Of a stretch of DNA of 64,000 bases, positions 1 to 64,000 are shown in pieces. Source of the DNA: Bacteroidales bacterium (GTDB lineage Bacteria > Bacteroidota > Bacteroidia > Bacteroidales > Salinivirgaceae); contig JAAYQU010000001.1 of NCBI GenBank assembly GCA_012519055.1, positions 62,001-126,000 on the forward strand, in the 5' to 3' direction. The translations under genes were made by a program, and so were the position numbers. Every line of letters begins with the position of its first letter. The stretch's first letter is position 1. Below the pieces are notes generated by a model that did not search any database, had not been told where the DNA came from, and saw only the letters and a list, made by a program, of their open reading frames with translations.

Positions 1-1
1 C

Positions 2-358
2 AACTCGGGTATTACAGTCTCTTTGGGCGGAGGATTCTTTCAATCGAAATACTGGATTGATCAACGTGGTAACAACATACCACAAATTATGGGTGACTAT
101 GTAAAAGGTTATGATAGATTGTCGAACGGCTTCGCTTTAACTCAATTTGTTGGCTACACCTATTTTCACAATAAAAACTTTTGGAACTTTTTTATTGGTG
201 TAGAATTTACCGAAGCTTGGACACAAAACCGTCGCAGCTGGGATTTTACGTTAATGCGTAAAGACGATAGTCGTTACAATGAGTTTATGGCGACAATTAA
301 AGCTGGATGGATAATTTCGTTTATCAAACGAGAAGCCGAAGATATTTATTATTACTAA
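2..358 (+). CDS. C-terminal part of a probable outer-membrane beta-barrel protein (5' truncated by the window)
   Basis: The reading frame is open from the first base of the window and stops at 356-358, so only the last 118 or so residues are visible. They consist of short stretches of alternating polar and aromatic residues (for example around GGGFFQSKYWID, FVGYTYFHNK and FFIGVEFTEAW) and end in aromatic residues, EDIYYY. This is typical of Bacteroidota outer-membrane beta-barrel proteins, where a terminal aromatic residue serves the assembly machinery. The gene lies 10 bp upstream of waaA on the same strand, so the two are probably co-transcribed, which fits an envelope role. No specific function can be named. 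The barrel assignment is inference from residue pattern only. Confidence 0.6.
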   Translation, partial: NSGITVSLGGGFFQSKYWIDQRGNNIPQIMGDYVKGYDRLSNGFALTQFVGYTYFHNKNFWNFFIGVEFTEAWTQNRRSWDFTLMRKDDSRYNEFMATIKAGWIISFIKREAEDIYYY

Positions 359-368
359 AATTCTGATA

Positions 369-1619
369 ATGCGACTATTATATACCCTTAGCATTAGTTT
401 ATACAGCTTGGCTATTAGGTTAGTCTCAGTAAAAAACCAAAAGGCAAAACTGTGGGTTGATGGTCGTAAGAACTGGAAACAGGGCTTAAAAAATGCCATG
501 AAAAACAACACTAAACCTGTTGTATGGGTGCACTGTTCTAGCTTAGGGGAATTTGAGCAGGGACGGCCTGTTATTGAATCTATCAAAGAAAAAAGTGACA
601 ATCTATTTATATTGTTAACTTTTTTTTCACCATCGGGATATGAAATCAGAAAAAAATATGCTCACGCTGATTATGTGTGTTATTTGCCCTCAGACACAAT
701 TACCAATTCAATAAATTTCGTAACGATTGCCAATCCTACAGTTGCTCTTTTCGTAAAATATGAGTTTTGGTATAATTATCTAAAAGTGTTGAAAAACAGA
801 GATATACCTGTTTGGTTAATATCAGGAATATTTCGTCCTAGCCATCACTTTTTTAAATGGTGGGGATTTTGGTTCCGCAAACAATTAAACTGTTTTGACC
901 ATTTTTTTCTTCAAAATCAAGCATCAGCACAACTACTCGATAGAATTAATATAAAAAACTACACTATTGGTGGCGATACCCGCTTTGACAGAGTTATTGA
1001 GGTTGCCAAAAGCGGCAAAGAGATAGAGATTGCCAAAACGTTTAAAAACAATAAGTTTACAATAGTTGCGGGTAGTACTTGGCAAGCAGATGAAGATATT
1101 TTAACAAGATATATCAACGAATCGGATAACGATTTCAAATATATAATTGCACCACACGAAATAGACAAAGAGCATGTGCAGCAAATTGTCTCAAAAATAT
1201 CTAAAAAAACCATAAAATACTCCGAAGTTAATACCAATACCGACCTATTGAGTGCAAAAGTTTTAATAATAGACAACATAGGAATGTTATCAACGCTTTA
1301 TAGATATGCCGATTTAGTCATGATTGGTGGTGGTTTTGGGAAAGGAATTCACAATATTCTTGAACCTGCTGTTTTTGGTATTCCTATAATTATAGGTCCT
1401 AATTATCAAAAATTCAATGAAGCTGTCGAACTTGTGAAACGAGAAACAGTTTTCACAATAAAATCTTATAATGAGTTTTCAGAACTTGTAAACAATTTAT
1501 CGGGAGACAAGGTTAGATTAAAGAAAATTTTTGAAACTCAAAATCAATATATTAAAGCAATGTCGGGGTCAACTACCATTATCGTAAACAAACTTCTTTC
1601 AATTACTGAAACCCTTTAA
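369..1619 (+). CDS. waaA: 3-deoxy-D-manno-octulosonic acid (Kdo) transferase
   Basis: WaaA (KdtA) transfers Kdo from CMP-Kdo to the lipid A precursor at the inner membrane, the step that starts the lipopolysaccharide core. The 416 residues match the usual length of about 420. The N-terminus has a short hydrophobic anchor (residues 4-20). A WVHCSSLGEFEQGRP block near residue 53 corresponds to the family's SxGE acceptor-side motif with its catalytic glutamate. The C-terminal GT-B half has GGGFGKGIHNILEPAVFGIP near residue 318, the CMP-Kdo binding region. kdsB (27020-27784) and kdsD (49646-50626), which make the donor, are in the same window but not adjacent. The gene follows the preceding envelope gene by 10 bp. 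Whether it adds one or two Kdo units cannot be read from sequence. Confidence 0.95.
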   Translation: MRLLYTLSISLYSLAIRLVSVKNQKAKLWVDGRKNWKQGLKNAMKNNTKPVVWVHCSSLGEFEQGRPVIESIKEKSDNLFILLTFFSPSGYEIRKKYAHADYVCYLPSDTITNSINFVTIANPTVALFVKYEFWYNYLKVLKNRDIPVWLISGIFRPSHHFFKWWGFWFRKQLNCFDHFFLQNQASAQLLDRINIKNYTIGGDTRFDRVIEVAKSGKEIEIAKTFKNNKFTIVAGSTWQADEDILTRYINESDNDFKYIIAPHEIDKEHVQQIVSKISKKTIKYSEVNTNTDLLSAKVLIIDNIGMLSTLYRYADLVMIGGGFGKGIHNILEPAVFGIPIIIGPNYQKFNEAVELVKRETVFTIKSYNEFSELVNNLSGDKVRLKKIFETQNQYIKAMSGSTTIIVNKLLSITETL

Positions 1620-1697
1620 AAAATACGATATCAACCGATTAATACGCTCTGTATTTGCTTGTTAACACACAATTGTTACAATTTGTTAATAATTGTT

Positions 1698-1729
1698 TTT
1701 GTAAAATTTATCGCATTACATTAAATTCG
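1698..1729 (+). promoter_or_regulatory. Candidate Bacteroidota-type promoter of nrdJ
   Basis: TTTG at 1698-1701 is followed after exactly 20 nt by TAAATTCG at 1722-1729, one base from the Bacteroidota -7 consensus TAnnTTTG. It lies about 145 nt before the nrdJ start, so transcription from it would give a long 5' leader. No B12-box-like element of a cobalamin riboswitch was seen in that leader. Confidence 0.35.
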
Positions 1730-1873
1730 CAAGACTGTTTTTTGAGAGTTTTACCTTATAATTATACAACAAGAATTCAGTCATTTACTGGTTATATTGC
1801 TTATTAAGTGTAACAATAAAACCAAATAATTAAGTAGAATTTAACAACACTAACGATAAAACTTAATATAATA

Positions 1874-4432
1874 ATGCTAACGGATGAAATAATAGCCCCT
1901 AAAAGCAATACAATGCGGAAAACTTATTCAAATGAAGAGGCAGCAGAAGCGACCTTAGCCTATTTTAAAGGCGACCAATTAGCGACATCGGTATGGCTAA
2001 ACAAATATGCTTTAAAGGATTCTTTCGGCAATTTGTATGAAAAAACTCCAGATGATATGCATTGGCGTATTGCAAATGAAATTGCTCGTATTGAAGCAAA
2101 CTACCCAAACCCAATGACCGCGGAGGAGATTTTTGAAGCCCTAAAAGATTTCAAATATATAGTTCCACAGGGTAGTCCTATGGCGGGAATTGGTAATAAT
2201 TTTCAGGTAGGCTCCCTTTCAAATTGCTTCGTTATTGGAAATAAAGGAAACTCCGACAGCTACGGAGGAATAATGAAGATTGACCAAGAGCAAGTTCAAC
2301 TAATGAAACGTCGTGGAGGCGTTGGTCACGATCTGTCGCATATACGTCCTGCGGGTAGTCCTGTGAAGAATTCAGCTCTCACTTCTACCGGATTAGTTCC
2401 TTTTATGGAGCGTTATTCAAATTCGACCCGCGAAGTGGCACAAGATGGTCGAAGAGGGGCTTTGATGCTTTCAGTTAGCATAAAACATCCTGATGCTGAG
2501 CATTTTATTGATGCAAAATTAGAACAAGGTAAAGTAACCGGTGCTAATATATCTGTAAAAATTGACGACGATTTCATGCGCTCTGTTATTGATGGTAAAC
2601 CGTACGTACAACAATATCCCGTTAAAAGTCATAACCCTACTGTAAGCCGTGAAATAGATGCACAAAGCTTGTGGAACAAAATTGTACACAACGCATGGCG
2701 ATCAGCTGAGCCAGGGATACTGTTCTGGGATACAATACAAAGAGAGTCAATACCCGATTGCTACGCAGATTTTGGTTTTGAAACTGTTTCAACAAACCCT
2801 TGTGGTGAAATTCCATTGTGCCCTTATGATAGCTGTCGATTATTGGCAATAAATCTGTATGGATATGTAAAAAATCCTTTTACTCCACAAGCCGAATTTG
2901 ATTTCGAACTATTTAAAAAACATACAACCATCGCACATCGAATGATGGACGACATTATAGATCTTGAAATTGAAAAAATTGATACCATACTTCACAAAGT
3001 AAACAGCGACCCCGAAACTGAGGAGATAAAAAGAGTTGAAAAACAGTTATGGTTAAATATTAGAAAAAAAGCAATCGAAGGACGTCGCACCGGTATTGGT
3101 ATAACAGCTGAAGGTGACATGCTTGCAGCTATGGGATTACGCTATGGTAGCCCAGAAGCAATTGAATTTTCAGTTGAAGTACACAAATTTTTAGCTCTAA
3201 GTGTTTATTCAAGTTCTGTTGATTTGGCAAAAGAACGTGGACCTTTCACAATATACGACGCTGAAAGAGAGTGTGACAATCCGTTCATTCTTAGAATTAA
3301 AGAAGCAGATCCAGAACTATATAAACGAATGGTTGCACACGGTCGCAGAAATATTGCAATGTTAACAGTTGCTCCTACGGGAAGCACAAGCATTCTAACG
3401 CAAACAACATCGGGAATTGAGCCTGTTTTCAAGCCAATATATCGCCGTAATCGCAAAGTGAATCCAAACGAAAAAGATGTAAAAGTATCATTTACCGATT
3501 CAGTTGGTGATAGTTGGGAAACGTTTACTGTAATTCACCATAAATTTATAGAATGGATGAATGCAGCTGGCTACAATATCGATGACGTAGAAAAAATGGA
3601 AGAGTCTGAGTTGGAAGAATTGGTTGCTAAATCACCATATTACAAAGCCACTGCCAATGATGTTGATTGGGTTAGCAAGGTACATATGCAAGGGGCAATA
3701 CAAAAATGGGTTGACCACAGCATAAGCGTTACTGTTAACCTCCCAGAAAACATTACCGAAGAGATGGTTGGAAAAGTATATTTTGAAGGATGGAAATCGG
3801 GATGTAAAGGTATTACTGTATATCGTGAAGGTTCAAGAGTTGGTGTCTTAGTTTCAAACACAAAAGAAGAGAAACCCACTTCTACACAAGAACTCAAACG
3901 ACCAAAAGAGTTATGTAGTGATGTGGTGAGATTCAAAAATGGCACAGAAGATTGGATTGCTTTTATAGGTTTATTAGACGACCGCCCTTATGAAATATTT
4001 ACCGGTCTTGCCGAAGAGGATGTTTTACCAATCCCAAAAGGTATTGATAAAGGTAAAATCATCAAAAACAAAGATGAGGAAAACGTTACAAGGTACGACT
4101 TCCAATATATCAACAAGTTTGGATACAAGACAACTATTGAAGGATTATCTCATAAGTTCAATCCTGAGTTTTGGAACTATGCAAAACTTATTTCAGGCGT
4201 ACTAAGATACGGCATGCCCATTGAAAAAACTGTTCCTCTCATTAGCTCACTTCACTTTGATAACGAGTCAATCAACACTTGGAAAGCAGGTGTTGCCAGA
4301 GCTTTGAAAAGATATATTCCTGATGGCACAGAAGCTAAAGGAGAAGTATGCAAAAACTGCAAGTCGCACAATATTGTATATCAAGAAGGTTGCTTAACAT
4401 GTAACGACTGTGGCTCATCGGAATGTGGTTAA
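1874..4432 (+). CDS. nrdJ: Adenosylcobalamin-dependent (class II) ribonucleoside-diphosphate reductase
   Basis: This enzyme reduces ribonucleotides to deoxyribonucleotides using adenosylcobalamin as radical generator, so it works with or without oxygen. The 852 residues show the family landmarks in order: GSLSNCFV near residue 113 with one redox cysteine; NPCGEIPL near residue 308 carrying the active-site Cys and Glu; APTGSTSIL near residue 499; and a C-terminal cysteine-rich tail CKNCKSHN...CLTCNDCG of the type that binds zinc and re-reduces the active site. The annotated start is at 1874; a second in-frame ATG 13 codons later (MRKTYSNEEA) is an equally plausible start. The gene stands alone between a promoter-like element and a strong terminator. 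It implies a need for cobalamin, made or imported elsewhere. Confidence 0.95.
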   Translation: MLTDEIIAPKSNTMRKTYSNEEAAEATLAYFKGDQLATSVWLNKYALKDSFGNLYEKTPDDMHWRIANEIARIEANYPNPMTAEEIFEALKDFKYIVPQGSPMAGIGNNFQVGSLSNCFVIGNKGNSDSYGGIMKIDQEQVQLMKRRGGVGHDLSHIRPAGSPVKNSALTSTGLVPFMERYSNSTREVAQDGRRGALMLSVSIKHPDAEHFIDAKLEQGKVTGANISVKIDDDFMRSVIDGKPYVQQYPVKSHNPTVSREIDAQSLWNKIVHNAWRSAEPGILFWDTIQRESIPDCYADFGFETVSTNPCGEIPLCPYDSCRLLAINLYGYVKNPFTPQAEFDFELFKKHTTIAHRMMDDIIDLEIEKIDTILHKVNSDPETEEIKRVEKQLWLNIRKKAIEGRRTGIGITAEGDMLAAMGLRYGSPEAIEFSVEVHKFLALSVYSSSVDLAKERGPFTIYDAERECDNPFILRIKEADPELYKRMVAHGRRNIAMLTVAPTGSTSILTQTTSGIEPVFKPIYRRNRKVNPNEKDVKVSFTDSVGDSWETFTVIHHKFIEWMNAAGYNIDDVEKMEESELEELVAKSPYYKATANDVDWVSKVHMQGAIQKWVDHSISVTVNLPENITEEMVGKVYFEGWKSGCKGITVYREGSRVGVLVSNTKEEKPTSTQELKRPKELCSDVVRFKNGTEDWIAFIGLLDDRPYEIFTGLAEEDVLPIPKGIDKGKIIKNKDEENVTRYDFQYINKFGYKTTIEGLSHKFNPEFWNYAKLISGVLRYGMPIEKTVPLISSLHFDNESINTWKAGVARALKRYIPDGTEAKGEVCKNCKSHNIVYQEGCLTCNDCGSSECG

Positions 4433-4447
4433 TTTTTTACATCGTAC

Positions 4448-4484
4448 CAAAAAGTCACCTAAAGCATTTTAGGTGACTTTTTTA
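4448..4484 (+). terminator. Intrinsic terminator of nrdJ
   Basis: A perfect 14-bp stem (AAAAGTCACCTAAA against TTTAGGTGACTTTT) with a 4-nt loop is followed by a T run. It begins about 16 nt after the nrdJ stop codon. Confidence 0.9.
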
Positions 4485-4541
4485 TATTATAACAATTGTA
4501 ATTTTAAAATAGTCCTATCTTTTTAAAATTTTACAATGGTA

Positions 4542-4617
4542 AATACCGATGTAACAAACACATAGTTCAAACGAACGATAATGAAGTTTGGACTATAGTA
4601 GTTGTCAAATCGGTATT
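4542..4617 (-). repeat. Nested inverted repeat at the 3' end of the ATP-grasp-like gene
   Basis: The outer arms AATACCGAT (4542-4550) and ATCGGTATT (4609-4617) are perfect complements. The inner arms ATAGTTCAAAC (4562-4572) and GTTTGGACTAT (4586-4596) pair with one mismatch or G-U. The outer right arm lies inside the last codons of the minus-strand gene ending at 4605. It could fold as a long hairpin in that transcript and serve as its 3' end, but there is no clear U tract. Confidence 0.5.
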
Positions 4618-5876
4618 ATATCACTAAATGTCAACACATTCTCATTATTACTCACACAACATATTTCTGCTATAGCAACGTGATTTTTATTAAGTGGAGG
4701 TGTTAACGCTATCAAGCCACCTTGCAACTTATTTTTACTCCATTGCGGACTGTTTGAATTTATAAAGCCTATAATATCATTGTTGGGAACACAGGTTTTA
4801 TTTATAATTCTGAACCTACCTACATGATTATCCGCAATCCACGGCAACAAATAGTGAGCTGCCAGTCCCATATTCTGTCTTAAGTTTATTTCAACGCACG
4901 GATGTAAAAACAATTCGCCATTTTGGTGTTCACACAAAAACATATCTACTCCCAAATAACCATTGTAGTAATTTCCAATTTCAAGTTTTTTTAGTGCATC
5001 GGATAAAATATCAGCGATTAGCCCGATATCAATATCGTTAACGAACTGCTTGACTTTCGGCAAAACCTCAACTCCACCGATAAAATTACACTCATATCCA
5101 CCTTTCGAATTGCATGAAAATGCTCCGAAAGCTACTCTCCTACATTGTGCTTTATCGTTATAAAACTGTATTGAAAAATGGTTTAAAATATTAAAAAAGG
5201 GCTCTACCATAACATAACCGCTCTGTTTTATGGCTCCTAAAATCCAATCGACATTTTGTCTGTTTAAAACTGGTTTTTGCAACATTACTATCCCCTTACC
5301 TGACGAGCTATGAGGCGATTTAACTACAATTTTTTTATTTAATTTCAAAAAATCGTCAATCTCGGCAACTTTACATGCTTTTACAGGAAACATGTTATCG
5401 GGTATTAACTTTTCGCGATTCGGATAGTCTTGTACTATGAATTTTAATGCCTTCAATGCTGTTTCGCGCCCGTAAACGGATTTATGTTTTGATGTCCATC
5501 TATAATTGGGTAAATTAAGATCAATACTAGGCGATAGTCGTATTATCTCTTCTACTCTTTTAATCATTCTTGGACTCCAACCCCACGGTGTAATATCTTC
5601 TATAACAACCTCTTGAGACTTGATTAATGACATCAAATCTTCCTTTTTCAAAAATTTAGGTAGTGGTATTTCTCGCGAAGAGAACGACTCAAGCCAATTT
5701 TTATCAGGGATATTATCAACCAGCACGTAATCATCGGGGGAGGCGAATAAAAACGGTAAAGTATCTAAATTGCTTTCAAACTCGGCTAAATATTTCGAAG
5801 GAATATAGCCCTTACCTCCATCTGCTATGGCCAATTCATTGGTTGGGTTGAATATATATAGTTTAGACACGGACAA
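4605..5876 (-). CDS. ATP-grasp-like protein of unknown substrate
   Basis: This is a 423-residue cytoplasmic protein with no signal peptide or membrane segment. The middle carries an ATP-grasp-like signature: KIVVKSPHSSSGKGIVML near residue 180 resembles the lysine plus glycine-rich loop that grips ATP, VMVEPFFN follows, and CVEINLRQNMG near residue 328 resembles the metal-binding Glu/Asn pair. Such enzymes join a carboxylate to an amine or thiol through an acyl phosphate. The substrate cannot be inferred. The reading frame begins just after an in-frame stop, with TTG at 5874-5876 and GTG at 5868-5870 as the only early starts; because the first conserved-looking residues are KLYIFNPTNELAIA, a non-ATG start is needed and GTG is the better guess. 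It lies 208 bp downstream of the giant surface-protein gene on the same strand. Confidence 0.65.
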   Translation of the reverse strand: MSVSKLYIFNPTNELAIADGGKGYIPSKYLAEFESNLDTLPFLFASPDDYVLVDNIPDKNWLESFSSREIPLPKFLKKEDLMSLIKSQEVVIEDITPWGWSPRMIKRVEEIIRLSPSIDLNLPNYRWTSKHKSVYGRETALKALKFIVQDYPNREKLIPDNMFPVKACKVAEIDDFLKLNKKIVVKSPHSSSGKGIVMLQKPVLNRQNVDWILGAIKQSGYVMVEPFFNILNHFSIQFYNDKAQCRRVAFGAFSCNSKGGYECNFIGGVEVLPKVKQFVNDIDIGLIADILSDALKKLEIGNYYNGYLGVDMFLCEHQNGELFLHPCVEINLRQNMGLAAHYLLPWIADNHVGRFRIINKTCVPNNDIIGFINSNSPQWSKNKLQGGLIALTPPLNKNHVAIAEICCVSNNENVLTFSDIIPI

Positions 5877-6084
5877 TCAATTATCAATGTGCAATTAGCA
5901 ATGAACAATTATTTAGTTAAAAGTTTGTAAAGCGGTGTACTCGATCTCTGAACCTGTCGAAGTGGGCGAAGCCGAAGTGTTAAAAGCAATTGACTGTTAG
6001 CTATTTTTAAACGAACAATTATTAATGGGCTAATAGTTTACTAATTAGCCCATTAACAATTGTTCATTGTTAATTGTTAATTGT
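5877..6084. repeat. Repeat-rich spacer between the ATP-grasp-like gene and the giant surface protein
   Basis: The spacer holds three kinds of repetitive sequence. Iterated TTAATTG/GTTCATTG-type units lie at 5881-5915 and 6055-6090. The stretch 5942-5977, read on the minus strand, gives CACTTCGACAGGTTCAGAGA, which resembles a short repeat I recall from intergenic regions of other Bacteroidota. An 18-nt string at 5915-5932 recurs at 30105-30122. No coding potential was seen. Confidence 0.5.
6013..6065 (-). terminator. Large hairpin downstream of the giant surface-protein gene
   Basis: A 22-nt arm at 6013-6034 pairs with 6044-6065 with a single mismatch, around a 9-nt loop; the core is TAATGGGCTAAT/ATTAGCCCATTA. 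It starts about 20 nt after the stop codon of the minus-strand gene. Position and strength suggest a transcript end, although the run of U after it is weak. Confidence 0.5.
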
Positions 6085-9000
6085 TCATTGCTTGATCACT
6101 CTTTGAACAACATGTTTATCGTTTTTAGAAATCTTCAACATGTACAATCCGCTAGCATATTGACTTAAATCAATTGTTGGATCTAAAGGATTGTATTCAT
6201 ATTCGAGCAACACAGCTCCATTGTAGTTGTATAAAGAAATATGTATATTTTCACCGCCCCCGGGAATAATAATATTTGCTGAACCTGTAGTAGGATTCGG
6301 ATAAACCATTATAGACTCCAATGGGTCATTTTCTCTATCTGATGTTACACTTACAACTTTTGAATAAGAGTACAAGCCATTAAAATCAACCTGTTTTAGC
6401 CTATAGTAGTTCGTTCCCGCTTTAGGAGCATCGTCTGTATATGCATAGTCGATTGCTTGAGTGCTACTACCATTTTGCGCTTTAGAATAAACAGTACCTA
6501 TTTTGGTAAAATCTTTCATATTATCAGACCTTTCAATTTCGAAATGGCTGTTGTTGTGTTCTGTTGCGGTTATCCAAGTAAGGAGAGTTTGTCCGTTATA
6601 CAAATATGCTTTAAAGTTTATAAGCTCAACAGGTAGCGGGTTGTCTCCTGTTAAAGACCCAAAAGTAAAATAATTATTAGGTCTGGTGGTGCTTACACCA
6701 GATTTAATAGAACCTGTGTTAGTGTCAAAAGAGGTGCCTCCATTACCTTTATCCGTCCATGTTCCATCAAAATATGCAACTCTTAAGTCTGGTAAATTTG
6801 AAGTATTAATATTGCTTAATGAGACATTTTCAGTATGTAGTGTAACGTTACATTCCGCATCGTTTGTTGTATTTTGTAGGTACCAGTGCTCTACTTCACT
6901 AGCGTTATTTAATGGTACGCTTACATTGTCAGGTTCGCTGTATTTTCCAATATGATACTGCGCTTTCATTGTTATCGTAGATTTTGCTGCTACAATATCC
7001 GAAATTCCAATTCTTGCCCAACGGTCTCCAGCACCAACTGGGAACGTAAAGTCGGTGTTACCAATTTTCTGCATAGGACCATCGACATAAGAGTTAGCAT
7101 TACCTGGAGTAGTACTTGCTGTATTCGCAAGTGTAAGAATATTTGTATCATCAGTTTTTACAATGCCACTTGTTAGTGTAAGTGCACCAGATATGTTAAC
7201 TTTAGTTTCAAGGATAACAGATTCACCTTGTTTTTCAACAGTTAAATTACTGAAATTAAACCCTGTGTTATCTATTAATTTTTGTTCATTTCCTCCAGTC
7301 AACCTGATGGTTGCATTAGATGATGTAAATGTTCCTCTATTAATTATATCTCCAGCGATTGAGAATATTCCGTTGTTATGGGTTAAAGAGGCTCCTGTCT
7401 CAACTTCAATTGTCTTAACAGATGAAGACGTGCTAACTATAGGCATACGCGCAGCTCTTACGGGTATAAACGCATCAATTGCTAACGATGGCAAGTATCC
7501 ACATGCCCAGTTACCTAAACTTTCCCATGCTGTCGATACTTCACCCGACCATATATTGTTACCCACTGATACAGCAATAACACTACTCGTATCTCTACAT
7601 CCTTTGTTTGTAGTACCCACAACATATATTTCGTCATTGTGCTGTAAACTTGTTGTTGCGTATGACGTAGATTCAGAACTTTGAACTGATAAGCCATTTA
7701 TAATAAAATTAAAACTGTTGGCCAAAGCTGCTGCATCTGATGCTGTGAAGTTCGCCTGTGTCCCTTGACAAAGAATATGGTCGGTATCATCAATAGCTAA
7801 TAGAACATCAGGATTTTGCACAGTAACGTCAACTGTTCCTGGATTTGGTGGCATTCGCAGTTCACATCCAAGATTATATGCTCTAACATAGAAGTTTTCT
7901 GTTGCTAGTAATGGATCTGTATTAAGCTGTAGATTACCCCCATTTCCTGATAAATACGGACCCACGTTAATACCACTACTATTATTTACAAGTTGATAAT
8001 TGACACCCGATTCCGAATTTATAACCGTAATTTGTCCTGCCAAGTTTTGGCAAACTTCATCGCCCAGTAAAGTTCTTTGAGTCGGTTGTTTAGATACTTG
8101 TATATTTAAAATATCTTCAGATTTTGTTGTAGTGTTTTTAATTTGCTCTTCAACTTTAACATAACCCGCATTTGTTGGACTATCCCATGTCACTATTATT
8201 TGAGCTTTATCGGAAACCCAACTGTCGCATCCTTGACAAACTCCTCCAACTACCGTCCAAAAGTATTCATTTGATGGATTATAATTAGTGGTATAAGTTC
8301 GTATTTCTCCTTGACAAATATTCGTTTCATCATGTGGATTTATATACGGTGCTGGCATATTTTGTACATTAATAGTAATTTCATCATATGCAAAACAGCC
8401 TGAACTACTCGTTTCTGTAACTTTTAGGACATAAACTCCAGTAGTACTGTTAAAATTAATTTTTGCTTCATTTGCTGTTGGAGTAATTGTTCCTCCTGAA
8501 GCACCTACCCACTCCCACAAATAAACACTTCCATCGTGAAGAGGTGTTGTATAGGTTCGTTCCTCACCTAGTGCAACAATTGCTGCACCTGAAATAATTG
8601 GCTTATGAGTCAATTTTACTGTAATTTTCACACTATCTGGTCTTACAAAACCTGCAGTTGCTCCACCATCTCCTGATACCGAAACAAGTTTCAAAACATA
8701 TGGAGTTGCTGAATATCCTCCCATACTAAGTCCATTCAATGTTATTACAAATTGTGAAGTTTCAATATTATTCTCAGTAAATTCTCTTGTATATTCTCCA
8801 ACTGTCTTATAAGTCAGTCTATAAGGCGGGTTTCCCGTTAGTTTAACAGGTACCATTACGTAATCTGTTTCATTATCGCAAATAGACCATGAAGTTGTAT
8901 CATCAATTATTGCAGTAACTCCAATTGCTCCAATTGAGTATGTGTGACCAACTTGTGTCACGGACTGTGGTACAAATGTATAAACATTTCCAGATGTAGC

Positions 9001-12000
9001 TGTTCCACTTACTCTGTCTCCAATGGGAGTCCACATATCAGCTTCGTTTTCAACAACTCTCAGCAAATTTCTTCCAGAACTTGAATATGTATATTCTGGG
9101 AATGACACTCCGTCATAACGAAGATAAATGTTTGCCTCTGAATTAACATCAGGTCCTATTACACGCCAGTATTCATTATCACTAACTGCAGTCAACGGTA
9201 TTGCTAAATTTGTTATCTCTGTTGGATATGTTGGACTTGGATCTGTGTTAAAATATTGTGCTGTCCAGTACTGTTGCGATGATGTCGCCCTAGTCAATCT
9301 GATAACTCCTAAACGTCCGTCGTTTCCTGTCGGGAAGTTGAACGATTGTCCAGATAATATTCGCTTTTTAACAGGTCCATCAACAAACGAAGTGTTTTTA
9401 ACTCCTACGACGGCTTGACTTATTGAAGTGTTCGAAAGTATTACTTCTCTATTTTCTGCCGAATGGATAACTCCTTTTGTTAATCTAAGAGTTTTCATAA
9501 TCTCTATGGGATTGTTAGTTATAACGAGACCTGCACTATTTTGCATAGTAAGGTTATTGAATTTTTCTTTAGCAGACACAGTCATATTTTGTGTCTCTGT
9601 TCCTTCAATAAATACTGTTCCCGTTCCTGCAATAAAGCTATTTTCTGTTGTGTTTTCGTTTATCCAATCTCCTGAAATATAAATACTTCTATTGTGATTA
9701 GAGCTGTTTAGCTTTGTTCCATTTTTAATTTCAAGCCTACCTCTAACTCTAAGGTCATCAGCACTCATATTTTTTTGCCCAAGACCCGATAATATTAAGT
9801 TGTTAAATGGCTTACTATAATTTCCAGGTTTTAGAGGCATAGTAGCCGTAATTGAACCTGTAAGCTCAACCTCTGTTCCCATTGTATTAAAGAACTCTTC
9901 ATATTCACCCGCCGGAAATACAAAATATCCTTCATCTGTTGACTCTATTACTATTTTTCCTGTTCCATATACATTTCCTAAGTTGTGAAATACAGTTTTG
10001 CCACAATTTAATACTCCATTAACCTCTACTGAAGCCTGCATCTGCTGATTTACACTTATTACCATTGTGTGTCCTGCTGCAATAACTATCGGATTACCAT
10101 GTGGGGGAACTGAAGCTAAATGAGTGTCGTCATCATGTCCAACTGTTGACCAGTTGTCTTGTTCAATCCAATTATCGTTTAATCTGTTGTTTCTACTATA
10201 ATAAGTTGGCAACGATATAAAATTAGCTGGATATCCTGCTGTAAAATCTCCAGTAGCATAATTAACATTTAAAACTTCAATAGTTTTTTCGACTGCATTA
10301 ACTTTCCCGGGGTGACCATCATTACCTAAGTTATTCCACAGATATGTATCATAGTGGTATAATCCTACAACATATTGGTCTATGGTTCCTAATACATCTT
10401 CCTCTATATATTGATATTTATGTGTAAGCTGCAAATCTGTTCCAAAACCTGTAGCATTAACACTCCAGTAATATTGAAGTTCATTACCTGCTACGTCATA
10501 TAATGCAGGATGCTCTCTATTAACCGGTCTGACGGTAATAGCTCCTGGTGTACCTGTAGTGACAGTATAAGTAGCAGGCGTATATTTACCTCCTGTACCT
10601 ATAGGTATTGTAAATTGAGATGATGTAACTGATGAGAACATTTTCCTAACTCCTAAATCACTTAAAACACCATTTAACATAATCATCTTGCTATTATCAA
10701 ATGCACCCTCTACAGTTGCGTTTACACCTAACGTTAACAAATAGTCATCGATATATAAAAGTCCGTTCTCTAATATGAGTCTTCCATTTATGGTTGTATT
10801 GTCTAAAAGACTGATACCGTGTGAATTGTCAATAATTATATTTCCATAAGTTGCTCCATAACCCCTCAGTTTTTGGTTTTTCATCCCTACTAAATTTATA
10901 CCACCTGATGATTGGCTACTTACATGTATTGAGGTATTTACTATGTCTCCTGCTGCATATACAAAGTTACCTCCATCAATAAGAGTTCCACTTCTAATTT
11001 CCAAAGTATTATTAACTCTTACCGTGGTGTTTTCAAGCAGTGAAACTGAACTTGTTGGTTCAATTACCAGGTTTGCAAAATTTGTTAAGTTGTTCTCTGT
11101 ACCGGTAATATTTTGTATATTTCCACTAAAAATGGTGGTTTGTGTGTTTGTCCCTGGTTGATAACCACCTTCAGTTAGGTTTGTTGATGCAGAAGTGTTT
11201 TTATTAACGATGTTTCCTTTTAAAGTAACGTTCAATCCATTAGCTATAAATTGAGAAGCTTCATTGATCAATAGTTCACCTTTCACTGTAATAGCGTACA
11301 CATTAGTTGTCAGAAGCTGTGGTATAATCTCGTTACCAACTGTTAAATCCCAAACTGGTGATGACGCTATCATTTTAAAATTATAATTTGCTATTGATGT
11401 TGGTAACCCAAATTTTATCATACCACCTGTTACACTTAATGAATCGGGTTTTAGAACAACATCCCCAAAGGTGGTTCCTGCAACTGATGGACGATCAAAC
11501 TGCAATGTTCCTCCTGACATTTCAAAACTACCTAAATTATCTATCTCAAATAACCCACGGGTCGCTATACGACTCTTTCCGTATATGGTAGTTGTACCAC
11601 CTGATTGCCTATAGTGCAGATTACCAGTTGTTACAGCTGTTAACCTCCTAATTTGCCCATTAACGTGCAGCTCTCCATCTTCTACAATTATCTCAGGGTT
11701 ACCAGCCGCTACATACTCGATAGAATGGTTAGTATTATACATACTGTTTCCAATAAACATTTTTCCACCAAGCACCTCTAACCTTCCTGCCAGACAAAGT
11801 TTGCCACTACCAGAAACAGTACTAGTTGCTATTCTGACATTCCCATCAACAACAGAAAGTGCTGCTGTATGTGGAATAGTAAAATCTGTATTTCTGTAAG
11901 TAATCACTAAATCTGCCTCAGCACGATTTACTCTAAATGTACCGTTTTTTAACTCTAAAAGAGGATTAGCTTGTGCAACCGTAATGGGAGCCAATAAAGT

Positions 12001-15000
12001 GACTACGGCATTGCGGTTTGTACCTTTGTCAACAATTATCCAATAAAAGAAATATTGACCAGTACCATCTATAACCGTATTTTGTACGCCTTTGAATATT
12101 GCCTCCATGCTGCCACCCGTCGCATTGTTTAACCCTAACGTACCATCGTTTATAATGTCACCATATATATGCAACCTGTTATCTGCAGACGTTGCCGAAA
12201 CTGTAAAACGAGCTCTGTTTGTAGTTAGCATCAAATCACCATAAACGATAATATCTTTCTGCGTATTATTTACAACAAAAGTCGGATTGTCTATAATAAA
12301 ATCTCCTTTTACTACCAACTCCATTTTATTAGTACCCGAGATATTTATACTACTATTGCCATAACTATTGCCTGTACACAATATATTTTCTAATATTGTC
12401 AATTTTTCGAGCGATGGTAGCTGAATATTATGATTTGTACCAATTCTTAATACCAAATTTCTATATTGGTTTAATTTCAATCTTGCAGCATCATCTGACT
12501 CTATTGGTATAACTATATCTGCATTATTTGTATAATACTCTACAGTTCCGCCATTGGGTCCAAGAAAATCGCCGAAATCACCGGCAGGGAAATAGTTTGA
12601 GCTTGATATTTTAAGTGTTCCCGCTCCATCGATTTTCTCTTCAGGGATTGACGAGAAATCGTGTCCTGTTGTATTTGTTATATCCAAGGTGGTGCCTGCA
12701 AGTAACCTTAGTCCTCCTGCACGCTTGCCATTACTATTTATTTGGACGGTATGACCCTCGCCAATAATTACGAGAGTAGTTTCGTTTGGTATCTGTGAAG
12801 CTGGAACTCCGTCGTGACCTGTTTCAGACCACGTACTTGTGCTATCCCAATCCCCGTTTTCACGACTGTACAGAACAGGTATAGAACCAAAAGCTTCAAT
12901 ATAACCTGCAGTATGATCACCATTTGCTGTTGGTTGATTGGCAAAAGTAATTGTATTAGTTGCGGTGTTTATTGCTGTAGGGTCGTTCAAATAAATCCAT
13001 GAGTCGCCGTGTCTATATACTGCTGCAACATAGTTTGCCTCTATTCCTGAAATAAAATAGTCATTGTATGTAAATCTTAATCTAAAAGCATTACTGCTAA
13101 CACCTTCAAAACCCGTAGTTGTATTTTTCCAATACGTACTTAATGATAGATTTTGTGCTAACGGATGGTGTTCCTTAACAGGTCTCGAAGTAACCGTCCC
13201 TTCTACGGCTCCACTATACTCTATTGTGGAAGGCATATAATAATATGTAGAGTTGTCACTAACATAAAAACCATAAGGCAATAGTATTATTTCCGAACCT
13301 GAACCACTAAATAGTTTGGTTATTCCTCTATCTGATCCAAAGCCATTGGTTAAAATCATTTTATTATTATTAAATATCGCCCCAGTACCTAATGCAGAGT
13401 AAACTGCTGCATTTTCACCAAGGATAAGTCTGTTTGAACCCAAATTAACTCTTATGTTACTAACCAAACTAAATGCACCGTTAATTTGAATGTCTGATGA
13501 TACTGTGAGTTCTCCACCTGTTTTATTTACCGCTAAATTATTAAACTTACCATTACCGTCGCCGGAAATATCTTGGTTTCCTGTGCCATTTAAAACAATT
13601 CTTCCAGCAGCACCTGAAGGTCTAATATGGGTTCCGCTGTTGATAATGTTACCTGCAACATTTACAATCTTGGTATTATCACGTAGTGCCGACTCGGTTC
13701 CAATCTCAAAGTCATTTCTTACGTTAAATATGCTTGCTGTTCCTGCTAAATTTAACTCCGAGCCATTAATTATTGACATCTTATATAATCCGCTTGTTAT
13801 TGTGCCCGAGTTTGAAAATGTTTGCACTCCCGAACCATTAAAAATGGTGTTATTTGTTAAAGGAGTATATGTAGTTCCACTATTAATGATAAAGTCCTTT
13901 CCAACAATAACATCAACACTACTTTCGCCCGAATTTAAAACAGCTTGATTTTCAAGTGTTAAATTATTCAACACAACAAGAGGTTGAGCACTCATTGCAG
14001 GAATATAAGTTGTAGAATTCCCCGGATATCCTTTTGGCTGAGCAGAAAAGGTACTTGATGATGATATAATATTCAAATCCCAAAATGGCATAGTTGAATT
14101 TATATAAGAATTACTACTACCTGTTACATGTATATTTACTGTACCACCAGTAATATTTACATTATTAGGATCTGCTCCAATCAACACACTAAAGTATCGA
14201 CCACCATAATTTGGCCAATATCCATAACCAGTTGGGTTAGGTGCAAGAATATTTATAGTACCTCCGGAAATATTAATTGCATTGGTCGCATAAGGCATTG
14301 TAAAAGTACCATAAACACTCATGCCATCTAAGTTAGGCAACCCAGAACCTCTTAAATTTACTACTCCTCCTGACATAGTAAAAGAACCCCTATGTGTTCC
14401 TGGTTGATACGATGTTCTAATAATTTCTGTACTTAAATTACCCCCTTCAATAAAGATCTGCCCAGTTATACGAACAACAAAACCCTGCTTGCTATTGTCT
14501 AAAAAATTTGAATTCCCCGTTTGCTTGTAGCCACCATATAACAAAAATGTAGAGCCATCACCAGTAGTACTATTTGAAAAGTCTACTGTTGCACCATCTA
14601 ACCAAAGCATTGCATCTTCATCAATATAATAAACTAAGTTAGTACCACAAAGCGAAGGTATAACTATATTATTACCCAATCTCAGTGTTCCTACAAGTAT
14701 ATCTAATGCCTTACGGTTTGTTATATTTGGGGGATAACCTGTTGCATCTAGATTATTTCTACCAAATAGTTTAAAATTACTTGTACTCGAGGCATCAATA
14801 TTTAGTATATAAGTTTGGTCTATTCCCTTATTTACCACAATTCTATAAAATTCGGTTACGCCATTACACTTTACATACTGGTCTTTTGTTGCATTATCAA
14901 AATATACATCAACATGCCTATTGTTAGAACCAGTATAATCAGGTTGTGACAATAGTGAAAATTTCACTTGACCATAATTTACAAAATCGCCACTAATAAT

Positions 15001-17301
15001 AAAATCATGCACCCCAGTAACATTTCCCACCTCTATTTTCCCTGAAGTTTCTACAGTAACATTTTCTTTTACAGACAGCGTTCTATTTCCTGAAGCACTA
15101 ATCTGAAATGTTCCTTGTTTAATTGTAAAATTACCATTAATTGTCATATTGTCATTAATGGTAGCCGTACTTAAATTTGGGAGGTTTATTATTAGGTTAT
15201 TATAAACTTTTCTATCAAAGGTGAAGTTACTTGAATTGTAATACTCCACAGTGCCTCCTCCTGCTGCTACAAAACTATCAAAATCGCCAGTTGGGAAGGT
15301 CGTTGAAGCCAACTTTATAGTTCCTTGTCCAACAACTACATTAAAGTTATGTCCTGTAGTAGTTCCTATATCCAACTCTCCTCCCTCGTTAAGCTGCAAT
15401 GAGTAAGCCACTTTACTATCTTCATTAATAGTTACGGTACGACCATTTAGTATTACTACCCTATCATAAGTACTAGGAACACCTCCACCTTCCCACACTG
15501 AACCTGAAGGGTCGGTTGTCCATGTTGTACTGTTTTTCCAATCACCCGACTGATAAGAGTAGTACGTTGTAATAGGCTCTCGTAGTGTCCACTGAACATC
15601 AATATTTATTACGTTTGATACTGTGAAAAAATCATTATATATGTCAACAAACCCATTACTAACAGCAGTCCAAGTTACTCCATTTAAAAACATGGGTTTG
15701 TATTTATCTTCATCTCCTAAAACATCGTTTGAGTTATAGAAAAATTTTATATTAGCTGAGATGTTTGACAAATTATTTGAACTTGTAGTCCAGTGTCTAT
15801 TAAGATCATTGGGATTTGTAAAAGAACCTCGCTCATTCAATGTTCTAGCATAAAAGCTACCCGTACCATTTACAGTTGCACTCAACGAAGTTACTTCCAA
15901 TGGAGTATAAGCATTACCTGCACCTATAGGATATTCCATTACAAAATCTGATGACTGTACACCCTCCTTTACAAGGCTTCCTGTACCATTGCATACAATC
16001 ATTTGGCTACTACTGAAAGCTCCTGCAGCAGAGATTGCTGCATCTTTACCCAAAATAATATCTGCTCCAGAACCTGTTGCTAAACAAGCACCGTTTAAAA
16101 CTAGACTTTCATCAACTCTAATATTCCCACCAGTATTTTTAGTGCCGCCGCCTTGTATGTGAAGGTTTTTATATGAATTTGGTACTGACGAAACAGTTTG
16201 TCCTCCAATACCTTGATAAACTACAGTAGTACCTGGACTGAAAATTATATTATAGGACGTAAAATTATATGGAAATGGAACTGTGCTTGTAGTTGAGCTC
16301 AAAGTTAGAGTTGAAGTATTGTTCATTTCTAACCTACCAGTGCTGTTTCCAGTTATAGGATATCCAGTTGTAAGATTTGATGTGCCGTTTATAGTAAGAT
16401 TCCAAACACCAATATTACCCTCTAATGTTTTAATACCGCTAGTAGAGGATATGAGGTTATAATAGTCTGTTACATAAATGCTTTGATCCCCTGCTCTTTT
16501 GTACTCAACTGTAGAGTTTAGTGTATTTAAAACAATTGTACTTGTACCTATAGTCGACAAATCGAATGAATTTATACCCTTAAGAATTAAATGAGGGGAG
16601 CCAGTGCCAAGTAAAAATTTCGATTCGTTATAAGAGTGCACATTAATTGTTTTAATACTTCCATCAACTACAATTTTGCCTCTGTCATGTTCAAAAACAC
16701 CATTTCTTATTCTTTCTCTACCATATATTCTAACGCGGTAACTGTTAATTTCAATATCATTAGATACATTTATGGAATCAATAGAAGATTTTAGAGTACA
16801 CACATATGTAGGATCAAATAAACCGGCATCGAAATTTGCACTACCATTTCCAAGAACTATCGAACCGCAATTTATTGTTCCTTGTCCAGTTATGTTTGCA
16901 TTAATATTGTTTCTAGTAGTAGTATAATTCAGAGTAATCGCACCTGACACGTCTAATGTTTTGCCATTATTAACTGCTAAATTCCAATAATAACTACTAG
17001 TTGTTGTTGTAAAAGTAATACTCATACACGAGGCGTTATCATTTACCTCAATAGTATGTCCTCCCCTTATCTCAACGTAGTCGTTGGCCCCCGGAACACC
17101 ATTCGGTGTCCATGTATTAGGATTATGCCAATCACTCAAGGTGGCAGATGCTGATCTATAAGTAGTCTGCCCAAAAACACTTAAATTGCCCAAAAACATA
17201 AACAGCAATAAAGTGGTTTTAATCAAGTAGGACAAACTGTTATTAAAAAATGTTGGTTTAGTACTACAACGTTTTTGTCTTGTGGATAGATATGTATTCA
17301 T
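6085..17301 (-). CDS. Giant T9SS-exported surface protein with repeated beta-rich domains (3738 residues)
   Basis: The N-terminus has a long n-region, a hydrophobic segment (about residues 28-44) and a likely signal cleavage after VFGQ. The rest is Asn/Thr/Ser/Gly-rich and looks like stacked beta-solenoid and Ig-like domains. A module beginning W-x-TW or similar and followed by a GHTV-like strand occurs at about residues 57, 587, 1485, 2378 and 3257 (for example GDWDSTSTW, then GEGHTVQIN). Between roughly 2830 and 3010 are PKD-like segments. The C-terminus (about 3660-3738) is a type A sorting domain: VYPNPTTG, then LYNYNGAVL, then ASGLYMLKI. By family knowledge this should send the protein through the type IX system to the cell surface. 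An adhesin or matrix role is inference; no catalytic motif was recognised. No frame break occurs over 11 kb. Confidence 0.88.
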   Translation of the reverse strand: MNTYLSTRQKRCSTKPTFFNNSLSYLIKTTLLLFMFLGNLSVFGQTTYRSASATLSDWHNPNTWTPNGVPGANDYVEIRGGHTIEVNDNASCMSITFTTTTSSYYWNLAVNNGKTLDVSGAITLNYTTTRNNINANITGQGTINCGSIVLGNGSANFDAGLFDPTYVCTLKSSIDSINVSNDIEINSYRVRIYGRERIRNGVFEHDRGKIVVDGSIKTINVHSYNESKFLLGTGSPHLILKGINSFDLSTIGTSTIVLNTLNSTVEYKRAGDQSIYVTDYYNLISSTSGIKTLEGNIGVWNLTINGTSNLTTGYPITGNSTGRLEMNNTSTLTLSSTTSTVPFPYNFTSYNIIFSPGTTVVYQGIGGQTVSSVPNSYKNLHIQGGGTKNTGGNIRVDESLVLNGACLATGSGADIILGKDAAISAAGAFSSSQMIVCNGTGSLVKEGVQSSDFVMEYPIGAGNAYTPLEVTSLSATVNGTGSFYARTLNERGSFTNPNDLNRHWTTSSNNLSNISANIKFFYNSNDVLGDEDKYKPMFLNGVTWTAVSNGFVDIYNDFFTVSNVINIDVQWTLREPITTYYSYQSGDWKNSTTWTTDPSGSVWEGGGVPSTYDRVVILNGRTVTINEDSKVAYSLQLNEGGELDIGTTTGHNFNVVVGQGTIKLASTTFPTGDFDSFVAAGGGTVEYYNSSNFTFDRKVYNNLIINLPNLSTATINDNMTINGNFTIKQGTFQISASGNRTLSVKENVTVETSGKIEVGNVTGVHDFIISGDFVNYGQVKFSLLSQPDYTGSNNRHVDVYFDNATKDQYVKCNGVTEFYRIVVNKGIDQTYILNIDASSTSNFKLFGRNNLDATGYPPNITNRKALDILVGTLRLGNNIVIPSLCGTNLVYYIDEDAMLWLDGATVDFSNSTTGDGSTFLLYGGYKQTGNSNFLDNSKQGFVVRITGQIFIEGGNLSTEIIRTSYQPGTHRGSFTMSGGVVNLRGSGLPNLDGMSVYGTFTMPYATNAINISGGTINILAPNPTGYGYWPNYGGRYFSVLIGADPNNVNITGGTVNIHVTGSSNSYINSTMPFWDLNIISSSSTFSAQPKGYPGNSTTYIPAMSAQPLVVLNNLTLENQAVLNSGESSVDVIVGKDFIINSGTTYTPLTNNTIFNGSGVQTFSNSGTITSGLYKMSIINGSELNLAGTASIFNVRNDFEIGTESALRDNTKIVNVAGNIINSGTHIRPSGAAGRIVLNGTGNQDISGDGNGKFNNLAVNKTGGELTVSSDIQINGAFSLVSNIRVNLGSNRLILGENAAVYSALGTGAIFNNNKMILTNGFGSDRGITKLFSGSGSEIILLPYGFYVSDNSTYYYMPSTIEYSGAVEGTVTSRPVKEHHPLAQNLSLSTYWKNTTTGFEGVSSNAFRLRFTYNDYFISGIEANYVAAVYRHGDSWIYLNDPTAINTATNTITFANQPTANGDHTAGYIEAFGSIPVLYSRENGDWDSTSTWSETGHDGVPASQIPNETTLVIIGEGHTVQINSNGKRAGGLRLLAGTTLDITNTTGHDFSSIPEEKIDGAGTLKISSSNYFPAGDFGDFLGPNGGTVEYYTNNADIVIPIESDDAARLKLNQYRNLVLRIGTNHNIQLPSLEKLTILENILCTGNSYGNSSINISGTNKMELVVKGDFIIDNPTFVVNNTQKDIIVYGDLMLTTNRARFTVSATSADNRLHIYGDIINDGTLGLNNATGGSMEAIFKGVQNTVIDGTGQYFFYWIIVDKGTNRNAVVTLLAPITVAQANPLLELKNGTFRVNRAEADLVITYRNTDFTIPHTAALSVVDGNVRIATSTVSGSGKLCLAGRLEVLGGKMFIGNSMYNTNHSIEYVAAGNPEIIVEDGELHVNGQIRRLTAVTTGNLHYRQSGGTTTIYGKSRIATRGLFEIDNLGSFEMSGGTLQFDRPSVAGTTFGDVVLKPDSLSVTGGMIKFGLPTSIANYNFKMIASSPVWDLTVGNEIIPQLLTTNVYAITVKGELLINEASQFIANGLNVTLKGNIVNKNTSASTNLTEGGYQPGTNTQTTIFSGNIQNITGTENNLTNFANLVIEPTSSVSLLENTTVRVNNTLEIRSGTLIDGGNFVYAAGDIVNTSIHVSSQSSGGINLVGMKNQKLRGYGATYGNIIIDNSHGISLLDNTTINGRLILENGLLYIDDYLLTLGVNATVEGAFDNSKMIMLNGVLSDLGVRKMFSSVTSSQFTIPIGTGGKYTPATYTVTTGTPGAITVRPVNREHPALYDVAGNELQYYWSVNATGFGTDLQLTHKYQYIEEDVLGTIDQYVVGLYHYDTYLWNNLGNDGHPGKVNAVEKTIEVLNVNYATGDFTAGYPANFISLPTYYSRNNRLNDNWIEQDNWSTVGHDDDTHLASVPPHGNPIVIAAGHTMVISVNQQMQASVEVNGVLNCGKTVFHNLGNVYGTGKIVIESTDEGYFVFPAGEYEEFFNTMGTEVELTGSITATMPLKPGNYSKPFNNLILSGLGQKNMSADDLRVRGRLEIKNGTKLNSSNHNRSIYISGDWINENTTENSFIAGTGTVFIEGTETQNMTVSAKEKFNNLTMQNSAGLVITNNPIEIMKTLRLTKGVIHSAENREVILSNTSISQAVVGVKNTSFVDGPVKKRILSGQSFNFPTGNDGRLGVIRLTRATSSQQYWTAQYFNTDPSPTYPTEITNLAIPLTAVSDNEYWRVIGPDVNSEANIYLRYDGVSFPEYTYSSSGRNLLRVVENEADMWTPIGDRVSGTATSGNVYTFVPQSVTQVGHTYSIGAIGVTAIIDDTTSWSICDNETDYVMVPVKLTGNPPYRLTYKTVGEYTREFTENNIETSQFVITLNGLSMGGYSATPYVLKLVSVSGDGGATAGFVRPDSVKITVKLTHKPIISGAAIVALGEERTYTTPLHDGSVYLWEWVGASGGTITPTANEAKINFNSTTGVYVLKVTETSSSGCFAYDEITINVQNMPAPYINPHDETNICQGEIRTYTTNYNPSNEYFWTVVGGVCQGCDSWVSDKAQIIVTWDSPTNAGYVKVEEQIKNTTTKSEDILNIQVSKQPTQRTLLGDEVCQNLAGQITVINSESGVNYQLVNNSSGINVGPYLSGNGGNLQLNTDPLLATENFYVRAYNLGCELRMPPNPGTVDVTVQNPDVLLAIDDTDHILCQGTQANFTASDAAALANSFNFIINGLSVQSSESTSYATTSLQHNDEIYVVGTTNKGCRDTSSVIAVSVGNNIWSGEVSTAWESLGNWACGYLPSLAIDAFIPVRAARMPIVSTSSSVKTIEVETGASLTHNNGIFSIAGDIINRGTFTSSNATIRLTGGNEQKLIDNTGFNFSNLTVEKQGESVILETKVNISGALTLTSGIVKTDDTNILTLANTASTTPGNANSYVDGPMQKIGNTDFTFPVGAGDRWARIGISDIVAAKSTITMKAQYHIGKYSEPDNVSVPLNNASEVEHWYLQNTTNDAECNVTLHTENVSLSNINTSNLPDLRVAYFDGTWTDKGNGGTSFDTNTGSIKSGVSTTRPNNYFTFGSLTGDNPLPVELINFKAYLYNGQTLLTWITATEHNNSHFEIERSDNMKDFTKIGTVYSKAQNGSSTQAIDYAYTDDAPKAGTNYYRLKQVDFNGLYSYSKVVSVTSDRENDPLESIMVYPNPTTGSANIIIPGGGENIHISLYNYNGAVLLEYEYNPLDPTIDLSQYASGLYMLKISKNDKHVVQRVIKQ

Positions 17302-17492
17302 GGTTCAAATATTTATCTAGTTGTGGAAATGTAATTGTTTAAGGAAGTGAAACTGTTATTTATTGTTGCAAATTGTCAAATTCTGTTTGGCTATAATCCC
17401 ATTTTACCATAATAATATACAAATTAACGAATTTAATATAACTTATGTTCCGACTATTACTGTTTTTTTTACAAACAACTACTTTGTTTATG

Positions 17493-17524
17493 CAAATGTA
17501 TTATTTAGTCTGACATATTGCCAA
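17493..17524 (-). promoter_or_regulatory. Candidate promoter of the giant surface-protein gene
   Basis: On the minus strand, TTG (17522-17524) is followed after 21 nt by TACATTTG (17493-17500), a perfect match to the Bacteroidota -7 element TAnnTTTG. It would give a leader of about 185 nt before the start at 17301. Confidence 0.35.
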
Positions 17525-17607
17525 TTACCGATGGTCTTATACAGTATATTGTAAGTCACCTCATTCGTTAATAATATTCAAACACAGTACCGCAAACCGC
17601 AACATAA

Positions 17608-17615
17608 TACTTTTG
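17608..17615 (+). promoter_or_regulatory. Candidate -7 element upstream of dgt
   Basis: TACTTTTG matches TAnnTTTG perfectly, but no TTTG is seen about 20 nt upstream. It lies about 160 nt before the dgt start. Confidence 0.25.
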
Positions 17616-17778
17616 TTTTTATTATTTTGATAAATGGCCTATTTTTGCATGCCAATGTAACTTAATTTCAACTTGCTAAGATAGTATAATTTTATCAGTT
17701 TAAAGTTATTTTTTTATTAAAAAACTTATAATCAAGTTACTATGGGTAAATTTTACATATAAATATTTTATAAACAAA

Positions 17779-19098
17779 ATGAATTTAAATTGGGAAACTC
17801 TCTTAAATGCTAATCGTTTTGGTGACAATCATCAAACAACTGCATCTGATTTTCGTTCGCAGTTTCAACGAGACTACGACAGGCTAATTTTCTCGCCCGA
17901 ATTTCGTAAACTACAAAGTAAAACACAGGTGTTTCCCCTTCCTGGTGAAATTTTCGTACACAATAGATTAACCCACAGTTTAGAAGTTGCCAGCGTGGGT
18001 CGTTCTATCGCTAGCTTGGTTGCTGAATATTTGGCTAACAACAATCTTATTGAAAGCCGTGCAGCTACAGAAATGCCAACCATTGTTGCTACTGCTTGTT
18101 TGGCACACGACATGGGTAACCCTCCTTTTGGTCATTCAGGAGAAAACACTCTCTCTTCTTTTTTCACCGACGGAAAAGGTTACGAACTTAAAAACCTATT
18201 TACAAAAACACAATGGGCTGATTTAAACAGATTTGAAGGAAACGCAAACGTATTGCGTCTGCTAACACATCAGTTCTATGGTCGTCGTGTTGGTGGCTTT
18301 GCTCTTACCTATGCCACTCTTGGTACAATAATAAAATACCCCTATTCGTCAACAGCAGGAAAAACAAAATATGGATATTTTGACTCTGAAACCGACGCTT
18401 TCAATCTGATTGTCAACGAAACCGGTCTAAACATCAATAACAGTGTTGTTCGACATCCTCTTGTATATTTAGTCGAAGCCGCTGATGATATTTCATATCT
18501 TATTATGGATATCGAAGACGCTCATAGACTCGGGATAATTGACACTAAAACTGTTTTTAATTATCTGCTTCCGTTTTTAGACCAACACGACAAGATAAAA
18601 CAAAAGTTCCAACAGCAATCAGCAACGCTTATTGATTCTGAAAAAATTGCTTACTTGCGAAGTGTGGTAATAAATATTTTGGTTAACAACTGCTATCAAA
18701 TTTTTATCAAAAACTATGCACTAATTATGAGTGGCAGATTTGAAGGATCGCTTGCCAATAAACTTTCTGACAATATAAAGCCTTCTCTTGACAATTGTAA
18801 GCAACTGGGTATTAATAAAATATATAACGATTCTGGAGTAACAAAATTAGAAATATCGGGGCATCGCATTTTATCCACTCTTTTACAGTGCTACGTTGAA
18901 GCCGTTATAGAACCTCAAAAACCATATTCTAATTTGTTGTTATCAACAGTTCCTGAACAATATTATCCGACAGGAACTCTATATGAAAAGATAAGGCTTG
19001 TAATAGATTTTCTCTCGTCTATGACTGATATTCAGGCGGTTAAACTGTATCGAGAGTTAATGGGTATTGATATACCGCAAAGATCAATTAACAACTAG
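17779..19098 (+). CDS. dgt: Deoxyguanosinetriphosphate triphosphohydrolase (dGTPase)
   Basis: This HD-superfamily enzyme cleaves dGTP (and often other dNTPs in non-enterobacterial members) to the nucleoside and triphosphate. Visible motifs are EFRKLQSKTQVF near residue 37, VHNRLTHSLEVASVGR near residue 56 with the first metal-binding histidine, and ACLAHDMGNPPFGHSGE near residue 110 with the HD pair and second histidine. A later VEAADDISYLIMDIEDAHR (near residue 234) supplies the last conserved aspartate and is diagnostic for dGTPases. The length of 439 is in the range of the shorter, non-E. coli branch. It stands alone. With nrdJ and the deoxynucleoside kinase it belongs to dNTP balance. Confidence 0.93.
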   Translation: MNLNWETLLNANRFGDNHQTTASDFRSQFQRDYDRLIFSPEFRKLQSKTQVFPLPGEIFVHNRLTHSLEVASVGRSIASLVAEYLANNNLIESRAATEMPTIVATACLAHDMGNPPFGHSGENTLSSFFTDGKGYELKNLFTKTQWADLNRFEGNANVLRLLTHQFYGRRVGGFALTYATLGTIIKYPYSSTAGKTKYGYFDSETDAFNLIVNETGLNINNSVVRHPLVYLVEAADDISYLIMDIEDAHRLGIIDTKTVFNYLLPFLDQHDKIKQKFQQQSATLIDSEKIAYLRSVVINILVNNCYQIFIKNYALIMSGRFEGSLANKLSDNIKPSLDNCKQLGINKIYNDSGVTKLEISGHRILSTLLQCYVEAVIEPQKPYSNLLLSTVPEQYYPTGTLYEKIRLVIDFLSSMTDIQAVKLYRELMGIDIPQRSINN

Positions 19099-19452
19099 CG
19101 ATTATCATACAGAGACAACCCTTGTAGTTGCCCAAAACTTAATATTCCTTAATAGTTAAATATCTAATTGAAATAAAAGGATATTTGTTTAATTCCAATT
19201 TTAAGCAATTGCTTTCGTTAGATTGTACTTCAAAAGCAGAAAAACAATTTTTTCTTTTCCTATTTCCGGGGATTCAGACAATTTGGCGAAATAATCCGTG
19301 TAATCAAACAAAACCCGTGATTTTGACAATTTCCGCGAATTATCCTAAATAATTAGTTTTTAACTTTTAATTCGTAATTTTTTTTTATATTCGTTTTGTA
19401 AAAGTTTTCACCATTTTATTTATTTTATTATTAATTTAAAAATTTTAATAAA
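19099..19452. other. Intergenic region upstream of the leucine-rich-repeat protein
   Basis: This is 354 bp without a recognisable gene. Two imperfect 21-nt direct repeats lie at 19277-19297 (GACAATTTGGCGAAATAATCC) and 19325-19345 (GACAATTTCCGCGAATTATCC). TATATTCG at 19386-19393 is a weak -7-like element for the downstream gene. Confidence 0.5.
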
Positions 19453-22400
19453 ATGTACAGAGGAAATAAAAGGTGTTGTCTTAAAGCACTTAAAACAAAC
19501 CACTTAAATAAAAGAAAACAGATGGATTACCCATTAAAAAACGTTAATCTTTCTTTTGTGGTGCTACCCTGCACCAAAAGTAAACCCCAAATTGCAAACC
19601 TTTTTGCAATTTTTTTATCTGTTCTATTGTTGGGCTTTAGTGCACTGCAGGTACAAGCCCAGAATCTTACTGTAAAAATTACCAAAACCGACAGTACTAG
19701 TAGCACAGTAACTGGTGCGGCCTCCTTGCAGGGAGCCATTGGCATCACGCCATTGGGAGAAGTGGCAAAGCTTGAAATCTCGGCCGGCGATTTTGTCACA
19801 ACTGACTGGAACTGGCTCAGGGCTAATCGTACCGCTCTTAAAGCCCTCACGCACTTTACCATAACCGACAGCATTAATAGCGTAGCAGATATTCCCGATA
19901 CCGAATATGGAAATCCCTATTTCAGTAGGAAAATTAATGAACTGAGCATGGCTAAAATTGCGAGGGTTGGGATGCATACATTCATGGGCTGCAACGCTCT
20001 CACTACAATCAGTTTCCCGAATCTGACTAGTATTGGCGGCTTTGCGTTCCGTGGTTGCACCGCTCTTAGCACTGCTAACTTCCCGCTGGTAACGAGCATT
20101 GGAGGACGAGCGTTCATATACTGCACAGCCCTTAGTAGTGTTAATTTCCCGTTAGCAATGAGCATCGGATTTGAAGCGTTTTCTGGTTGCACCTCCCTTA
20201 GTGCCACTAAATTTCCGCAGGTTACAAGCATTGATAGCTATGCATTCCTTGACTGCGTCACACTTAACAACCTGATGCTGGGCGCAACACCGCCGGTAGT
20301 CTATGAGACAAATGCCTTTGAGAATTGCCCTGACAACCGCTTCCTTATCCCTATAAATGCAAGTGGCACGCCACTCACCGGCCAGGACCTCACCAACGCA
20401 TTGGCATCATACAAAAATATAGACGATGGAAATACCAACGATAGCCTCTGGTACGGCTGGATTATCGAACCACCACACCCCATTGTAATCAATCCCTCCA
20501 GCTACGGCACTGTAAGCAGCATATACCCCTGTGCCCCTGCTGGTATCACAGTAGCACTTATCGTCACCCCCGATGCGGGCTACATACTGCAGAGCCTCAG
20601 ATACACAAAGCATAGCGGAGGCGGGGCAATAACCATTGATACAAGTAGCTGCACCTTTACCATGCCCAACGACGGTGTTACAGTAAGCGCCACCTTTGCA
20701 CCAAATCTGCTGGTTACAGTAAACGACTCAATCTACAAATCCGGCACCTCGCTGGAGAACGCTCTCAGCGGAATTGCATTGAACCAAATTACCTCGCTCA
20801 CCATTACGGGAGGACCATTCTATCTAAACAACTGGTATTGGCTACAAAATAACCGTAACAACCTTAATGCTCTGACGCACTTTACCATTACGGACGGTGT
20901 TGTCAGCATCGCAGATGTGCCAACTGTTGAGGGATGGGAGCACAGATCTATATTTGGCAAACAGATTATAAAGCTATGTGTGGCTAAAGTCACCGGTATT
21001 GGTGGCTATGCGTTTCAAGGCTGCTCCGCCCTCAACACCGCCTACTTCCCACAGGTAACAAGCATTGGTGGTAATGCATTCGAAAACTGTATTGCCCTTG
21101 CTAACGCCGGCTTCCCGTTGGCAACAAGCATTAGCGGCGGTGCATTTTTCGGCTGTACAACCCTTATCAACCTAATGCTTGGTGCAACACCACCGGAAAA
21201 CGTTGGAACAAATCCCTTTAATGGTTGCCCGGACACCCGCTACCTTATCCCCGTAAATGCAGACGGCACACCGCTCTCCGGTCAAGACCTCACCAACGCA
21301 TTGGCATCATACAAAAATGTGGATGATGGCAATACCGGCGATAGTCTCTGGTATGGCTGGAAATTGGGAGAAACGCTATTCCCGGTAGAGATAAATTACA
21401 TAGGAAGTGGCACGGTGACCGGCAGCTACCGCTATGCCCCCGCCGGTGCCACGGTTAAACTTTCCATTATCCCTGAAGCGGGCAACATGTTGCAAAGCAT
21501 TAGTTGCGTCAAATTTGGAGGGGACGAAGTGGATATTGATATGAGTAGCTACACCTTTTCCATGCCTGCAGAACGCGTTACTGTGAATGCCATCTTTGCG
21601 CCAAATGTGCTACATCTGACTGTAAACGACTCAATCATCAAATCCGGCACCTCACTAGAGAACGCCCTTGACGGAGTTGAACTCGGCGATATTACTTCAC
21701 TCACCATTATGGGAGGAGCATTCTTTGCAACTGACTGGAATTGGCTAAAGGATAATCGCACCGCTCTCGCTTCTCTTACATACTTTACCATTACAGACGG
21801 TGTTACCAGCGTGGCAGATATACCAAATACTCAGTGGGGAACTCCTTACTTCAGCAACCATCTTAAGGAACTGAGCGTGGCTAAAATCGCTAACATTGGT
21901 AACTATGCGTTCTCTGGTCGTCCCCTCACCACTGCCAATTTCCCTCAGGTAACAGGCATTGGCGACGGTGCGTTCCGCGATTGTGCCCTTCTCAGCACCA
22001 CTAACTTCCCGAAGGTCACGAGCATTGGTTGGGGTGGGTTCTACGACTGCACCGCCCTCACCACCATCAGCTTCCCGCAGGTAACAAGCATTGGAGAATA
22101 TGCGTTTACGCATTGCAACACCATCAAAACCGCCAGTTTCCCGCAGGTTACGAGTATTGGCAACAATGCGTTCTTTTCTTGCAGGCTCCTTGCCAACCTG
22201 ATGCTGGGTGCAACACCTCCGGTAAGCGTTGGAGCAGATGTTTTTGCGTACTGCCCGACGAATCGCTTCCTTATCCCTGTAGATGAAAGTGGCATACCAT
22301 TAACCGGCACAAACCTCACCGATGCATTGGCATCATACAAAAATATAGATGATGGTAATACCAACGACAGCCTTTGGTACGGCTGGATTATCGAACCCAC

Positions 22401-25400
22401 ACACCCCATTGCAATCAACCCCACCAACAACGGCACGGTGGATGCTCCTCAGTATGCCTCTGCCGGTGCCACGGTAACACTTATCGTCACCCCCGATGCG
22501 GGCTACATACTGCAGAACCTTATCTGCACTAAGCAGGGAGGAGAAGAGGTGGATATTGATATGAACAGCTACGCCTTTACCATGCCCAACGAGGGCGTTA
22601 CTATAAGCGCTACCTTTGTGCCAAACCTGTTGGTTACTGTAAACGGCTCAAACAATAAATCCGGTACTTCGCTGGAGAATGCCCTTAGCGAAGTTACATT
22701 GGGCGAAATCACCTCACTTACCATTACTGGAGGGCCATTTTTTGAATCCGACTGGAACTGGCTCAAGAATAAGCGCACTGAACTCAACAATCTCACACAC
22801 TTCACCATCACAAGCGATCCTGTCAGCGTAGCAGATATTCCCGATACATATAGCAATATCCCCTACTTCGGTGAGCAGATTATAGAGCTAAACGTGGCTA
22901 AAATTGCTAATATTGGTAATTTTGCGTTCAGTGGCTGCACCGCCCTTAGTACCGCTAGCTTCCCACAGGTAACAAGCATTAGTTGGAACGCATTCGAAAA
23001 CTGCACCGCCCTCACCGTCACCAACTTCCCGCAAGTAACGGACATCGGGACAAGTGCATTCTTTGGATGTACCGCCTTTAGCGCCGCCAACTTCTCGCAG
23101 ATAACAAGCATTGGCAACAGTGCGTTCGCTAACTGCACCGCACTTACCAACCTAATGTTGGGTGCAACACCACCAGTAAACGTTGGGACAAATGCCTTTA
23201 GTGGTTGCCCTGACACACGCTTCCTTATTCCCGTGAATACAGACGGCACACCACTTACCGGACAAGAGCTTACCAATGCACTATCGTCATACAAAAATAT
23301 AGACGATGGCGATACCAACGATAACCTCTGGTACGGTTGGAAGTTGGGAGAAACATTATACCCCATTACAATCAACCCAGCTAGCAACGGCACGGTGAAC
23401 AGCAGCTACCGCTATGCCCCCGCAGATGCCACGGTAACGCTTACCCCTATCCCAGATGCGGGCTACATACTGCAGAGCCTTATTTGTGTCAAACAGGGAG
23501 GGGGTGAGGTGACCATTGACATGAACAACCACAGCTTTACCATGCCCAACGATAGTGTTACCGTAAGCGCCACCTTCGTGCCAAACTTGTTGGTTACTGT
23601 AAATGGCTCAAACAATAAATCCGGCAACTCGCTGGAGAACGCCCTTGACGGAATTGCATTGGACCAAATCATCTCGCTCACCATTACTGGAGGGCCATTC
23701 ATGGCAAACGACTGGAACTGGCTAAAGGATAATCGAGACACCCTTACCGCCCTTACGCACTTCACTATTACCAACGACGCTATTAGCGTGGCAGATATAC
23801 CAAATGAGTGGGACCCCTACTTCGGCGAGCAGATTATAGAAGTGAGCGTGACTAAAGTCGTTAGCATTGGTAACTATGCATTCTATGGCTGCACCGCCCT
23901 CACCACCATCAGCTTCCCGCAGGTAACAAGCATAGGGTTGAACGTATTCCAAAACTGTACTGCCCTTAGCACCGCCAGTTTCCCACAGGCAACAACAATT
24001 AGAGCCGGTGCTTTCTATAATTGTACTTCCCTTGGCACCGCCAACTTCCCACAGGTTACAAGCATAGGTAATGTTGCGTTCGCTTTTTGTACCACCCTAA
24101 TCACCGCCAACTTCCCGCAGGTTACGAACATAGGTGAATATGCGTTCAAAGGCTGCACCATTCTTAGTACTGCCTGCTTCCCGCAGGTTACAAACATAGA
24201 AGGTGAAGCATTCCATGGCTGCATCGCCCTTAGCAATCTGATGCTGGGCGCAATACCGCCAAGCGTTGCAAACACAAATGTCTTTAGCGGTTGCCCTGAC
24301 ACCCGCTTCCTTATCCCCGTGAATGCAGACGGCACGCCGCTTACCGGGCAAGAACTTACCAACGCATTAGCATCATACAAAAACACAGACGATGGCGATA
24401 CCAACGATAACCTCTGGTACGGCTGGAAATTGGGAGAAGCACTATACCACATTACAATCAATCCCGCCAACAACGGCACGGTGAGCAGCAGCTATTCCTA
24501 CGCTCCCGCCGATGCCACGGTAACGCTCACTCCTACCCCCGATGTGGGCTACATACTGCAGAGCCTTACCTGCACTAAGCAGGGAGGAGGAGAGGTGCCC
24601 ATTGACATGAATAGCCACACCTTTACCATGCCCAACGATGGTGTTATCATAAACGCCACCTTTGTGCCAAACCTGTTGGTTACTGTAAATGGCTCAAACA
24701 ATAAATCCGGCACCTCGCTGGAGAACGCCCTTGACGGAGTTGCATTGGACCAAATCATCTCGCTCACCATTACTGGAGGACCATTTTTTGCAAGCGACTG
24801 GAACTGGCTAAAAAATAATCGCGACACCCTTACCGCCCTTATACACTTTACTATTACCGACGACGCCAGTAGTTTAGCTGATATTCCTGATACGTATAGC
24901 AATAGCCCCTACTTCGGCGAGCAGATTATAGAAGTGAACGTGGATAAAGTCGCTAGCATTGGTGACTATGCGTTCTCTGGTTGTACCACTCTTAGTATCG
25001 CCAGATTCCCGCAGGTTACGGGTATTGGTAATAATGCATTTCAAGGATGTGTCACCTTTAGCAATCTGATGCTGGGCGCAACACCACCAAGCGTTGCAGA
25101 CACAAATGTCTTTAGCGATTGCCCTGACACCCGCTTCCTTATCCCCGTGAATTCAGACGGCACACCGCTTACCGGGCAAGAACTCACCAACGCATTGGCA
25201 TCATACAAAAATATAAACGATGGCGATACCAACGATAACCTCTGGTACGGCTGGAAATTGGGAGAAACGTTATACACCATTACAATCAACCCCACCAATA
25301 ACGGCACGGTAAGTAGTAGCTATCGCTATGCCCCAGCTAATACTACGGTAACAATCACTATTAGTCCTAATATCGGTTACCGCCTTAAAGAGGGCAGTCT

Positions 25401-25992
25401 AAGGGCATACAAAACTGGTGAGGAGTCCACCACTGTTACCATCACCAATTGCGAGTTCACCATGCCCGCCTATGGTATAACAATAGAATGCGAGTTTGAA
25501 TTAATTCCAATAATAGAGCAATTTACCATTACCTTTGCTACTCCTGAAAATGGTACGCTTAGCGTAAAACAAGGAACAACAGAACTTTCAAGTGGTGCAC
25601 AAGTAGATAAAGATAGCGAAATCACTATTACTGCCACGCCTAACACAGGCTACAAAATTGATACCCTAACTGTTAACGGTGCTGCGTTTGAAAGTGGTGG
25701 AACCCACATAGTTATTGCAGATGTTGAGATTGTAGCAGTGTTTACGGAAGGTACAAGTATAAACACAAATGTGGTAACCACTTTTATACTTTATCCAAAC
25801 CCAACCAATGGCAAGGTAAACATAGAGGGCTTGCAACAACCAGCTAATATAACTGTTTACAATATCGCTGGCGTTGCTATGCACACCCAACAACTAAACC
25901 CTGCAGAAACATTAGATTTAGGTCATCTACCAGGTGGAGTATACATGATTCACGTGAACAACACAACAACACTGCGTGTTGTTAAACAATAA
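19453..25992 (+). CDS. BspA-type leucine-rich-repeat surface protein with T9SS sorting domain (2179 residues)
   Basis: After a signal peptide (hydrophobic FAIFLSVLLLGFSAL, cleavage after VQAQ near residue 70) come six tandem modules starting near 19663, 20708, 21610, 22630, 23588 and 24675. Each module has a SLENAL/LTITGG start with a W-rich strand, a run of 23-residue BspA-like repeats (consensus GCTALxTxxFPQVTSIGxxAF), a PDTRFLIPVN block, and a divergent InlB B-repeat-like domain (NPxNNGTV...YAPAxATVTLTP...FTMPNDGVTV). Repeat number differs between modules. The end has one more B-repeat-like domain and a sorting domain (LYPNPTNGKVNIEG...LPGGVYMIHV). BspA relatives bind host proteins or other bacteria, but the ligand here is unknown. 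The first 23 codons may be leader, since ATG at 19522 (MDYPLKNVN) would also give a good signal peptide. The gene is visibly richer in G+C than its neighbours. Confidence 0.9.
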   Translation: MYRGNKRCCLKALKTNHLNKRKQMDYPLKNVNLSFVVLPCTKSKPQIANLFAIFLSVLLLGFSALQVQAQNLTVKITKTDSTSSTVTGAASLQGAIGITPLGEVAKLEISAGDFVTTDWNWLRANRTALKALTHFTITDSINSVADIPDTEYGNPYFSRKINELSMAKIARVGMHTFMGCNALTTISFPNLTSIGGFAFRGCTALSTANFPLVTSIGGRAFIYCTALSSVNFPLAMSIGFEAFSGCTSLSATKFPQVTSIDSYAFLDCVTLNNLMLGATPPVVYETNAFENCPDNRFLIPINASGTPLTGQDLTNALASYKNIDDGNTNDSLWYGWIIEPPHPIVINPSSYGTVSSIYPCAPAGITVALIVTPDAGYILQSLRYTKHSGGGAITIDTSSCTFTMPNDGVTVSATFAPNLLVTVNDSIYKSGTSLENALSGIALNQITSLTITGGPFYLNNWYWLQNNRNNLNALTHFTITDGVVSIADVPTVEGWEHRSIFGKQIIKLCVAKVTGIGGYAFQGCSALNTAYFPQVTSIGGNAFENCIALANAGFPLATSISGGAFFGCTTLINLMLGATPPENVGTNPFNGCPDTRYLIPVNADGTPLSGQDLTNALASYKNVDDGNTGDSLWYGWKLGETLFPVEINYIGSGTVTGSYRYAPAGATVKLSIIPEAGNMLQSISCVKFGGDEVDIDMSSYTFSMPAERVTVNAIFAPNVLHLTVNDSIIKSGTSLENALDGVELGDITSLTIMGGAFFATDWNWLKDNRTALASLTYFTITDGVTSVADIPNTQWGTPYFSNHLKELSVAKIANIGNYAFSGRPLTTANFPQVTGIGDGAFRDCALLSTTNFPKVTSIGWGGFYDCTALTTISFPQVTSIGEYAFTHCNTIKTASFPQVTSIGNNAFFSCRLLANLMLGATPPVSVGADVFAYCPTNRFLIPVDESGIPLTGTNLTDALASYKNIDDGNTNDSLWYGWIIEPTHPIAINPTNNGTVDAPQYASAGATVTLIVTPDAGYILQNLICTKQGGEEVDIDMNSYAFTMPNEGVTISATFVPNLLVTVNGSNNKSGTSLENALSEVTLGEITSLTITGGPFFESDWNWLKNKRTELNNLTHFTITSDPVSVADIPDTYSNIPYFGEQIIELNVAKIANIGNFAFSGCTALSTASFPQVTSISWNAFENCTALTVTNFPQVTDIGTSAFFGCTAFSAANFSQITSIGNSAFANCTALTNLMLGATPPVNVGTNAFSGCPDTRFLIPVNTDGTPLTGQELTNALSSYKNIDDGDTNDNLWYGWKLGETLYPITINPASNGTVNSSYRYAPADATVTLTPIPDAGYILQSLICVKQGGGEVTIDMNNHSFTMPNDSVTVSATFVPNLLVTVNGSNNKSGNSLENALDGIALDQIISLTITGGPFMANDWNWLKDNRDTLTALTHFTITNDAISVADIPNEWDPYFGEQIIEVSVTKVVSIGNYAFYGCTALTTISFPQVTSIGLNVFQNCTALSTASFPQATTIRAGAFYNCTSLGTANFPQVTSIGNVAFAFCTTLITANFPQVTNIGEYAFKGCTILSTACFPQVTNIEGEAFHGCIALSNLMLGAIPPSVANTNVFSGCPDTRFLIPVNADGTPLTGQELTNALASYKNTDDGDTNDNLWYGWKLGEALYHITINPANNGTVSSSYSYAPADATVTLTPTPDVGYILQSLTCTKQGGGEVPIDMNSHTFTMPNDGVIINATFVPNLLVTVNGSNNKSGTSLENALDGVALDQIISLTITGGPFFASDWNWLKNNRDTLTALIHFTITDDASSLADIPDTYSNSPYFGEQIIEVNVDKVASIGDYAFSGCTTLSIARFPQVTGIGNNAFQGCVTFSNLMLGATPPSVADTNVFSDCPDTRFLIPVNSDGTPLTGQELTNALASYKNINDGDTNDNLWYGWKLGETLYTITINPTNNGTVSSSYRYAPANTTVTITISPNIGYRLKEGSLRAYKTGEESTTVTITNCEFTMPAYGITIECEFELIPIIEQFTITFATPENGTLSVKQGTTELSSGAQVDKDSEITITATPNTGYKIDTLTVNGAAFESGGTHIVIADVEIVAVFTEGTSINTNVVTTFILYPNPTNGKVNIEGLQQPANITVYNIAGVAMHTQQLNPAETLDLGHLPGGVYMIHVNNTTTLRVVKQ
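19663..25345 (+). repeat. Six tandem intragenic modules of about 0.9-1.1 kb
   Basis: Near-identical DNA marks module boundaries, for example TTGGTTACTGTAAA followed by GGCTCAAACAATAAATCCGG at about 22630, 23590 and 24675. The modules differ mainly in how many 69-bp leucine-rich units they contain. The DNA-level identity is highest among the last three modules. Confidence 0.85.
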
Positions 25993-26009
25993 TAACACAT
26001 TTGTCAATG

Positions 26010-26042
26010 AAAAAGGGCACCCAAGTGATTGCCCTTTTTTTT
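26010..26042 (+). terminator. Intrinsic terminator of the leucine-rich-repeat gene
   Basis: AAAAGGGCA (26011-26019) pairs with TGCCCTTTT (26030-26038) around a 10-nt loop, followed by a T run, 18 nt after the stop codon. Confidence 0.85.
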
Positions 26043-26142
26043 GTACGCAGCTTTATCCGCAGAACACCACCAAAGACTGAAGCAATTAACAATTTTCACC
26101 AACTACTTTTCCCATTTCCCTTTTTCCTTGACGGTTAGCCAA

Positions 26143-26802
26143 TTATTTAAAGAGTCCATGAAGCTCGCCATTAATCTTGTCGATTACATAGCTTAAATCT
26201 TCGGGATTATTTTCAAAGTCGCATTCGTCAACATCAATAATCAACAATTTGCCATCTTTATAGTTGGCCGCCCATTCTTCGTATTGTTGATTTAAACCCT
26301 TAAGATAATCTAATCTTATAGAGTTTTCATACTCACGACCTCGTTTTTGTATTTGTGCTACGAGTTTCGCCACCGATGCACGTAAATAAATAACCAAATC
26401 AGGAGGTGACACAAGCGAACTCATTAATTTAAAAAGGCTAAAATAGTTCTCAAAATCACGTGATGACATCAAACCCATAGAGTGTAAATTGGGTGCAAAA
26501 ATATGCGCATCTTCGTATATGGTTCTATCTTGAACTACATTGCTTCCACAATTGCGAATATCAATAATTTGATTTAATCTCTTGTTTAAGAAAAATATTT
26601 GAAGATTAAACGACCATCGTTGCATATCGTCATAAAAATCAAACAGATATGGATTATCGTCAACGTCTTCGTAACGCGGCTCATATCCCATATGCTTTGC
26701 TAACAATGCAGTAAGAGTTGTTTTTCCTGATCCTATATTTCCAGCAATTGCAATATGCTTACCTTTTTTTGTTGAAGCTGTTATGTTAGACTTTTTACTC
26801 AT
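26143..26802 (-). CDS. Deoxynucleoside kinase (dNK/dGK family)
   Basis: The protein phosphorylates deoxynucleosides to 5'-monophosphates for salvage. It has 219 residues with a P-loop GNIGSGKTTL near residue 22, a VVQDRTIYEDAHIF segment near residue 88 holding the DR pair that contacts the substrate, and an arginine-rich LID region QKRGREYENSIR near residue 172. The VYLRA-like segment before it (LVIYLRAS) is also typical. Family members prefer deoxyadenosine, deoxyguanosine or deoxycytidine; the preference cannot be read here. It is the last gene of a minus-strand group after the SiaC-like gene and kdsB, but 217 bp separate it from kdsB, so it may have its own promoter. It complements nrdJ and dgt in dNTP supply. 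Confidence 0.88.
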   Translation of the reverse strand: MSKKSNITASTKKGKHIAIAGNIGSGKTTLTALLAKHMGYEPRYEDVDDNPYLFDFYDDMQRWSFNLQIFFLNKRLNQIIDIRNCGSNVVQDRTIYEDAHIFAPNLHSMGLMSSRDFENYFSLFKLMSSLVSPPDLVIYLRASVAKLVAQIQKRGREYENSIRLDYLKGLNQQYEEWAANYKDGKLLIIDVDECDFENNPEDLSYVIDKINGELHGLFK

Positions 26803-27019
26803 ATGCCATAAATAATTTAAATGTAAAAATCAATGGTTTTTTATTGTCAATCAATTCTCAAAAGCAACATATTTATTCCTTACATTATTAACTATATTGA
26901 TTGTGACTTGTTAAAACAAAACGCTGACAGCAGTTTCTCTATGATGCGCTAAAATAGCTATTACAAATTATATTTCAAAAAAATGCTTTAGGTTTTTAAC
27001 TCAATTTTGTTCTATAAAA

Positions 27020-27784
27020 TCAAAGGTTCCCTTTTGAAAGAAGTTGTGCTAAATCTTCTGGTGTGTCAACTGAAAGATTTTCGATATCTGTTAATGAGGT
27101 TTGTATCATGAGTCCATTTTCAATCCAGCGAAGTTGTTCTAGTGATTCTGCAATTTCTAATTTCCCCGACTTTAGTTTTGAAATATCACGCAGTGCGTTC
27201 AAACGGTAAGCATACATCCCAATATGCTTGTAATAAACATGATTGTTTAACCACTGGTCTTTTGATTTTCCGCGCATGAAAGGAATCGGGTTTCTACTAA
27301 AATAAATTGCTCTACCATTTGTATCTACCACTACCTTGGGTTTGTTAATATCAAAAAGCTCTGTCTCCGTTTCTATTTTCTTAATAAGTGTTGCTATTTG
27401 CGTGTTTTCATTATCGAAACAGGCACAAATCTGTCTCAGTTGCTCTGCTTTCATAAAAGGCTCATCGCCTTGAATATTTACTACAACATCTATTTTCCAA
27501 CCAAGCTCTTTTAAAGCAATTTCAGAAGCCTCTGCACATCTATCTGTTCCGCTTTGATGATGTGAAGCTGTCATAATAAACTTACCATCAAAAGCCTTTA
27601 CAGCATCAGCTATACGCTTGTCGTCCGTTGCTATAGCGCACTGTTCAAAAATCTCTGAAGCACGTTCATAAACATGTTGTATCATGGGTTTGCCGTAAAT
27701 ATCCACTAGGGGTTTGCCTGGAAAGCGAGAACTTGCATAACGAGCAGGTATGAGGGCAGCGAAATTAGTTGTTTTGTCTGACAT
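27020..27784 (-). CDS. kdsB: 3-deoxy-manno-octulosonate cytidylyltransferase (CMP-Kdo synthetase)
   Basis: KdsB activates Kdo with CTP to give CMP-Kdo, the donor used by WaaA (369-1619). The 254 residues are of usual length. The N-terminal nucleotide-binding motif ALIPARYASSRFPGKPL (residues 10-26) with its invariant R and K is clear. It is followed by the DDKRI loop and NIQGDEPF near residue 104, whose aspartate binds magnesium. The C-terminal IGMYAYR and the EQLRWIENG block near residue 217 are also diagnostic. The SiaC-like gene ends 32 bp upstream on the same strand, so the two probably share a transcript. Confidence 0.96.
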   Translation of the reverse strand: MSDKTTNFAALIPARYASSRFPGKPLVDIYGKPMIQHVYERASEIFEQCAIATDDKRIADAVKAFDGKFIMTASHHQSGTDRCAEASEIALKELGWKIDVVVNIQGDEPFMKAEQLRQICACFDNENTQIATLIKKIETETELFDINKPKVVVDTNGRAIYFSRNPIPFMRGKSKDQWLNNHVYYKHIGMYAYRLNALRDISKLKSGKLEIAESLEQLRWIENGLMIQTSLTDIENLSVDTPEDLAQLLSKGNL

Positions 27785-27816
27785 AAATCAGAAAACTTGA
27801 GAAATTATTTTTGGTG

Positions 27817-28203
27817 CTACTGCATATTTACAATATACTCAAATGGCAACTCTGTTAAATCTTCAAAATATTTTCCTGACTCTAAAATATCTTCGTCTTC
27901 TTTGTTATAGCACCACTGCACTGTAAACAAATAATTGTCTCTATACAATTTATTAAAAGCTCTGAGCAACTCAAATAGCTTCTTCGATGACGCAGTATTG
28001 TAATACTTCATATTTATCTTAACGATATATTGCTTACCTTGCTCTGGCTCGAAGTCTGACAACCATTCAAAAATAGGTCTATAAACCTCATTAGTGTCTT
28101 CTGGATATGATTGTCCAAAAATATGAAATACCCCCGCCTTACAATCGAAATGAATACCTGGTGTCTGACGAGTAGCTTCTATTTTTAAATTTTTAGTTGT
28201 CAT
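27817..28203 (-). CDS. SiaC-like (DUF1987) regulatory phosphoprotein
   Basis: This is a small cytoplasmic protein of 128 residues. It resembles DUF1987/SiaC: an ATRQTPGIHFDCKAGVFHI start, then GQSYPEDTNEVYRPIFEWL near residue 31 and a NMKYYNTASSKKLFEL block near residue 64. In Pseudomonas aeruginosa SiaC is reversibly phosphorylated on a threonine by SiaB and dephosphorylated by the PP2C phosphatase SiaA, and in its active state stimulates a diguanylate cyclase. The TAS segment here (near residue 71) is the likely counterpart of the phosphosite. No SiaA, SiaB or GGDEF protein lies nearby. The gene is followed at 32 bp by kdsB, so its partner in this organism is unknown. The assignment rests on motif recall, not alignment. 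Confidence 0.75.
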   Translation of the reverse strand: MTTKNLKIEATRQTPGIHFDCKAGVFHIFGQSYPEDTNEVYRPIFEWLSDFEPEQGKQYIVKINMKYYNTASSKKLFELLRAFNKLYRDNYLFTVQWCYNKEDEDILESGKYFEDLTELPFEYIVNMQ

Positions 28204-28551
28204 AATTTTTTTGTTTATATCAATCGTAAATATATAACTTCCTATCTGATTTTAAACAGAACTCTTTTATGAACCTATGCTTTATTTGTTTCGCTTATAG
28301 TACAATGTATAAAGTTCTCAAAAAGCCTGCCACAATTTAAAACAAAATTTCATTTTTTGTCTTACCTTTGGAAAATTAAAGTCAAAAAAACTAATCATCA
28401 AAAAACAACATTTTCTTAACCTCTGTTGTTTAGCATTAAAGATGCTAAAATAACGAAACTATCATAACAAAACAAATTTTACACAGAAAAACTCTATAAA
28501 AGAAATCGTTTCAAAACTTCTCATAACATTGACTAAACAAATCACATACTT
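28204..28551. other. Divergent intergenic region between the SiaC-like gene and cmk
   Basis: This is 348 bp of AT-rich DNA with no coding potential seen. TACCTTTG at 28363-28370 is a perfect -7-like element (TAnnTTTG) on the plus strand, about 180 nt before cmk. No clear minus-strand promoter was recognised. Confidence 0.5.
28363..28370 (+). promoter_or_regulatory. Candidate -7 promoter element upstream of cmk-ispH
   Basis: TACCTTTG fits TAnnTTTG. The -33 position holds only a weak TTTA-like match, so the call is tentative. Confidence 0.3.
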
Positions 28552-29247
28552 ATGAAAAACATTGTAATTGCAGTTGATGGCTTTTCTTCATGTGGGAAAA
28601 GCACGTTAGCCAAAGATATAGCAAAAGAACTTGGATTAATATATATCGATACTGGAGCAATGTACCGCGGTGCCACTCTTCTCGCAATGGAACATAACCT
28701 AATACACAACAACACTGTCGATGAAGAAAAACTTATCGAAATACTTAAATCAACCTCTATGGTTTTTAAAAAAGTTGGAGAGCAAGTTCAGTTGTACTTA
28801 AATGACAGAAATGTTGAAAATGAAATACGGTCAATGGAGGTGTCAAATAATGTAAGCCCAGTAAGCACAATAGCTGAAGTTCGCAATATATTAGTTGATA
28901 GACAACGTGAATTAGGAAAATCGATGAATGTAATACTTGATGGTCGTGACATTGGTACCGTTGTCTTCCCAAATGCTGATATTAAGTTGTTTATAACCGC
29001 CTCACCTGAAATACGAGCTCAACGGCGTTACGACGAAATGAAAAAAAAAGGCGAGAATGTAACTTTTGCCGAAGTGGCAAAAAATATTCAAAGTCGCGAT
29101 TTTATTGATCAAAACCGCGAAGTAAGCCCACTAAAAAAAGCCGATGATGCCTATGTAATTGACAATAGCAATTTGAGCAAACATGAGCAATTACAACAAG
29201 CTATATCAATTATTAAATCAAAACGTCCTGATATTTTTAAAGAATAA
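28552..29247 (+). CDS. cmk: Cytidylate kinase
   Basis: The enzyme phosphorylates CMP and dCMP with ATP. The 231 residues begin with the P-loop segment VAVDGFSSCGKSTLAKDIA (residues 5-23). Then come YIDTGAMYRG near residue 33, where the substrate sits; DGRDIGTVVFPNAD near residue 132; and an arginine-rich lid AQRRYDEMK near residue 156 with SRDFIDQNREVSPL near residue 183. All of these are family landmarks, and the length is normal. Its stop codon overlaps the start of ispH (TAATG), so the two are translationally coupled. Confidence 0.96.
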   Translation: MKNIVIAVDGFSSCGKSTLAKDIAKELGLIYIDTGAMYRGATLLAMEHNLIHNNTVDEEKLIEILKSTSMVFKKVGEQVQLYLNDRNVENEIRSMEVSNNVSPVSTIAEVRNILVDRQRELGKSMNVILDGRDIGTVVFPNADIKLFITASPEIRAQRRYDEMKKKGENVTFAEVAKNIQSRDFIDQNREVSPLKKADDAYVIDNSNLSKHEQLQQAISIIKSKRPDIFKE

Positions 29248-30110
29248 TGATAAAAGTAACCATAGACCCTTTATCCGGGTTTTGTTTTGGAGTAGTTACG
29301 GCTGTTGAAAGAGTTGAAAAATTTCTTGCCGAAAATCCAAACGAAAAGCTTTTTTGTTTGGGTTCAATCATGCACAATGCAGAAGAGGTAAGGCGCTTAG
29401 AAAAAAAAGGTATGGTAACAATAACTCATGAAGAGATAGAAAAGATGGAACCTGCCCACATTATGATTCGCGCTCACGGAGAGCCTCCTGCAACCTACGA
29501 GTTGATTGAGAGACACGAACACCAACTAATTGATGCTACTTGTCCTGTCGTATTAAAGCTACAACACCGTATAAAACAGTCATTTATCGATAATCCCAAC
29601 TCCCAGATAGTAATATTTGGCAAAAAAGGTCATGCCGAGGTTATTGGACTGCAAGGTCAAACAAACAATACAGCAATAGTCATATCTGACGAAGCTGAAA
29701 TTCAACAACTTATAAACCCCTTGAAACCTATAATTCTTTTTTCACAAACAACTATGCCACAGGACAAGTTTAAAGATGTTTCGAAAGCATTGAAAGGTTT
29801 CTGCAAAGCAGGAGTCGAAGTTCACGACTCTATTTGCAAACGCGTTTCCAATCGAGAGCGAGAGCTACGCAAATTTGTCGAAAAACACGATATAGTGATT
29901 TTTATTTCAGGAAAAGACAGTAGCAACGGAAATTTGTTGTATAAGGCTTGTTTACAAAATAATCCCAACACCCATTTTGTAAGCTCTGCAAAAGAGTTGA
30001 AAAGAGAGTGGTTCTCAAACAACATTTCAGTTGGAATATGTGGTGCGACTTCCACTCCACGCTGGCTTATGGAAAAAGTTGCTTTAGAAATACAAAACTG
30101 CTTGAGTTAA
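29247..30110 (+). CDS. ispH: 4-hydroxy-3-methylbut-2-enyl diphosphate reductase
   Basis: IspH is the last enzyme of the MEP isoprenoid pathway. It uses a [4Fe-4S] cluster to reduce HMBPP to IPP and DMAPP. The 287 residues hold the three cluster cysteines in their usual contexts: C13 in SGFCFGV, C99 in DATCPVV and C197 in DSICKRVSNR. The SIMHNAEEV motif near residue 40 and RAHGEPP near residue 75 carry the substrate-binding histidines. ispD of the same pathway is at 53024-53698. It overlaps cmk by one base. Nothing unusual was seen. Confidence 0.96.
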   Translation: MIKVTIDPLSGFCFGVVTAVERVEKFLAENPNEKLFCLGSIMHNAEEVRRLEKKGMVTITHEEIEKMEPAHIMIRAHGEPPATYELIERHEHQLIDATCPVVLKLQHRIKQSFIDNPNSQIVIFGKKGHAEVIGLQGQTNNTAIVISDEAEIQQLINPLKPIILFSQTTMPQDKFKDVSKALKGFCKAGVEVHDSICKRVSNRERELRKFVEKHDIVIFISGKDSSNGNLLYKACLQNNPNTHFVSSAKELKREWFSNNISVGICGATSTPRWLMEKVALEIQNCLS

Positions 30111-30310
30111 AAGTTTGTAAAGTAATTGGTTACCCAAAACTGAAAGTAAGTGTATCGTAGAGATGCCACAATTTATATTGAATCTAATCAATATTTATAA
30201 CAATCTTTCCGATTATTTTCATTAATTTCGTGACTTCAATCATAATATGACATTTATTTTTTGTATCTTTAAAGAAAACAAACATAAATTTTAAATTATA
30301 ATACAAACAT

Positions 30311-31630
30311 ATGAAAAAAACACCTATAGATGGAGAAATTGTCCAATCAGTACTTAAACAATTAAACATTGAAGATGTCGGCAAAACAAGCATTCGCGAA
30401 ATAGCAAAAATTGTCGATTTAATACAAAATAAAAGTGGCGAGAAATTTATCCGCATGGAAATGGGCGTTCCAGGGTTAGACCCTATAAAAGTTGGAGTTG
30501 AAGCCGAAATCGAAGCCCTTCGCCGTGGAGTAGCTAGAAGTTACCCTTCAATTGAGGGTGTTAGAGAGTTAAAAGAAGAGACAGCAAAATTTGTAAAAAA
30601 CTTTATCAACGTTGATGTAAAACCCGAAAGTTGCGTTGCAACCGTTGGTTCAATGCAAGGCGGTTATGCTGTATTTCTTGCAAACTCAAATTTAGACCCA
30701 AAGAAAGATACCGCGCTTTTTATTGACCCTGGTTTTCCAGTACAAAAACAACAGTTTATGGTTATGGGGCACAAGTTTGCCTCTTTTGATGTATATAAAT
30801 ACAGAGGTGAAAAACTGCGTGATAAGCTTGAATCGTACTTATCAAAAGGAAACATAAACTCAATAATATATAGCAACCCAAATAATCCTACTTGGGTTTG
30901 TTTAACAGATGAAGAGTTGAAAATTATTGGTGAATTAGCAACCAAATACGATGTTGTAGTTGTCGAAGACCTTGCTTATTTTGGCATGGATTTTCGAAGA
31001 GACTTATCAACACCCGGGAAACCACCATATCAACCCTCAGTTGCTAATTACACTAAAAATTGGATAATGTTGATATCAAGTTCTAAGATATTCAGTTACG
31101 CAGGTCAAAGAATGGCAGTAATTGTCCTCAGCGACTATATTGCAACCCGTAACTATGACCAGCTTAAAAAACGTTTTGGAGCAGGTAAATACGTAATTAC
31201 TTTAACTTACCGTATCCTATACGCACTGAGTGCAGGAGCTACACACTCAGCACAATTCGCTATGGCAGCCATGTTTAAAGCTGCAAACGAAGGAAAGTTA
31301 AATATTGTAGCCGAAGTTAAAGAGTACGGGGAAAGAGCACATATGATGAAAAAGCTCTTTACAAAATACGGATTCGAAATTGTTTACGATAAAGACATGG
31401 ACGAACCGATAGCCGACGGTTTCTATTTTACAATAGGCTATCCGGGCATGAAAGGTGGAGAACTAATTGAAAAATTACTCCATTACGGGATAAGTGCAAT
31501 TACATTAGGCTCAACTGGAAGTGAAAAAGTTGATGGTTTGCGAGCCTGTGTTTCGCAAACCAAACTAACGATGATGCCTATTCTTGAGGAGAGATTAAAA
31601 CAATTCCATGCCGACAATCCTGTCAAATAG
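30311..31630 (+). CDS. Pyridoxal-phosphate-dependent aminotransferase, class I/II
   Basis: This is a cytoplasmic fold-type I aminotransferase of 439 residues. It shows the PLP signatures: IYSNPNNPTWVCL near residue 185, VVVEDLAYFGMDF near residue 216 with the cofactor aspartate, and LISSSKIFSYAGQRMAV near residue 255 with the Schiff-base lysine at about 259. A C-terminal arginine for the substrate carboxylate is likely within LRACVSQT (near 417). An additional N-terminal segment of about 40 residues precedes the usual core. It lies 77 bp before a ferredoxin-linked 2-oxoacid oxidoreductase operon that has its own promoter, suggesting that it supplies or uses the same 2-oxo acids. Substrate is not predictable; the link is inference. 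Confidence 0.85.
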   Translation: MKKTPIDGEIVQSVLKQLNIEDVGKTSIREIAKIVDLIQNKSGEKFIRMEMGVPGLDPIKVGVEAEIEALRRGVARSYPSIEGVRELKEETAKFVKNFINVDVKPESCVATVGSMQGGYAVFLANSNLDPKKDTALFIDPGFPVQKQQFMVMGHKFASFDVYKYRGEKLRDKLESYLSKGNINSIIYSNPNNPTWVCLTDEELKIIGELATKYDVVVVEDLAYFGMDFRRDLSTPGKPPYQPSVANYTKNWIMLISSSKIFSYAGQRMAVIVLSDYIATRNYDQLKKRFGAGKYVITLTYRILYALSAGATHSAQFAMAAMFKAANEGKLNIVAEVKEYGERAHMMKKLFTKYGFEIVYDKDMDEPIADGFYFTIGYPGMKGGELIEKLLHYGISAITLGSTGSEKVDGLRACVSQTKLTMMPILEERLKQFHADNPVK

Positions 31631-31646
31631 TTTTGTAACATGTATT

Positions 31647-31678
31647 TTTGAAAAATTGACAATTAATTAATAATTTTG
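31647..31678 (+). promoter_or_regulatory. Promoter of the kor operon
   Basis: TTTG (31647-31650), exactly 20 nt, then TAATTTTG (31671-31678) is a full match to the Bacteroidota -33/-7 promoter. The operon starts at 31708, giving a leader of about 20-25 nt. Confidence 0.55.
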
Positions 31679-31707
31679 TAAATCATAAATAAAAATTAAA
31701 AAAAACT

Positions 31708-31941
31708 ATGGCTAAAATTAGAGGAGCAGTTGTCGTTGATAAGGAGCGTTGCAAAGGTTGCAGCGTTTGCGTAGTTACTTGTCCGACAAAGACTCTTGCC
31801 CTTGCAAGAGAAGTAAATAGCAAAGGATATAACTTTGCATATATGGAGAACCCCGACAAATGTATAGGATGCGCAAATTGCGCTGTAGTTTGTCCTGACA
31901 GTGTTATCACTGTGTATAAAGTTAATTTGCAGGATGCATAA
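31708..31941 (+). CDS. korD: 2-oxoacid:ferredoxin oxidoreductase, delta (4Fe-4S ferredoxin) subunit
   Basis: This 77-residue ferredoxin-like subunit has two complete [4Fe-4S] motifs, CKGCSVCVVTCP near residue 12 and CIGCANCAVVCP near residue 52. It carries electrons out of the thiamine-diphosphate enzyme encoded by the next three genes. The order delta, alpha, beta, gamma and the close spacing (39 bp to korA) show a single operon. Its name is given by position and the two-cluster pattern; vorD or porD would be equally apt, since the oxoacid is not known. Confidence 0.9.
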   Translation: MAKIRGAVVVDKERCKGCSVCVVTCPTKTLALAREVNSKGYNFAYMENPDKCIGCANCAVVCPDSVITVYKVNLQDA

Positions 31942-31980
31942 AATCAATTAAATTACAAACGTTAAAATATTTCATTCATA

Positions 31981-33069
31981 ATGGGAGAATTACGATTAAT
32001 GAAAGGGAATGAGGTTATTGCCGAAGCCGCCATTCGTTGTGGATGTGACGGTTATTTTGGATACCCCATTACCCCACAGTCAGAGGTTATGGAGACGTTG
32101 ATGGCTCGCAAACCTTGGGAAGAAACAGGTATGATTGTTGTCCAGGCTGAAAGTGAAATTGCCGCCATTAACATGGTTTATGGTGGTGCAGGAGCTGGTA
32201 AAAAGGTAATGACATCATCGTCAAGTCCTGGCATCAGCCTTAAACAAGAAGGTCTAACATACATCGCAGGATCAGAACTTCCTTGCCTTGTAGTAAACGT
32301 TGTTCGTGGAGGTCCAGGACTTGGAACTATACAGCCTTCTCAATCAGACTATTTCCAAGCTGTTAAAGGCGGTGGTCACGGCGACTACAAACTAATAGTT
32401 TTGGCACCAAACTCGGTGCAAGAGATGAACGACTTCGTTGATCTTGGCTTTGAACTCGCATTCAAATACCGAAATCCAGTCATGATTTTAAGTGACGGTG
32501 TTATTGGTCAAATGATGGAAAAAGTTGAACTCAGCGACTACAAACCAAGAATGACAGACGAATTTATCGCAAAAGAGTACGGTAGCTGGGCAGCAACCGG
32601 CAAACCTAAAAGTCGCGAACGCAATATCGTTACATCATTGGAGTTAGACCCAGCACGTCAAGAAAAGTTCAATGAAAAGTTGCAGAAAAAATATGCAGAA
32701 ATTAGAGAAAAAGAGGCTCGCTTTGAAAACTTTAAAACCGAAGATGCAGAATATTTAATCGTTGCATACGGTTCAAGTTCACGAATCTCTAAAAAATCTG
32801 TTGAGCTACTGCGCGCTAAAGGAATTAAAGTTGGACTATTACGTCCTATCACACTGTTCCCATTTCCAGAAAAAGAGTTACTAAGATTGTCAAAACAAAT
32901 AAAAGGTATACTTACTGTTGAAATGAGCGCAGGACAAATGATTGAAGACGTAAAATTAGCTGTAAACTGTTCTGTTCCAGTTAAACACTACGGACGTTTT
33001 GGCGGTATGATACCATCACCAGACGATATAGTTACAGCTCTTGAACAACAAATTATAGGAGGCAAATAA
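31981..33069 (+). CDS. korA: 2-oxoacid:ferredoxin oxidoreductase, alpha subunit
   Basis: This 362-residue subunit belongs to the KorA/VorB group. It begins with MKGNEVIAEAAIRCGCDGYFGYPITPQ (split across residues 7-33; the YPITP motif is diagnostic). It holds VVQAESEIAAINMVYGGAGAG near residue 54, a pyrimidine-domain region, then GGPGLGTIQPSQSDY near residue 110. A C-terminal domain II with VAYGSSSRISKKSVELL near residue 261 and LRPITLFPFPEKEL follows. The subunit does not carry a fused gamma domain, which is encoded separately at 33858. It is one base from korB, indicating coupled translation. Candidate substrates are 2-oxoglutarate or branched-chain 2-oxo acids. Confidence 0.93.
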   Translation: MGELRLMKGNEVIAEAAIRCGCDGYFGYPITPQSEVMETLMARKPWEETGMIVVQAESEIAAINMVYGGAGAGKKVMTSSSSPGISLKQEGLTYIAGSELPCLVVNVVRGGPGLGTIQPSQSDYFQAVKGGGHGDYKLIVLAPNSVQEMNDFVDLGFELAFKYRNPVMILSDGVIGQMMEKVELSDYKPRMTDEFIAKEYGSWAATGKPKSRERNIVTSLELDPARQEKFNEKLQKKYAEIREKEARFENFKTEDAEYLIVAYGSSSRISKKSVELLRAKGIKVGLLRPITLFPFPEKELLRLSKQIKGILTVEMSAGQMIEDVKLAVNCSVPVKHYGRFGGMIPSPDDIVTALEQQIIGGK

Positions 33070-33070
33070 A

Positions 33071-33832
33071 ATGGACGTAAAAGATATTATCAAACCAGAA
33101 AACTTGGTTTACAAAAAATCATCGGTACTTACCGACAATGTTATGCACTTTTGCCCCGGATGTACACACGGAGTAGTACACAAAGTTGTTGCCGAGGTAA
33201 TTGAAGAGATGGGCATTCAAGAGAAAACCATAGGCGTATCGCCTGTTGGCTGTGCCGTATTAGCATACAACTACTTGCATATCGATTGGCTAGAAGCTGC
33301 ACACGGACGCGCTCCAGCTGTAGCAACCGCTTTAAACCGCTTGTATCCTGAAAAATATATTTTCACATATCAAGGAGACGGTGACTTGGCTTCAATCGGT
33401 GCAGCAGAAATTATTCACGCATCTAACCGTGGAGAAAATATTACTGTTATTTTTATTAACAATGCGATTTATGGAATGACCGGTGGACAAATGGCTCCTA
33501 CTACACTAGAGGGCATGGTAACATCAACATCACCATATGGTCGAGATGTAAAATTAGCAGGATATCCGCTAAAAATTACCGAACTTATAGCACAACTTCC
33601 CGGCACTTGCTTCGTAACTCGAGAGTCGGCAGAAACAGCACCAGCTGTTAGAAAACTAAAAAAAGCTGTACAGAAAGCTTTTGAAAACACAGGCAAAAAG
33701 AAAGGGACATCATTCATAGAGGTTGTTTCAACTTGTAACTCAGGTTGGAAACTATCTCCAGTTGAGGCTAATAAATGGATGAAAGAGAATATGTTCCCGT
33801 TCTATCCGCTTGGAACAATGAAAGACGAATAG
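33071..33832 (+). CDS. korB: 2-oxoacid:ferredoxin oxidoreductase, beta (thiamine diphosphate) subunit
   Basis: The beta subunit binds thiamine diphosphate and magnesium. In its 253 residues, HFCPGCTHGVVHK near residue 27 and GVSPVGCAVLAYNY near residue 55 are typical. The ThDP motif is seen as YQGDGDLASIGAAE near residue 98, followed by NNAIYGMTGGQMAPTT near residue 131. Together with korA it decarboxylates the 2-oxo acid and forms an acyl-CoA while reducing ferredoxin. It starts one base after the korA stop. The length is at the short end, as in four-subunit enzymes. Confidence 0.94.
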   Translation: MDVKDIIKPENLVYKKSSVLTDNVMHFCPGCTHGVVHKVVAEVIEEMGIQEKTIGVSPVGCAVLAYNYLHIDWLEAAHGRAPAVATALNRLYPEKYIFTYQGDGDLASIGAAEIIHASNRGENITVIFINNAIYGMTGGQMAPTTLEGMVTSTSPYGRDVKLAGYPLKITELIAQLPGTCFVTRESAETAPAVRKLKKAVQKAFENTGKKKGTSFIEVVSTCNSGWKLSPVEANKWMKENMFPFYPLGTMKDE

Positions 33833-33857
33833 AAGTTTTACCGTAAAAACAAAAGAA

Positions 33858-34409
33858 ATGAAAGAAGAAATCATTATAGCCGGATTTGGCGGACAAGGAG
33901 TACTCTCATTAGGAAAAATTCTTGCCTACTCGGGAATTATGCAAGACCAAGAGGTAACTTGGATGCCTTCGTACGGACCTGAAATGCGTGGAGGAACTGC
34001 TAACGTAACTGTTATTTTAAGTGACGAACAGATAAGTTCTCCAATTGTTAACGAGTACGACACCGCAATAATCCTAAACCAACAGTCATTAGACAAATTC
34101 GAGAAAACCGTAAAAAAAGGCGGAACATTAATTTATGATCCGAACGGAATAACTAGACCGCCACAACGTACCGACGTAAATATTTACAAAATTGATGGTA
34201 CTGACGAGGCTGCAAAACTTGGCAATGCAAAAACATATAATATGGTTATTATGGGAGCTTTCTTAAAAGTGAAACCCATAGTAAAAATAGAAAATGTTAA
34301 AAAAGGTCTTGAAAAATCAATACCTGAACGATATCACAAACTAATACCTCTAAATATTGAGGCTATTGAACGTGGTAAAGTTGCAGTTAAAGAAGTTAGA
34401 AAGTTATAG
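33858..34409 (+). CDS. korC: 2-oxoacid:ferredoxin oxidoreductase, gamma subunit
   Basis: The 183-residue gamma subunit starts with IIIAGFGGQGVLSLGKILAYS (first residues 4-23), the glycine-rich hallmark of the family. MPSYGPEMRGGTANVTVILSD near residue 36 follows. This subunit helps to bind coenzyme A. It is last of the four-gene operon, 25 bp after korB, and is followed by a strong terminator, so the operon ends here. Confidence 0.93.
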   Translation: MKEEIIIAGFGGQGVLSLGKILAYSGIMQDQEVTWMPSYGPEMRGGTANVTVILSDEQISSPIVNEYDTAIILNQQSLDKFEKTVKKGGTLIYDPNGITRPPQRTDVNIYKIDGTDEAAKLGNAKTYNMVIMGAFLKVKPIVKIENVKKGLEKSIPERYHKLIPLNIEAIERGKVAVKEVRKL

Positions 34410-34433
34410 TAAATGTTTATTATTCATTTTTTT

Positions 34434-34464
34434 AAAGCCGTTTTTGAAAAGAAACGGCTTTTTT
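34434..34464 (+). terminator. Intrinsic terminator of the kor operon
   Basis: AAAGCCGTTT (34434-34443) pairs perfectly with AAACGGCTTT (34452-34461) around an 8-nt loop and is followed by TTT, 24 nt after the korC stop. Confidence 0.88.
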
Positions 34465-34559
34465 ATTAAACACAATTAGGCTTATTTAGAGTAGCTCAAA
34501 AATAGATAATTGCATTACATTAACTATTTTTGTATAATATTTTATAAGATTATTTAGAG

Positions 34560-35324
34560 ATGAAGCATATCATTAAATTTATAACTCGCTTTGTATCAAG
34601 ACAAACCATGCAGCGTTTCGCCATATTTTTTCTTCGGATAATTGGATTTTTTATGCGAGGTAAAAAAATAACCGACCCTATTAGTGGCAAATCATATAGA
34701 AAGTTACTACCGTATGGTCGTCAAGAGGTTAGAAAAAATGCGCTTGCTCCTCACTCCGCATCATTAGAGCGACATAGAGTTATTTGGCTCTATTTACAAG
34801 CAGAAACAACAATTTTTAGAGAGCCAACAAAATTTTTACACATTGCACCTGAATACTGTTTTCTAAAAAAATTCAAAAAAATGCCCAACATCGATTATAT
34901 AACAGGCGACTGGGATTCTCCTTGGGCAGATATGAAATTAGACGTAAGAGCTCTGCCTTTCGACGACAACACATTTGATGCGGCAATGTGCAACCACGTT
35001 TTTGAACATGTTGATGACGATAGATTGGCAATGTCTGAATTTTACAGGGTACTTAAACCTGGTGGCTGGGCTATTTTTCAAGTACCTATCAGATGGGATA
35101 AAACTACTTTTGAAGACCCAAGTATTACCGACCCGAGAGAAAGAGAGAGACTATTTGGGCAAAGCGACCATGTCAGATACTACGGGGCAGACTATTCTGA
35201 CAGGCTTAAAGAAGCTGGCTTTAAAGTAACAATTGAAGACTACGCAAGCAAACTCGGCGATGAAAAAATAAAAAAATATGCCCTTTTAAGAGATGAAAAA
35301 ATAGTATTCTGTGAAAAATTGTAG
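34560..35324 (+). CDS. SAM-dependent methyltransferase (class I, Methyltransf_11-like)
   Basis: The protein of 254 residues has the class I Rossmann landmarks after a basic N-terminal region. LDVRALPFDDNTFDAAMCNHVFEHVDD near residue 126 corresponds to motifs II and III, and VLKPGGWAIFQVP near residue 162 to motif IV. The SAM loop is unusual: the strand FLHIAPEYCF (near residue 94) stands where GxGxG normally occurs. The N-terminus is hydrophobic and basic (about residues 1-30), so it may sit at the membrane. It is 35 bp upstream of the cyclase-HD gene and probably in the same transcript. Substrate is unknown; similar proteins act on glycans or lipids. Confidence 0.75.
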   Translation: MKHIIKFITRFVSRQTMQRFAIFFLRIIGFFMRGKKITDPISGKSYRKLLPYGRQEVRKNALAPHSASLERHRVIWLYLQAETTIFREPTKFLHIAPEYCFLKKFKKMPNIDYITGDWDSPWADMKLDVRALPFDDNTFDAAMCNHVFEHVDDDRLAMSEFYRVLKPGGWAIFQVPIRWDKTTFEDPSITDPRERERLFGQSDHVRYYGADYSDRLKEAGFKVTIEDYASKLGDEKIKKYALLRDEKIVFCEKL

Positions 35325-35359
35325 TAACTTGGCATTCATTAAGTCATAAAAAACAAACT

Positions 35360-36760
35360 ATGCAACAACAAAACCACGACGATCTTGTAAAACGAATTGC
35401 ACGTTTGATGGACGAAAACAAGGAGCTGTCGCGCCAAATAAAAACACTTCAGGATTCATTTGACAAAATTCAAAACGAAAACGACAAGCTTAAATTAAAA
35501 GTTACTCGTTTACAAGATAAAGTAGCTGTAGAAAGTGGCGAAAGCGAAGAAGATCAGATTCTTCGCTTTAAAATGGCTACTGTACTTTTTGCTGATATTC
35601 AGGGATTTGAAAATATTAATACAGAATCAAATTCACACCATATCATTGATGAGCTTGATAATATGTTTTTTCGGTTCGACGAAATATCTAAAAAACACAA
35701 CATTGCTCGCATTAAAACTATCGGTGACACATACATGAGTGCAGGTGGCATTCCAATAAAAAACATTACAAACCCAATTGATGTTGTGCTTGCAGCATTA
35801 GAAATGCGACATATGTTATACACAACACAGCACGACAGGAGTGATGAAAACAGACAGATTTGGGATCTTAGTATCGGGATGCACACAGGACCTGTGATTG
35901 CAACAACAATGGGAAAGAAAAAGGTCTCATATAATATAAAAGGAGAAACGGTAAATATTGCCAGTCGAATGCAGGCTGCATGCAAAACCGGAAATATCAA
36001 CATCTCTATTATGACATACGAAATGATACGTGAATATTTCGAATGCGAATATGTAGGTCGAATGCCAGTAAAATATGAAGGAGATGTTGAAATGTATATG
36101 GTTAAGGGCTTAAAACCTGAATTTGCAGCTGACGACTCTAAAACTATCCCAAACCAAAAATTTATTGTCAAATATCTTTTAAGACAATTTAGTGATTTAC
36201 AAGAAATTATATTAGACAAGTTGGAAAAAGAACTTCCTTCGTATTTATATTATCATAATTACAAACACACTATTGATGTTGTATCACAAACTGAATTAAT
36301 AGGTATTGGCGAAGGTGTTAACGACACAGAAATGTTACTGCTAAAAACTGCAGCACTGTTCCACGATACCGGACATATAGTCAATAGCGATAACCATGAA
36401 CATTTGGGAACCTTGTTGGTACGTGAAATGTTGCCAAATTACAATTACAACGATGAACAAATTGAGGAAATTTGCAAACTAATAATGGCGACAAAAATGC
36501 CACCAAATCCACAAACTTTACTTGAAAAAATAATGTGCGACGCCGACCTTGATTACTTGGGAAGAGCAGATTTTATTCCTGTTTCAAATACTCTTTTTGA
36601 AGAATTAAAAGCGCAAAATAAAATAACGGAACTTAACGAATGGAACAAAATGCAAGTTAAATTTATTTCAGGACACCAATATTTTACTGATACGGCTAAC
36701 AAACTGCGAGAAGTAAATAAGCAAAAACAGATAGACCGAATAAAAAGTCTAATAGTTTAA
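35360..36760 (+). CDS. Class III nucleotide cyclase fused to an HD (PDE-like) phosphohydrolase domain
   Basis: The 466-residue protein is soluble. Residues 1-58 form a charged coiled coil. Residues about 70-250 are a class III cyclase domain: metal-binding D79 (LFADIQGF) and D123 (KTIGDTYM), base-contact K119, and transition-state residues N199 and R203 in VNIASRM. The second base-contact residue is N192 (YNIKG), where adenylate cyclases usually have Asp or Thr and guanylate cyclases Cys. Residues about 265-460 are an HD domain with YHNYKHTIDV (H299, H303), FHDTGH (H335, D336), NHEH near 345 and CDADLD near 394. This pattern resembles 3',5'-cyclic nucleotide phosphodiesterases. The protein may therefore make and degrade a cyclic nucleotide, or hydrolyse something else. 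The preceding methyltransferase is 35 bp upstream. Confidence 0.85.
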   Translation: MQQQNHDDLVKRIARLMDENKELSRQIKTLQDSFDKIQNENDKLKLKVTRLQDKVAVESGESEEDQILRFKMATVLFADIQGFENINTESNSHHIIDELDNMFFRFDEISKKHNIARIKTIGDTYMSAGGIPIKNITNPIDVVLAALEMRHMLYTTQHDRSDENRQIWDLSIGMHTGPVIATTMGKKKVSYNIKGETVNIASRMQAACKTGNINISIMTYEMIREYFECEYVGRMPVKYEGDVEMYMVKGLKPEFAADDSKTIPNQKFIVKYLLRQFSDLQEIILDKLEKELPSYLYYHNYKHTIDVVSQTELIGIGEGVNDTEMLLLKTAALFHDTGHIVNSDNHEHLGTLLVREMLPNYNYNDEQIEEICKLIMATKMPPNPQTLLEKIMCDADLDYLGRADFIPVSNTLFEELKAQNKITELNEWNKMQVKFISGHQYFTDTANKLREVNKQKQIDRIKSLIV

Positions 36761-36873
36761 TTACTGTTTCACCAAAGTTTACTATATTTGAACGCAGTTT
36801 GACTCTTTTTAACATATTTTAGATTCAGGCTACTAAATAGTCACGCATTACTGATTACAAAAACAATATACAT

Positions 36874-37044
36874 ATGAAGAAAATTCTTAAAAGCATCGGA
36901 TTAGTGATAATATTTATCGGTGTATTTATAGTTGGTTATACTTCTATAGGAACAGTTCAAGATAATACAGGCTTATGGGTAGGCGGTATTATTATATTTA
37001 TTGGTCTGATAACCTTTATTATAACTAACAAGTACATTGAATAG
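36874..37044 (+). CDS. Small membrane protein of 56 residues, unknown function
   Basis: An ATG-started frame MKKILKSIGLVIIFIGVFIV runs to a TAG at 37042-37044. It encodes 56 residues with two hydrophobic segments (about 8-22 and 34-50) joined by a short polar loop (TSIGTVQDNTG). The basic N-terminus suggests it faces the cytoplasm. Small two-helix proteins of this look are common in Bacteroidota but I cannot assign a family. It follows the cyclase gene by 113 bp on the same strand. The clean hydrophobic pattern is the reason to call it real. Confidence 0.6.
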   Translation: MKKILKSIGLVIIFIGVFIVGYTSIGTVQDNTGLWVGGIIIFIGLITFIITNKYIE

Positions 37045-37093
37045 ATATTTATCTAGTAAATTGTTTTGTATTTTCTGTTGCTTAGCAACATAT

Positions 37094-37243
37094 TCATACT
37101 GACTTTTTTGCAAAACGCTTGTTGATATCTAACGCAACCTTAGAAAGCTGAGATATTGTTTTTCCAGGTTGTTCTATTGTGGTCATTAAATTTGTTGTAG
37201 TGACCAATGATGTATTCTGGCCTTCTCTTTTGAAAGCTATCAA
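37094..37243 (-). pseudogene. Possible gene remnant or very small gene (49 codons from TTG)
   Basis: On the minus strand a 50-codon frame from TTG (37241-37243) to TGA (37094-37096) reads LIAFKREGQNTSLVTTTN, then QPGKTISQLSKVALDINKRF. It looks protein-like, amphipathic and not of biased composition, unlike the surrounding AT-rich spacer. The frame is closed upstream by TAA. It may be the decayed end of a lost gene or a small protein with a non-ATG start. The family is not recognised. Confidence 0.25.
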
Positions 37244-37278
37244 GTTAAAAAATTAATTGATTAAAATATAGAAAATTG

Positions 37279-37303
37279 TAAAGGCGGACATGCTCCGCCT
37301 TTA
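37279..37303 (-). terminator. Hairpin downstream of pdxA
   Basis: TAAAGGCGGA (37279-37288) pairs perfectly with TCCGCCTTTA (37294-37303) around a 5-nt loop, beginning 5 nt after the pdxA stop on the minus strand. The U tract is short on both strands. Confidence 0.7.
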
Positions 37304-37307
37304 TTAA

Positions 37308-38408
37308 TTAAATATCCTCCTCGTCTCCTTCTATTTGATCAATATACAAATCATCAGTCTGATCAGTATCAAAAGACTGTTTTTGCAAAGGATTTTTTGT
37401 TAACTCTTGATATAACTTTCTGTTCCTTACGATATCAAGGCTTAAAAATAGCGCTTGCAGGAAGGAAGATTCACTTGCCACATTTCTCCCCGTGATATCG
37501 AAAGCTGTTCCGTGAGCTGGAGATGTTCGTATTATTGGAAGTCCTGCAGTATAATTTACTCCTCGGTCAAATGATAATGTTTTAAAGGGTATCAATCCTT
37601 GATCGTGATACATTGCTATTACGCCGTCAAACTTAAGGTAACTGGCTGCACCAAAAAATCCGTCCGAAGGGAATGGTCCTATTGCAATTATCCCATTATC
37701 GCGGCACCTGTTTATGGCAGGAATAATTATCTCTATCTCTTCCATACCCATAGCGCCTTGTTCTCCCGCATGAGGGTTCAAGCTAAGAACAGCAATATTT
37801 GGTCGTGTTATACCAAAATCAGATATTAATGATTTGTGCATTAGCTCTATTTTATTGCACAAACCCTCAATTGTCAATGTCTCTGATACTTGTGACAAAG
37901 GGATATGTCCAGTTGCTACTCCTAATTTAATATTGTCTGCAACCATTAGCATTAATGCGTCATGGGTGTCAAACTTTGATTTTAAATATTCAGTATGTCC
38001 GGCAAAAGCAAAACCCACTTGCTGAACATTCTTTTTATTAATAGGTGCGGTTATTAACGCATCAAGCTTCCCTATTTGTAAGTCACTTACTGCTGCATCA
38101 AGCGAACGGATTGAGGCTTCTCCGGCATCATTAGTTATCTTTCCAAGCTCGACTCGCACATTATCATCTAAAACATTTATTAAGTTTGGCTTATTATGCT
38201 GTATCGAATCTATACCTCGAACGCTAGTAAACGAAAATCTATTAATGTTTAATGCTTTTCGATGATATGCTGCAACCTTGGGCGATCCATAAACTACGGG
38301 CGTACACATTTCGTATATTCTTGGATCCATCAGTCCCTTCATAATAATCTCATAACCAATACCATTAATATCTCCTTGTGTTATACCAATTACGGGTTTT
38401 TCGCTCAT
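37308..38408 (-). CDS. pdxA: 4-hydroxythreonine-4-phosphate dehydrogenase
   Basis: PdxA oxidises 4-phosphohydroxy-L-threonine in the DXP-dependent route to pyridoxal phosphate. The 366 residues (about 35 longer than E. coli PdxA) start with IGITQGDINGIGYEII (residues 6-21). ITAPINKKNVQ near residue 119 and FAGHTEYLK near residue 133 bring the first metal-binding histidine. LSLNPHAGEQGAMGMEE near 207 carries the second, and AMYHDQGLIPFK near 266 the third. TSPAHGTAFDITGRNVASE near 291 is also typical. The C-terminal 25 residues are acidic (DQTDDLYIDQIEGDEEDI), an addition seen in Bacteroidota. It lies 18 bp downstream of the leucyl aminopeptidase gene, so the two form an operon. Confidence 0.95.
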   Translation of the reverse strand: MSEKPVIGITQGDINGIGYEIIMKGLMDPRIYEMCTPVVYGSPKVAAYHRKALNINRFSFTSVRGIDSIQHNKPNLINVLDDNVRVELGKITNDAGEASIRSLDAAVSDLQIGKLDALITAPINKKNVQQVGFAFAGHTEYLKSKFDTHDALMLMVADNIKLGVATGHIPLSQVSETLTIEGLCNKIELMHKSLISDFGITRPNIAVLSLNPHAGEQGAMGMEEIEIIIPAINRCRDNGIIAIGPFPSDGFFGAASYLKFDGVIAMYHDQGLIPFKTLSFDRGVNYTAGLPIIRTSPAHGTAFDITGRNVASESSFLQALFLSLDIVRNRKLYQELTKNPLQKQSFDTDQTDDLYIDQIEGDEEDI

Positions 38409-38426
38409 AAAAAGGGTTGTTAAATA

Positions 38427-39872
38427 TTATTTTTTACTTTTTGAATAATTTGCAAGAAAATCTACCAACAAACGCACTCCGAATCCTGTTGCTCCAGATG
38501 TGTAGTATGTATGTGGTTTTTTATAGAAAGCGGTTCCTGCTATATCAATATGTATGAATGGCTTATGGGCAAACTTTTCTAAAAACTTTCCTGCAGTAAT
38601 GGCACCACCGAATTTTGAACCAATATTTTTCATATCAGCAATGTCTGATTTAAGTTCTTCTGCGTAATCGTCCCAAAATGGGAATACTGCTAAGCGTTCG
38701 TGCGTTAAGTTAGCAGAATTTAGTAGCTTTGACATAACTGTATCAGATGCATTTCCCATAACTACTGCAGCACGCGAGCCTATCGCTCGTTCTGCTGCCC
38801 CTGTGAGGGTTGCAATACTCAATGTCAATTCTGGTGACCACTGTTTTGAGTAGCTCAATGCATCCGCAAGAATTAAACGCCCTTCGGCATCTGTATTCAT
38901 AACCTCGACAGTTTTTCCGTTGTGCATCGTTATTATATCGCCCGGTGCATACGACTCAGCGCTTAAACGATTGTCGGTTGAAGGAATAAGTGCAATAATA
39001 TGTAATGGCAGCTCAATTTTTGACGCAATAGAAATTGTATTCATTACCACTGCAGCCCCAGCCATATCACATTTCATATCGTCCATATATTCAGATGGTT
39101 TAAGGCTGAGTCCTCCAGAATCATAAACTACTCCTTTCCCAACTAAAACTATCGGTTTTTTATTTACAGCTTTCGATGGTTTGTACTCCATTACGGTAAA
39201 TGTTGGCTGCTCTGTGCTTCCTTTATTGACAGCTAAAAGCCCTCCCATTCCCATTTGTTGTATCTCTGATTTACGATATATCTGCACAGACACTCCTGCA
39301 TCACTTCCAATTCTCATAGCCTCATCAGCCAGTTTGTTCGCTGTTAGATATGATGCCGGTTCGTTTACCATGTCGCGTGCTCTAAAAACACCTGTAACAA
39401 CAGCTTCTAACTGTTCAAGGTGCTTAAGTGTAACCTTTTTGCTATACATATTAATCCGACTAAAGCGCTTAACTTTTTGATTGTCGGTAATATATTTTCT
39501 AAAACTGTAAGCTGTTAATGAAACTCCTTCAATAAAAGATAGGGTCAATAATTCTTTCGATAAATTATCAACAATATTGATAAAATCTACTTGATTTTCC
39601 TTAATGTGCTCAGCAACTTTAACTCCTACATTGCGCAATTCTTCGCATTGTATATCCAAGTCACTTGTCTTATCAGAAACTACTATATAGTTCCAATGAT
39701 AATAATAGTTTAGGATTATAAAATTCTTTTTAGTCTCTATTTGGTGCTGGATATAATCCATTTCCCTGTCAGAAAAAATGCCTGCTGGAAGCTGGCTGAT
39801 CTCTTCAATTAAAAAGACCGAATTAACCAATTGTGGTTTATCATCTCGAAGGTTAAATATCAAATCTATCAT
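38427..39872 (-). CDS. pepA: Leucyl aminopeptidase (M17 family)
   Basis: This cytosolic zinc/manganese exopeptidase trims N-terminal residues from peptides. The 481 residues have a variable N-terminal domain (1-150) and a clear C-terminal catalytic domain: GKGVVYDSGGLSLKP near residue 245 with metal-binding Lys and Asp, MDDMKCDMAGAAVVM with a second Asp, and the M17 signature NTDAEGRLILADAL near residue 324. THERLAVFPFWDDY and GGAITAGKFLEKF follow. It begins a minus-strand pair with pdxA. In a peptide-fermenting cell it would feed amino acids to the aminotransferase and kor enzymes, which is inference. Confidence 0.93.
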   Translation of the reverse strand: MIDLIFNLRDDKPQLVNSVFLIEEISQLPAGIFSDREMDYIQHQIETKKNFIILNYYYHWNYIVVSDKTSDLDIQCEELRNVGVKVAEHIKENQVDFINIVDNLSKELLTLSFIEGVSLTAYSFRKYITDNQKVKRFSRINMYSKKVTLKHLEQLEAVVTGVFRARDMVNEPASYLTANKLADEAMRIGSDAGVSVQIYRKSEIQQMGMGGLLAVNKGSTEQPTFTVMEYKPSKAVNKKPIVLVGKGVVYDSGGLSLKPSEYMDDMKCDMAGAAVVMNTISIASKIELPLHIIALIPSTDNRLSAESYAPGDIITMHNGKTVEVMNTDAEGRLILADALSYSKQWSPELTLSIATLTGAAERAIGSRAAVVMGNASDTVMSKLLNSANLTHERLAVFPFWDDYAEELKSDIADMKNIGSKFGGAITAGKFLEKFAHKPFIHIDIAGTAFYKKPHTYYTSGATGFGVRLLVDFLANYSKSKK

Positions 39873-39946
39873 AGCAGTTCGTTTTTATTTACTCTGTAAA
39901 GGTACAAAATTGATTTTTTATTCTATAATTTTTAACACCTTTAGAG

Positions 39947-39954
39947 TATATTTG
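39947..39954 (+). promoter_or_regulatory. Candidate -7 promoter element upstream of mqnC
   Basis: TATATTTG fits TAnnTTTG and lies 80 nt before the mqnC start. No -33 TTTG at the right spacing was found. Confidence 0.25.
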
Positions 39955-40034
39955 TTGTGTTTTTATTTTAAAAAATTATCTCTTGAATCTTAAAATATTG
40001 CAATAATATATTATTAATCAGTGATTTAGCGATA

Positions 40035-41132
40035 ATGAAATTAGATATCAATATAATTTTATCAAAAGCATTAAATTTAGGATTTCTTTCGGTTGATGAG
40101 CTAATATTTATTTATAATAATGCATCGCTCGGTGAATTAATGAGTTGTGCAAACTCAATACGCGAAAAACTGACTCAACCAAGTATTGTTTCATGGATAG
40201 TTGACAGAAATATAAATATTTCAAACAGATGCTTTTGCGGTTGCAAGTTTTGTAATTTTCATGTTAAGCCTAATGACAAATCATTTTTTGTCACTTCGTT
40301 AGAAGAATATAAGCAAAAAATTGACGTATTGTTTAAACTTGGTGGCAATCAAATATTGTTACAAGGAGGTCTTGATCCATATGTAGATATTAATTTTTAT
40401 ACCAACTTGTTTCGAGAGTTAAAAAAACTCTATCCTTCCTTAATTATACATGCCTTGGGTCCAGCAGAGATTCATTTTATTGCCAAAAAATCAAATTTAA
40501 CCATATCGGAAACATTAGAAATGCTTGTTGATGCTGGGCTGGACAGTTTACCTGGTGCAGGTGCCGAAATATTGGTCGATAGGGTAAGACAAATTGTCTC
40601 TCCCAACAAATGTAGTTCAGACGAATGGCTAAATATAATGAGAGTTGCACATCAAATGAACCTTCTTACGTCTGCCACAATGATGTTTGGTCATGTAGAA
40701 ACTATTGCAGAAAGAATGGAACATTTGATAAAAATTCGTGATTTACAAGCTGAACGTCCCGAAGGAGCACACGGTTTTAAGGCTTTTATTGCTTGGCCCC
40801 TACAAAAAAAAGGGACTACTTTAGAGAAAGAGTATCCTAATATTAAACGTACAAGTGCTACAGAATATATAAAGATGATTGCTATAAGCCGTATAGCACT
40901 GGTAAACGTACAGAATATTCAGGCGTCGTGGCTTACGGTTGGTAAGGAGATTGCACAAGTTTGCTTGTATGCAGGTGCCAACGACCTTGGTTCTATTATG
41001 ATTGAAGAGAACGTTGTTTCTTCTGCCGGATCTAATATTTCAATGAATCAATCGCAACTTATTAACACAATAATTGAAGCAGGATTTAAACCCCTAAAGC
41101 GTAATCAAGATTACTCACAATATACTGAGTAA
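40035..41132 (+). CDS. mqnC: Cyclic dehypoxanthinyl futalosine synthase (radical SAM)
   Basis: MqnC cyclises dehypoxanthinyl futalosine in the futalosine pathway to menaquinone. The 365 residues carry a radical SAM motif CFCGCKFC (C-x3-C-x2-C) near residue 63. It is followed by ILLQGGLDPYVDINFY near residue 110, HALGPAEIHF near residue 142, and GLDSLPGAGAEILVDRVRQ near residue 176. TATMMFGHVETIAER near 218 and HGFKAFIAWPLQKKGT near 246 are characteristic of MqnC. These blocks match MqnC better than the related MqnE, but the distinction is by recalled motifs. Presence of this gene indicates menaquinone as quinone. The gene stands alone. Confidence 0.88.
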   Translation: MKLDINIILSKALNLGFLSVDELIFIYNNASLGELMSCANSIREKLTQPSIVSWIVDRNINISNRCFCGCKFCNFHVKPNDKSFFVTSLEEYKQKIDVLFKLGGNQILLQGGLDPYVDINFYTNLFRELKKLYPSLIIHALGPAEIHFIAKKSNLTISETLEMLVDAGLDSLPGAGAEILVDRVRQIVSPNKCSSDEWLNIMRVAHQMNLLTSATMMFGHVETIAERMEHLIKIRDLQAERPEGAHGFKAFIAWPLQKKGTTLEKEYPNIKRTSATEYIKMIAISRIALVNVQNIQASWLTVGKEIAQVCLYAGANDLGSIMIEENVVSSAGSNISMNQSQLINTIIEAGFKPLKRNQDYSQYTE

Positions 41133-41159
41133 AGCATTGTTAAAACAAACACCTTATAA

Positions 41160-41912
41160 TCAATTTGTTATCATGATTTTTTTAGAAACAACTTTACCAT
41201 CGATAAAATGCATGGTTAAAATATAGAGTCCTGGCATTGCCGGCTTTTCTAAAACTATCTGATTTTCAGAATTATTTGACGTAGTTTGAATAACTACTCT
41301 TCCAAGCATATCAATAACTGTAACTTTTGATTGCTTTTCTAACTGTACACCTGTTACAAAAATATTATTATCTTGTATTTCTATTGCAACATCTTGATTC
41401 TCTACGCTTTCTATATTTATACCGCTACATCCTTTAAAAATTTCGGATATGTTTTCTAGTGAACTTGTTTTGTACGACAAATCACTACAAATTACGTAGT
41501 ACTGAGGCGTATAATTAATATTGTAACCATACTGTTCACTTAAAACAGAGTCTCCATATTCAGCTCTAAAAAACACATAAGTAGCGCCGTAAGTCTGCAT
41601 AAATTCTTCTATTTGCTCGTTTGAGACTCCTCCTGTTTCAATAGCCCAAACCCATCCTTTCTCACCCAACTGTGCATCACGCTGCCAAACCAACTCAATA
41701 GTTGGAACTGCCTCTTGGCACGTACCACAATTAACCCCGAAAAAAATCAAAGCCACTGTTTTGCCTTTCTCAAGCTCTGAGTACAAATTATAAGTAACTC
41801 CATCCACTGACGTGAGTGTAAAGTCAGGTGGAGGTGGTATATCAGCTTTTACACTAATAACTAATGTAACAAATATCAATAATATTAAATTTCTAAGCAT
41901 TGCAATTATCAT
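41160..41912 (-). CDS. Secreted thioredoxin-like protein with T9SS sorting domain
   Basis: This is a 250-residue exported protein. It has an N-terminal signal peptide (NLILLIFVTLVISVKA), then a redoxin/TlpA-like domain: PDFTLTSVDGVTYNL near residue 28 and VALIFFGVNCGTCQEAVP near residue 53, with a CGTC active site. YTPQYYVI near residue 135 holds the cis-proline expected in thioredoxin folds. The last 80 residues look like a T9SS sorting domain: VTVIDMLGRVVI near 199, then PGLYILTMHF and KKIMITN. So the protein is predicted to go to the outer surface or medium, and probably acts as a disulfide oxidoreductase there. It is 7 bp downstream of folK on the same strand, an odd partner. Confidence 0.82.
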   Translation of the reverse strand: MIIAMLRNLILLIFVTLVISVKADIPPPPDFTLTSVDGVTYNLYSELEKGKTVALIFFGVNCGTCQEAVPTIELVWQRDAQLGEKGWVWAIETGGVSNEQIEEFMQTYGATYVFFRAEYGDSVLSEQYGYNINYTPQYYVICSDLSYKTSSLENISEIFKGCSGINIESVENQDVAIEIQDNNIFVTGVQLEKQSKVTVIDMLGRVVIQTTSNNSENQIVLEKPAMPGLYILTMHFIDGKVVSKKIMITN

Positions 41913-41919
41913 TTAATTG

Positions 41920-42411
41920 TTAGTCACAAAATAGCTTAACATCTGAGTTGTCTGTGCATGTTTGTAACAAATCCAAAACGGTTTTGTTTAATATCGGATG
42001 AACTTTATTTGGTTGTATTTCTGACAACGGGACAAGAACAAATCTACGATTAGCAAGTCTACTGTGTGGTACAATTAGTTCTGATGAATTGATAATGAGG
42101 TTATCAATAAACAATATATCAATATCAATCGTACGTGAATAATATCTTTTTTGAGCTTTATATTGTTCTTCCCTACCCAACTCTTTCTCTATTTTTTGAG
42201 TCTTTTTAAAAAAATTTTTGGGCATAAGTTCTGAAACAACTATTACAGCCTGATTTAGAAATGATGGTGCTTCGAAACCCCACGAAGCTGTTTCATAAAC
42301 TTGTGATTTTTTAGCAATAGTTCCACAATGCACAGATAATTGTTCAATTGCTCTCTCTAAATACATTAACTTGTTTCCGAGATTTGAGCCTAACATAATT
42401 GTATATTCCAT
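41920..42411 (-). CDS. folK: 6-hydroxymethyl-7,8-dihydropterin pyrophosphokinase
   Basis: FolK transfers pyrophosphate from ATP to 6-hydroxymethyl-dihydropterin in folate synthesis. The 163 residues match the family. MLGSNLGNKLMYLERAI (residues 6-22) is the N-terminal loop. ETASWGFEAPSFLNQAV near residue 41 binds the pterin. RTIDIDILFIDNL near residue 92 holds the two magnesium-binding aspartates, followed by VPHSRLANRRFVLVPLSEI. A strong hairpin separates it from the aspartase gene upstream, and the secreted thioredoxin-like gene follows after 7 bp. Confidence 0.95.
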   Translation of the reverse strand: MEYTIMLGSNLGNKLMYLERAIEQLSVHCGTIAKKSQVYETASWGFEAPSFLNQAVIVVSELMPKNFFKKTQKIEKELGREEQYKAQKRYYSRTIDIDILFIDNLIINSSELIVPHSRLANRRFVLVPLSEIQPNKVHPILNKTVLDLLQTCTDNSDVKLFCD

Positions 42412-42443
42412 AGAGCTATAAATGTCTTTTAATAAGCATAAAT

Positions 42444-42475
42444 AAAACGGACAGTTTTTTAACTCTGTCCGTTTT
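42444..42475 (-). terminator. Intrinsic terminator of the cNMP-domain aspartase gene
   Basis: AAAACGGACAG (42444-42454) pairs perfectly with CTGTCCGTTTT (42465-42475). On the minus strand it starts about 20 nt after the aspartase stop and is followed by TTTTATTT. Confidence 0.85.
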
Positions 42476-42494
42476 ACTGGGAAAATATTATGTT

Positions 42495-44372
42495 TTACTT
42501 TTTACTTTTCATTTTACGTGGTTTAATCATATTTTCGGGTGCTAAAGCGTTATCAAGTTCTTCTTTTGATAAAACTTTATTTTCGAGGACTAACTCATAA
42601 ACCGAACGATTTTCTTTTAGTGCTTGTTGTGCAAGCTTAGTTGAAGCTTTATAACCTATTAATGGGTTCAATGCTGTTACTAAACCTATTGAATTATGAA
42701 CCATATTGCGGCAATGTTCCACATTAGCTGTGATTCCATCGATACATCGGAAACGCAGTGTGTCCATTCCGTTTTTAAGCATTTCAATATTTTCAAGCGT
42801 ACTTTGTACTATAAGCGGTTCCATTACGTTAAGCTCAAGTTGTCCAGCTTCAGATGCAATTGTAACTGCCATATCATTACCTATTACTTTAAATGCAATT
42901 TGGTTAACTACTTCTGGTATCACCGGATTAACCTTTCCAGGCATAATTGATGAGCCTGGTTGCATAGGCGGTAAATTAATTTCACCTATACCTGTACGAG
43001 GTCCACTAGAAAGCAGTCTTAGGTCGTTACAAATTTTCGACAGTTTAACTGCAAGACGTTTAATGGTTGAAGAATACATTACAAAATCGCTTGTGTCTTG
43101 TGTCGCTTCAATTAAGTTTTTTGCAAGTTTTAGATCGAATCCTGTGATCTCTCTCAAGTGTTCTAAAACTATTCCGCTGTACTCAGGATCAGCATTAATG
43201 CCTGTACCAATAGCTGTGGCTCCCATATTTATTTCGGTAAACAGCAAAACATTACTTTCAAGTCGCTCAACTTCTTCTTCTAATGTACTTGCATATGCCT
43301 CAAAAGTTTGTCCCAAAGTCATCGGAACTGCATCTTGAAGCTGTGTCCTTCCCATTTTAATAACATCCTTAAACTCAACTGATTTACGTTGAAACGAATC
43401 AATTAAGTTTTTCAAAACCTCAACAAATTTGATATTGCTGTATAACAATGCAAGCTTAACTGCTGTAGGATACGCGTCGTTAGTACTTTGGCTTAAATTC
43501 ACATGATCGTTTGGACTGCAATGTGTATAATCGCCTTTCTCATATCCCATAAGCTCAAGTGCCCTGTTGGCAATAACTTCGTTGGCATTCATATTTGTAG
43601 ATGTACCTGCCCCTCCCTGTATCATATCAACCACAAAGTGTCCATGATATTTTCCTTTAATTATCTCATCACATGCACCACAAATAGCATCAGTAACCTC
43701 TTTTGACATTAACCCAAGATCATGGTTTGCAAGTGCTGCAGCCATTTTAACGATAGCCAACGATTGAACTAATGCCGGATAAAACCTGAGTGTTACACCG
43801 CTGATATCAAAATTTTCTATTGCACGCATAGTTTGTATGCCATAATACGCATGTTCGGGAACTTCGCGATCTCCCAACAAGTCTGTTTCAGTTCTTGTAC
43901 GACCGGGCAAGTATTGTGCTCCGTCATCAATCAATTGCGCGTTAGCATTATACATCCGTCGCTGAATCACTGATGAAAGATTTCTAAGAACAGTGATAAT
44001 AATATCAGGGTTCCCACTGCAAGACTCGCGAAAATCATCACTGTTAATTTTTAGCACTGTTAAATCCGAAGCAGCTCTGGCATTTGTGCTATGCGGAGTT
44101 TTTTCTATTAACGAACCTTCACCCATGAAGTCATACTTCCCAAAATGTGTTATTCGTCTTTCATCGCCCCGAGGTGTTTTTTTGTACAATTCAACTTCGC
44201 CGGAATAGATTACAAAAATTGCTTCTCGGGTTGCATTTTGCTTGTATAAATGCTCTCCTTCACTGTAATTACACGTTTTAACAATATTACTAAATATTGC
44301 CATTTCCTTGTCGGATAAACCTTTGAACAGTTGTGTCTTTTTTAGAAAATCTCGAATTTGAATTTCAGTCAT
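42495..44372 (-). CDS. aspA: Aspartate ammonia-lyase with an N-terminal cyclic-nucleotide-binding domain
   Basis: The 625-residue protein joins two complete domains. Residues about 1-145 are a CAP_ED/cNMP-binding beta roll: LFKGLSDKEM near residue 15, YSEGEHLYKQ, FVIYSGEVELY near 53, and the phosphate cassette FMGEGSLIEKTPHSTNARA at 82-100. The cassette glutamate (E85) is present, but the usual arginine is histidine (H94). Residues about 158-625 are a full aspartase: TETDLLGDREVPEHAYYG, TSTNMNANEVIANRALE, and the signature GSSIMPGKVNPVIPEVVNQ near 472. Aspartase converts L-aspartate to fumarate and ammonia. No stop or frameshift lies between the domains. Fusion implies that a ligand, perhaps a cyclic nucleotide, controls the enzyme. 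A class III cyclase is encoded 6 kb away. The fusion itself is seen; ligand binding is inferred. Confidence 0.92.
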   Translation of the reverse strand: MTEIQIRDFLKKTQLFKGLSDKEMAIFSNIVKTCNYSEGEHLYKQNATREAIFVIYSGEVELYKKTPRGDERRITHFGKYDFMGEGSLIEKTPHSTNARAASDLTVLKINSDDFRESCSGNPDIIITVLRNLSSVIQRRMYNANAQLIDDGAQYLPGRTRTETDLLGDREVPEHAYYGIQTMRAIENFDISGVTLRFYPALVQSLAIVKMAAALANHDLGLMSKEVTDAICGACDEIIKGKYHGHFVVDMIQGGAGTSTNMNANEVIANRALELMGYEKGDYTHCSPNDHVNLSQSTNDAYPTAVKLALLYSNIKFVEVLKNLIDSFQRKSVEFKDVIKMGRTQLQDAVPMTLGQTFEAYASTLEEEVERLESNVLLFTEINMGATAIGTGINADPEYSGIVLEHLREITGFDLKLAKNLIEATQDTSDFVMYSSTIKRLAVKLSKICNDLRLLSSGPRTGIGEINLPPMQPGSSIMPGKVNPVIPEVVNQIAFKVIGNDMAVTIASEAGQLELNVMEPLIVQSTLENIEMLKNGMDTLRFRCIDGITANVEHCRNMVHNSIGLVTALNPLIGYKASTKLAQQALKENRSVYELVLENKVLSKEELDNALAPENMIKPRKMKSKK

Positions 44373-44511
44373 TTTATTTATAATTTTATTTGATTAAAAA
44401 CAACATTAATATTTTAAGGATTTGGTCACAATAAACTTGCCGAAACTAATAAATTAAAAGTAAAACAATTCACCTGTAAAATCTTTATCCTTTATATTTT
44501 TTGCGATCTGT

Positions 44512-47133
44512 TTATTGTACAACCAGCTTGATTTGTTGTGTGTCTTTTGCTGTTTTAACTTGTAATAAATATACCCCTTCAGACACAATGCCTACCGAGT
44601 TCAAATCAAAAGTTGTTTTTTCAGAATTTAATTTTGTTTCATACAGCTTAACTCCTGAAATAGAGTAAATTGTTAATCTTGTATTATCAGTTAACTCTTT
44701 TACCGACAATACAACCTGGTTATTAGCAGGATTTGGATACACTGCTATCTGTGATGTGTTTGTCTCTCCAATTCCCACCAAATAATCAACAATAACGGGA
44801 ACTGTAATAATACTATCCATTACGTCTACCAAAATATTTGCATTGTATTGAGTGTGATCCATTCCGCTAAAATTAAAATACATAGTTACCATACTTTGCT
44901 CATTTGCTTCTAATCCTCCGGTCGGATCTTCAAGCGTAAGCCAACCGCTACTTCCTATGGTTTCAGCTGACATTTCATAGTAAAGGGTACCTTGACCAAC
45001 GTTTCTAATAAACAGATCCAATGACGATGTCTCATCATAAGTTTCAACAACTACAGGGCGTGGTGAAATATAGGCAACTGGTCCTAAGTTTTGAATTGAT
45101 GGTATTGAAATAAAATCGACCCATGCTGCATCGCTTCCACCACTTACCGAACCATCTTTTGAATAAGTCCATTTTAGTGTGTGTGAACCACTTGCAACTT
45201 GATAGATACACTCTGTCCAACCTACATTTCCGCTCCATGTATCTTTTAATGTACCATCTATCCAAAATTGTAGTTTATCATAATTTACTTCGCTTGATAC
45301 TTTTACATAAAAGGTCACATCACCGCTTGATTGACAGGTAAACGTATAGGTCATTGTTGATGATTGATTATGCGAAATTGCACCAGACTTCATTGATTTT
45401 TCACCATCATAGGCTTCTCCTGTATCAACAGCCCATGGTAAATTTCCACTAAAATCAAAACCTTCTGGTATTATACCATCTTCAAACGAGAATCCTGAAA
45501 ATGCATCTAACACAATAAATGCTTCCTCCATTCCCTGAACAATTTGAAAAAATTCAGTTTTGCTGACATATCCTACTTTTGAGAATTTTACAAAGTACTC
45601 TCCCTCCATAATTCCATTTACTTGAAATTCCCCTTGCTCACCAGTAACATCAGAACCTACAGGAATACCTTGAATAGCAACTGTAACACCATCAAGTGGC
45701 CTTCCTGTTGCGGAACTTACAACTATCCCGTTAAATGGCACCACTTCAGCTTGTTGTAAAACTACATCAAGTTGTGTTGCATTATTTTGAGATACCGTTA
45801 CATTATTAATTGTTTGAGGAATATAACCATACGATTCAAACTTTAAATTATAGCTTCCCGGCAATAACATTCTATAGTAGTTTCCGTGAGCAGGATTGGT
45901 CATTACGTGGGAATTATCTTTGTCGTATCCTATAATTGTCATGGTTGCATTTAACGGCTCACCATTTGTATTTGTTACCAGTCCACGGATTCCGTAATGA
46001 GCTAACTCAATGTGAGTTAAAATTGCCTCACGATTGTAATTCCAGTGAGCAACCAATTGATCGGTTGACAGTAGTTTGGTATTAGAAACCTCTAAAGTAA
46101 TTTCACGACAACTATGAAAATAGTTCATATAGTCTTGCCTTCCACCATAAATAACATACCAGTCTCCACCGTGGGTGACTCCATTGTTCTGTCCTGTCAT
46201 ATATCCTGATGGACTGTTTTGTTGTGCCAAGGTTGCGTATTGGCGACTTATTACACCATACCATGCATGATCTGCGTGTGTGTTTTGGCTACTTGTATAT
46301 GAGTCCCATGGATAATTAACCACTTCGATACCTCCGTGGAAGTTAGCTCCTAAAATAAAATGGTGTGCAGTAGCGTAATCCATCATTAATTGCGTCTCTG
46401 GTTGGTACGGTGCATTGGGTCCGGTTGGACCAGGAAAATCGCGATTAAGGTCTTGTCCATTAGCGTTTGCTCTACGTGAGCCAGACACCGTGTGATTGCC
46501 CGAATAATAAGTTCCATCGGGGTTTGTGTTTGGAGATATATAAACCTCCATGTTGTTTACGATATTCGTAACGCGTTCTATACTTCCATAGTTTACTAAC
46601 AGATAATCAATTAACCTCATCATAAGAATCATACCTGTTGTTTCATCGCCGTGAATTGTGCTGGTGTAAAGCAGTTGTGGCTCGGCTTCGTCTTGCATTG
46701 GGTTGTCTGATATTTTTAACGCCAAAAGCAATCTGTTTTGGACACTATACCCAATTGTGTCCAACTTACACAAATTGGGATAGTTGGCTGCCCAATTCTG
46801 CATCATCTGTACATACACTTCGTAGGTTGGATATCTGTCCCAATTCTGCATTTGTTCAACAGTTGTTGCCATATTGATTACTTTCGAAGGATCTGAAGAC
46901 GGGTGTGGCAACGATTGAAACTGGTATCCAGACTTTTTAAGCATTGCGTACTCATTTTCATTGGCATATGCAATTACAGTATTGCCTTGCACGTTATCGA
47001 TTGAAACTATTTGGGTTAAAAAATCCAAATCAGCTCGGCTGTTAATGGAAATCTGTAAATAGTGTTCAACAGACTGAGCCGTAACAACCTGAAATAACAT
47101 CAGGATAGGGATAAGAAGTAATGTTTTTTTCAT
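44512..47133 (-). CDS. Secreted M14 zinc carboxypeptidase with T9SS sorting domain
   Basis: This is an 873-residue exported protease. A signal peptide (LLLIPILMLFQVVTAQ, residues 5-20) and a short propeptide-like region precede the M14 domain (about 95-375). Metal ligands are H161 and E164 in HGDE and H266 in NFHGG, and the catalytic glutamate is E348 in CREITLEVS. Then come two carboxypeptidase-regulatory-like beta domains (about 385-465 and 470-545), a jelly-roll region (about 560-690) and a C-terminal type A sorting domain (VYPNPANNQVVL...GVYLLQVKTA). By family it removes C-terminal residues from peptides outside the cell. A minus-strand promoter-like element lies about 95 bp upstream. Confidence 0.9.
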   Translation of the reverse strand: MKKTLLLIPILMLFQVVTAQSVEHYLQISINSRADLDFLTQIVSIDNVQGNTVIAYANENEYAMLKKSGYQFQSLPHPSSDPSKVINMATTVEQMQNWDRYPTYEVYVQMMQNWAANYPNLCKLDTIGYSVQNRLLLALKISDNPMQDEAEPQLLYTSTIHGDETTGMILMMRLIDYLLVNYGSIERVTNIVNNMEVYISPNTNPDGTYYSGNHTVSGSRRANANGQDLNRDFPGPTGPNAPYQPETQLMMDYATAHHFILGANFHGGIEVVNYPWDSYTSSQNTHADHAWYGVISRQYATLAQQNSPSGYMTGQNNGVTHGGDWYVIYGGRQDYMNYFHSCREITLEVSNTKLLSTDQLVAHWNYNREAILTHIELAHYGIRGLVTNTNGEPLNATMTIIGYDKDNSHVMTNPAHGNYYRMLLPGSYNLKFESYGYIPQTINNVTVSQNNATQLDVVLQQAEVVPFNGIVVSSATGRPLDGVTVAIQGIPVGSDVTGEQGEFQVNGIMEGEYFVKFSKVGYVSKTEFFQIVQGMEEAFIVLDAFSGFSFEDGIIPEGFDFSGNLPWAVDTGEAYDGEKSMKSGAISHNQSSTMTYTFTCQSSGDVTFYVKVSSEVNYDKLQFWIDGTLKDTWSGNVGWTECIYQVASGSHTLKWTYSKDGSVSGGSDAAWVDFISIPSIQNLGPVAYISPRPVVVETYDETSSLDLFIRNVGQGTLYYEMSAETIGSSGWLTLEDPTGGLEANEQSMVTMYFNFSGMDHTQYNANILVDVMDSIITVPVIVDYLVGIGETNTSQIAVYPNPANNQVVLSVKELTDNTRLTIYSISGVKLYETKLNSEKTTFDLNSVGIVSEGVYLLQVKTAKDTQQIKLVVQ

Positions 47134-47225
47134 TGTTTATAATTTTAATCTGTTTATGATCGTATGGTTACTTGAGATTATAAATGACAACTTTATTTTG
47201 TAAAGATCTCCTTTTGTTTTTTATG

Positions 47226-47254
47226 CAAATGTAGTAAAAAAGTATCTCTTACAA
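47226..47254 (-). promoter_or_regulatory. Candidate promoter of the M14 carboxypeptidase gene
   Basis: On the minus strand TTG (47252-47254) is followed after 18 nt by TACATTTG (47226-47233), a perfect -7 match. The spacing is 1-2 nt short of the ideal. Confidence 0.3.
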
Positions 47255-47273
47255 TTAACATTCGTTAAAAATC

Positions 47274-47309
47274 AAAAAGCGGATTTTTGATAAAACAAAA
47301 ATCCGCTTT
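47274..47309 (-). terminator. Intrinsic terminator of recQ
   Basis: A perfect 14-bp stem, AAAGCGGATTTTTG (47276-47289) with CAAAAATCCGCTTT (47296-47309), loop of 6 nt. It begins about 39 nt after the recQ stop on the minus strand and is followed by further U residues. Confidence 0.88.
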
Positions 47310-47347
47310 ACACATCGCAAATATCTATGTTAAGTTACTAACTGTCA

Positions 47348-49525
47348 TTAGTTACCCATATCAGAAATAAATTTTATTCTCATTAGCCTAATCTCTTCTT
47401 CAGAATAATCATCTTCAAAAGCTTTTATGGCATCTTCGATAGAGTCGCTTTCCGCCTCGGTTCTGAAGTATTCATATATTTCGTCTTGATTTTCTTTGTC
47501 TAATATCTGATCCAAATGGTAATCAATATTCACTTTGGTTCCGAAATTAACAATTGCTTCAATTTCTGATATTAATTCTAACATATCTATTCCTTTGGAA
47601 TCAGCAAACTCATCCAAAGATACTTTCCTGTCAATTATCTGAATTATATTAACCTTCAATCCCGATTTGTTTACAACAGACTTAACAACTAAATCTGTTG
47701 GTCTCTCTATTTCATTGTCTTCGACGTACTTGCGAATCAATTCTATAAAAGGTTCTCCGTATCGCTTTGCTTTTCCAGGTCCTACTCCTGATATATTTTG
47801 CATCTCCTCAATAGTAATCGGGTATTGCATTGTCATATCCTCTAATGAAGGGTCTTGGAAAATTACCCAAGGCATTAATTTTTTCTCTTTTGCAATCTTT
47901 TTTCGTAACGATTTTAGCATTTCAAAAAGCTCGGGGTCAAGAACATTTGGTCCACTATCCAACACAGCATTGTCACTATCTTCCTCGTAATCATGTTCTT
48001 TGTAAAGCTTTATATCATACGGTTTCTTTAGGTATTCATAACCTTTTTCAGTAAGATGTACGGTGCCATAGTTTACTATATCCTTGTCAATCAAATTATG
48101 AATTAACATTTGCCTGATAACACCTTGCCAAAAACGAGTGTCTTTGTCGCTACCACTTCCGAATGTTTCAAGCTGGTGATGTCGGAACGATTTTACTGCT
48201 GCTGATTGTACACCAGATAACACGTTGGCAATATGATCGGGTTTAAACTCCTGACGTACTGATATGATTGCATTCAAAGCCTCAACGATATACTCTTTCC
48301 CTTCAAAATGCTCTTTTGGATTCAAGCAATTGTCGCAGTTGCCACAAGGCTCTTTTAAATCTTCTCCGAAATATTTAAGCAGTTGTATTACTCTACATAC
48401 CGATGATTCGGCATAACTTACAACATCAGACAACAATTGCTTGCCAATTTCTTGCTCGCTTACGGGTTTACCTTGCATAAACTTTTCTAACTTTAAAATG
48501 TCTTTATAACTGTAAAAAGTAATGCATTTCCCTTCTCCTCCATCGCGACCCGCGCGCCCGGTTTCTTGATAATATCCTTCTAGACTTTTTGGAATATCGT
48601 AATGAATAACATAACGAACATCGGGTTTATCAATACCCATACCGAAGGCTATTGTTGCTACAATTACATCAATATCTTCCTGAAGGAACATATCCTGATT
48701 GGTCGACCTTTTAGAAGCCTCCATTCCTGCATGATAAGCCAAGGCTTTGATGCCATTTACCTGGAGAACTTCGGCAAGCTCTTCAACCTTTCGGCGACTT
48801 AGACAATAGATTATCCCTGACTTTCCTTCATTATTCTTGATATACTTAATAATTTCTCTATCTGTATTGACTTTTGGTCTTATTTCATAATACAAATTAT
48901 GTCGTCTAAATGAGGATTTAAACTCCACCGCATCTAACATTCCAAGGTTTTTTTGAATATCGTGCTGTACCTTAGGCGTTGCAGTAGCCGTTAGTGCTAT
49001 TATTGGTGCGCGACCTATTTTATCAATTATTGGACGTATTCTTCGATACTCTGGTCTAAAATCGTGCCCCCACTCTGAAATACAGTGCGCTTCGTCAACA
49101 GCATAAAAACTAACTTTTGCCTTTCGAAGAAATTCAATATTCTCATCTTTAGTAAGTGACTCGGGTGCCACATACAGCAACTTTGTTCTGCCATCCAATA
49201 TATGATCTTTAACTTTTTGAATCTCACCCTTTGTCAACGAAGAGTTTATAAAATGGGCTACACCGTCATCTTCACTAAAACCTCGCATTGCATCAACCTG
49301 ATTCTTCATTAAAGCAATCAAAGGAGAAATTACTACGGCAGTTCCTTCCATTAATAATGCGGGTAACTGGTAACAGAGAGATTTCCCTCCACCGGTTGGC
49401 ATTAACACAAATGTATCATTCTGTTCTAAAAGGTTGTTAATAATTTGTTCTTGATTCCCTTTAAATGTGTCAAACCCAAAGTGCGTTTTTAAATAATGGT
49501 GTAACGGGTATTTTAATTTAATCAT
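47348..49525 (-). CDS. recQ: ATP-dependent DNA helicase RecQ
   Basis: RecQ unwinds DNA 3' to 5' in recombination and replication repair. The 725 residues are longer than E. coli RecQ (about 610), mainly by C-terminal extension. Motif I is MPTGGGKSLCYQ with K48; DEAH is at 144-147 in AVDEAHCISEWGHDFRPEY. Helicase motif V/VI are visible as IAFGMGIDKPDVR and YYQETGRAGRDG near residue 310-330. The RQC zinc site is CRVIQ...CGNCDNC near residue 370-392. An HRDC domain (LFEMLKSLRKKIAKEKKLMP near residue 530) is followed by a further 120-residue acidic C-terminal region. It is read away from kdsD. Confidence 0.95.
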   Translation of the reverse strand: MIKLKYPLHHYLKTHFGFDTFKGNQEQIINNLLEQNDTFVLMPTGGGKSLCYQLPALLMEGTAVVISPLIALMKNQVDAMRGFSEDDGVAHFINSSLTKGEIQKVKDHILDGRTKLLYVAPESLTKDENIEFLRKAKVSFYAVDEAHCISEWGHDFRPEYRRIRPIIDKIGRAPIIALTATATPKVQHDIQKNLGMLDAVEFKSSFRRHNLYYEIRPKVNTDREIIKYIKNNEGKSGIIYCLSRRKVEELAEVLQVNGIKALAYHAGMEASKRSTNQDMFLQEDIDVIVATIAFGMGIDKPDVRYVIHYDIPKSLEGYYQETGRAGRDGGEGKCITFYSYKDILKLEKFMQGKPVSEQEIGKQLLSDVVSYAESSVCRVIQLLKYFGEDLKEPCGNCDNCLNPKEHFEGKEYIVEALNAIISVRQEFKPDHIANVLSGVQSAAVKSFRHHQLETFGSGSDKDTRFWQGVIRQMLIHNLIDKDIVNYGTVHLTEKGYEYLKKPYDIKLYKEHDYEEDSDNAVLDSGPNVLDPELFEMLKSLRKKIAKEKKLMPWVIFQDPSLEDMTMQYPITIEEMQNISGVGPGKAKRYGEPFIELIRKYVEDNEIERPTDLVVKSVVNKSGLKVNIIQIIDRKVSLDEFADSKGIDMLELISEIEAIVNFGTKVNIDYHLDQILDKENQDEIYEYFRTEAESDSIEDAIKAFEDDYSEEEIRLMRIKFISDMGN

Positions 49526-49598
49526 AGTAAATTTTAATTGGAAGTTTTATCAACCCCATAATACAAAATATTAAACACGTAAAATAATAATAAAACAC

Positions 49599-49606
49599 TA
49601 CATTTG
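49599..49606 (+). promoter_or_regulatory. Candidate -7 promoter element upstream of kdsD
   Basis: TACATTTG is a perfect TAnnTTTG match 39 nt before the kdsD start. The -33 element is not clear. Confidence 0.3.
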
Positions 49607-49645
49607 TAGCAAAAATTGTGCACAATTTAATAATTCTTTTCAAAA

Positions 49646-50626
49646 ATGACAAATAAAGAATTAACCTTAAAAGCTATAAAAAAGTTAGCTGTCGATACTA
49701 TAAGATTTGAGGCTCAATCAATTGAAAAGCTTGTTGAATATATTGATGATGATTTTGCTAAATCTGTACAATTAATATTTGAATCAAAAGGACGAGTAAT
49801 AATAACCGGAATTGGGAAAAGTGCCAATATTGCAGGAAAAATTGTCGCAACAATGAACAGTACTGGTACTCCTGCCATTTTTATGCACGCTGCTGATGCT
49901 ATTCATGGTGATCTTGGAATGATTCAACCAGACGATGTAATAATTTGCATTAGCAAAAGTGGCAACACTCCCGAAATTAAAGTGCTTGTTCCATTGATTA
50001 AAAAATTTGGCAATAAATTAATAGCATTGGTATCAAACACTAATTCATTTTTAGCTTTACAAGCTGACTTTGTACTAAAAGCCACTGTTGAAAAAGAGGC
50101 TTGTCCAAACAACTTGGCTCCCACCTCAAGCACAACAGCGCAGTTGGTTTTAGGTGATGCTCTTGCTGTTTGCTTACTACATTATCGGGGATTTGATTCT
50201 TCTGATTTTGCAAAATATCATCCGGGAGGCTCACTGGGGAAAAAACTTTATATGAGGGTAGAAGATATTTATAAAAATAACTCTTCCCCTAAGGTTGATA
50301 TTAATTGTAATTTGAATAAAATTATTTATGAAATTTCTTCAAATCGTCTTGGAGCTACAGCAATTACAGACAAAAGTAACAATGTGTTAGGAGTTATTAC
50401 CGATGGGGATTTGCGCCGTATGCTTCAATCTGGGGTTGATATAAAAACAATAAAAGCAGGCGATTTCATGACCAAAAACCCTAAAACAATAGATGAAAAC
50501 GAGCTGGCAATCAACGCTTTTAATTTAATGGAAAAATACAGTATAACACAGTTGATAGTAACAAAAGAGGATAAATATGCCGGAATCATTCATTTACACG
50601 ACATTATACGTGAAGGAATTGTTTGA
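49646..50626 (+). CDS. kdsD: Arabinose-5-phosphate isomerase
   Basis: KdsD converts ribulose 5-phosphate to arabinose 5-phosphate, the first step toward Kdo. The 326 residues are the standard SIS plus tandem CBS design. The SIS part has GRVIITGIGKSANIAGKI near residue 49, STGTPAIFMHAADAIHGDLGM near residue 72 and CISKSGNTPEIK near residue 100. LAPTSSTTAQLVLGDALAV near residue 152 completes the site. CBS repeats cover about residues 205-326 (GVITDGDLRRML and LIVTKEDKYAGIIHLHDI). With kdsB and waaA it gives three of the Kdo pathway steps in this window. It is followed by the lipoprotein gene after 100 bp. Confidence 0.94.
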   Translation: MTNKELTLKAIKKLAVDTIRFEAQSIEKLVEYIDDDFAKSVQLIFESKGRVIITGIGKSANIAGKIVATMNSTGTPAIFMHAADAIHGDLGMIQPDDVIICISKSGNTPEIKVLVPLIKKFGNKLIALVSNTNSFLALQADFVLKATVEKEACPNNLAPTSSTTAQLVLGDALAVCLLHYRGFDSSDFAKYHPGGSLGKKLYMRVEDIYKNNSSPKVDINCNLNKIIYEISSNRLGATAITDKSNNVLGVITDGDLRRMLQSGVDIKTIKAGDFMTKNPKTIDENELAINAFNLMEKYSITQLIVTKEDKYAGIIHLHDIIREGIV

Positions 50627-50726
50627 ATCACACGACTTCCAAATATGTTTATTAAAAATTAAAATATTGTCATTGTTTCATCGTTTACTTAATTAACAAG
50701 GATTATAAAACACACTCCTAAATCAC

Positions 50727-51605
50727 ATGAGAAAAATTTTATTAATTTTTACAGTTATTTACTGCACAGTATCATTTTACAGTTGCAATTTTTTTAACAA
50801 AGAGGAAAAAATACCAGCCTATATTCAGATAGACTCATTAACCTATCAGGGTATTAGTCCTAATATATTTACGTGTGCATATGTTTTTGTCAACTATAAA
50901 TTAGTTGGCGTTTTTGAGTACCCAAGGACCATACCTGTTCTGGTATCAGGAGATGCGGTTGTTACCATTCGTCCCGGTATCGACTTAAACGGATACTCAT
51001 ACGAAAGAACCATTTATCAAATGTCCGATATAAGCGAGACACGTATTACTCTTGAACCTCAAAAAATACATAATATAAATCCCGCTTTTAGTGATTTGCC
51101 TTCAGTACACACAGCGTGGCTTGAGAATTTTGAACAATCTGCTATTACACTTACGGCAGCAGACTCTCTTACACCACAAATAAAAGTAGTAAGAAATCAA
51201 CGCCCCGGACATACAGGTTATATAGGCAGAATACAAATATCCCCAAGTGACACTTTAACCGAAAAATTCGATTATACATATTATGACTCTATACCCATAT
51301 ATTTTCAGGCTACTCCGGGATATTTGGAATTTTCATATAAATGCAACGAGCCTTTCGAAGTCCGCATAAAAGCGTACAACATAGCAAATGGCGAACTGCA
51401 CGACAAAACTGTTTTGTTTACCTATAAATCACCTGACATATGGAAAAGAATGTACATTAATTTTGCAACAATTGTGCGTGAAATGGGTCCGGGGTTCTAT
51501 TACAAACCATATTTCAGAATAAGACGACTTGCAAATACAAATCCACAAGATTCAATAAATATAGACTTAGATGACATTAGAATAGTCTATAAAAAGAGCA
51601 TTTAG
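50727..51605 (+). CDS. Putative lipoprotein of unknown function
   Basis: The 292-residue protein has a lipoprotein signal: basic MRK start, hydrophobic ILLIFTVIYCTVSF, and a lipobox-like SFYSC with the lipidated cysteine at 20. The mature part is mixed beta-like with no cysteines or metal motif noticed. It contains VPVLVSGDAVVTIRPGI near residue 70 and FEVRIKAYNIANGEL near residue 210. I do not recognise a family. It ends two bases before the sugar transferase gene, so they are in one transcript and it may serve envelope or polysaccharide assembly. The function is not known. Confidence 0.75.
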   Translation: MRKILLIFTVIYCTVSFYSCNFFNKEEKIPAYIQIDSLTYQGISPNIFTCAYVFVNYKLVGVFEYPRTIPVLVSGDAVVTIRPGIDLNGYSYERTIYQMSDISETRITLEPQKIHNINPAFSDLPSVHTAWLENFEQSAITLTAADSLTPQIKVVRNQRPGHTGYIGRIQISPSDTLTEKFDYTYYDSIPIYFQATPGYLEFSYKCNEPFEVRIKAYNIANGELHDKTVLFTYKSPDIWKRMYINFATIVREMGPGFYYKPYFRIRRLANTNPQDSINIDLDDIRIVYKKSI

Positions 51606-51607
51606 AG

Positions 51608-53023
51608 ATGTTAAAGCCTAAAAAGCTGATAGCCAAATATGTTTTTTTCGACTACATTGCCGCAATGACAGCGTGGTCTGCCTTCTACTTTTATCGTAAA
51701 ATTGTAATTGAATTACCTCTGTTCGGAGAACTACACACGGAAATAAATATGGAGTTTTTTCTGGGAACTCTACTTCTTCCTGTTCTTTGGGTGCTGTTTT
51801 ATTACTTAACGGGTCAATATCAAAATCCATATTACAGATCACGGCTCAAAGAGTTAGGACATACAATATCTACAACTATCGTAGGGTCAACAATAATATT
51901 CTTCGCATTGATATTGGACGACTATATTGGCACATACAAAGACTACTATTCATTATATCTTATCTTAATTTTGTTTCACTTTGCTGCTACATATATCCCT
52001 CGTTTAACTATCACGGCAACAACGATAAAAAAAATCCGATCGGGAAGAATTGGTTTTAATACGGTATTTATAGGAGGAGGTGAAAAAGCACTGAACTTTT
52101 ACAAAAAAAACAAAGAAGGTATTCGTTCTAGTGGACTAATTGTAAAAGGATTTGTTGCTATTTATGAAAACTCCACTTATCAAGCTGCAGAAGTGTTGAC
52201 ACAATTAGGCTACTTAAAAGACATTCACAAAATTATTGCCGAAAATGACATACACGAAGTAATTATTGCCAGTGAAGCCAAAGAACAAGAACAAGTTGAA
52301 GCGATTATACATCATATTGAATTTATTGATGTAAAAATCAAGCTAATACCTGACCTGTTTGATATGTTTACAGGAAAATATTTAACCCCAGGAATATCCA
52401 AAAACCCATTATTAGAAATATCCCATAATGTATTACCTGCTTGGCAGGAAAACACAAAACGCTTTACCGACATAATTGGTTCTTTGATATGTATGATAAT
52501 TTTATCACCTGTTTATTTATTTCTCGCGTTTGGAGTGAAGCAATCTTCAAAAGGTCCCATATTATATAACCAAGAGAGAATTGGCAAAAACGGAAAACCT
52601 TTTAAAATATACAAATTTCGTTCGATGTTCATAGGTGCCGAAAAGAATGGACCAATGCTCTCATCAAAAAATGACAACCGGATTACTAAATTCGGACTAT
52701 TTATGCGTAAAACCAGACTTGACGAAATTCCCCAATTTTTCAATGTTTTTATCGGCAACATGTCACTTGTTGGACCTCGACCTGAAAGACAATATTATAT
52801 TGAACAAATTGTGCAACGTACACCTCAATACAAGCGCTTACTAAAAGTGAGGCCTGGTATTACATCATGGGGACAAGTAAAATATGGATATGCCGAAAAT
52901 GTTGACCAAATGGTAGAAAGACTAAAATATGACCTTATTTATATTGAGAACATGTCGATATATTTTGACCTGAAAATCATAATATACACTATTAAAACAG
53001 TTCTCGAGGGAAGTGGCAAATAA
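51608..53023 (+). CDS. Polyprenyl-phosphate sugar phosphotransferase (initiating glycosyltransferase)
   Basis: The 471-residue integral membrane protein has several N-terminal membrane segments (about residues 12-110), a cytoplasmic CoA-binding-like middle domain (VFIGGGEKALNFY near residue 151), and a C-terminal bacterial sugar transferase domain. That domain starts at RFTDIIGSLICMIILSPVY near residue 286 and has YKFRSMFIGAE near 336, TRLDEIPQFFNVFIGNMSL near 374 and VGPRPE, followed by KVRPGITSWGQVKYG near 418. Such enzymes put the first sugar phosphate on undecaprenyl phosphate for exopolysaccharide or O-antigen assembly. No further glycosyltransferase cluster is here. Its stop directly abuts the stop of ispD on the other strand. 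Confidence 0.9.
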   Translation: MLKPKKLIAKYVFFDYIAAMTAWSAFYFYRKIVIELPLFGELHTEINMEFFLGTLLLPVLWVLFYYLTGQYQNPYYRSRLKELGHTISTTIVGSTIIFFALILDDYIGTYKDYYSLYLILILFHFAATYIPRLTITATTIKKIRSGRIGFNTVFIGGGEKALNFYKKNKEGIRSSGLIVKGFVAIYENSTYQAAEVLTQLGYLKDIHKIIAENDIHEVIIASEAKEQEQVEAIIHHIEFIDVKIKLIPDLFDMFTGKYLTPGISKNPLLEISHNVLPAWQENTKRFTDIIGSLICMIILSPVYLFLAFGVKQSSKGPILYNQERIGKNGKPFKIYKFRSMFIGAEKNGPMLSSKNDNRITKFGLFMRKTRLDEIPQFFNVFIGNMSLVGPRPERQYYIEQIVQRTPQYKRLLKVRPGITSWGQVKYGYAENVDQMVERLKYDLIYIENMSIYFDLKIIIYTIKTVLEGSGK

Positions 53024-53698
53024 TTATATCTTTTGAGATAAAAGAAAATTACAAAACTCAATATCACTCTTTTTAGTTATTTTTACATTAGTTGGTTCTC
53101 CTTCAACCATAAATACTTTATTCCCGGAATGTTCATAAACTGAAGCATCATCAGTAAAACTACTGTTATAATCAACTTTGTAAGCCTTTTTAATAAGTTC
53201 ATAATTAAAAACTTGAGGTGTTTGAACCAAAAAAACATTATCACGTAGAATCGTTTTACTATCTTGTAAAGAACCAAAACGAACTGTTTCTGACGGATTA
53301 ATAACAGGAATCGCCGAATTATTGGAGATTACAGTCTTAAAACACCTATCTATCAAATTTGCACTAACAACAGGTCTAACACCGTCATGTATTGCAACCC
53401 ATTTAGGATTGCTTAATGAACTTAATCCATTTCGAACACTAAAAAAACGTTCTATACCGCCATCAACTATTTTATGACGTATATTTATGGAGTAATTTTC
53501 ACACATGGTTATCCATGTGTCAATATGAGCTTTGGGTAATACTACAACTATCTCAATGTCATTATCATAGTTAAAAAACTTCTCTATAGTATGTAAAAGC
53601 ACAGGCTTCGATTGCAAAAGCAAAAACTGCTTGGGTGTAGAAACTCCCATTCTTACACCTGAACCTCCGGCAACTATAACAACAGACTTTTCAGACAT
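53024..53698 (-). CDS. ispD: 2-C-methyl-D-erythritol 4-phosphate cytidylyltransferase
   Basis: IspD joins MEP to CMP in the isoprenoid pathway. The 224 residues begin with VVIVAGGSGVRMGVSTPKQF (residues 5-24), the CTP-binding loop with R and K. VAIHDGVRPVVS near residue 101 holds the magnesium aspartate and VFLVQTPQVF near residue 152 is typical. DDASVYEHSGNKVFMVEGEPTNVKIT near 185 closes the site. ispH (29247-30110) of the same pathway is in the window. It is transcribed against the sugar transferase gene, and the two stop codons are adjacent in the palindrome TAATTA. Confidence 0.94.
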   Translation of the reverse strand: MSEKSVVIVAGGSGVRMGVSTPKQFLLLQSKPVLLHTIEKFFNYDNDIEIVVVLPKAHIDTWITMCENYSINIRHKIVDGGIERFFSVRNGLSSLSNPKWVAIHDGVRPVVSANLIDRCFKTVISNNSAIPVINPSETVRFGSLQDSKTILRDNVFLVQTPQVFNYELIKKAYKVDYNSSFTDDASVYEHSGNKVFMVEGEPTNVKITKKSDIEFCNFLLSQKI

Positions 53699-53820
53699 TT
53701 GCGATATTTTTTTGTTTTCTCAAATTTATTTCAAAACAAAAGTATTTAAAATATTGCACTATACAAACACACCATTTTAAGAAACTAACATTTCAAAATC
53801 TGTTTAACCAAAAAAATAAG

Positions 53821-53828
53821 TACTTTTG
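53821..53828 (+). promoter_or_regulatory. Candidate -7 promoter element upstream of the histidine kinase
   Basis: TACTTTTG matches TAnnTTTG; it lies about 117 nt before the start at 53945. The -33 element is not clear. Confidence 0.25.
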
Positions 53829-53944
53829 TTCACAGTAATGCGATTTTTGCATTATCTTAACTCCTAAATTATCAGACATCATAACAATAATTTTACAAAT
53901 AAATAATAACTACAATAAACTAAGCGTTAGACTTACAAAAAAAC

Positions 53945-55111
53945 ATGGATAAATATAACAAAAAGAGACGTTTACGAATGTCTATACTGCTTTTTGCCTT
54001 CTTAATCAGTTTATTATCTCTGTTATATACAAACCTAATTGTTGACAAACTAAAAATAGAAGAACGCAAAAAAATGGAATTATATGCTTTAGCATTAAAA
54101 AAATTTGCGGAATACGATAATTTAGACGCAGACATGAGTCTGGTTACAGAGATAATAACCAACAACACTACTGTTCCCCTAATACTTACTACAGATACTG
54201 ACAGCATATTGGCTTTTGTAAACTTCAATCCTAAAAAGTCTGAAGACACTAAATATATGGAGTCGGAGCTTGAAAAAATTAAACTAACCCAAGAGCCCAT
54301 TATTATCTCGCTTGCAAACAACGAGGAACAGCGAGTATATTATAAAGACTCTACCGTTCTAACCATTCTGTCATGGTATCCATTCGTACAACTGTTTATG
54401 TTTGCACTATTCATATTAGTAGGTTATATCGCTTTTAGCAACTCGCGTAAAGCCGAACAAAACAGCGTATGGATTGGTATGTCAAAAGAAACCGCACACC
54501 AATTAGGTACACCTATTTCTTCATTGTTGGCTTGGGTAGAAATTTTGAAAAACTATCCTGAAATTGACAGTTATATGAGTGAAATACAAAAAGATATAAA
54601 CAGATTAGATGTTATAGCCCGCAGATTTTCTAAAATAGGATCTTCACCCGACCTAACACTCGAACCAATTGCAGAAGTAATAAAAAGTGCAATTGAATAT
54701 ATGCAATATAGAACACCTGAAAATGTTAATTTCAATTATAACTCGTCACCCAACTCAGAAGTTAGCATAATGATGAATCGTAGCCTTTTTGAATGGGTTA
54801 TAGAAAATTTGATTAGAAATTCAGTTGATGCAATGCAAGGAAAGGGAAATATTAATTTCGATTTATCAGTTACTGGCAAAAAACTATATCTTGATATCAG
54901 CGATACAGGAAAAGGAATTCATAAAAGATACTATAAAACTATATTCAGTCCAGGATATACATCCAAAGAGCGTGGCTGGGGATTAGGCTTATCATTAGCA
55001 AAAAGAATTATTGAAAACTATCATAAAGGAAAATTATTTGTTAAAACCTCAGAATTAAACAAAGGCACCACAATGAGAATTGTTCTTAACATACAACAAA
55101 CACTAAACTAA
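53945..55111 (+). CDS. Membrane sensor histidine kinase (orphan)
   Basis: The 388-residue protein has two membrane segments (about residues 11-33 and 144-164) enclosing a periplasmic sensor of about 110 residues. Then come the kinase motifs: an H box KETAHQLGTPISSLLAW with H185, an N box IENLIRNSVDAM near residue 286, G1 DISDTGKGI near residue 318 and G2 GWGLGLSLAKRI near residue 345. No HAMP domain is evident. The HQLGTP type of H box is common in Bacteroidota kinases. No response regulator gene is adjacent, so the partner is elsewhere. The signal cannot be inferred. Confidence 0.88.
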   Translation: MDKYNKKRRLRMSILLFAFLISLLSLLYTNLIVDKLKIEERKKMELYALALKKFAEYDNLDADMSLVTEIITNNTTVPLILTTDTDSILAFVNFNPKKSEDTKYMESELEKIKLTQEPIIISLANNEEQRVYYKDSTVLTILSWYPFVQLFMFALFILVGYIAFSNSRKAEQNSVWIGMSKETAHQLGTPISSLLAWVEILKNYPEIDSYMSEIQKDINRLDVIARRFSKIGSSPDLTLEPIAEVIKSAIEYMQYRTPENVNFNYNSSPNSEVSIMMNRSLFEWVIENLIRNSVDAMQGKGNINFDLSVTGKKLYLDISDTGKGIHKRYYKTIFSPGYTSKERGWGLGLSLAKRIIENYHKGKLFVKTSELNKGTTMRIVLNIQQTLN

Positions 55112-55217
55112 CAACTTAATCCCGTTTTATTTCATTCCAAACACTTTTTTTTATACTTAAAAAAACAAAAAAAGCAAAATTGAAATCATAGAATAGGGTT
55201 ATTAAAGATAGTTTTAT

Positions 55218-55225
55218 TAATTTTG
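55218..55225 (+). promoter_or_regulatory. Candidate -7 promoter element upstream of the DUF177-rpmF cluster
   Basis: TAATTTTG matches TAnnTTTG perfectly, 83 nt before the start codon. No good -33 was found. Confidence 0.3.
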
Positions 55226-55307
55226 CACGAATTTTGATAATCTGTTGCCCGTTTTTCAAAAAGCATAAAAATAAATCAGCAAAGACAGTGATTAAATTAA
55301 AGTTAAA

Positions 55308-55835
55308 ATGAAAACAACAAAAAGCATTCTTGACAGATATAAGATAAAAATTGCAGAGTTGCCTTTAGGAATATCTGAATACAACTTTGTTCTGGACGAT
55401 GTTCTGTTTTCTTATTTTAACCATCCATACGTTGAAAAGGGAAATGTAGCTGCCAAAGTTACTTTAGACAAAAGACCAAATTTAATTGAAGTCAACATTA
55501 CAGTAAGTGGCACACTCGAAGTACAATGTGACCGTTGTTTAGATTATTTCTTATACCCAATAAATACTAACGAAATAATTCTATATACAATAGGACAACA
55601 AGAAGAACATGAAAACAAAAATGTTGTAATTATTACAAAAGAACAATCAGTAATTGATTTATCGTCAGATTTATATGAAATAGCTGTAACACAATTGCCA
55701 ATAAGCAAAGTTCATCCAAACAATGAACAAGGTGTATCTTTGTGCAATTCTAAAATGTTAGAGTTATTAAATAAATATTTGGTTAATGAAGAACAAATTA
55801 ACCCAACTCAAAAATTAAGTGATATAATAAAATAA
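55308..55835 (+). CDS. DUF177 (YceD-like) protein
   Basis: The 175-residue soluble protein has the DUF177 pattern: VEVNITVSGTLEVQCDRCLDYF (split across residues 63-85) with a CxxC pair, then an acidic stretch and SDLYEIAVTQLPISKVHP near residue 124. Its gene is 12 bp from rpmF, as in most bacteria. The family is conserved next to L32, and in E. coli and plants has been connected with 23S rRNA processing. Its exact role here is inferred from that. Confidence 0.9.
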   Translation: MKTTKSILDRYKIKIAELPLGISEYNFVLDDVLFSYFNHPYVEKGNVAAKVTLDKRPNLIEVNITVSGTLEVQCDRCLDYFLYPINTNEIILYTIGQQEEHENKNVVIITKEQSVIDLSSDLYEIAVTQLPISKVHPNNEQGVSLCNSKMLELLNKYLVNEEQINPTQKLSDIIK

Positions 55836-55847
55836 ATTAATAAAAAA

Positions 55848-56030
55848 ATGGCACATCCTAAACGCAAACAGTCAAAATCAAGACGAGACAAAAGAAGAAC
55901 TCATTTTAAAGCAATCGAGCCTCAATTATCAAAATGCAATAACTGTGGAGCGACACACCGTTATCACAGGATTTGTCCCGAATGTGGATTTTACAGAGGA
56001 CGACTTGTAGATGATAAAAAAGCAGTATAA
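55848..56030 (+). CDS. rpmF: 50S ribosomal protein L32
   Basis: L32 is a small protein of the large ribosomal subunit. The 60 residues start MAHPKRKQSKSRRDKRR and hold a zinc ribbon, CNNCGATHRYHRICPECG, with two CxxC pairs (residues about 25-45). This is the four-cysteine (zinc-binding) form. It follows DUF177 and precedes plsX and fabH, the conserved ribosome/lipid cluster. Confidence 0.98.
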   Translation: MAHPKRKQSKSRRDKRRTHFKAIEPQLSKCNNCGATHRYHRICPECGFYRGRLVDDKKAV

Positions 56031-56052
56031 TACACGTAAAATGTAATAGTTA

Positions 56053-56087
56053 CAGCCCGTATGAATAACTTATTTCACTACGGGTTG
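56053..56087 (+). terminator. Weak hairpin between rpmF and plsX
   Basis: CAGCCCGTA (56053-56061) and TACGGGTTG (56079-56087) pair with one G-U, around a 17-nt loop. No good U tract follows, so it may attenuate or process rather than terminate. Confidence 0.4.
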
Positions 56088-56122
56088 CTCTGTTTGTTAG
56101 TTCTTATTCAAACTAATAACCA

Positions 56123-57091
56123 ATGAACATACTAAAAATTGGTATTGATATAATGGGTGGCGATAAAGCTCCGACTGAGATTGTAAAAGGTGCAATTTTG
56201 GCGAGTAATGCTATTGATAATAATATCAAATTAGTACTCTTCGGAGATTCTACGGCGGTTAAAAATATTTGTGAGCAAAATAATTTCAATCCAGATGTGT
56301 TTGAATTAGTGCATACAACCGAAATAATCGAGATGCACGATCATTCTGCTAAATCTTTTCAAACTAAAACAGACTCGAGTATCACAAAAGGATTTGAATA
56401 TCTTGCCACTCAAAAAATAGATGCCTTTGCAAGTGCCGGAAATACTGGAGCAATGTTAGTTGGTGCCATGATGGTCATTAAACCCATTGAAGGAATTATA
56501 CGCCCTTGCTTATCAACACTATTGCCTAAAACAGACGGAAAAGAAGCAATATTGCTTGATATAGGAATAAACCCTGATTGCAAACCAGAAGTTCTCTTGC
56601 AATGGGGAATAATTGGATCTGTTTTTGCCAAAGAAGTTTATAATATTGAAAATCCCAAAGTTGCTCTTTTGAATGTAGGAACAGAAGAGGGAAAAGGAAA
56701 TCTATTAGCCCGAACCACGTATAAACTAATGAAGGAATCAAGAGATATTAATTTTATTGGCAATATCGAAGGCTCAGATCTTTTTAGGCCAGAAGTGGCC
56801 GATGTTGTTGTTACTGACGGCTTTACAGGGAACGTGGTTTTAAAACAATCAGAAATTATTTACCGATTAGCCCAAAAGCGTGGTATTAATGATGAATATT
56901 TTAACCGATTTAATTTTGAATTATACGGAGGTACACCTATATTAGGCATCAATAAAGCTGTTGTTGTAGGTCATGGAATATCGAAAGCAAGTGCCATTAA
57001 AAACATGATTATCAATACCATAAATATTTTAGAGACAAATTTGACAGCAAAAATCGCAACTCGGATAATGACTGCCAAACAACTAACCTAA
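56123..57091 (+). CDS. plsX: Phosphate acyltransferase PlsX
   Basis: PlsX makes acyl phosphate from acyl-ACP for phospholipid synthesis. The 322 residues show KIGIDIMGGDKAPTEIVKGA (residues 5-24), ASAGNTGAMLVGAMM near residue 102, LLPKTDGKEAILLDIGINPD near 134 and LLNVGTEEGKGN near 183. FIGNIEGSDLF near 211 and VVTDGFTGNVVLK near 227 are further landmarks. Length and motifs are standard. It lies between rpmF and fabH as usual. Confidence 0.96.
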   Translation: MNILKIGIDIMGGDKAPTEIVKGAILASNAIDNNIKLVLFGDSTAVKNICEQNNFNPDVFELVHTTEIIEMHDHSAKSFQTKTDSSITKGFEYLATQKIDAFASAGNTGAMLVGAMMVIKPIEGIIRPCLSTLLPKTDGKEAILLDIGINPDCKPEVLLQWGIIGSVFAKEVYNIENPKVALLNVGTEEGKGNLLARTTYKLMKESRDINFIGNIEGSDLFRPEVADVVVTDGFTGNVVLKQSEIIYRLAQKRGINDEYFNRFNFELYGGTPILGINKAVVVGHGISKASAIKNMIINTINILETNLTAKIATRIMTAKQLT

Positions 57092-57134
57092 GCATTACGA
57101 ATAAAACGATATTTACAATTTAAACTATATACGG

Positions 57135-58139
57135 ATGGACACAATCAGAGCAACTATTACTGGAGTCGCAGCAGCAGTTCCAGACTATATTCTTACCAAC
57201 GAGGAGTTAAGTCAAATGGTTGATACTACCGATGAATGGATAATGACAAGAATTGGTATTAAAGAAAGACATATCATTCGGGAACCAGGAAAAGGAAGTT
57301 CGGATGTTGGTGCAAAAGCAGTATCACTACTACTTGAAAAAACCAATACCAAACCGGAAGAAATTGATCTTCTCATTTGTGCAACCGTGACACCAGACAT
57401 GCAGTTTCCTGCAACTGCAAACATCATAAGCGATAAAGTAGGAATAAAAAACGCCTTTTCATTTGACATAAACGCAGGTTGTAGCGGATTTTTATACACT
57501 CTTTCGACAGGTGCCAAGTTTGTAGAAACAGGCAAATATAAAAAAGTTATAATTGTAGGTGCCGAAAAAATGAGTAGCATAGTTGACTATCAAGACAGAG
57601 CTACTTGTCCAATATTTGGAGATGGTTCAGGTGCTGTTTTATTAGAGCCTACAAATGAAGATATTGGTATAATCGACGAAATATTACAGTCTGATGGAGT
57701 AGGAAGAGTTCACTTACATCAAAAAGCTGGTGGCTCTGTAAAACCCGCTTCACAAGAAACAGTCGCAGCACGCGAACACTATATATATCAAGAAGGACAG
57801 GCAGTTTTCAAATGGGCTGTGTCAAAAATGGCAGATGTCTCTGTTGAAGTAATGAAAAGAAACAAAATTACACCCGAGAATTTAGCTTGGTTAGTTCCGC
57901 ATCAGGCGAATATGAGAATTATTGAGGCTGTTGCAAGACGTATGGGGATTAAGCCAGAACAGGTCATGATTAATATTCAAAAATATGGTAACACCACAGC
58001 GGCTACTCTCCCATTGTGCTTATGGGAATGGGAACCTGTGTTGAAAAAGGGTGACAACATTATTCTTGCAACATTTGGAGCAGGCTTCACATGGGGAGCA
58101 ATATATTTAAAATGGGGATACAACGGCAATGAAATTTAA
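57135..58139 (+). CDS. fabH: 3-oxoacyl-ACP synthase III (FabH)
   Basis: FabH condenses an acyl-CoA with malonyl-ACP to start fatty acid synthesis. The 334 residues have the thiolase-like triad: Cys in [14 protein letters not shown] near residue 118, His in [14 protein letters not shown] near residue 256, and Asn in [14 protein letters not shown] near residue 286. The N-terminal [19 protein letters not shown] and C-terminal [14 protein letters not shown] are typical. Bacteroidota often use branched primers; that cannot be read from sequence. It closes the rpmF-plsX-fabH group and is followed after 16 bp by the bactofilin gene. Confidence 0.96.
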
Positions 58140-58155
58140 TTAAAATATAAAAGAG

Positions 58156-58539
58156 ATGGGAAAAATTAACAATACTGTTGACATCAACTCAATAAATATT
58201 ATTTGCAGAGGCACAACCATTAATGGAGATATTACAACGGACGGAGAAATAAGAATCGATGGTGTTGTTGAAGGAAACCTTCATGCAAAAGGAAAAGTTG
58301 TAATAGGAACATCGGGTCGCCTTAACGGTGAAATTGTGTGTAGAAGTGCAGATATAGAAGGAAAAGTTGAGGGAAAAATAAATGTTAACGAACTACTTTC
58401 CTTTAAAAACACATGCGTTTTTAAAGGCGATATCGTAACAAAACAATTATCAATTGAACCCGGTGCTACATTTAATGGCACATGTCAAATGTCAAACAAT
58501 ATAGTTCAAAATACAGAAATAAAAAACAAGCAAAGTTAA
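58156..58539 (+). CDS. Bactofilin (polymer-forming cytoskeletal protein)
   Basis: The 127-residue protein is a bactofilin. After a short N-terminal tail, residues about 17-112 repeat the beta-helix rungs: GTTINGDITTDGEIRIDGVV, then GNLHAKGKVVIGTSGRLNGE, then KVEGKINVNELLSF and FKGDIVTKQLSIEPGATFNG. Such proteins polymerise without nucleotide at the membrane and influence shape or division. It follows fabH by 16 bp and precedes the ATP synthase cluster. Confidence 0.93.
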   Translation: MGKINNTVDINSINIICRGTTINGDITTDGEIRIDGVVEGNLHAKGKVVIGTSGRLNGEIVCRSADIEGKVEGKINVNELLSFKNTCVFKGDIVTKQLSIEPGATFNGTCQMSNNIVQNTEIKNKQS

Positions 58540-58715
58540 AAGAACACTTATTAGTACTTGTGTAGCAATTACATGTAGCTCTACTGAGCCTTTATTTAAG
58601 TTTTTTTAAGCAAAACATACTATATATTATTAGTTTAACAAACCTTATATAAAACATACTGTTTTTTTATAGTATTTGTTTTTTCACTTTCTTTAAAACT
58701 AATTTACGATATAGA

Positions 58716-59111
58716 ATGGTAAAACAATTAATGAAATCATACGCAATAAGGATACTACTAATAGATATCCTGTTGGTAGTATCGTACATAGCTGTAATCA
58801 CATACACCTCTCTAAGTGTTAGCAATTTGTTGTTTGGTATAATTTTGTCCTTCTTTAGTATCGTTTACTTTTTTTCACAATATGTTTTCATAAAAAAGTC
58901 AATCACAAACAATATTAATAAGATCTTTTTAATATGTTCAGTAACCAAAATGGCAGTATTACTTGTAGGACTTTTGGTATTATTACTGTTATTTAAAGAG
59001 TATGCAAAATTTATAACAATAAGCGTATTAACTCTATACGTACTGTTTACTATTAATGAAATTCATTCTATTTTAGCAACAATAAAAACTAAACGTAACA
59101 AAAAACAATAA
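58716..59111 (+). CDS. Small integral membrane protein preceding atpB (possible AtpI equivalent)
   Basis: The 131-residue protein has four predicted membrane segments (about residues 13-33, 36-55, 72-95, 99-118) and a basic C-terminal tail KTKRNKKQ. Its position directly before atpB on the same strand and the four-helix layout suggest the assembly/accessory protein AtpI, but sequence similarity is not evident by eye. The upstream AtpZ-type small gene that I would expect in many Bacteroidota was not found. There are 178 bp before atpB with a promoter-like element, so it may be transcribed separately. Confidence 0.6.
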   Translation: MVKQLMKSYAIRILLIDILLVVSYIAVITYTSLSVSNLLFGIILSFFSIVYFFSQYVFIKKSITNNINKIFLICSVTKMAVLLVGLLVLLLLFKEYAKFITISVLTLYVLFTINEIHSILATIKTKRNKKQ

Positions 59112-59127
59112 AAGAAATTTCAACTAA

Positions 59128-59159
59128 TTTCAATTATATTGTTAAAGTTATTATATTTG
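59128..59159 (+). promoter_or_regulatory. Candidate promoter of the ATP synthase operon
   Basis: TATATTTG (59152-59159), a perfect -7 match, is preceded after 20 nt by TTTC (59128-59131), one base off TTTG. It lies about 130 nt before atpB. Confidence 0.35.
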
Positions 59160-59289
59160 TTAGGTGAAAATGATTCAAAAAATACTGTTTCTTTAGACAT
59201 AATTAGGTATAGTAAACACTTAATATGGTTTTAAACACCGACAGATATAGATGTGATTTTCATTTATCAACACTGTAAATCTCCAACAA

Positions 59290-60390
59290 ATGAACTTAAC
59301 ATTTTTCGGAAGCTTCAAAGTAAAAAATGTATTGTCAACCTTATTATTAGCAGTACTAACAGTTTTTACTACAAATTCGTCATATGCTACCGATAATACC
59401 GAAGAAGATAGTTTTAACCCAGGACTTATGATAATGGGACATGTAAGCAATTCCTACGAATGGCACATATTAACTACACCTTCGGGCAAACATATATCAA
59501 TACCGCTACCAGTGATTTTATACAGCTCACAAACTGGTTTGAATATTTTTATGTCTTCTAAATTTGAACATGGCCACGCCAGGTATAATAATTTTGAGAT
59601 ATGTAAAGAAGGCACATACAAAGGCAAAATAGTTGAATATAGTGCCGTTGATGGAGAAACACTTATAGGAAAACCTTATGATTTCAGCATTACAAAAAAC
59701 CTTATAGGACTGCTTGTTGGACTTACTCTTACAGCTTTTTTAGTATTAAAATCAGTAAAAATTGCCAACCAAACAAAAGGCGAGCCACCAAGGGGTTTAT
59801 TGTCAGTAATAGAACCTATCGTAATATTTGTTAGAGACGATATTGTTAAATCCTCTATAGGAGAAAAATATGAAAAATTTTTGCCCTTCTTGCTCTCAGT
59901 GTTTTTTATGATTTTTATTACTAACCTTACAGGGATAATTCCAATAGTTCCTTTTGGAGCCAACGTTACTGGTAATATTTCCGTTACTTTAGGTTTAGCC
60001 CTATTCACGTTTTTAACAATACATTTTAATGCCAACAAAGACTATTGGAAACATATATACAACACTCCTGGAGTACCATGGTGGATGAAATTTCCCGTAC
60101 CTATTATGCCCTTTGTGGAATTCATGAGTGTATTGCTTAAACCTTTAGTATTGGCAATCCGACTCTTTGCAAATATTTTAGCTGGTCACGTTATTATTTT
60201 GGCTTTTGTCTCGTTGATTTTTATCTTCGCGCAACTGTCAGCCGTAGCAGCTGGGTTTGTTTCGCCCGTAACTATAATTTTTGTCATGTTTATGTTTTGC
60301 ATCGAGATGTTAGTAGCATTTATTCAAGCTTTTGTGTTTACATTATTGTCAGCAATTTTTATTGGTATGGCAGTAGCAGAAAAGCATTAA
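59290..60390 (+). CDS. atpB: ATP synthase F0 subunit a
   Basis: Subunit a forms the two proton half-channels. The protein is 366 residues, about 95 more than E. coli. The excess is N-terminal: a signal-peptide-like segment (VLSTLLLAVLTVFTTNSSYA, residues 14-33) and an extra-membrane domain to about residue 130, an arrangement seen in Bacteroidota. The core has several membrane segments and the essential arginine in LVLAIRLFANILAGHVII near residue 283. Further landmarks are FLLSVFFMIFITNLTGIIP near residue 198 and VAFIQAFVFTLLSAIFIGMAV at the end. It heads the atpB-E-F-H-A-G order. Confidence 0.95.
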   Translation: MNLTFFGSFKVKNVLSTLLLAVLTVFTTNSSYATDNTEEDSFNPGLMIMGHVSNSYEWHILTTPSGKHISIPLPVILYSSQTGLNIFMSSKFEHGHARYNNFEICKEGTYKGKIVEYSAVDGETLIGKPYDFSITKNLIGLLVGLTLTAFLVLKSVKIANQTKGEPPRGLLSVIEPIVIFVRDDIVKSSIGEKYEKFLPFLLSVFFMIFITNLTGIIPIVPFGANVTGNISVTLGLALFTFLTIHFNANKDYWKHIYNTPGVPWWMKFPVPIMPFVEFMSVLLKPLVLAIRLFANILAGHVIILAFVSLIFIFAQLSAVAAGFVSPVTIIFVMFMFCIEMLVAFIQAFVFTLLSAIFIGMAVAEKH

Positions 60391-60426
60391 TTTATAAAAC
60401 CCATTAATCTATAAAAACAAACAATT

Positions 60427-60687
60427 ATGGTAAGTTTATTAATTATTTTAGGTCAAGCAGCAGTAGGAGCTTCATTAGCAAAAATGGGAGCCGGTATATC
60501 TGCAGCGCTTGTAGTAATTGGAGCAGCATTTGGAATTGGACGTATCGGTTCTCATGCAATGGAATCTATGGCACGTCAGCCAGAAGCAGCAGGCGACATT
60601 CGTTCAGGTATGGTTGTTGCCGCCGCTCTTATTGAGGGTGCAGCGTTTTTTGCACTCGTTATATGTTTTTTGATTTTGTTTGTTTAA
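60427..60687 (+). CDS. atpE: ATP synthase F0 subunit c
   Basis: The c subunit forms the rotor ring. The 86 residues make two helices joined by a polar loop, MARQPEAAGDIR (near residue 49). The ion-binding glutamate lies in ALIEGAAFFALVI near residue 70. The neighbouring residues (IEGAA, and no Gln in the first helix) do not match the sodium-type signature, so proton coupling is likely, an inference. A 15-bp perfect hairpin follows the gene before atpF. Confidence 0.96.
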   Translation: MVSLLIILGQAAVGASLAKMGAGISAALVVIGAAFGIGRIGSHAMESMARQPEAAGDIRSGMVVAAALIEGAAFFALVICFLILFV

Positions 60688-60700
60688 AACAGTCACATTT

Positions 60701-60735
60701 TTATTTTCATGCAGCGGTTGGCTGCATGAAAATAA
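60701..60735 (+). promoter_or_regulatory. Perfect hairpin between atpE and atpF
   Basis: TTATTTTCATGCAGC (60701-60715) pairs over all 15 bp with GCTGCATGAAAATAA (60721-60735) around the loop GGTTG, 13 nt after the atpE stop and 15 nt before atpF. It lacks a U tract, so it more likely stabilises or processes the mRNA than ends it. Confidence 0.7.
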
Positions 60736-60750
60736 TTAATTATTAAGATT

Positions 60751-61245
60751 ATGGAAATTTTTCTACCCGAATTAGGATTGTTTGTATGGACAGTAGTGGC
60801 TTTCGCGGTTTTTTTAATTATCATGAAAAAGTTTGCGTGGAAACCATTAATGGGCATGTTAAATGACAGAGAACAATCAATTGCAGACGCTCTTTCAATG
60901 GCTGAAAAATCAAGGCAAGAGTACGCTGAATTAGAAATAATGCAAAAAAAGATGATTGCCGAAGCGGAAGAAGAGAGAATTAAACTCATTCAAGAAGCAA
61001 GAGCAGAAAAATCTCAAATTATTGCAGAAGCCAAAGAGGAAGCAATCCGCAATGCAAACCAAATAGTCGAAAGAGCCAGACAAGAAATTATTAATGAAAG
61101 AGAAAGAGCTACGAGCGAGTTAAAAGAAGAGATAGCCAAATTTTCAGTTCAGATAGCTGAAATGATACTCAAACAAAAGCTCGAAAGCGACAAAGCTCAG
61201 CAAAAATTAATCGATGAGTACATCAACGATTTAAGAATTAACTAA
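60751..61245 (+). CDS. atpF: ATP synthase F0 subunit b
   Basis: Subunit b is the peripheral stalk that ties F1 to the membrane. The 164 residues have one N-terminal membrane helix (LFVWTVVAFAVFLIIMKKFAW, about residues 8-28) followed by a long, charged coiled coil (residues 35-150) rich in Glu, Lys, Arg and Ala. GMLNDREQSIADALS near residue 34 is a typical start of the helical part. It precedes atpH by 14 bp. Confidence 0.95.
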   Translation: MEIFLPELGLFVWTVVAFAVFLIIMKKFAWKPLMGMLNDREQSIADALSMAEKSRQEYAELEIMQKKMIAEAEEERIKLIQEARAEKSQIIAEAKEEAIRNANQIVERARQEIINERERATSELKEEIAKFSVQIAEMILKQKLESDKAQQKLIDEYINDLRIN

Positions 61246-61259
61246 TTACCTATTGTAAA

Positions 61260-61790
61260 ATGGATCAAAGCGCAATACCTGTTCGATATGCAAAAGCTCT
61301 ATTTGAACTATCAATAGAACAAAATATTGAAGAAGAAATATACAAAGACATTACTCTTATCAATCAAGTCATTGCCGACAATACTGACTTTATGTTAGCA
61401 CTCACTTCACGAGCTATTTTACAATCAGATAAAATTAAAATATTAAAAGAAACTATTGAACCTCACGTTAACAAACTAACATTCAGGTTTTTAAAGCATG
61501 TCATCAAAAAAAGACGAGAAGAATTTATTTTAAGGATAATTCTTGAATTTATAAAGTGCTACAATAAAAGGCACGATATCATTAAAGTCACAGTAAAAAG
61601 TGCTAGCACACTTACAAACGAGCATGTTAGTAAAATAAAAAATATCATATCTGAGCAAACCGGTAAAACTCCTATTATGGCTTATGATGTTGATAAGTCA
61701 CTAATAGGGGGTTATCAGGTTATTATTGATGACAAATTTTACGACATGTCAGTAAAAGGAATGCTAAATAAAATTGAAAAATCATTTTAA
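61260..61790 (+). CDS. atpH: ATP synthase F1 subunit delta
   Basis: Delta sits at the top of F1 and binds subunits alpha and b. The 176 residues start with IPVRYAKALFELSIEQN (residues 6-22), the conserved N-terminal helical domain. A C-terminal GGYQVIIDDKFYDMSVKGMLNKI block (split across residues 151-173) is typical. It lies 14 bp after atpF and 18 bp before atpA in the operon. Confidence 0.94.
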   Translation: MDQSAIPVRYAKALFELSIEQNIEEEIYKDITLINQVIADNTDFMLALTSRAILQSDKIKILKETIEPHVNKLTFRFLKHVIKKRREEFILRIILEFIKCYNKRHDIIKVTVKSASTLTNEHVSKIKNIISEQTGKTPIMAYDVDKSLIGGYQVIIDDKFYDMSVKGMLNKIEKSF

Positions 61791-61808
61791 TACACCAAAA
61801 ATATTATT

Positions 61809-63386
61809 ATGGCTCAAATTAAACCAGCCGAGATTTCGGAAATAATCAAAAAGCAAATCAGCGACATCAATATTGATGGTAAATACGAAGAAGTTGGTAC
61901 TGTACTAACAATTGGAGACGGTATAGCAATTGTTTACGGTTTAACACAAGTACAAGCCAACGAACTTGTTGAATTTCCTAATGGCACTAAGGGTTTAGTG
62001 CTGAATCTCGAGGAAGATAGCGTAGGAGTAGTTTTATTAGGACCTACTGGCGAAATTAAAGAAGGCGACACTGTAAAACGTACTCGTAGAATAGCCTCAA
62101 TTAATGTAGGACACGGTCTGTTAGGGCGAATAATTAATACTATCGGCGAACCATTAGATGGACTTGGCCCAATAACTGGAGAACTGTACGAAATGCCACT
62201 TGAGCGCAAAGCTCCGGGTGTAATCTTCAGACAACCGGTTAAAGAGCCTTTACAAACAGGTATTCTCGCAATTGATGCTATGATTCCAATAGGACGTGGA
62301 CAGCGCGAGTTGATTATTGGTGATAGACAAACAGGAAAGACAGCAATTGCTATTGATACAATCATAAATCAAAAAAAACATTATGATGAAGGCAAACCTG
62401 TTTTTTGTATATACGTAGCTATCGGTCAAAAAGGCTCAACTGTAGCACAAATTGCTGCAACATTACAAAAACATGGAGCTATGGATTATACGGTTATTGT
62501 TTCTGCTACAGCCGCCGATCCAGCAGCAATGCAATTCTATGCTCCTTTCGCAGGAGCGTCAATAGGCGAGTTTTTCAGAGACACAGGAAACCACGCGTTA
62601 GTTGTTTTTGATGATTTATCAAAACAAGCTGTATCATACCGCGAAGTTTCTCTACTTTTAAGAAGACCTCCAGGACGTGAAGCATATCCAGGTGACGTGT
62701 TCTATCTACACTCACGTTTGCTTGAAAGAGCTGCTAAAATTATTGAATCTGATGAAATTGCTAAAAACATGAACGATCTACCCGATGTGTTAAAAGATAA
62801 AGTTAAGGGTGGAGGTTCATTAACAGCTCTTCCAATTATTGAAACACAATCAGGAGACGTATCAGCATATATTCCTACTAACGTAATCTCTATTACTGAC
62901 GGACAGATATTCCTTGAATCAGACTTGTTTAACGCCGGTGTTCGACCAGCAATTAACGTAGGTATTTCTGTTTCGCGTGTTGGAGGAAACGCACAAGTTA
63001 AAGCAATGAAAAAAGTGGCTGGAACCTTGAAAATTGACCAGGCACAATATCGCGAGTTGGAAGCTTTCTCTAAATTTGGTTCTGACTTAGACCCTGCTAC
63101 ATTAGCTGTCTTGGATAAAGGTCGAAAAAATGTCGAGCTACTTAAACAACCACAATATAGTCCTGTACCTGTTGAAAAACAGATAGCTCTTGCTTATGCA
63201 GGTACACGAGGATTATTAAGAGATGTAAGCTTAAACAACGTAAAAAAATGGCAAGAAAAATATCTGTCATTATTAGAAACAAATGGAAAAGAAACTTTAG
63301 AAAGATTACGAAAAGGAGAACTTACGGTGGGAGACGAAGAAACTCTAAAAGCATTTGCTGAAGAGGCTTCAAAGAAACTTGTTTGA
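61809..63386 (+). CDS. atpA: ATP synthase F1 subunit alpha
   Basis: Alpha is the non-catalytic nucleotide-binding subunit of the F1 hexamer. The 525 residues have the usual order: an N-terminal barrel ([14 protein letters not shown] near residue 36), the Walker A loop [14 protein letters not shown] near residue 173, and the Walker B region [14 protein letters not shown] near residue 266. [21 protein letters not shown] follows, then [20 protein letters not shown] near residue 337. The C-terminal [20 protein letters not shown] (near residue 390) is diagnostic. It follows atpH and precedes atpG by 14 bp. Confidence 0.97.
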
Positions 63387-63400
63387 TAAAATAGTTAGAT

Positions 63401-64000
63401 ATGGCAAACCTAAAAGAGATAAGAACCCGAATTACTTCGGTAACCAATACAAGACAGGTTACTAGTGCCATGAAAATGGTATCAGCAGCCAAATTGCGTA
63501 AAGCACAAGAAGCGGTTGCCAAAATAAGGTCTTATTCCGATAAAATGCTTGAAATTATTGATTCTGTTGGGAAATCAGTTACAGAGAGTTTCGATTCTCC
63601 CCTATTTAAACTTAAACCAACGGGCAGTACTTTAGTAATATTGGTTACCTCAAACAAAGGACTTTGTGGTGTTTTTAATTCAGCCATTACTCGTATGGCG
63701 GTTGACTGGGTAAAAACCGAGCGCGCCGAAGAACTTGAAAATAAACAAGTAACTTTTTTAACAATTGGAAAAAAGGGATTTGATGTTATTTCAAGAATGG
63801 GATTTGACATTATTGGGCGTAATGACAATTTAGTTAATAAACCATCATACAATCTTACAACATTTTTCACTAAAACACTATTAGAAAAATATAACAACGG
63901 CGAATATCGCGAGATAATAATATTTTACAATAGTTTTAAAAATGTTGCTACTCAGCAACCGCTAATGGAGACATTTTTGCCCATAAAAATTGAAAAGAAC
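63401..64000 (+). CDS. atpG: ATP synthase F1 subunit gamma (3' truncated by the window)
   Basis: Gamma is the central rotating shaft of F1. The first 200 codons are present and the frame remains open to the last base. The N-terminus, MANLKEIRTRITSVTNTRQV, then TSAMKMVSAAKLRKAQE near residue 21, is the conserved coiled-coil helix. TSNKGLCGVFNSAI near residue 84 is the second family landmark. About 90 residues are missing. It follows atpA by 14 bp. The downstream neighbours are outside the window. Confidence 0.95.
   Translation, partial: MANLKEIRTRITSVTNTRQVTSAMKMVSAAKLRKAQEAVAKIRSYSDKMLEIIDSVGKSVTESFDSPLFKLKPTGSTLVILVTSNKGLCGVFNSAITRMAVDWVKTERAEELENKQVTFLTIGKKGFDVISRMGFDIIGRNDNLVNKPSYNLTTFFTKTLLEKYNNGEYREIIIFYNSFKNVATQQPLMETFLPIKIEKN

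Follow-up and report, generated by a model that had tools for sequence, protein, structure and literature searches.

A cyclic-nucleotide-binding-type sensor domain with an exchanged phosphate-site residue pair is fused to aspartate ammonia-lyase in Bacteroidales and other bacteria

Aspartate ammonia-lyase (aspartase) converts aspartate to fumarate and ammonia and stands at the point in metabolism where the release of nitrogen and the supply of fumarate branch. The enzyme forms tetramers in which active sites are shared. In canonical cyclic-nucleotide-binding (CNB) domains, a glutamate at the position of Glu200 of protein kinase A (PKA) holds the ribose by its 2'-OH, an arginine holds the phosphate, and movement of the C-helix, which serves as the lid, closes the domain. 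Several CNB-fold proteins function without nucleotide. The protein described here combines these two families. The solved unfused aspartases (PDB 6wng and 1jsw) align end to end with its residues 158-619 (E-values 1.5e-196 and 2.1e-161, respectively), but their chains start only a few residues before the point matching residues 158-160 and are without a CNB domain. The CNB domains (PF00027) of Crp-type regulators, channels and PKA/PKG share with it the fold (Z-scores 17-19), the glutamate of the phosphate-binding cassette and the C-helix. It differs from them in having His for Arg209 and Arg for Gly169 (PKA numbering), in its lyase output and in that no DNA-binding domain was found. CNB domains are also known on CBS, HisK (kinase) and AAA (ATPase) modules (Kannan et al. 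2007, PMC2246266) and on the shells of family 2b encapsulins (eLife 2021, PMC8049743). These proteins, together with PycTIR (PDB 8jsk, cUMP), resemble the fused aspartase in joining a CNB domain to a module that does not bind DNA, but none is a lyase in those parts of the sources that describe them, and the word 'lyase' is absent from the text of Kannan et al. 2007 (PMC2246266). No description of an aspartase-CNB fusion was found in the open-access literature searched. Regulation of an enzyme by a CNB domain is thus a known principle; the aspartase fusion and the exchanged residue pair are what appears to be new.

The window analysed here is a stretch of 64,000 nucleotides from a Bacteroidales bacterium of the family Salinivirgaceae ([GenBank:JAAYQU010000001.1]). 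The fused gene (42495..44372, minus strand) is an uninterrupted frame of 625 amino acids, with its ATG at 44372 and its stop codon at 42497-42495, whereas the same coordinates read on the plus strand contain stops throughout. An earlier note on this DNA had described a single 625-residue frame joining a CNB domain to an aspartase, leaving the strand unstated, and both the frame and the domain matches confirm it. The CNB domain covers residues 1-145 (43938..44372, minus), as delimited by Pfam and AlphaFold2, with a beta roll followed by a C-helix from residue 122. Residues 1-145, on which the earlier identification depended, do match a CNB domain: Pfam cNMP_binding (PF00027) covers the core at residues 35-118 (E-value 1.2e-18, 67.2 bits versus a cut-off of 27.5). 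A linker (residues 146-157, 43902..43937, minus) leads to the aspartate ammonia-lyase (residues 158-625, 42498..43901, minus). In a Pfam scan at E 0.1, only CNB and lyase domains were detected and there was no C-terminal HTH DNA-binding domain.

The lyase half is, on all the evidence of its sequence, an intact aspartate ammonia-lyase for which deamination is predicted. Besides the alignment to solved aspartases, it matches Pfam Lyase_1 at residues 168-498 (E-value 3.3e-96) and FumaraseC_C at residues 564-617 (E-value 1.3e-21), and it passes the NCBIfam aspA equivalog TIGR00839 with 704.5 bits (cut-off 681.2). The fumC_II score is below its cut-off (475.6 bits versus the required 664.75), so the fused enzyme is not called a fumarase. 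Four of six distant fusions also pass the TIGR00839 cut-off, and the other two, L034 (669.4) and L021 (668.5), fall just under it. Throughout 36 aligned fusions, the columns of the lyase motifs GSxIMPGKVNP, QSTND, GRTQLQDA and GAGTS are invariant or nearly so. The catalytic loop GSSIMPGKVNP (residues 473-483, 42924..42956, minus) contains Ser474, Lys480 and Asn482, all invariant in the 36 fusions, whose roles we take to be those of their counterparts in Bacillus aspartase; the second Ser of the loop lies outside the invariant or near-invariant columns. L023 was left out of this alignment, its frame being broken at query residue 564.

An AlphaFold2 model of residues 1-150, built on an alignment of 20 CNB sequences, has a mean pLDDT of 93.4, with the usual helix in the cassette (residues 85-88) and a long C-helix spanning residues 122-148. 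Among the 50 structural matches listed by VIA-align 2, the model resembles CRP-type, channel-type and PKA/PKG-type CNB structures with Z-scores of about 17-19. The best are Thermus CAP (18.9) and the PycTIR CNB domain with cUMP (18.7), followed by GlxR in the apo form (18.7) and with cAMP (18.6), an M. loti CNB mutant (18.6) and Geobacter 3mdp (18.5); matches within 1 Z are to be regarded as tied. The matches thus take in CNB domains with bound cAMP and with bound cUMP. In the full-length monomer model (pLDDT 82.3, pTM 0.69) the linker is poorly modelled. Residues 144-151 have pLDDT below 50, suggesting that in the monomer the sensor sits on a short, apparently flexible linker.

The ligand pocket departs from the canonical pattern at a few well-defined positions. 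The phosphate-binding cassette (residues 84-96, GEGSLIEKTPHST, 44085..44123, minus), recognised by alignment and conservation, includes Glu85 (44118..44120, minus), the equivalent of PKA Glu200, which is Glu in 85/85 distinct fused domains. The place of the canonical phosphate-binding arginine, PKA Arg209 and presumably CRP Arg82, is taken by His94 (44091..44093, minus), which is His in 84 of the 85 and Tyr in one. Arg49 (44226..44228, minus), in the beta2-beta3 loop, stands at the position of Gly169 of PKA RI-alpha and is Arg in 84/85. The C-helix carries Arg138-Arg139 (43956..43961, minus), with Arg139 present in all 85. The four residues R49/E85/H94/R139 occur together in 83 of the 85 domains, the exceptions being L011 (Ser49) and L179 (Tyr94). 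These correspondences were read from an alignment of a PKA RI-alpha fragment, its sequence checked against PDB 1rgs, to the profile of the fused domains. It pairs Arg49 with Gly169, Gly58 with Gly178, Glu85 with Glu200 and His94 with Arg209, and is gap-free within 49-58 and 85-94. Kannan et al. 2007 (PMC2246266) single out Gly178 as the best conserved glycine in CNB domains. They also report that Gly169, in the beta2-beta3 loop, packs against Arg209, that the two are co-conserved, and that Gly169 may couple cAMP binding to the output. By alignment, this Arg209/Gly169 pair is exchanged in the fused aspartases: the arginine is gone from the cassette, where His stands, and an arginine is present in the loop. 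Compared with canonical cAMP/cGMP-binding CNB domains, therefore, the cassette Glu is kept but neither Arg209 nor Gly169 is; the His at the Arg209 position that characterises CooA is found in His94. The earlier note had spoken of a CAP-type cyclic-nucleotide-binding domain. This holds for the fold and for the PF00027 match, but is not established in the functional sense, given the replacement of Arg209 by His in 84/85 domains and of Gly169 by Arg.

The CNB domain changes rapidly among the fusions, with a mean pairwise identity of 36% versus 68% for the lyase. Its only invariant residues in 36 fusions, drawn from Bacteroidales and the other groups listed below, are Gly58, Glu85, His94 and Arg139. 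Nevertheless, the cassette columns have a mean conservation of 0.62 versus 0.34 elsewhere in the domain (one-sided Mann-Whitney p 6e-4, from 28 non-redundant of the 36 rows, the choice of cassette columns having been made after inspection of the alignment). A well-kept cassette in a fast-changing domain is what would be expected of a working ligand site, and not of a relic. Judged from these alignments, the pocket is under selection, yet non-canonical. The 85 domains come from loci gathered before L290-L293, which were read separately and also have the motif. L001 and L002, being copies of L082 and L083, were removed before counting, and the residue table is without L182_9 and L191_3 (empty cassette columns; contig-cut fused copy).

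The fusion is not confined to the window. It was found in 51 of 247 genomes of the same order (counting the genome of the window itself and one copy cut by a contig end), while 28 of the 247 carry an unfused aspartase and none of the 79 with an aspartase-grade match has both forms. Here an unfused aspartase means a lyase-only match with an E-value up to 2.1e-189, the next match being at 1.5e-163. Among 345 genomes of the phylum there are, besides the own genome, 15 with the fusion, all outside the class of the window, and 32 with the unfused form only. One of this set, G541, has one fused and one unfused copy. A rule that the two forms never coexist holds in the order set, but is broken by G541. 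Up to five candidates per genome were scored in the order set and up to three in the phylum set, so some copies may have been missed in these counts. In a contig scan, 27 of the best 80 of 301 relatives carry the fusion in full or almost in full, judged by the range of the query that is matched. Most of the 27 have record titles of Bacteroidales or Bacteroidetes, and the other titles are Ignavibacteria, Acidobacteria/Acidobacteriota, Aminicenantes, Deltaproteobacteria, Desulfobacteraceae and Desulfobulbaceae. The nearest named relatives among the same best 80 are a Salinivirgaceae MAG (73%) and a Bacteroidales MAG (74%). In the Desulfobulbaceae fusion L055, the open frame continues about 245 residues upstream of the chosen start at 5986, giving 864 in all. 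The idea of a sensor domain on a metabolic enzyme, put forward in the earlier note for this one genome, is therefore right and applies far more widely, as the fusion recurs in the order, in other classes and under other record titles. An assembly chimera or a frameshift artefact was considered and is excluded, since this domain arrangement is found with 85 distinct CNB sequences; the fusion is also present in the one-contig genomes G003, G373, G381, G484 and G541. We take the fusion to be real and widespread and its sensor, going by the residues, to be a dedicated one in which the phosphate-site pair is exchanged, rather than just a CAP domain placed on an enzyme.

To compare the fused sensor with other CNB domains, a profile of 20 fused CNB domains was run against 149 genomes of the order. 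It gave 32 matches at 129.8-194.5 bits, and all 32 matches above 129 bits sit in frames of 619-683 amino acids at the places of the fusions. The next best match, at 77.6 bits, leads into other CNB frames, many of them Crp-sized and some of 400-500 amino acids. Because all 32 strong matches are on fusions and a score gap separates them from 77.6 bits, the fused CNB domain constitutes a subfamily of its own. This subtype was not seen on any other protein in the 149 genomes, and it looks like a CNB type dedicated to aspartase. Arg at position 49 is found in none of 57 other CNB rows (one of which is without cassette columns); the single additional row that has it, L191_3, is the contig-cut copy of a fusion. 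Eight of these rows have the canonical Glu..Arg cassette, six (frames of 409-442 amino acids) have Glu..His without Arg49, and the majority of the remainder have neither the cassette Glu nor the Arg. Of the Crp/Fnr-sized CNB proteins examined (L101, L103, L205, L206 and others), most have Tyr or Leu in place of the Glu and no arginine at the Arg209 position. Crp-sized frames that are without both residues probably do not read cAMP in the usual manner.

The six CNB frames of 409-442 amino acids share the Glu..His cassette with the fused aspartase, but have Ala or Ser at position 49. A SpoIIE domain was confirmed in L104, the one checked. This protein (640-1857 of L104, minus strand, on contig C21 of the own genome) is a CNB domain with a SpoIIE-type phosphatase, 406 amino acids long, with His in the cassette. 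It differs from the fused aspartase in its phosphatase output, and other frames of its size keep Glu..Arg. The L104 protein may be a second receptor for the signal read by the fused aspartase. In three genomes of the window's family (G003, G004 and G005; loci L139, L190 and L191), a CNB protein of 402-417 amino acids is encoded some 6 kb away from the fused aspartase. It has a canonical Glu..Arg cassette, and its resemblance to CNB-SpoIIE proteins is judged solely from its length and cassette.

A tree of 121 lyase-family domains places 75 fused rows together with the unfused L041 on a single branch (SH-aLRT 97). In G005 the gene is split by contig ends, and its lyase half (L093) was labelled as fused by hand. 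The fusions L028, L034, L038 and L055 fall outside the main fused branch, and all four keep R49/E85/H94/R139. At least 5 changes between the fused and unfused states are seen on the tree, 2 of which are forced by well-supported branches. A single clade for all fusions receives p 0.037 in the AU test, on a tree that contains long branches. This leaves two readings: an ancient fusion with several later losses, or more than one joining of this sensor subtype to aspartase.

A candidate source of the signal is encoded in the window itself. A frame of 466 amino acids (35360..36760, plus strand), about 6 kb from the fused gene, combines by Pfam a class III nucleotide cyclase with an HD domain, with PF00211 at residues 69-249 and PF01966 at residues 301-396. 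Pairs of cyclase-like and phosphohydrolase domains are mentioned in the literature (PMC4886424), and the window protein is possibly a maker and breaker of a cyclic nucleotide in one. The own genome has three PF00211 matches. In the order, PF00211 is matched in 46/51 genomes with the fusion, in 4/28 with the unfused form and in 91/168 with neither. Outside the order the figures are 12/15 fused versus 10/32 unfused (counted by hand). It is also matched in 8/9 fused genomes to which records led that were either unassigned or from groups other than Bacteroidales; one of the nine (G596) is G358 of the phylum set again, as indicated by the equal match places of the two. The difference between fused and unfused genomes of the order gives a Fisher p of 1.5e-11. 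On the aspartase tree, however, the fused/unfused split provides one independent pair for this contrast, so the p value is not counted as evidence of function. Among fused genomes, PF00211 has no match at E 1e-8 in G056, G097, G105, G163, G198, G445, G534 and G561 and none at E 1e-3 in G592. The pocket motif is intact in all nine of these genomes, so a class III product cannot be a requirement.

The cyclase was also considered as a conserved neighbour and rejected, as blastp with the window cyclase against the stretches of DNA around the fusions matches only L153, L155, L166 and the own locus L192. L143 has a match to the HD part only, and in G015 and G085 a PF00211 match lies about 10-14 kb from the fusion on the same contig. 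Nor was any other conserved operon partner found in frames of at least 100 amino acids within 5 kb of 63 loci (54 from genomes of the order or near kin and 9 others). The widest clusters of separate genes, in the top 15 clusters, cover 11 and 9 of the 63 loci; the two widest of all consist of antisense frames of the fused gene itself. A class III cyclase product is a candidate signal, no more.

We lean slightly towards the view that a small ligand, bound by the CNB domain of the aspartate ammonia-lyase itself, controls this enzyme directly and allosterically, a view supported by the selective conservation of the pocket. The ligand would contain a ribose, which Glu85 would bind, and a negative charge, for which Arg49 together with His94 would provide the hold. 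Its likeliest class would be a cyclic or linear purine nucleotide, of which the class III cyclases may be a source. Such a ribose-bearing anion would sit between Glu85, Arg49/His94 and Arg139. Binding would shift the C-helix bearing the invariant Arg139, residues 144-157 would relay this movement to the lyase tetramer, and aspartate deamination would be switched on or off without transcription. That this amounts to a new class of CNB ligand is a more tentative proposal, plausible but short of probable: a charge-relocated pocket, so far seen only on aspartase, through which a nucleotide-type or other small-molecule signal would directly gate amino-acid deamination in several phyla, as a metabolic counterpart of PKA-type allostery. 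Relative to PKA, such a pocket has Arg209 changed to His and Gly169 to Arg, keeps the Glu and adds an Arg on the C-helix.

The domain could instead sense something other than a nucleotide phosphate, such as heme and a gas (as in CooA), an aromatic acid (CprK), a nucleoside (trypanosomatid PKA) or a metabolite of the aspartate pathway, which we think unlikely but deserving of serious attention. The near invariance of His94 would fit, as a His at the Arg209 position holds the heme in CooA and an Asn there binds the ligand of CprK (PMC2246266). The trypanosomatid PKA has likewise lost the Arg, with polar residues in its place and nucleosides instead of cAMP, but this switch also involves a Glu at the position of PKA Ala202 (PMC10959531). 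The corresponding residue 87 of the fused domains is never an acid in 37 rows (34 have Ser, Ala, Thr or Gly, and the remaining three have Cys, Leu and Val). Furthermore, the ribose-binding Glu is invariant and the additional conserved Arg49 suggests that an anion is still bound. cAMP or cGMP is also a possible ligand, and the presence of a class III cyclase in most fused genomes of the order, and of one so close in the window, would suit an ordinary cAMP/cGMP receptor domain in which His94 simply replaces the Arg and these cyclases make the signal. We nevertheless regard this as improbable, because Arg209 and Gly169 are both replaced. In PKA, changing Arg209 to Lys lowers the affinity nearly ten-fold (PMC2246266), and the absence of this Arg from the fused domains speaks against a normal affinity for cAMP. 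The motif is also kept in fused genomes without a PF00211 match, and the cyclase association is phylogenetically non-independent and is not reflected in gene neighbourhood. Finally, the CNB domain might bind no ligand at all and serve in assembly, stability or partner binding, for which the short and flexible linker of the model and the existence of CNB-fold proteins that need no nucleotide could be cited. This seems very improbable, as the pocket is the most conserved part of a fast-changing domain and a scaffold would not be expected to keep a pocket.

If direct ligand control is correct, the built-in sensor would provide post-translational control of aspartase by a second messenger. It would do so in bacteria whose Crp-sized CNB proteins, where examined, are mostly without the cAMP signature in the cassette. 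The family also represents a natural experiment on CNB allostery, with the coupling pair Arg209-Gly169 proposed in 2007 exchanged family-wide, so both the ligand and the coupling could be tested in one soluble enzyme by a simple absorbance assay. As to the metabolic setting, the earlier note had suggested a role in fumarate respiration. In the own genome the succinate-dehydrogenase/fumarate-reductase flavoprotein family PF02910 is matched twice, with the stronger match in a 640-aa frame, and the idea may be regarded as compatible with such a flavoprotein; a DcuA/DcuB transporter had no match in the own genome.

Two very large genes elsewhere in the window encode proteins with Por sorting tails. 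The first (6085-17301, minus strand) encodes a secreted-type protein of 3738 residues with this tail at the C-terminus and otherwise only a sub-threshold Pfam match to G8. The second (19453-25992, plus strand) encodes a protein of 2179 residues that has both BspA-type leucine-rich repeats and Flg_new_2 repeats in addition to its Por sorting tail.
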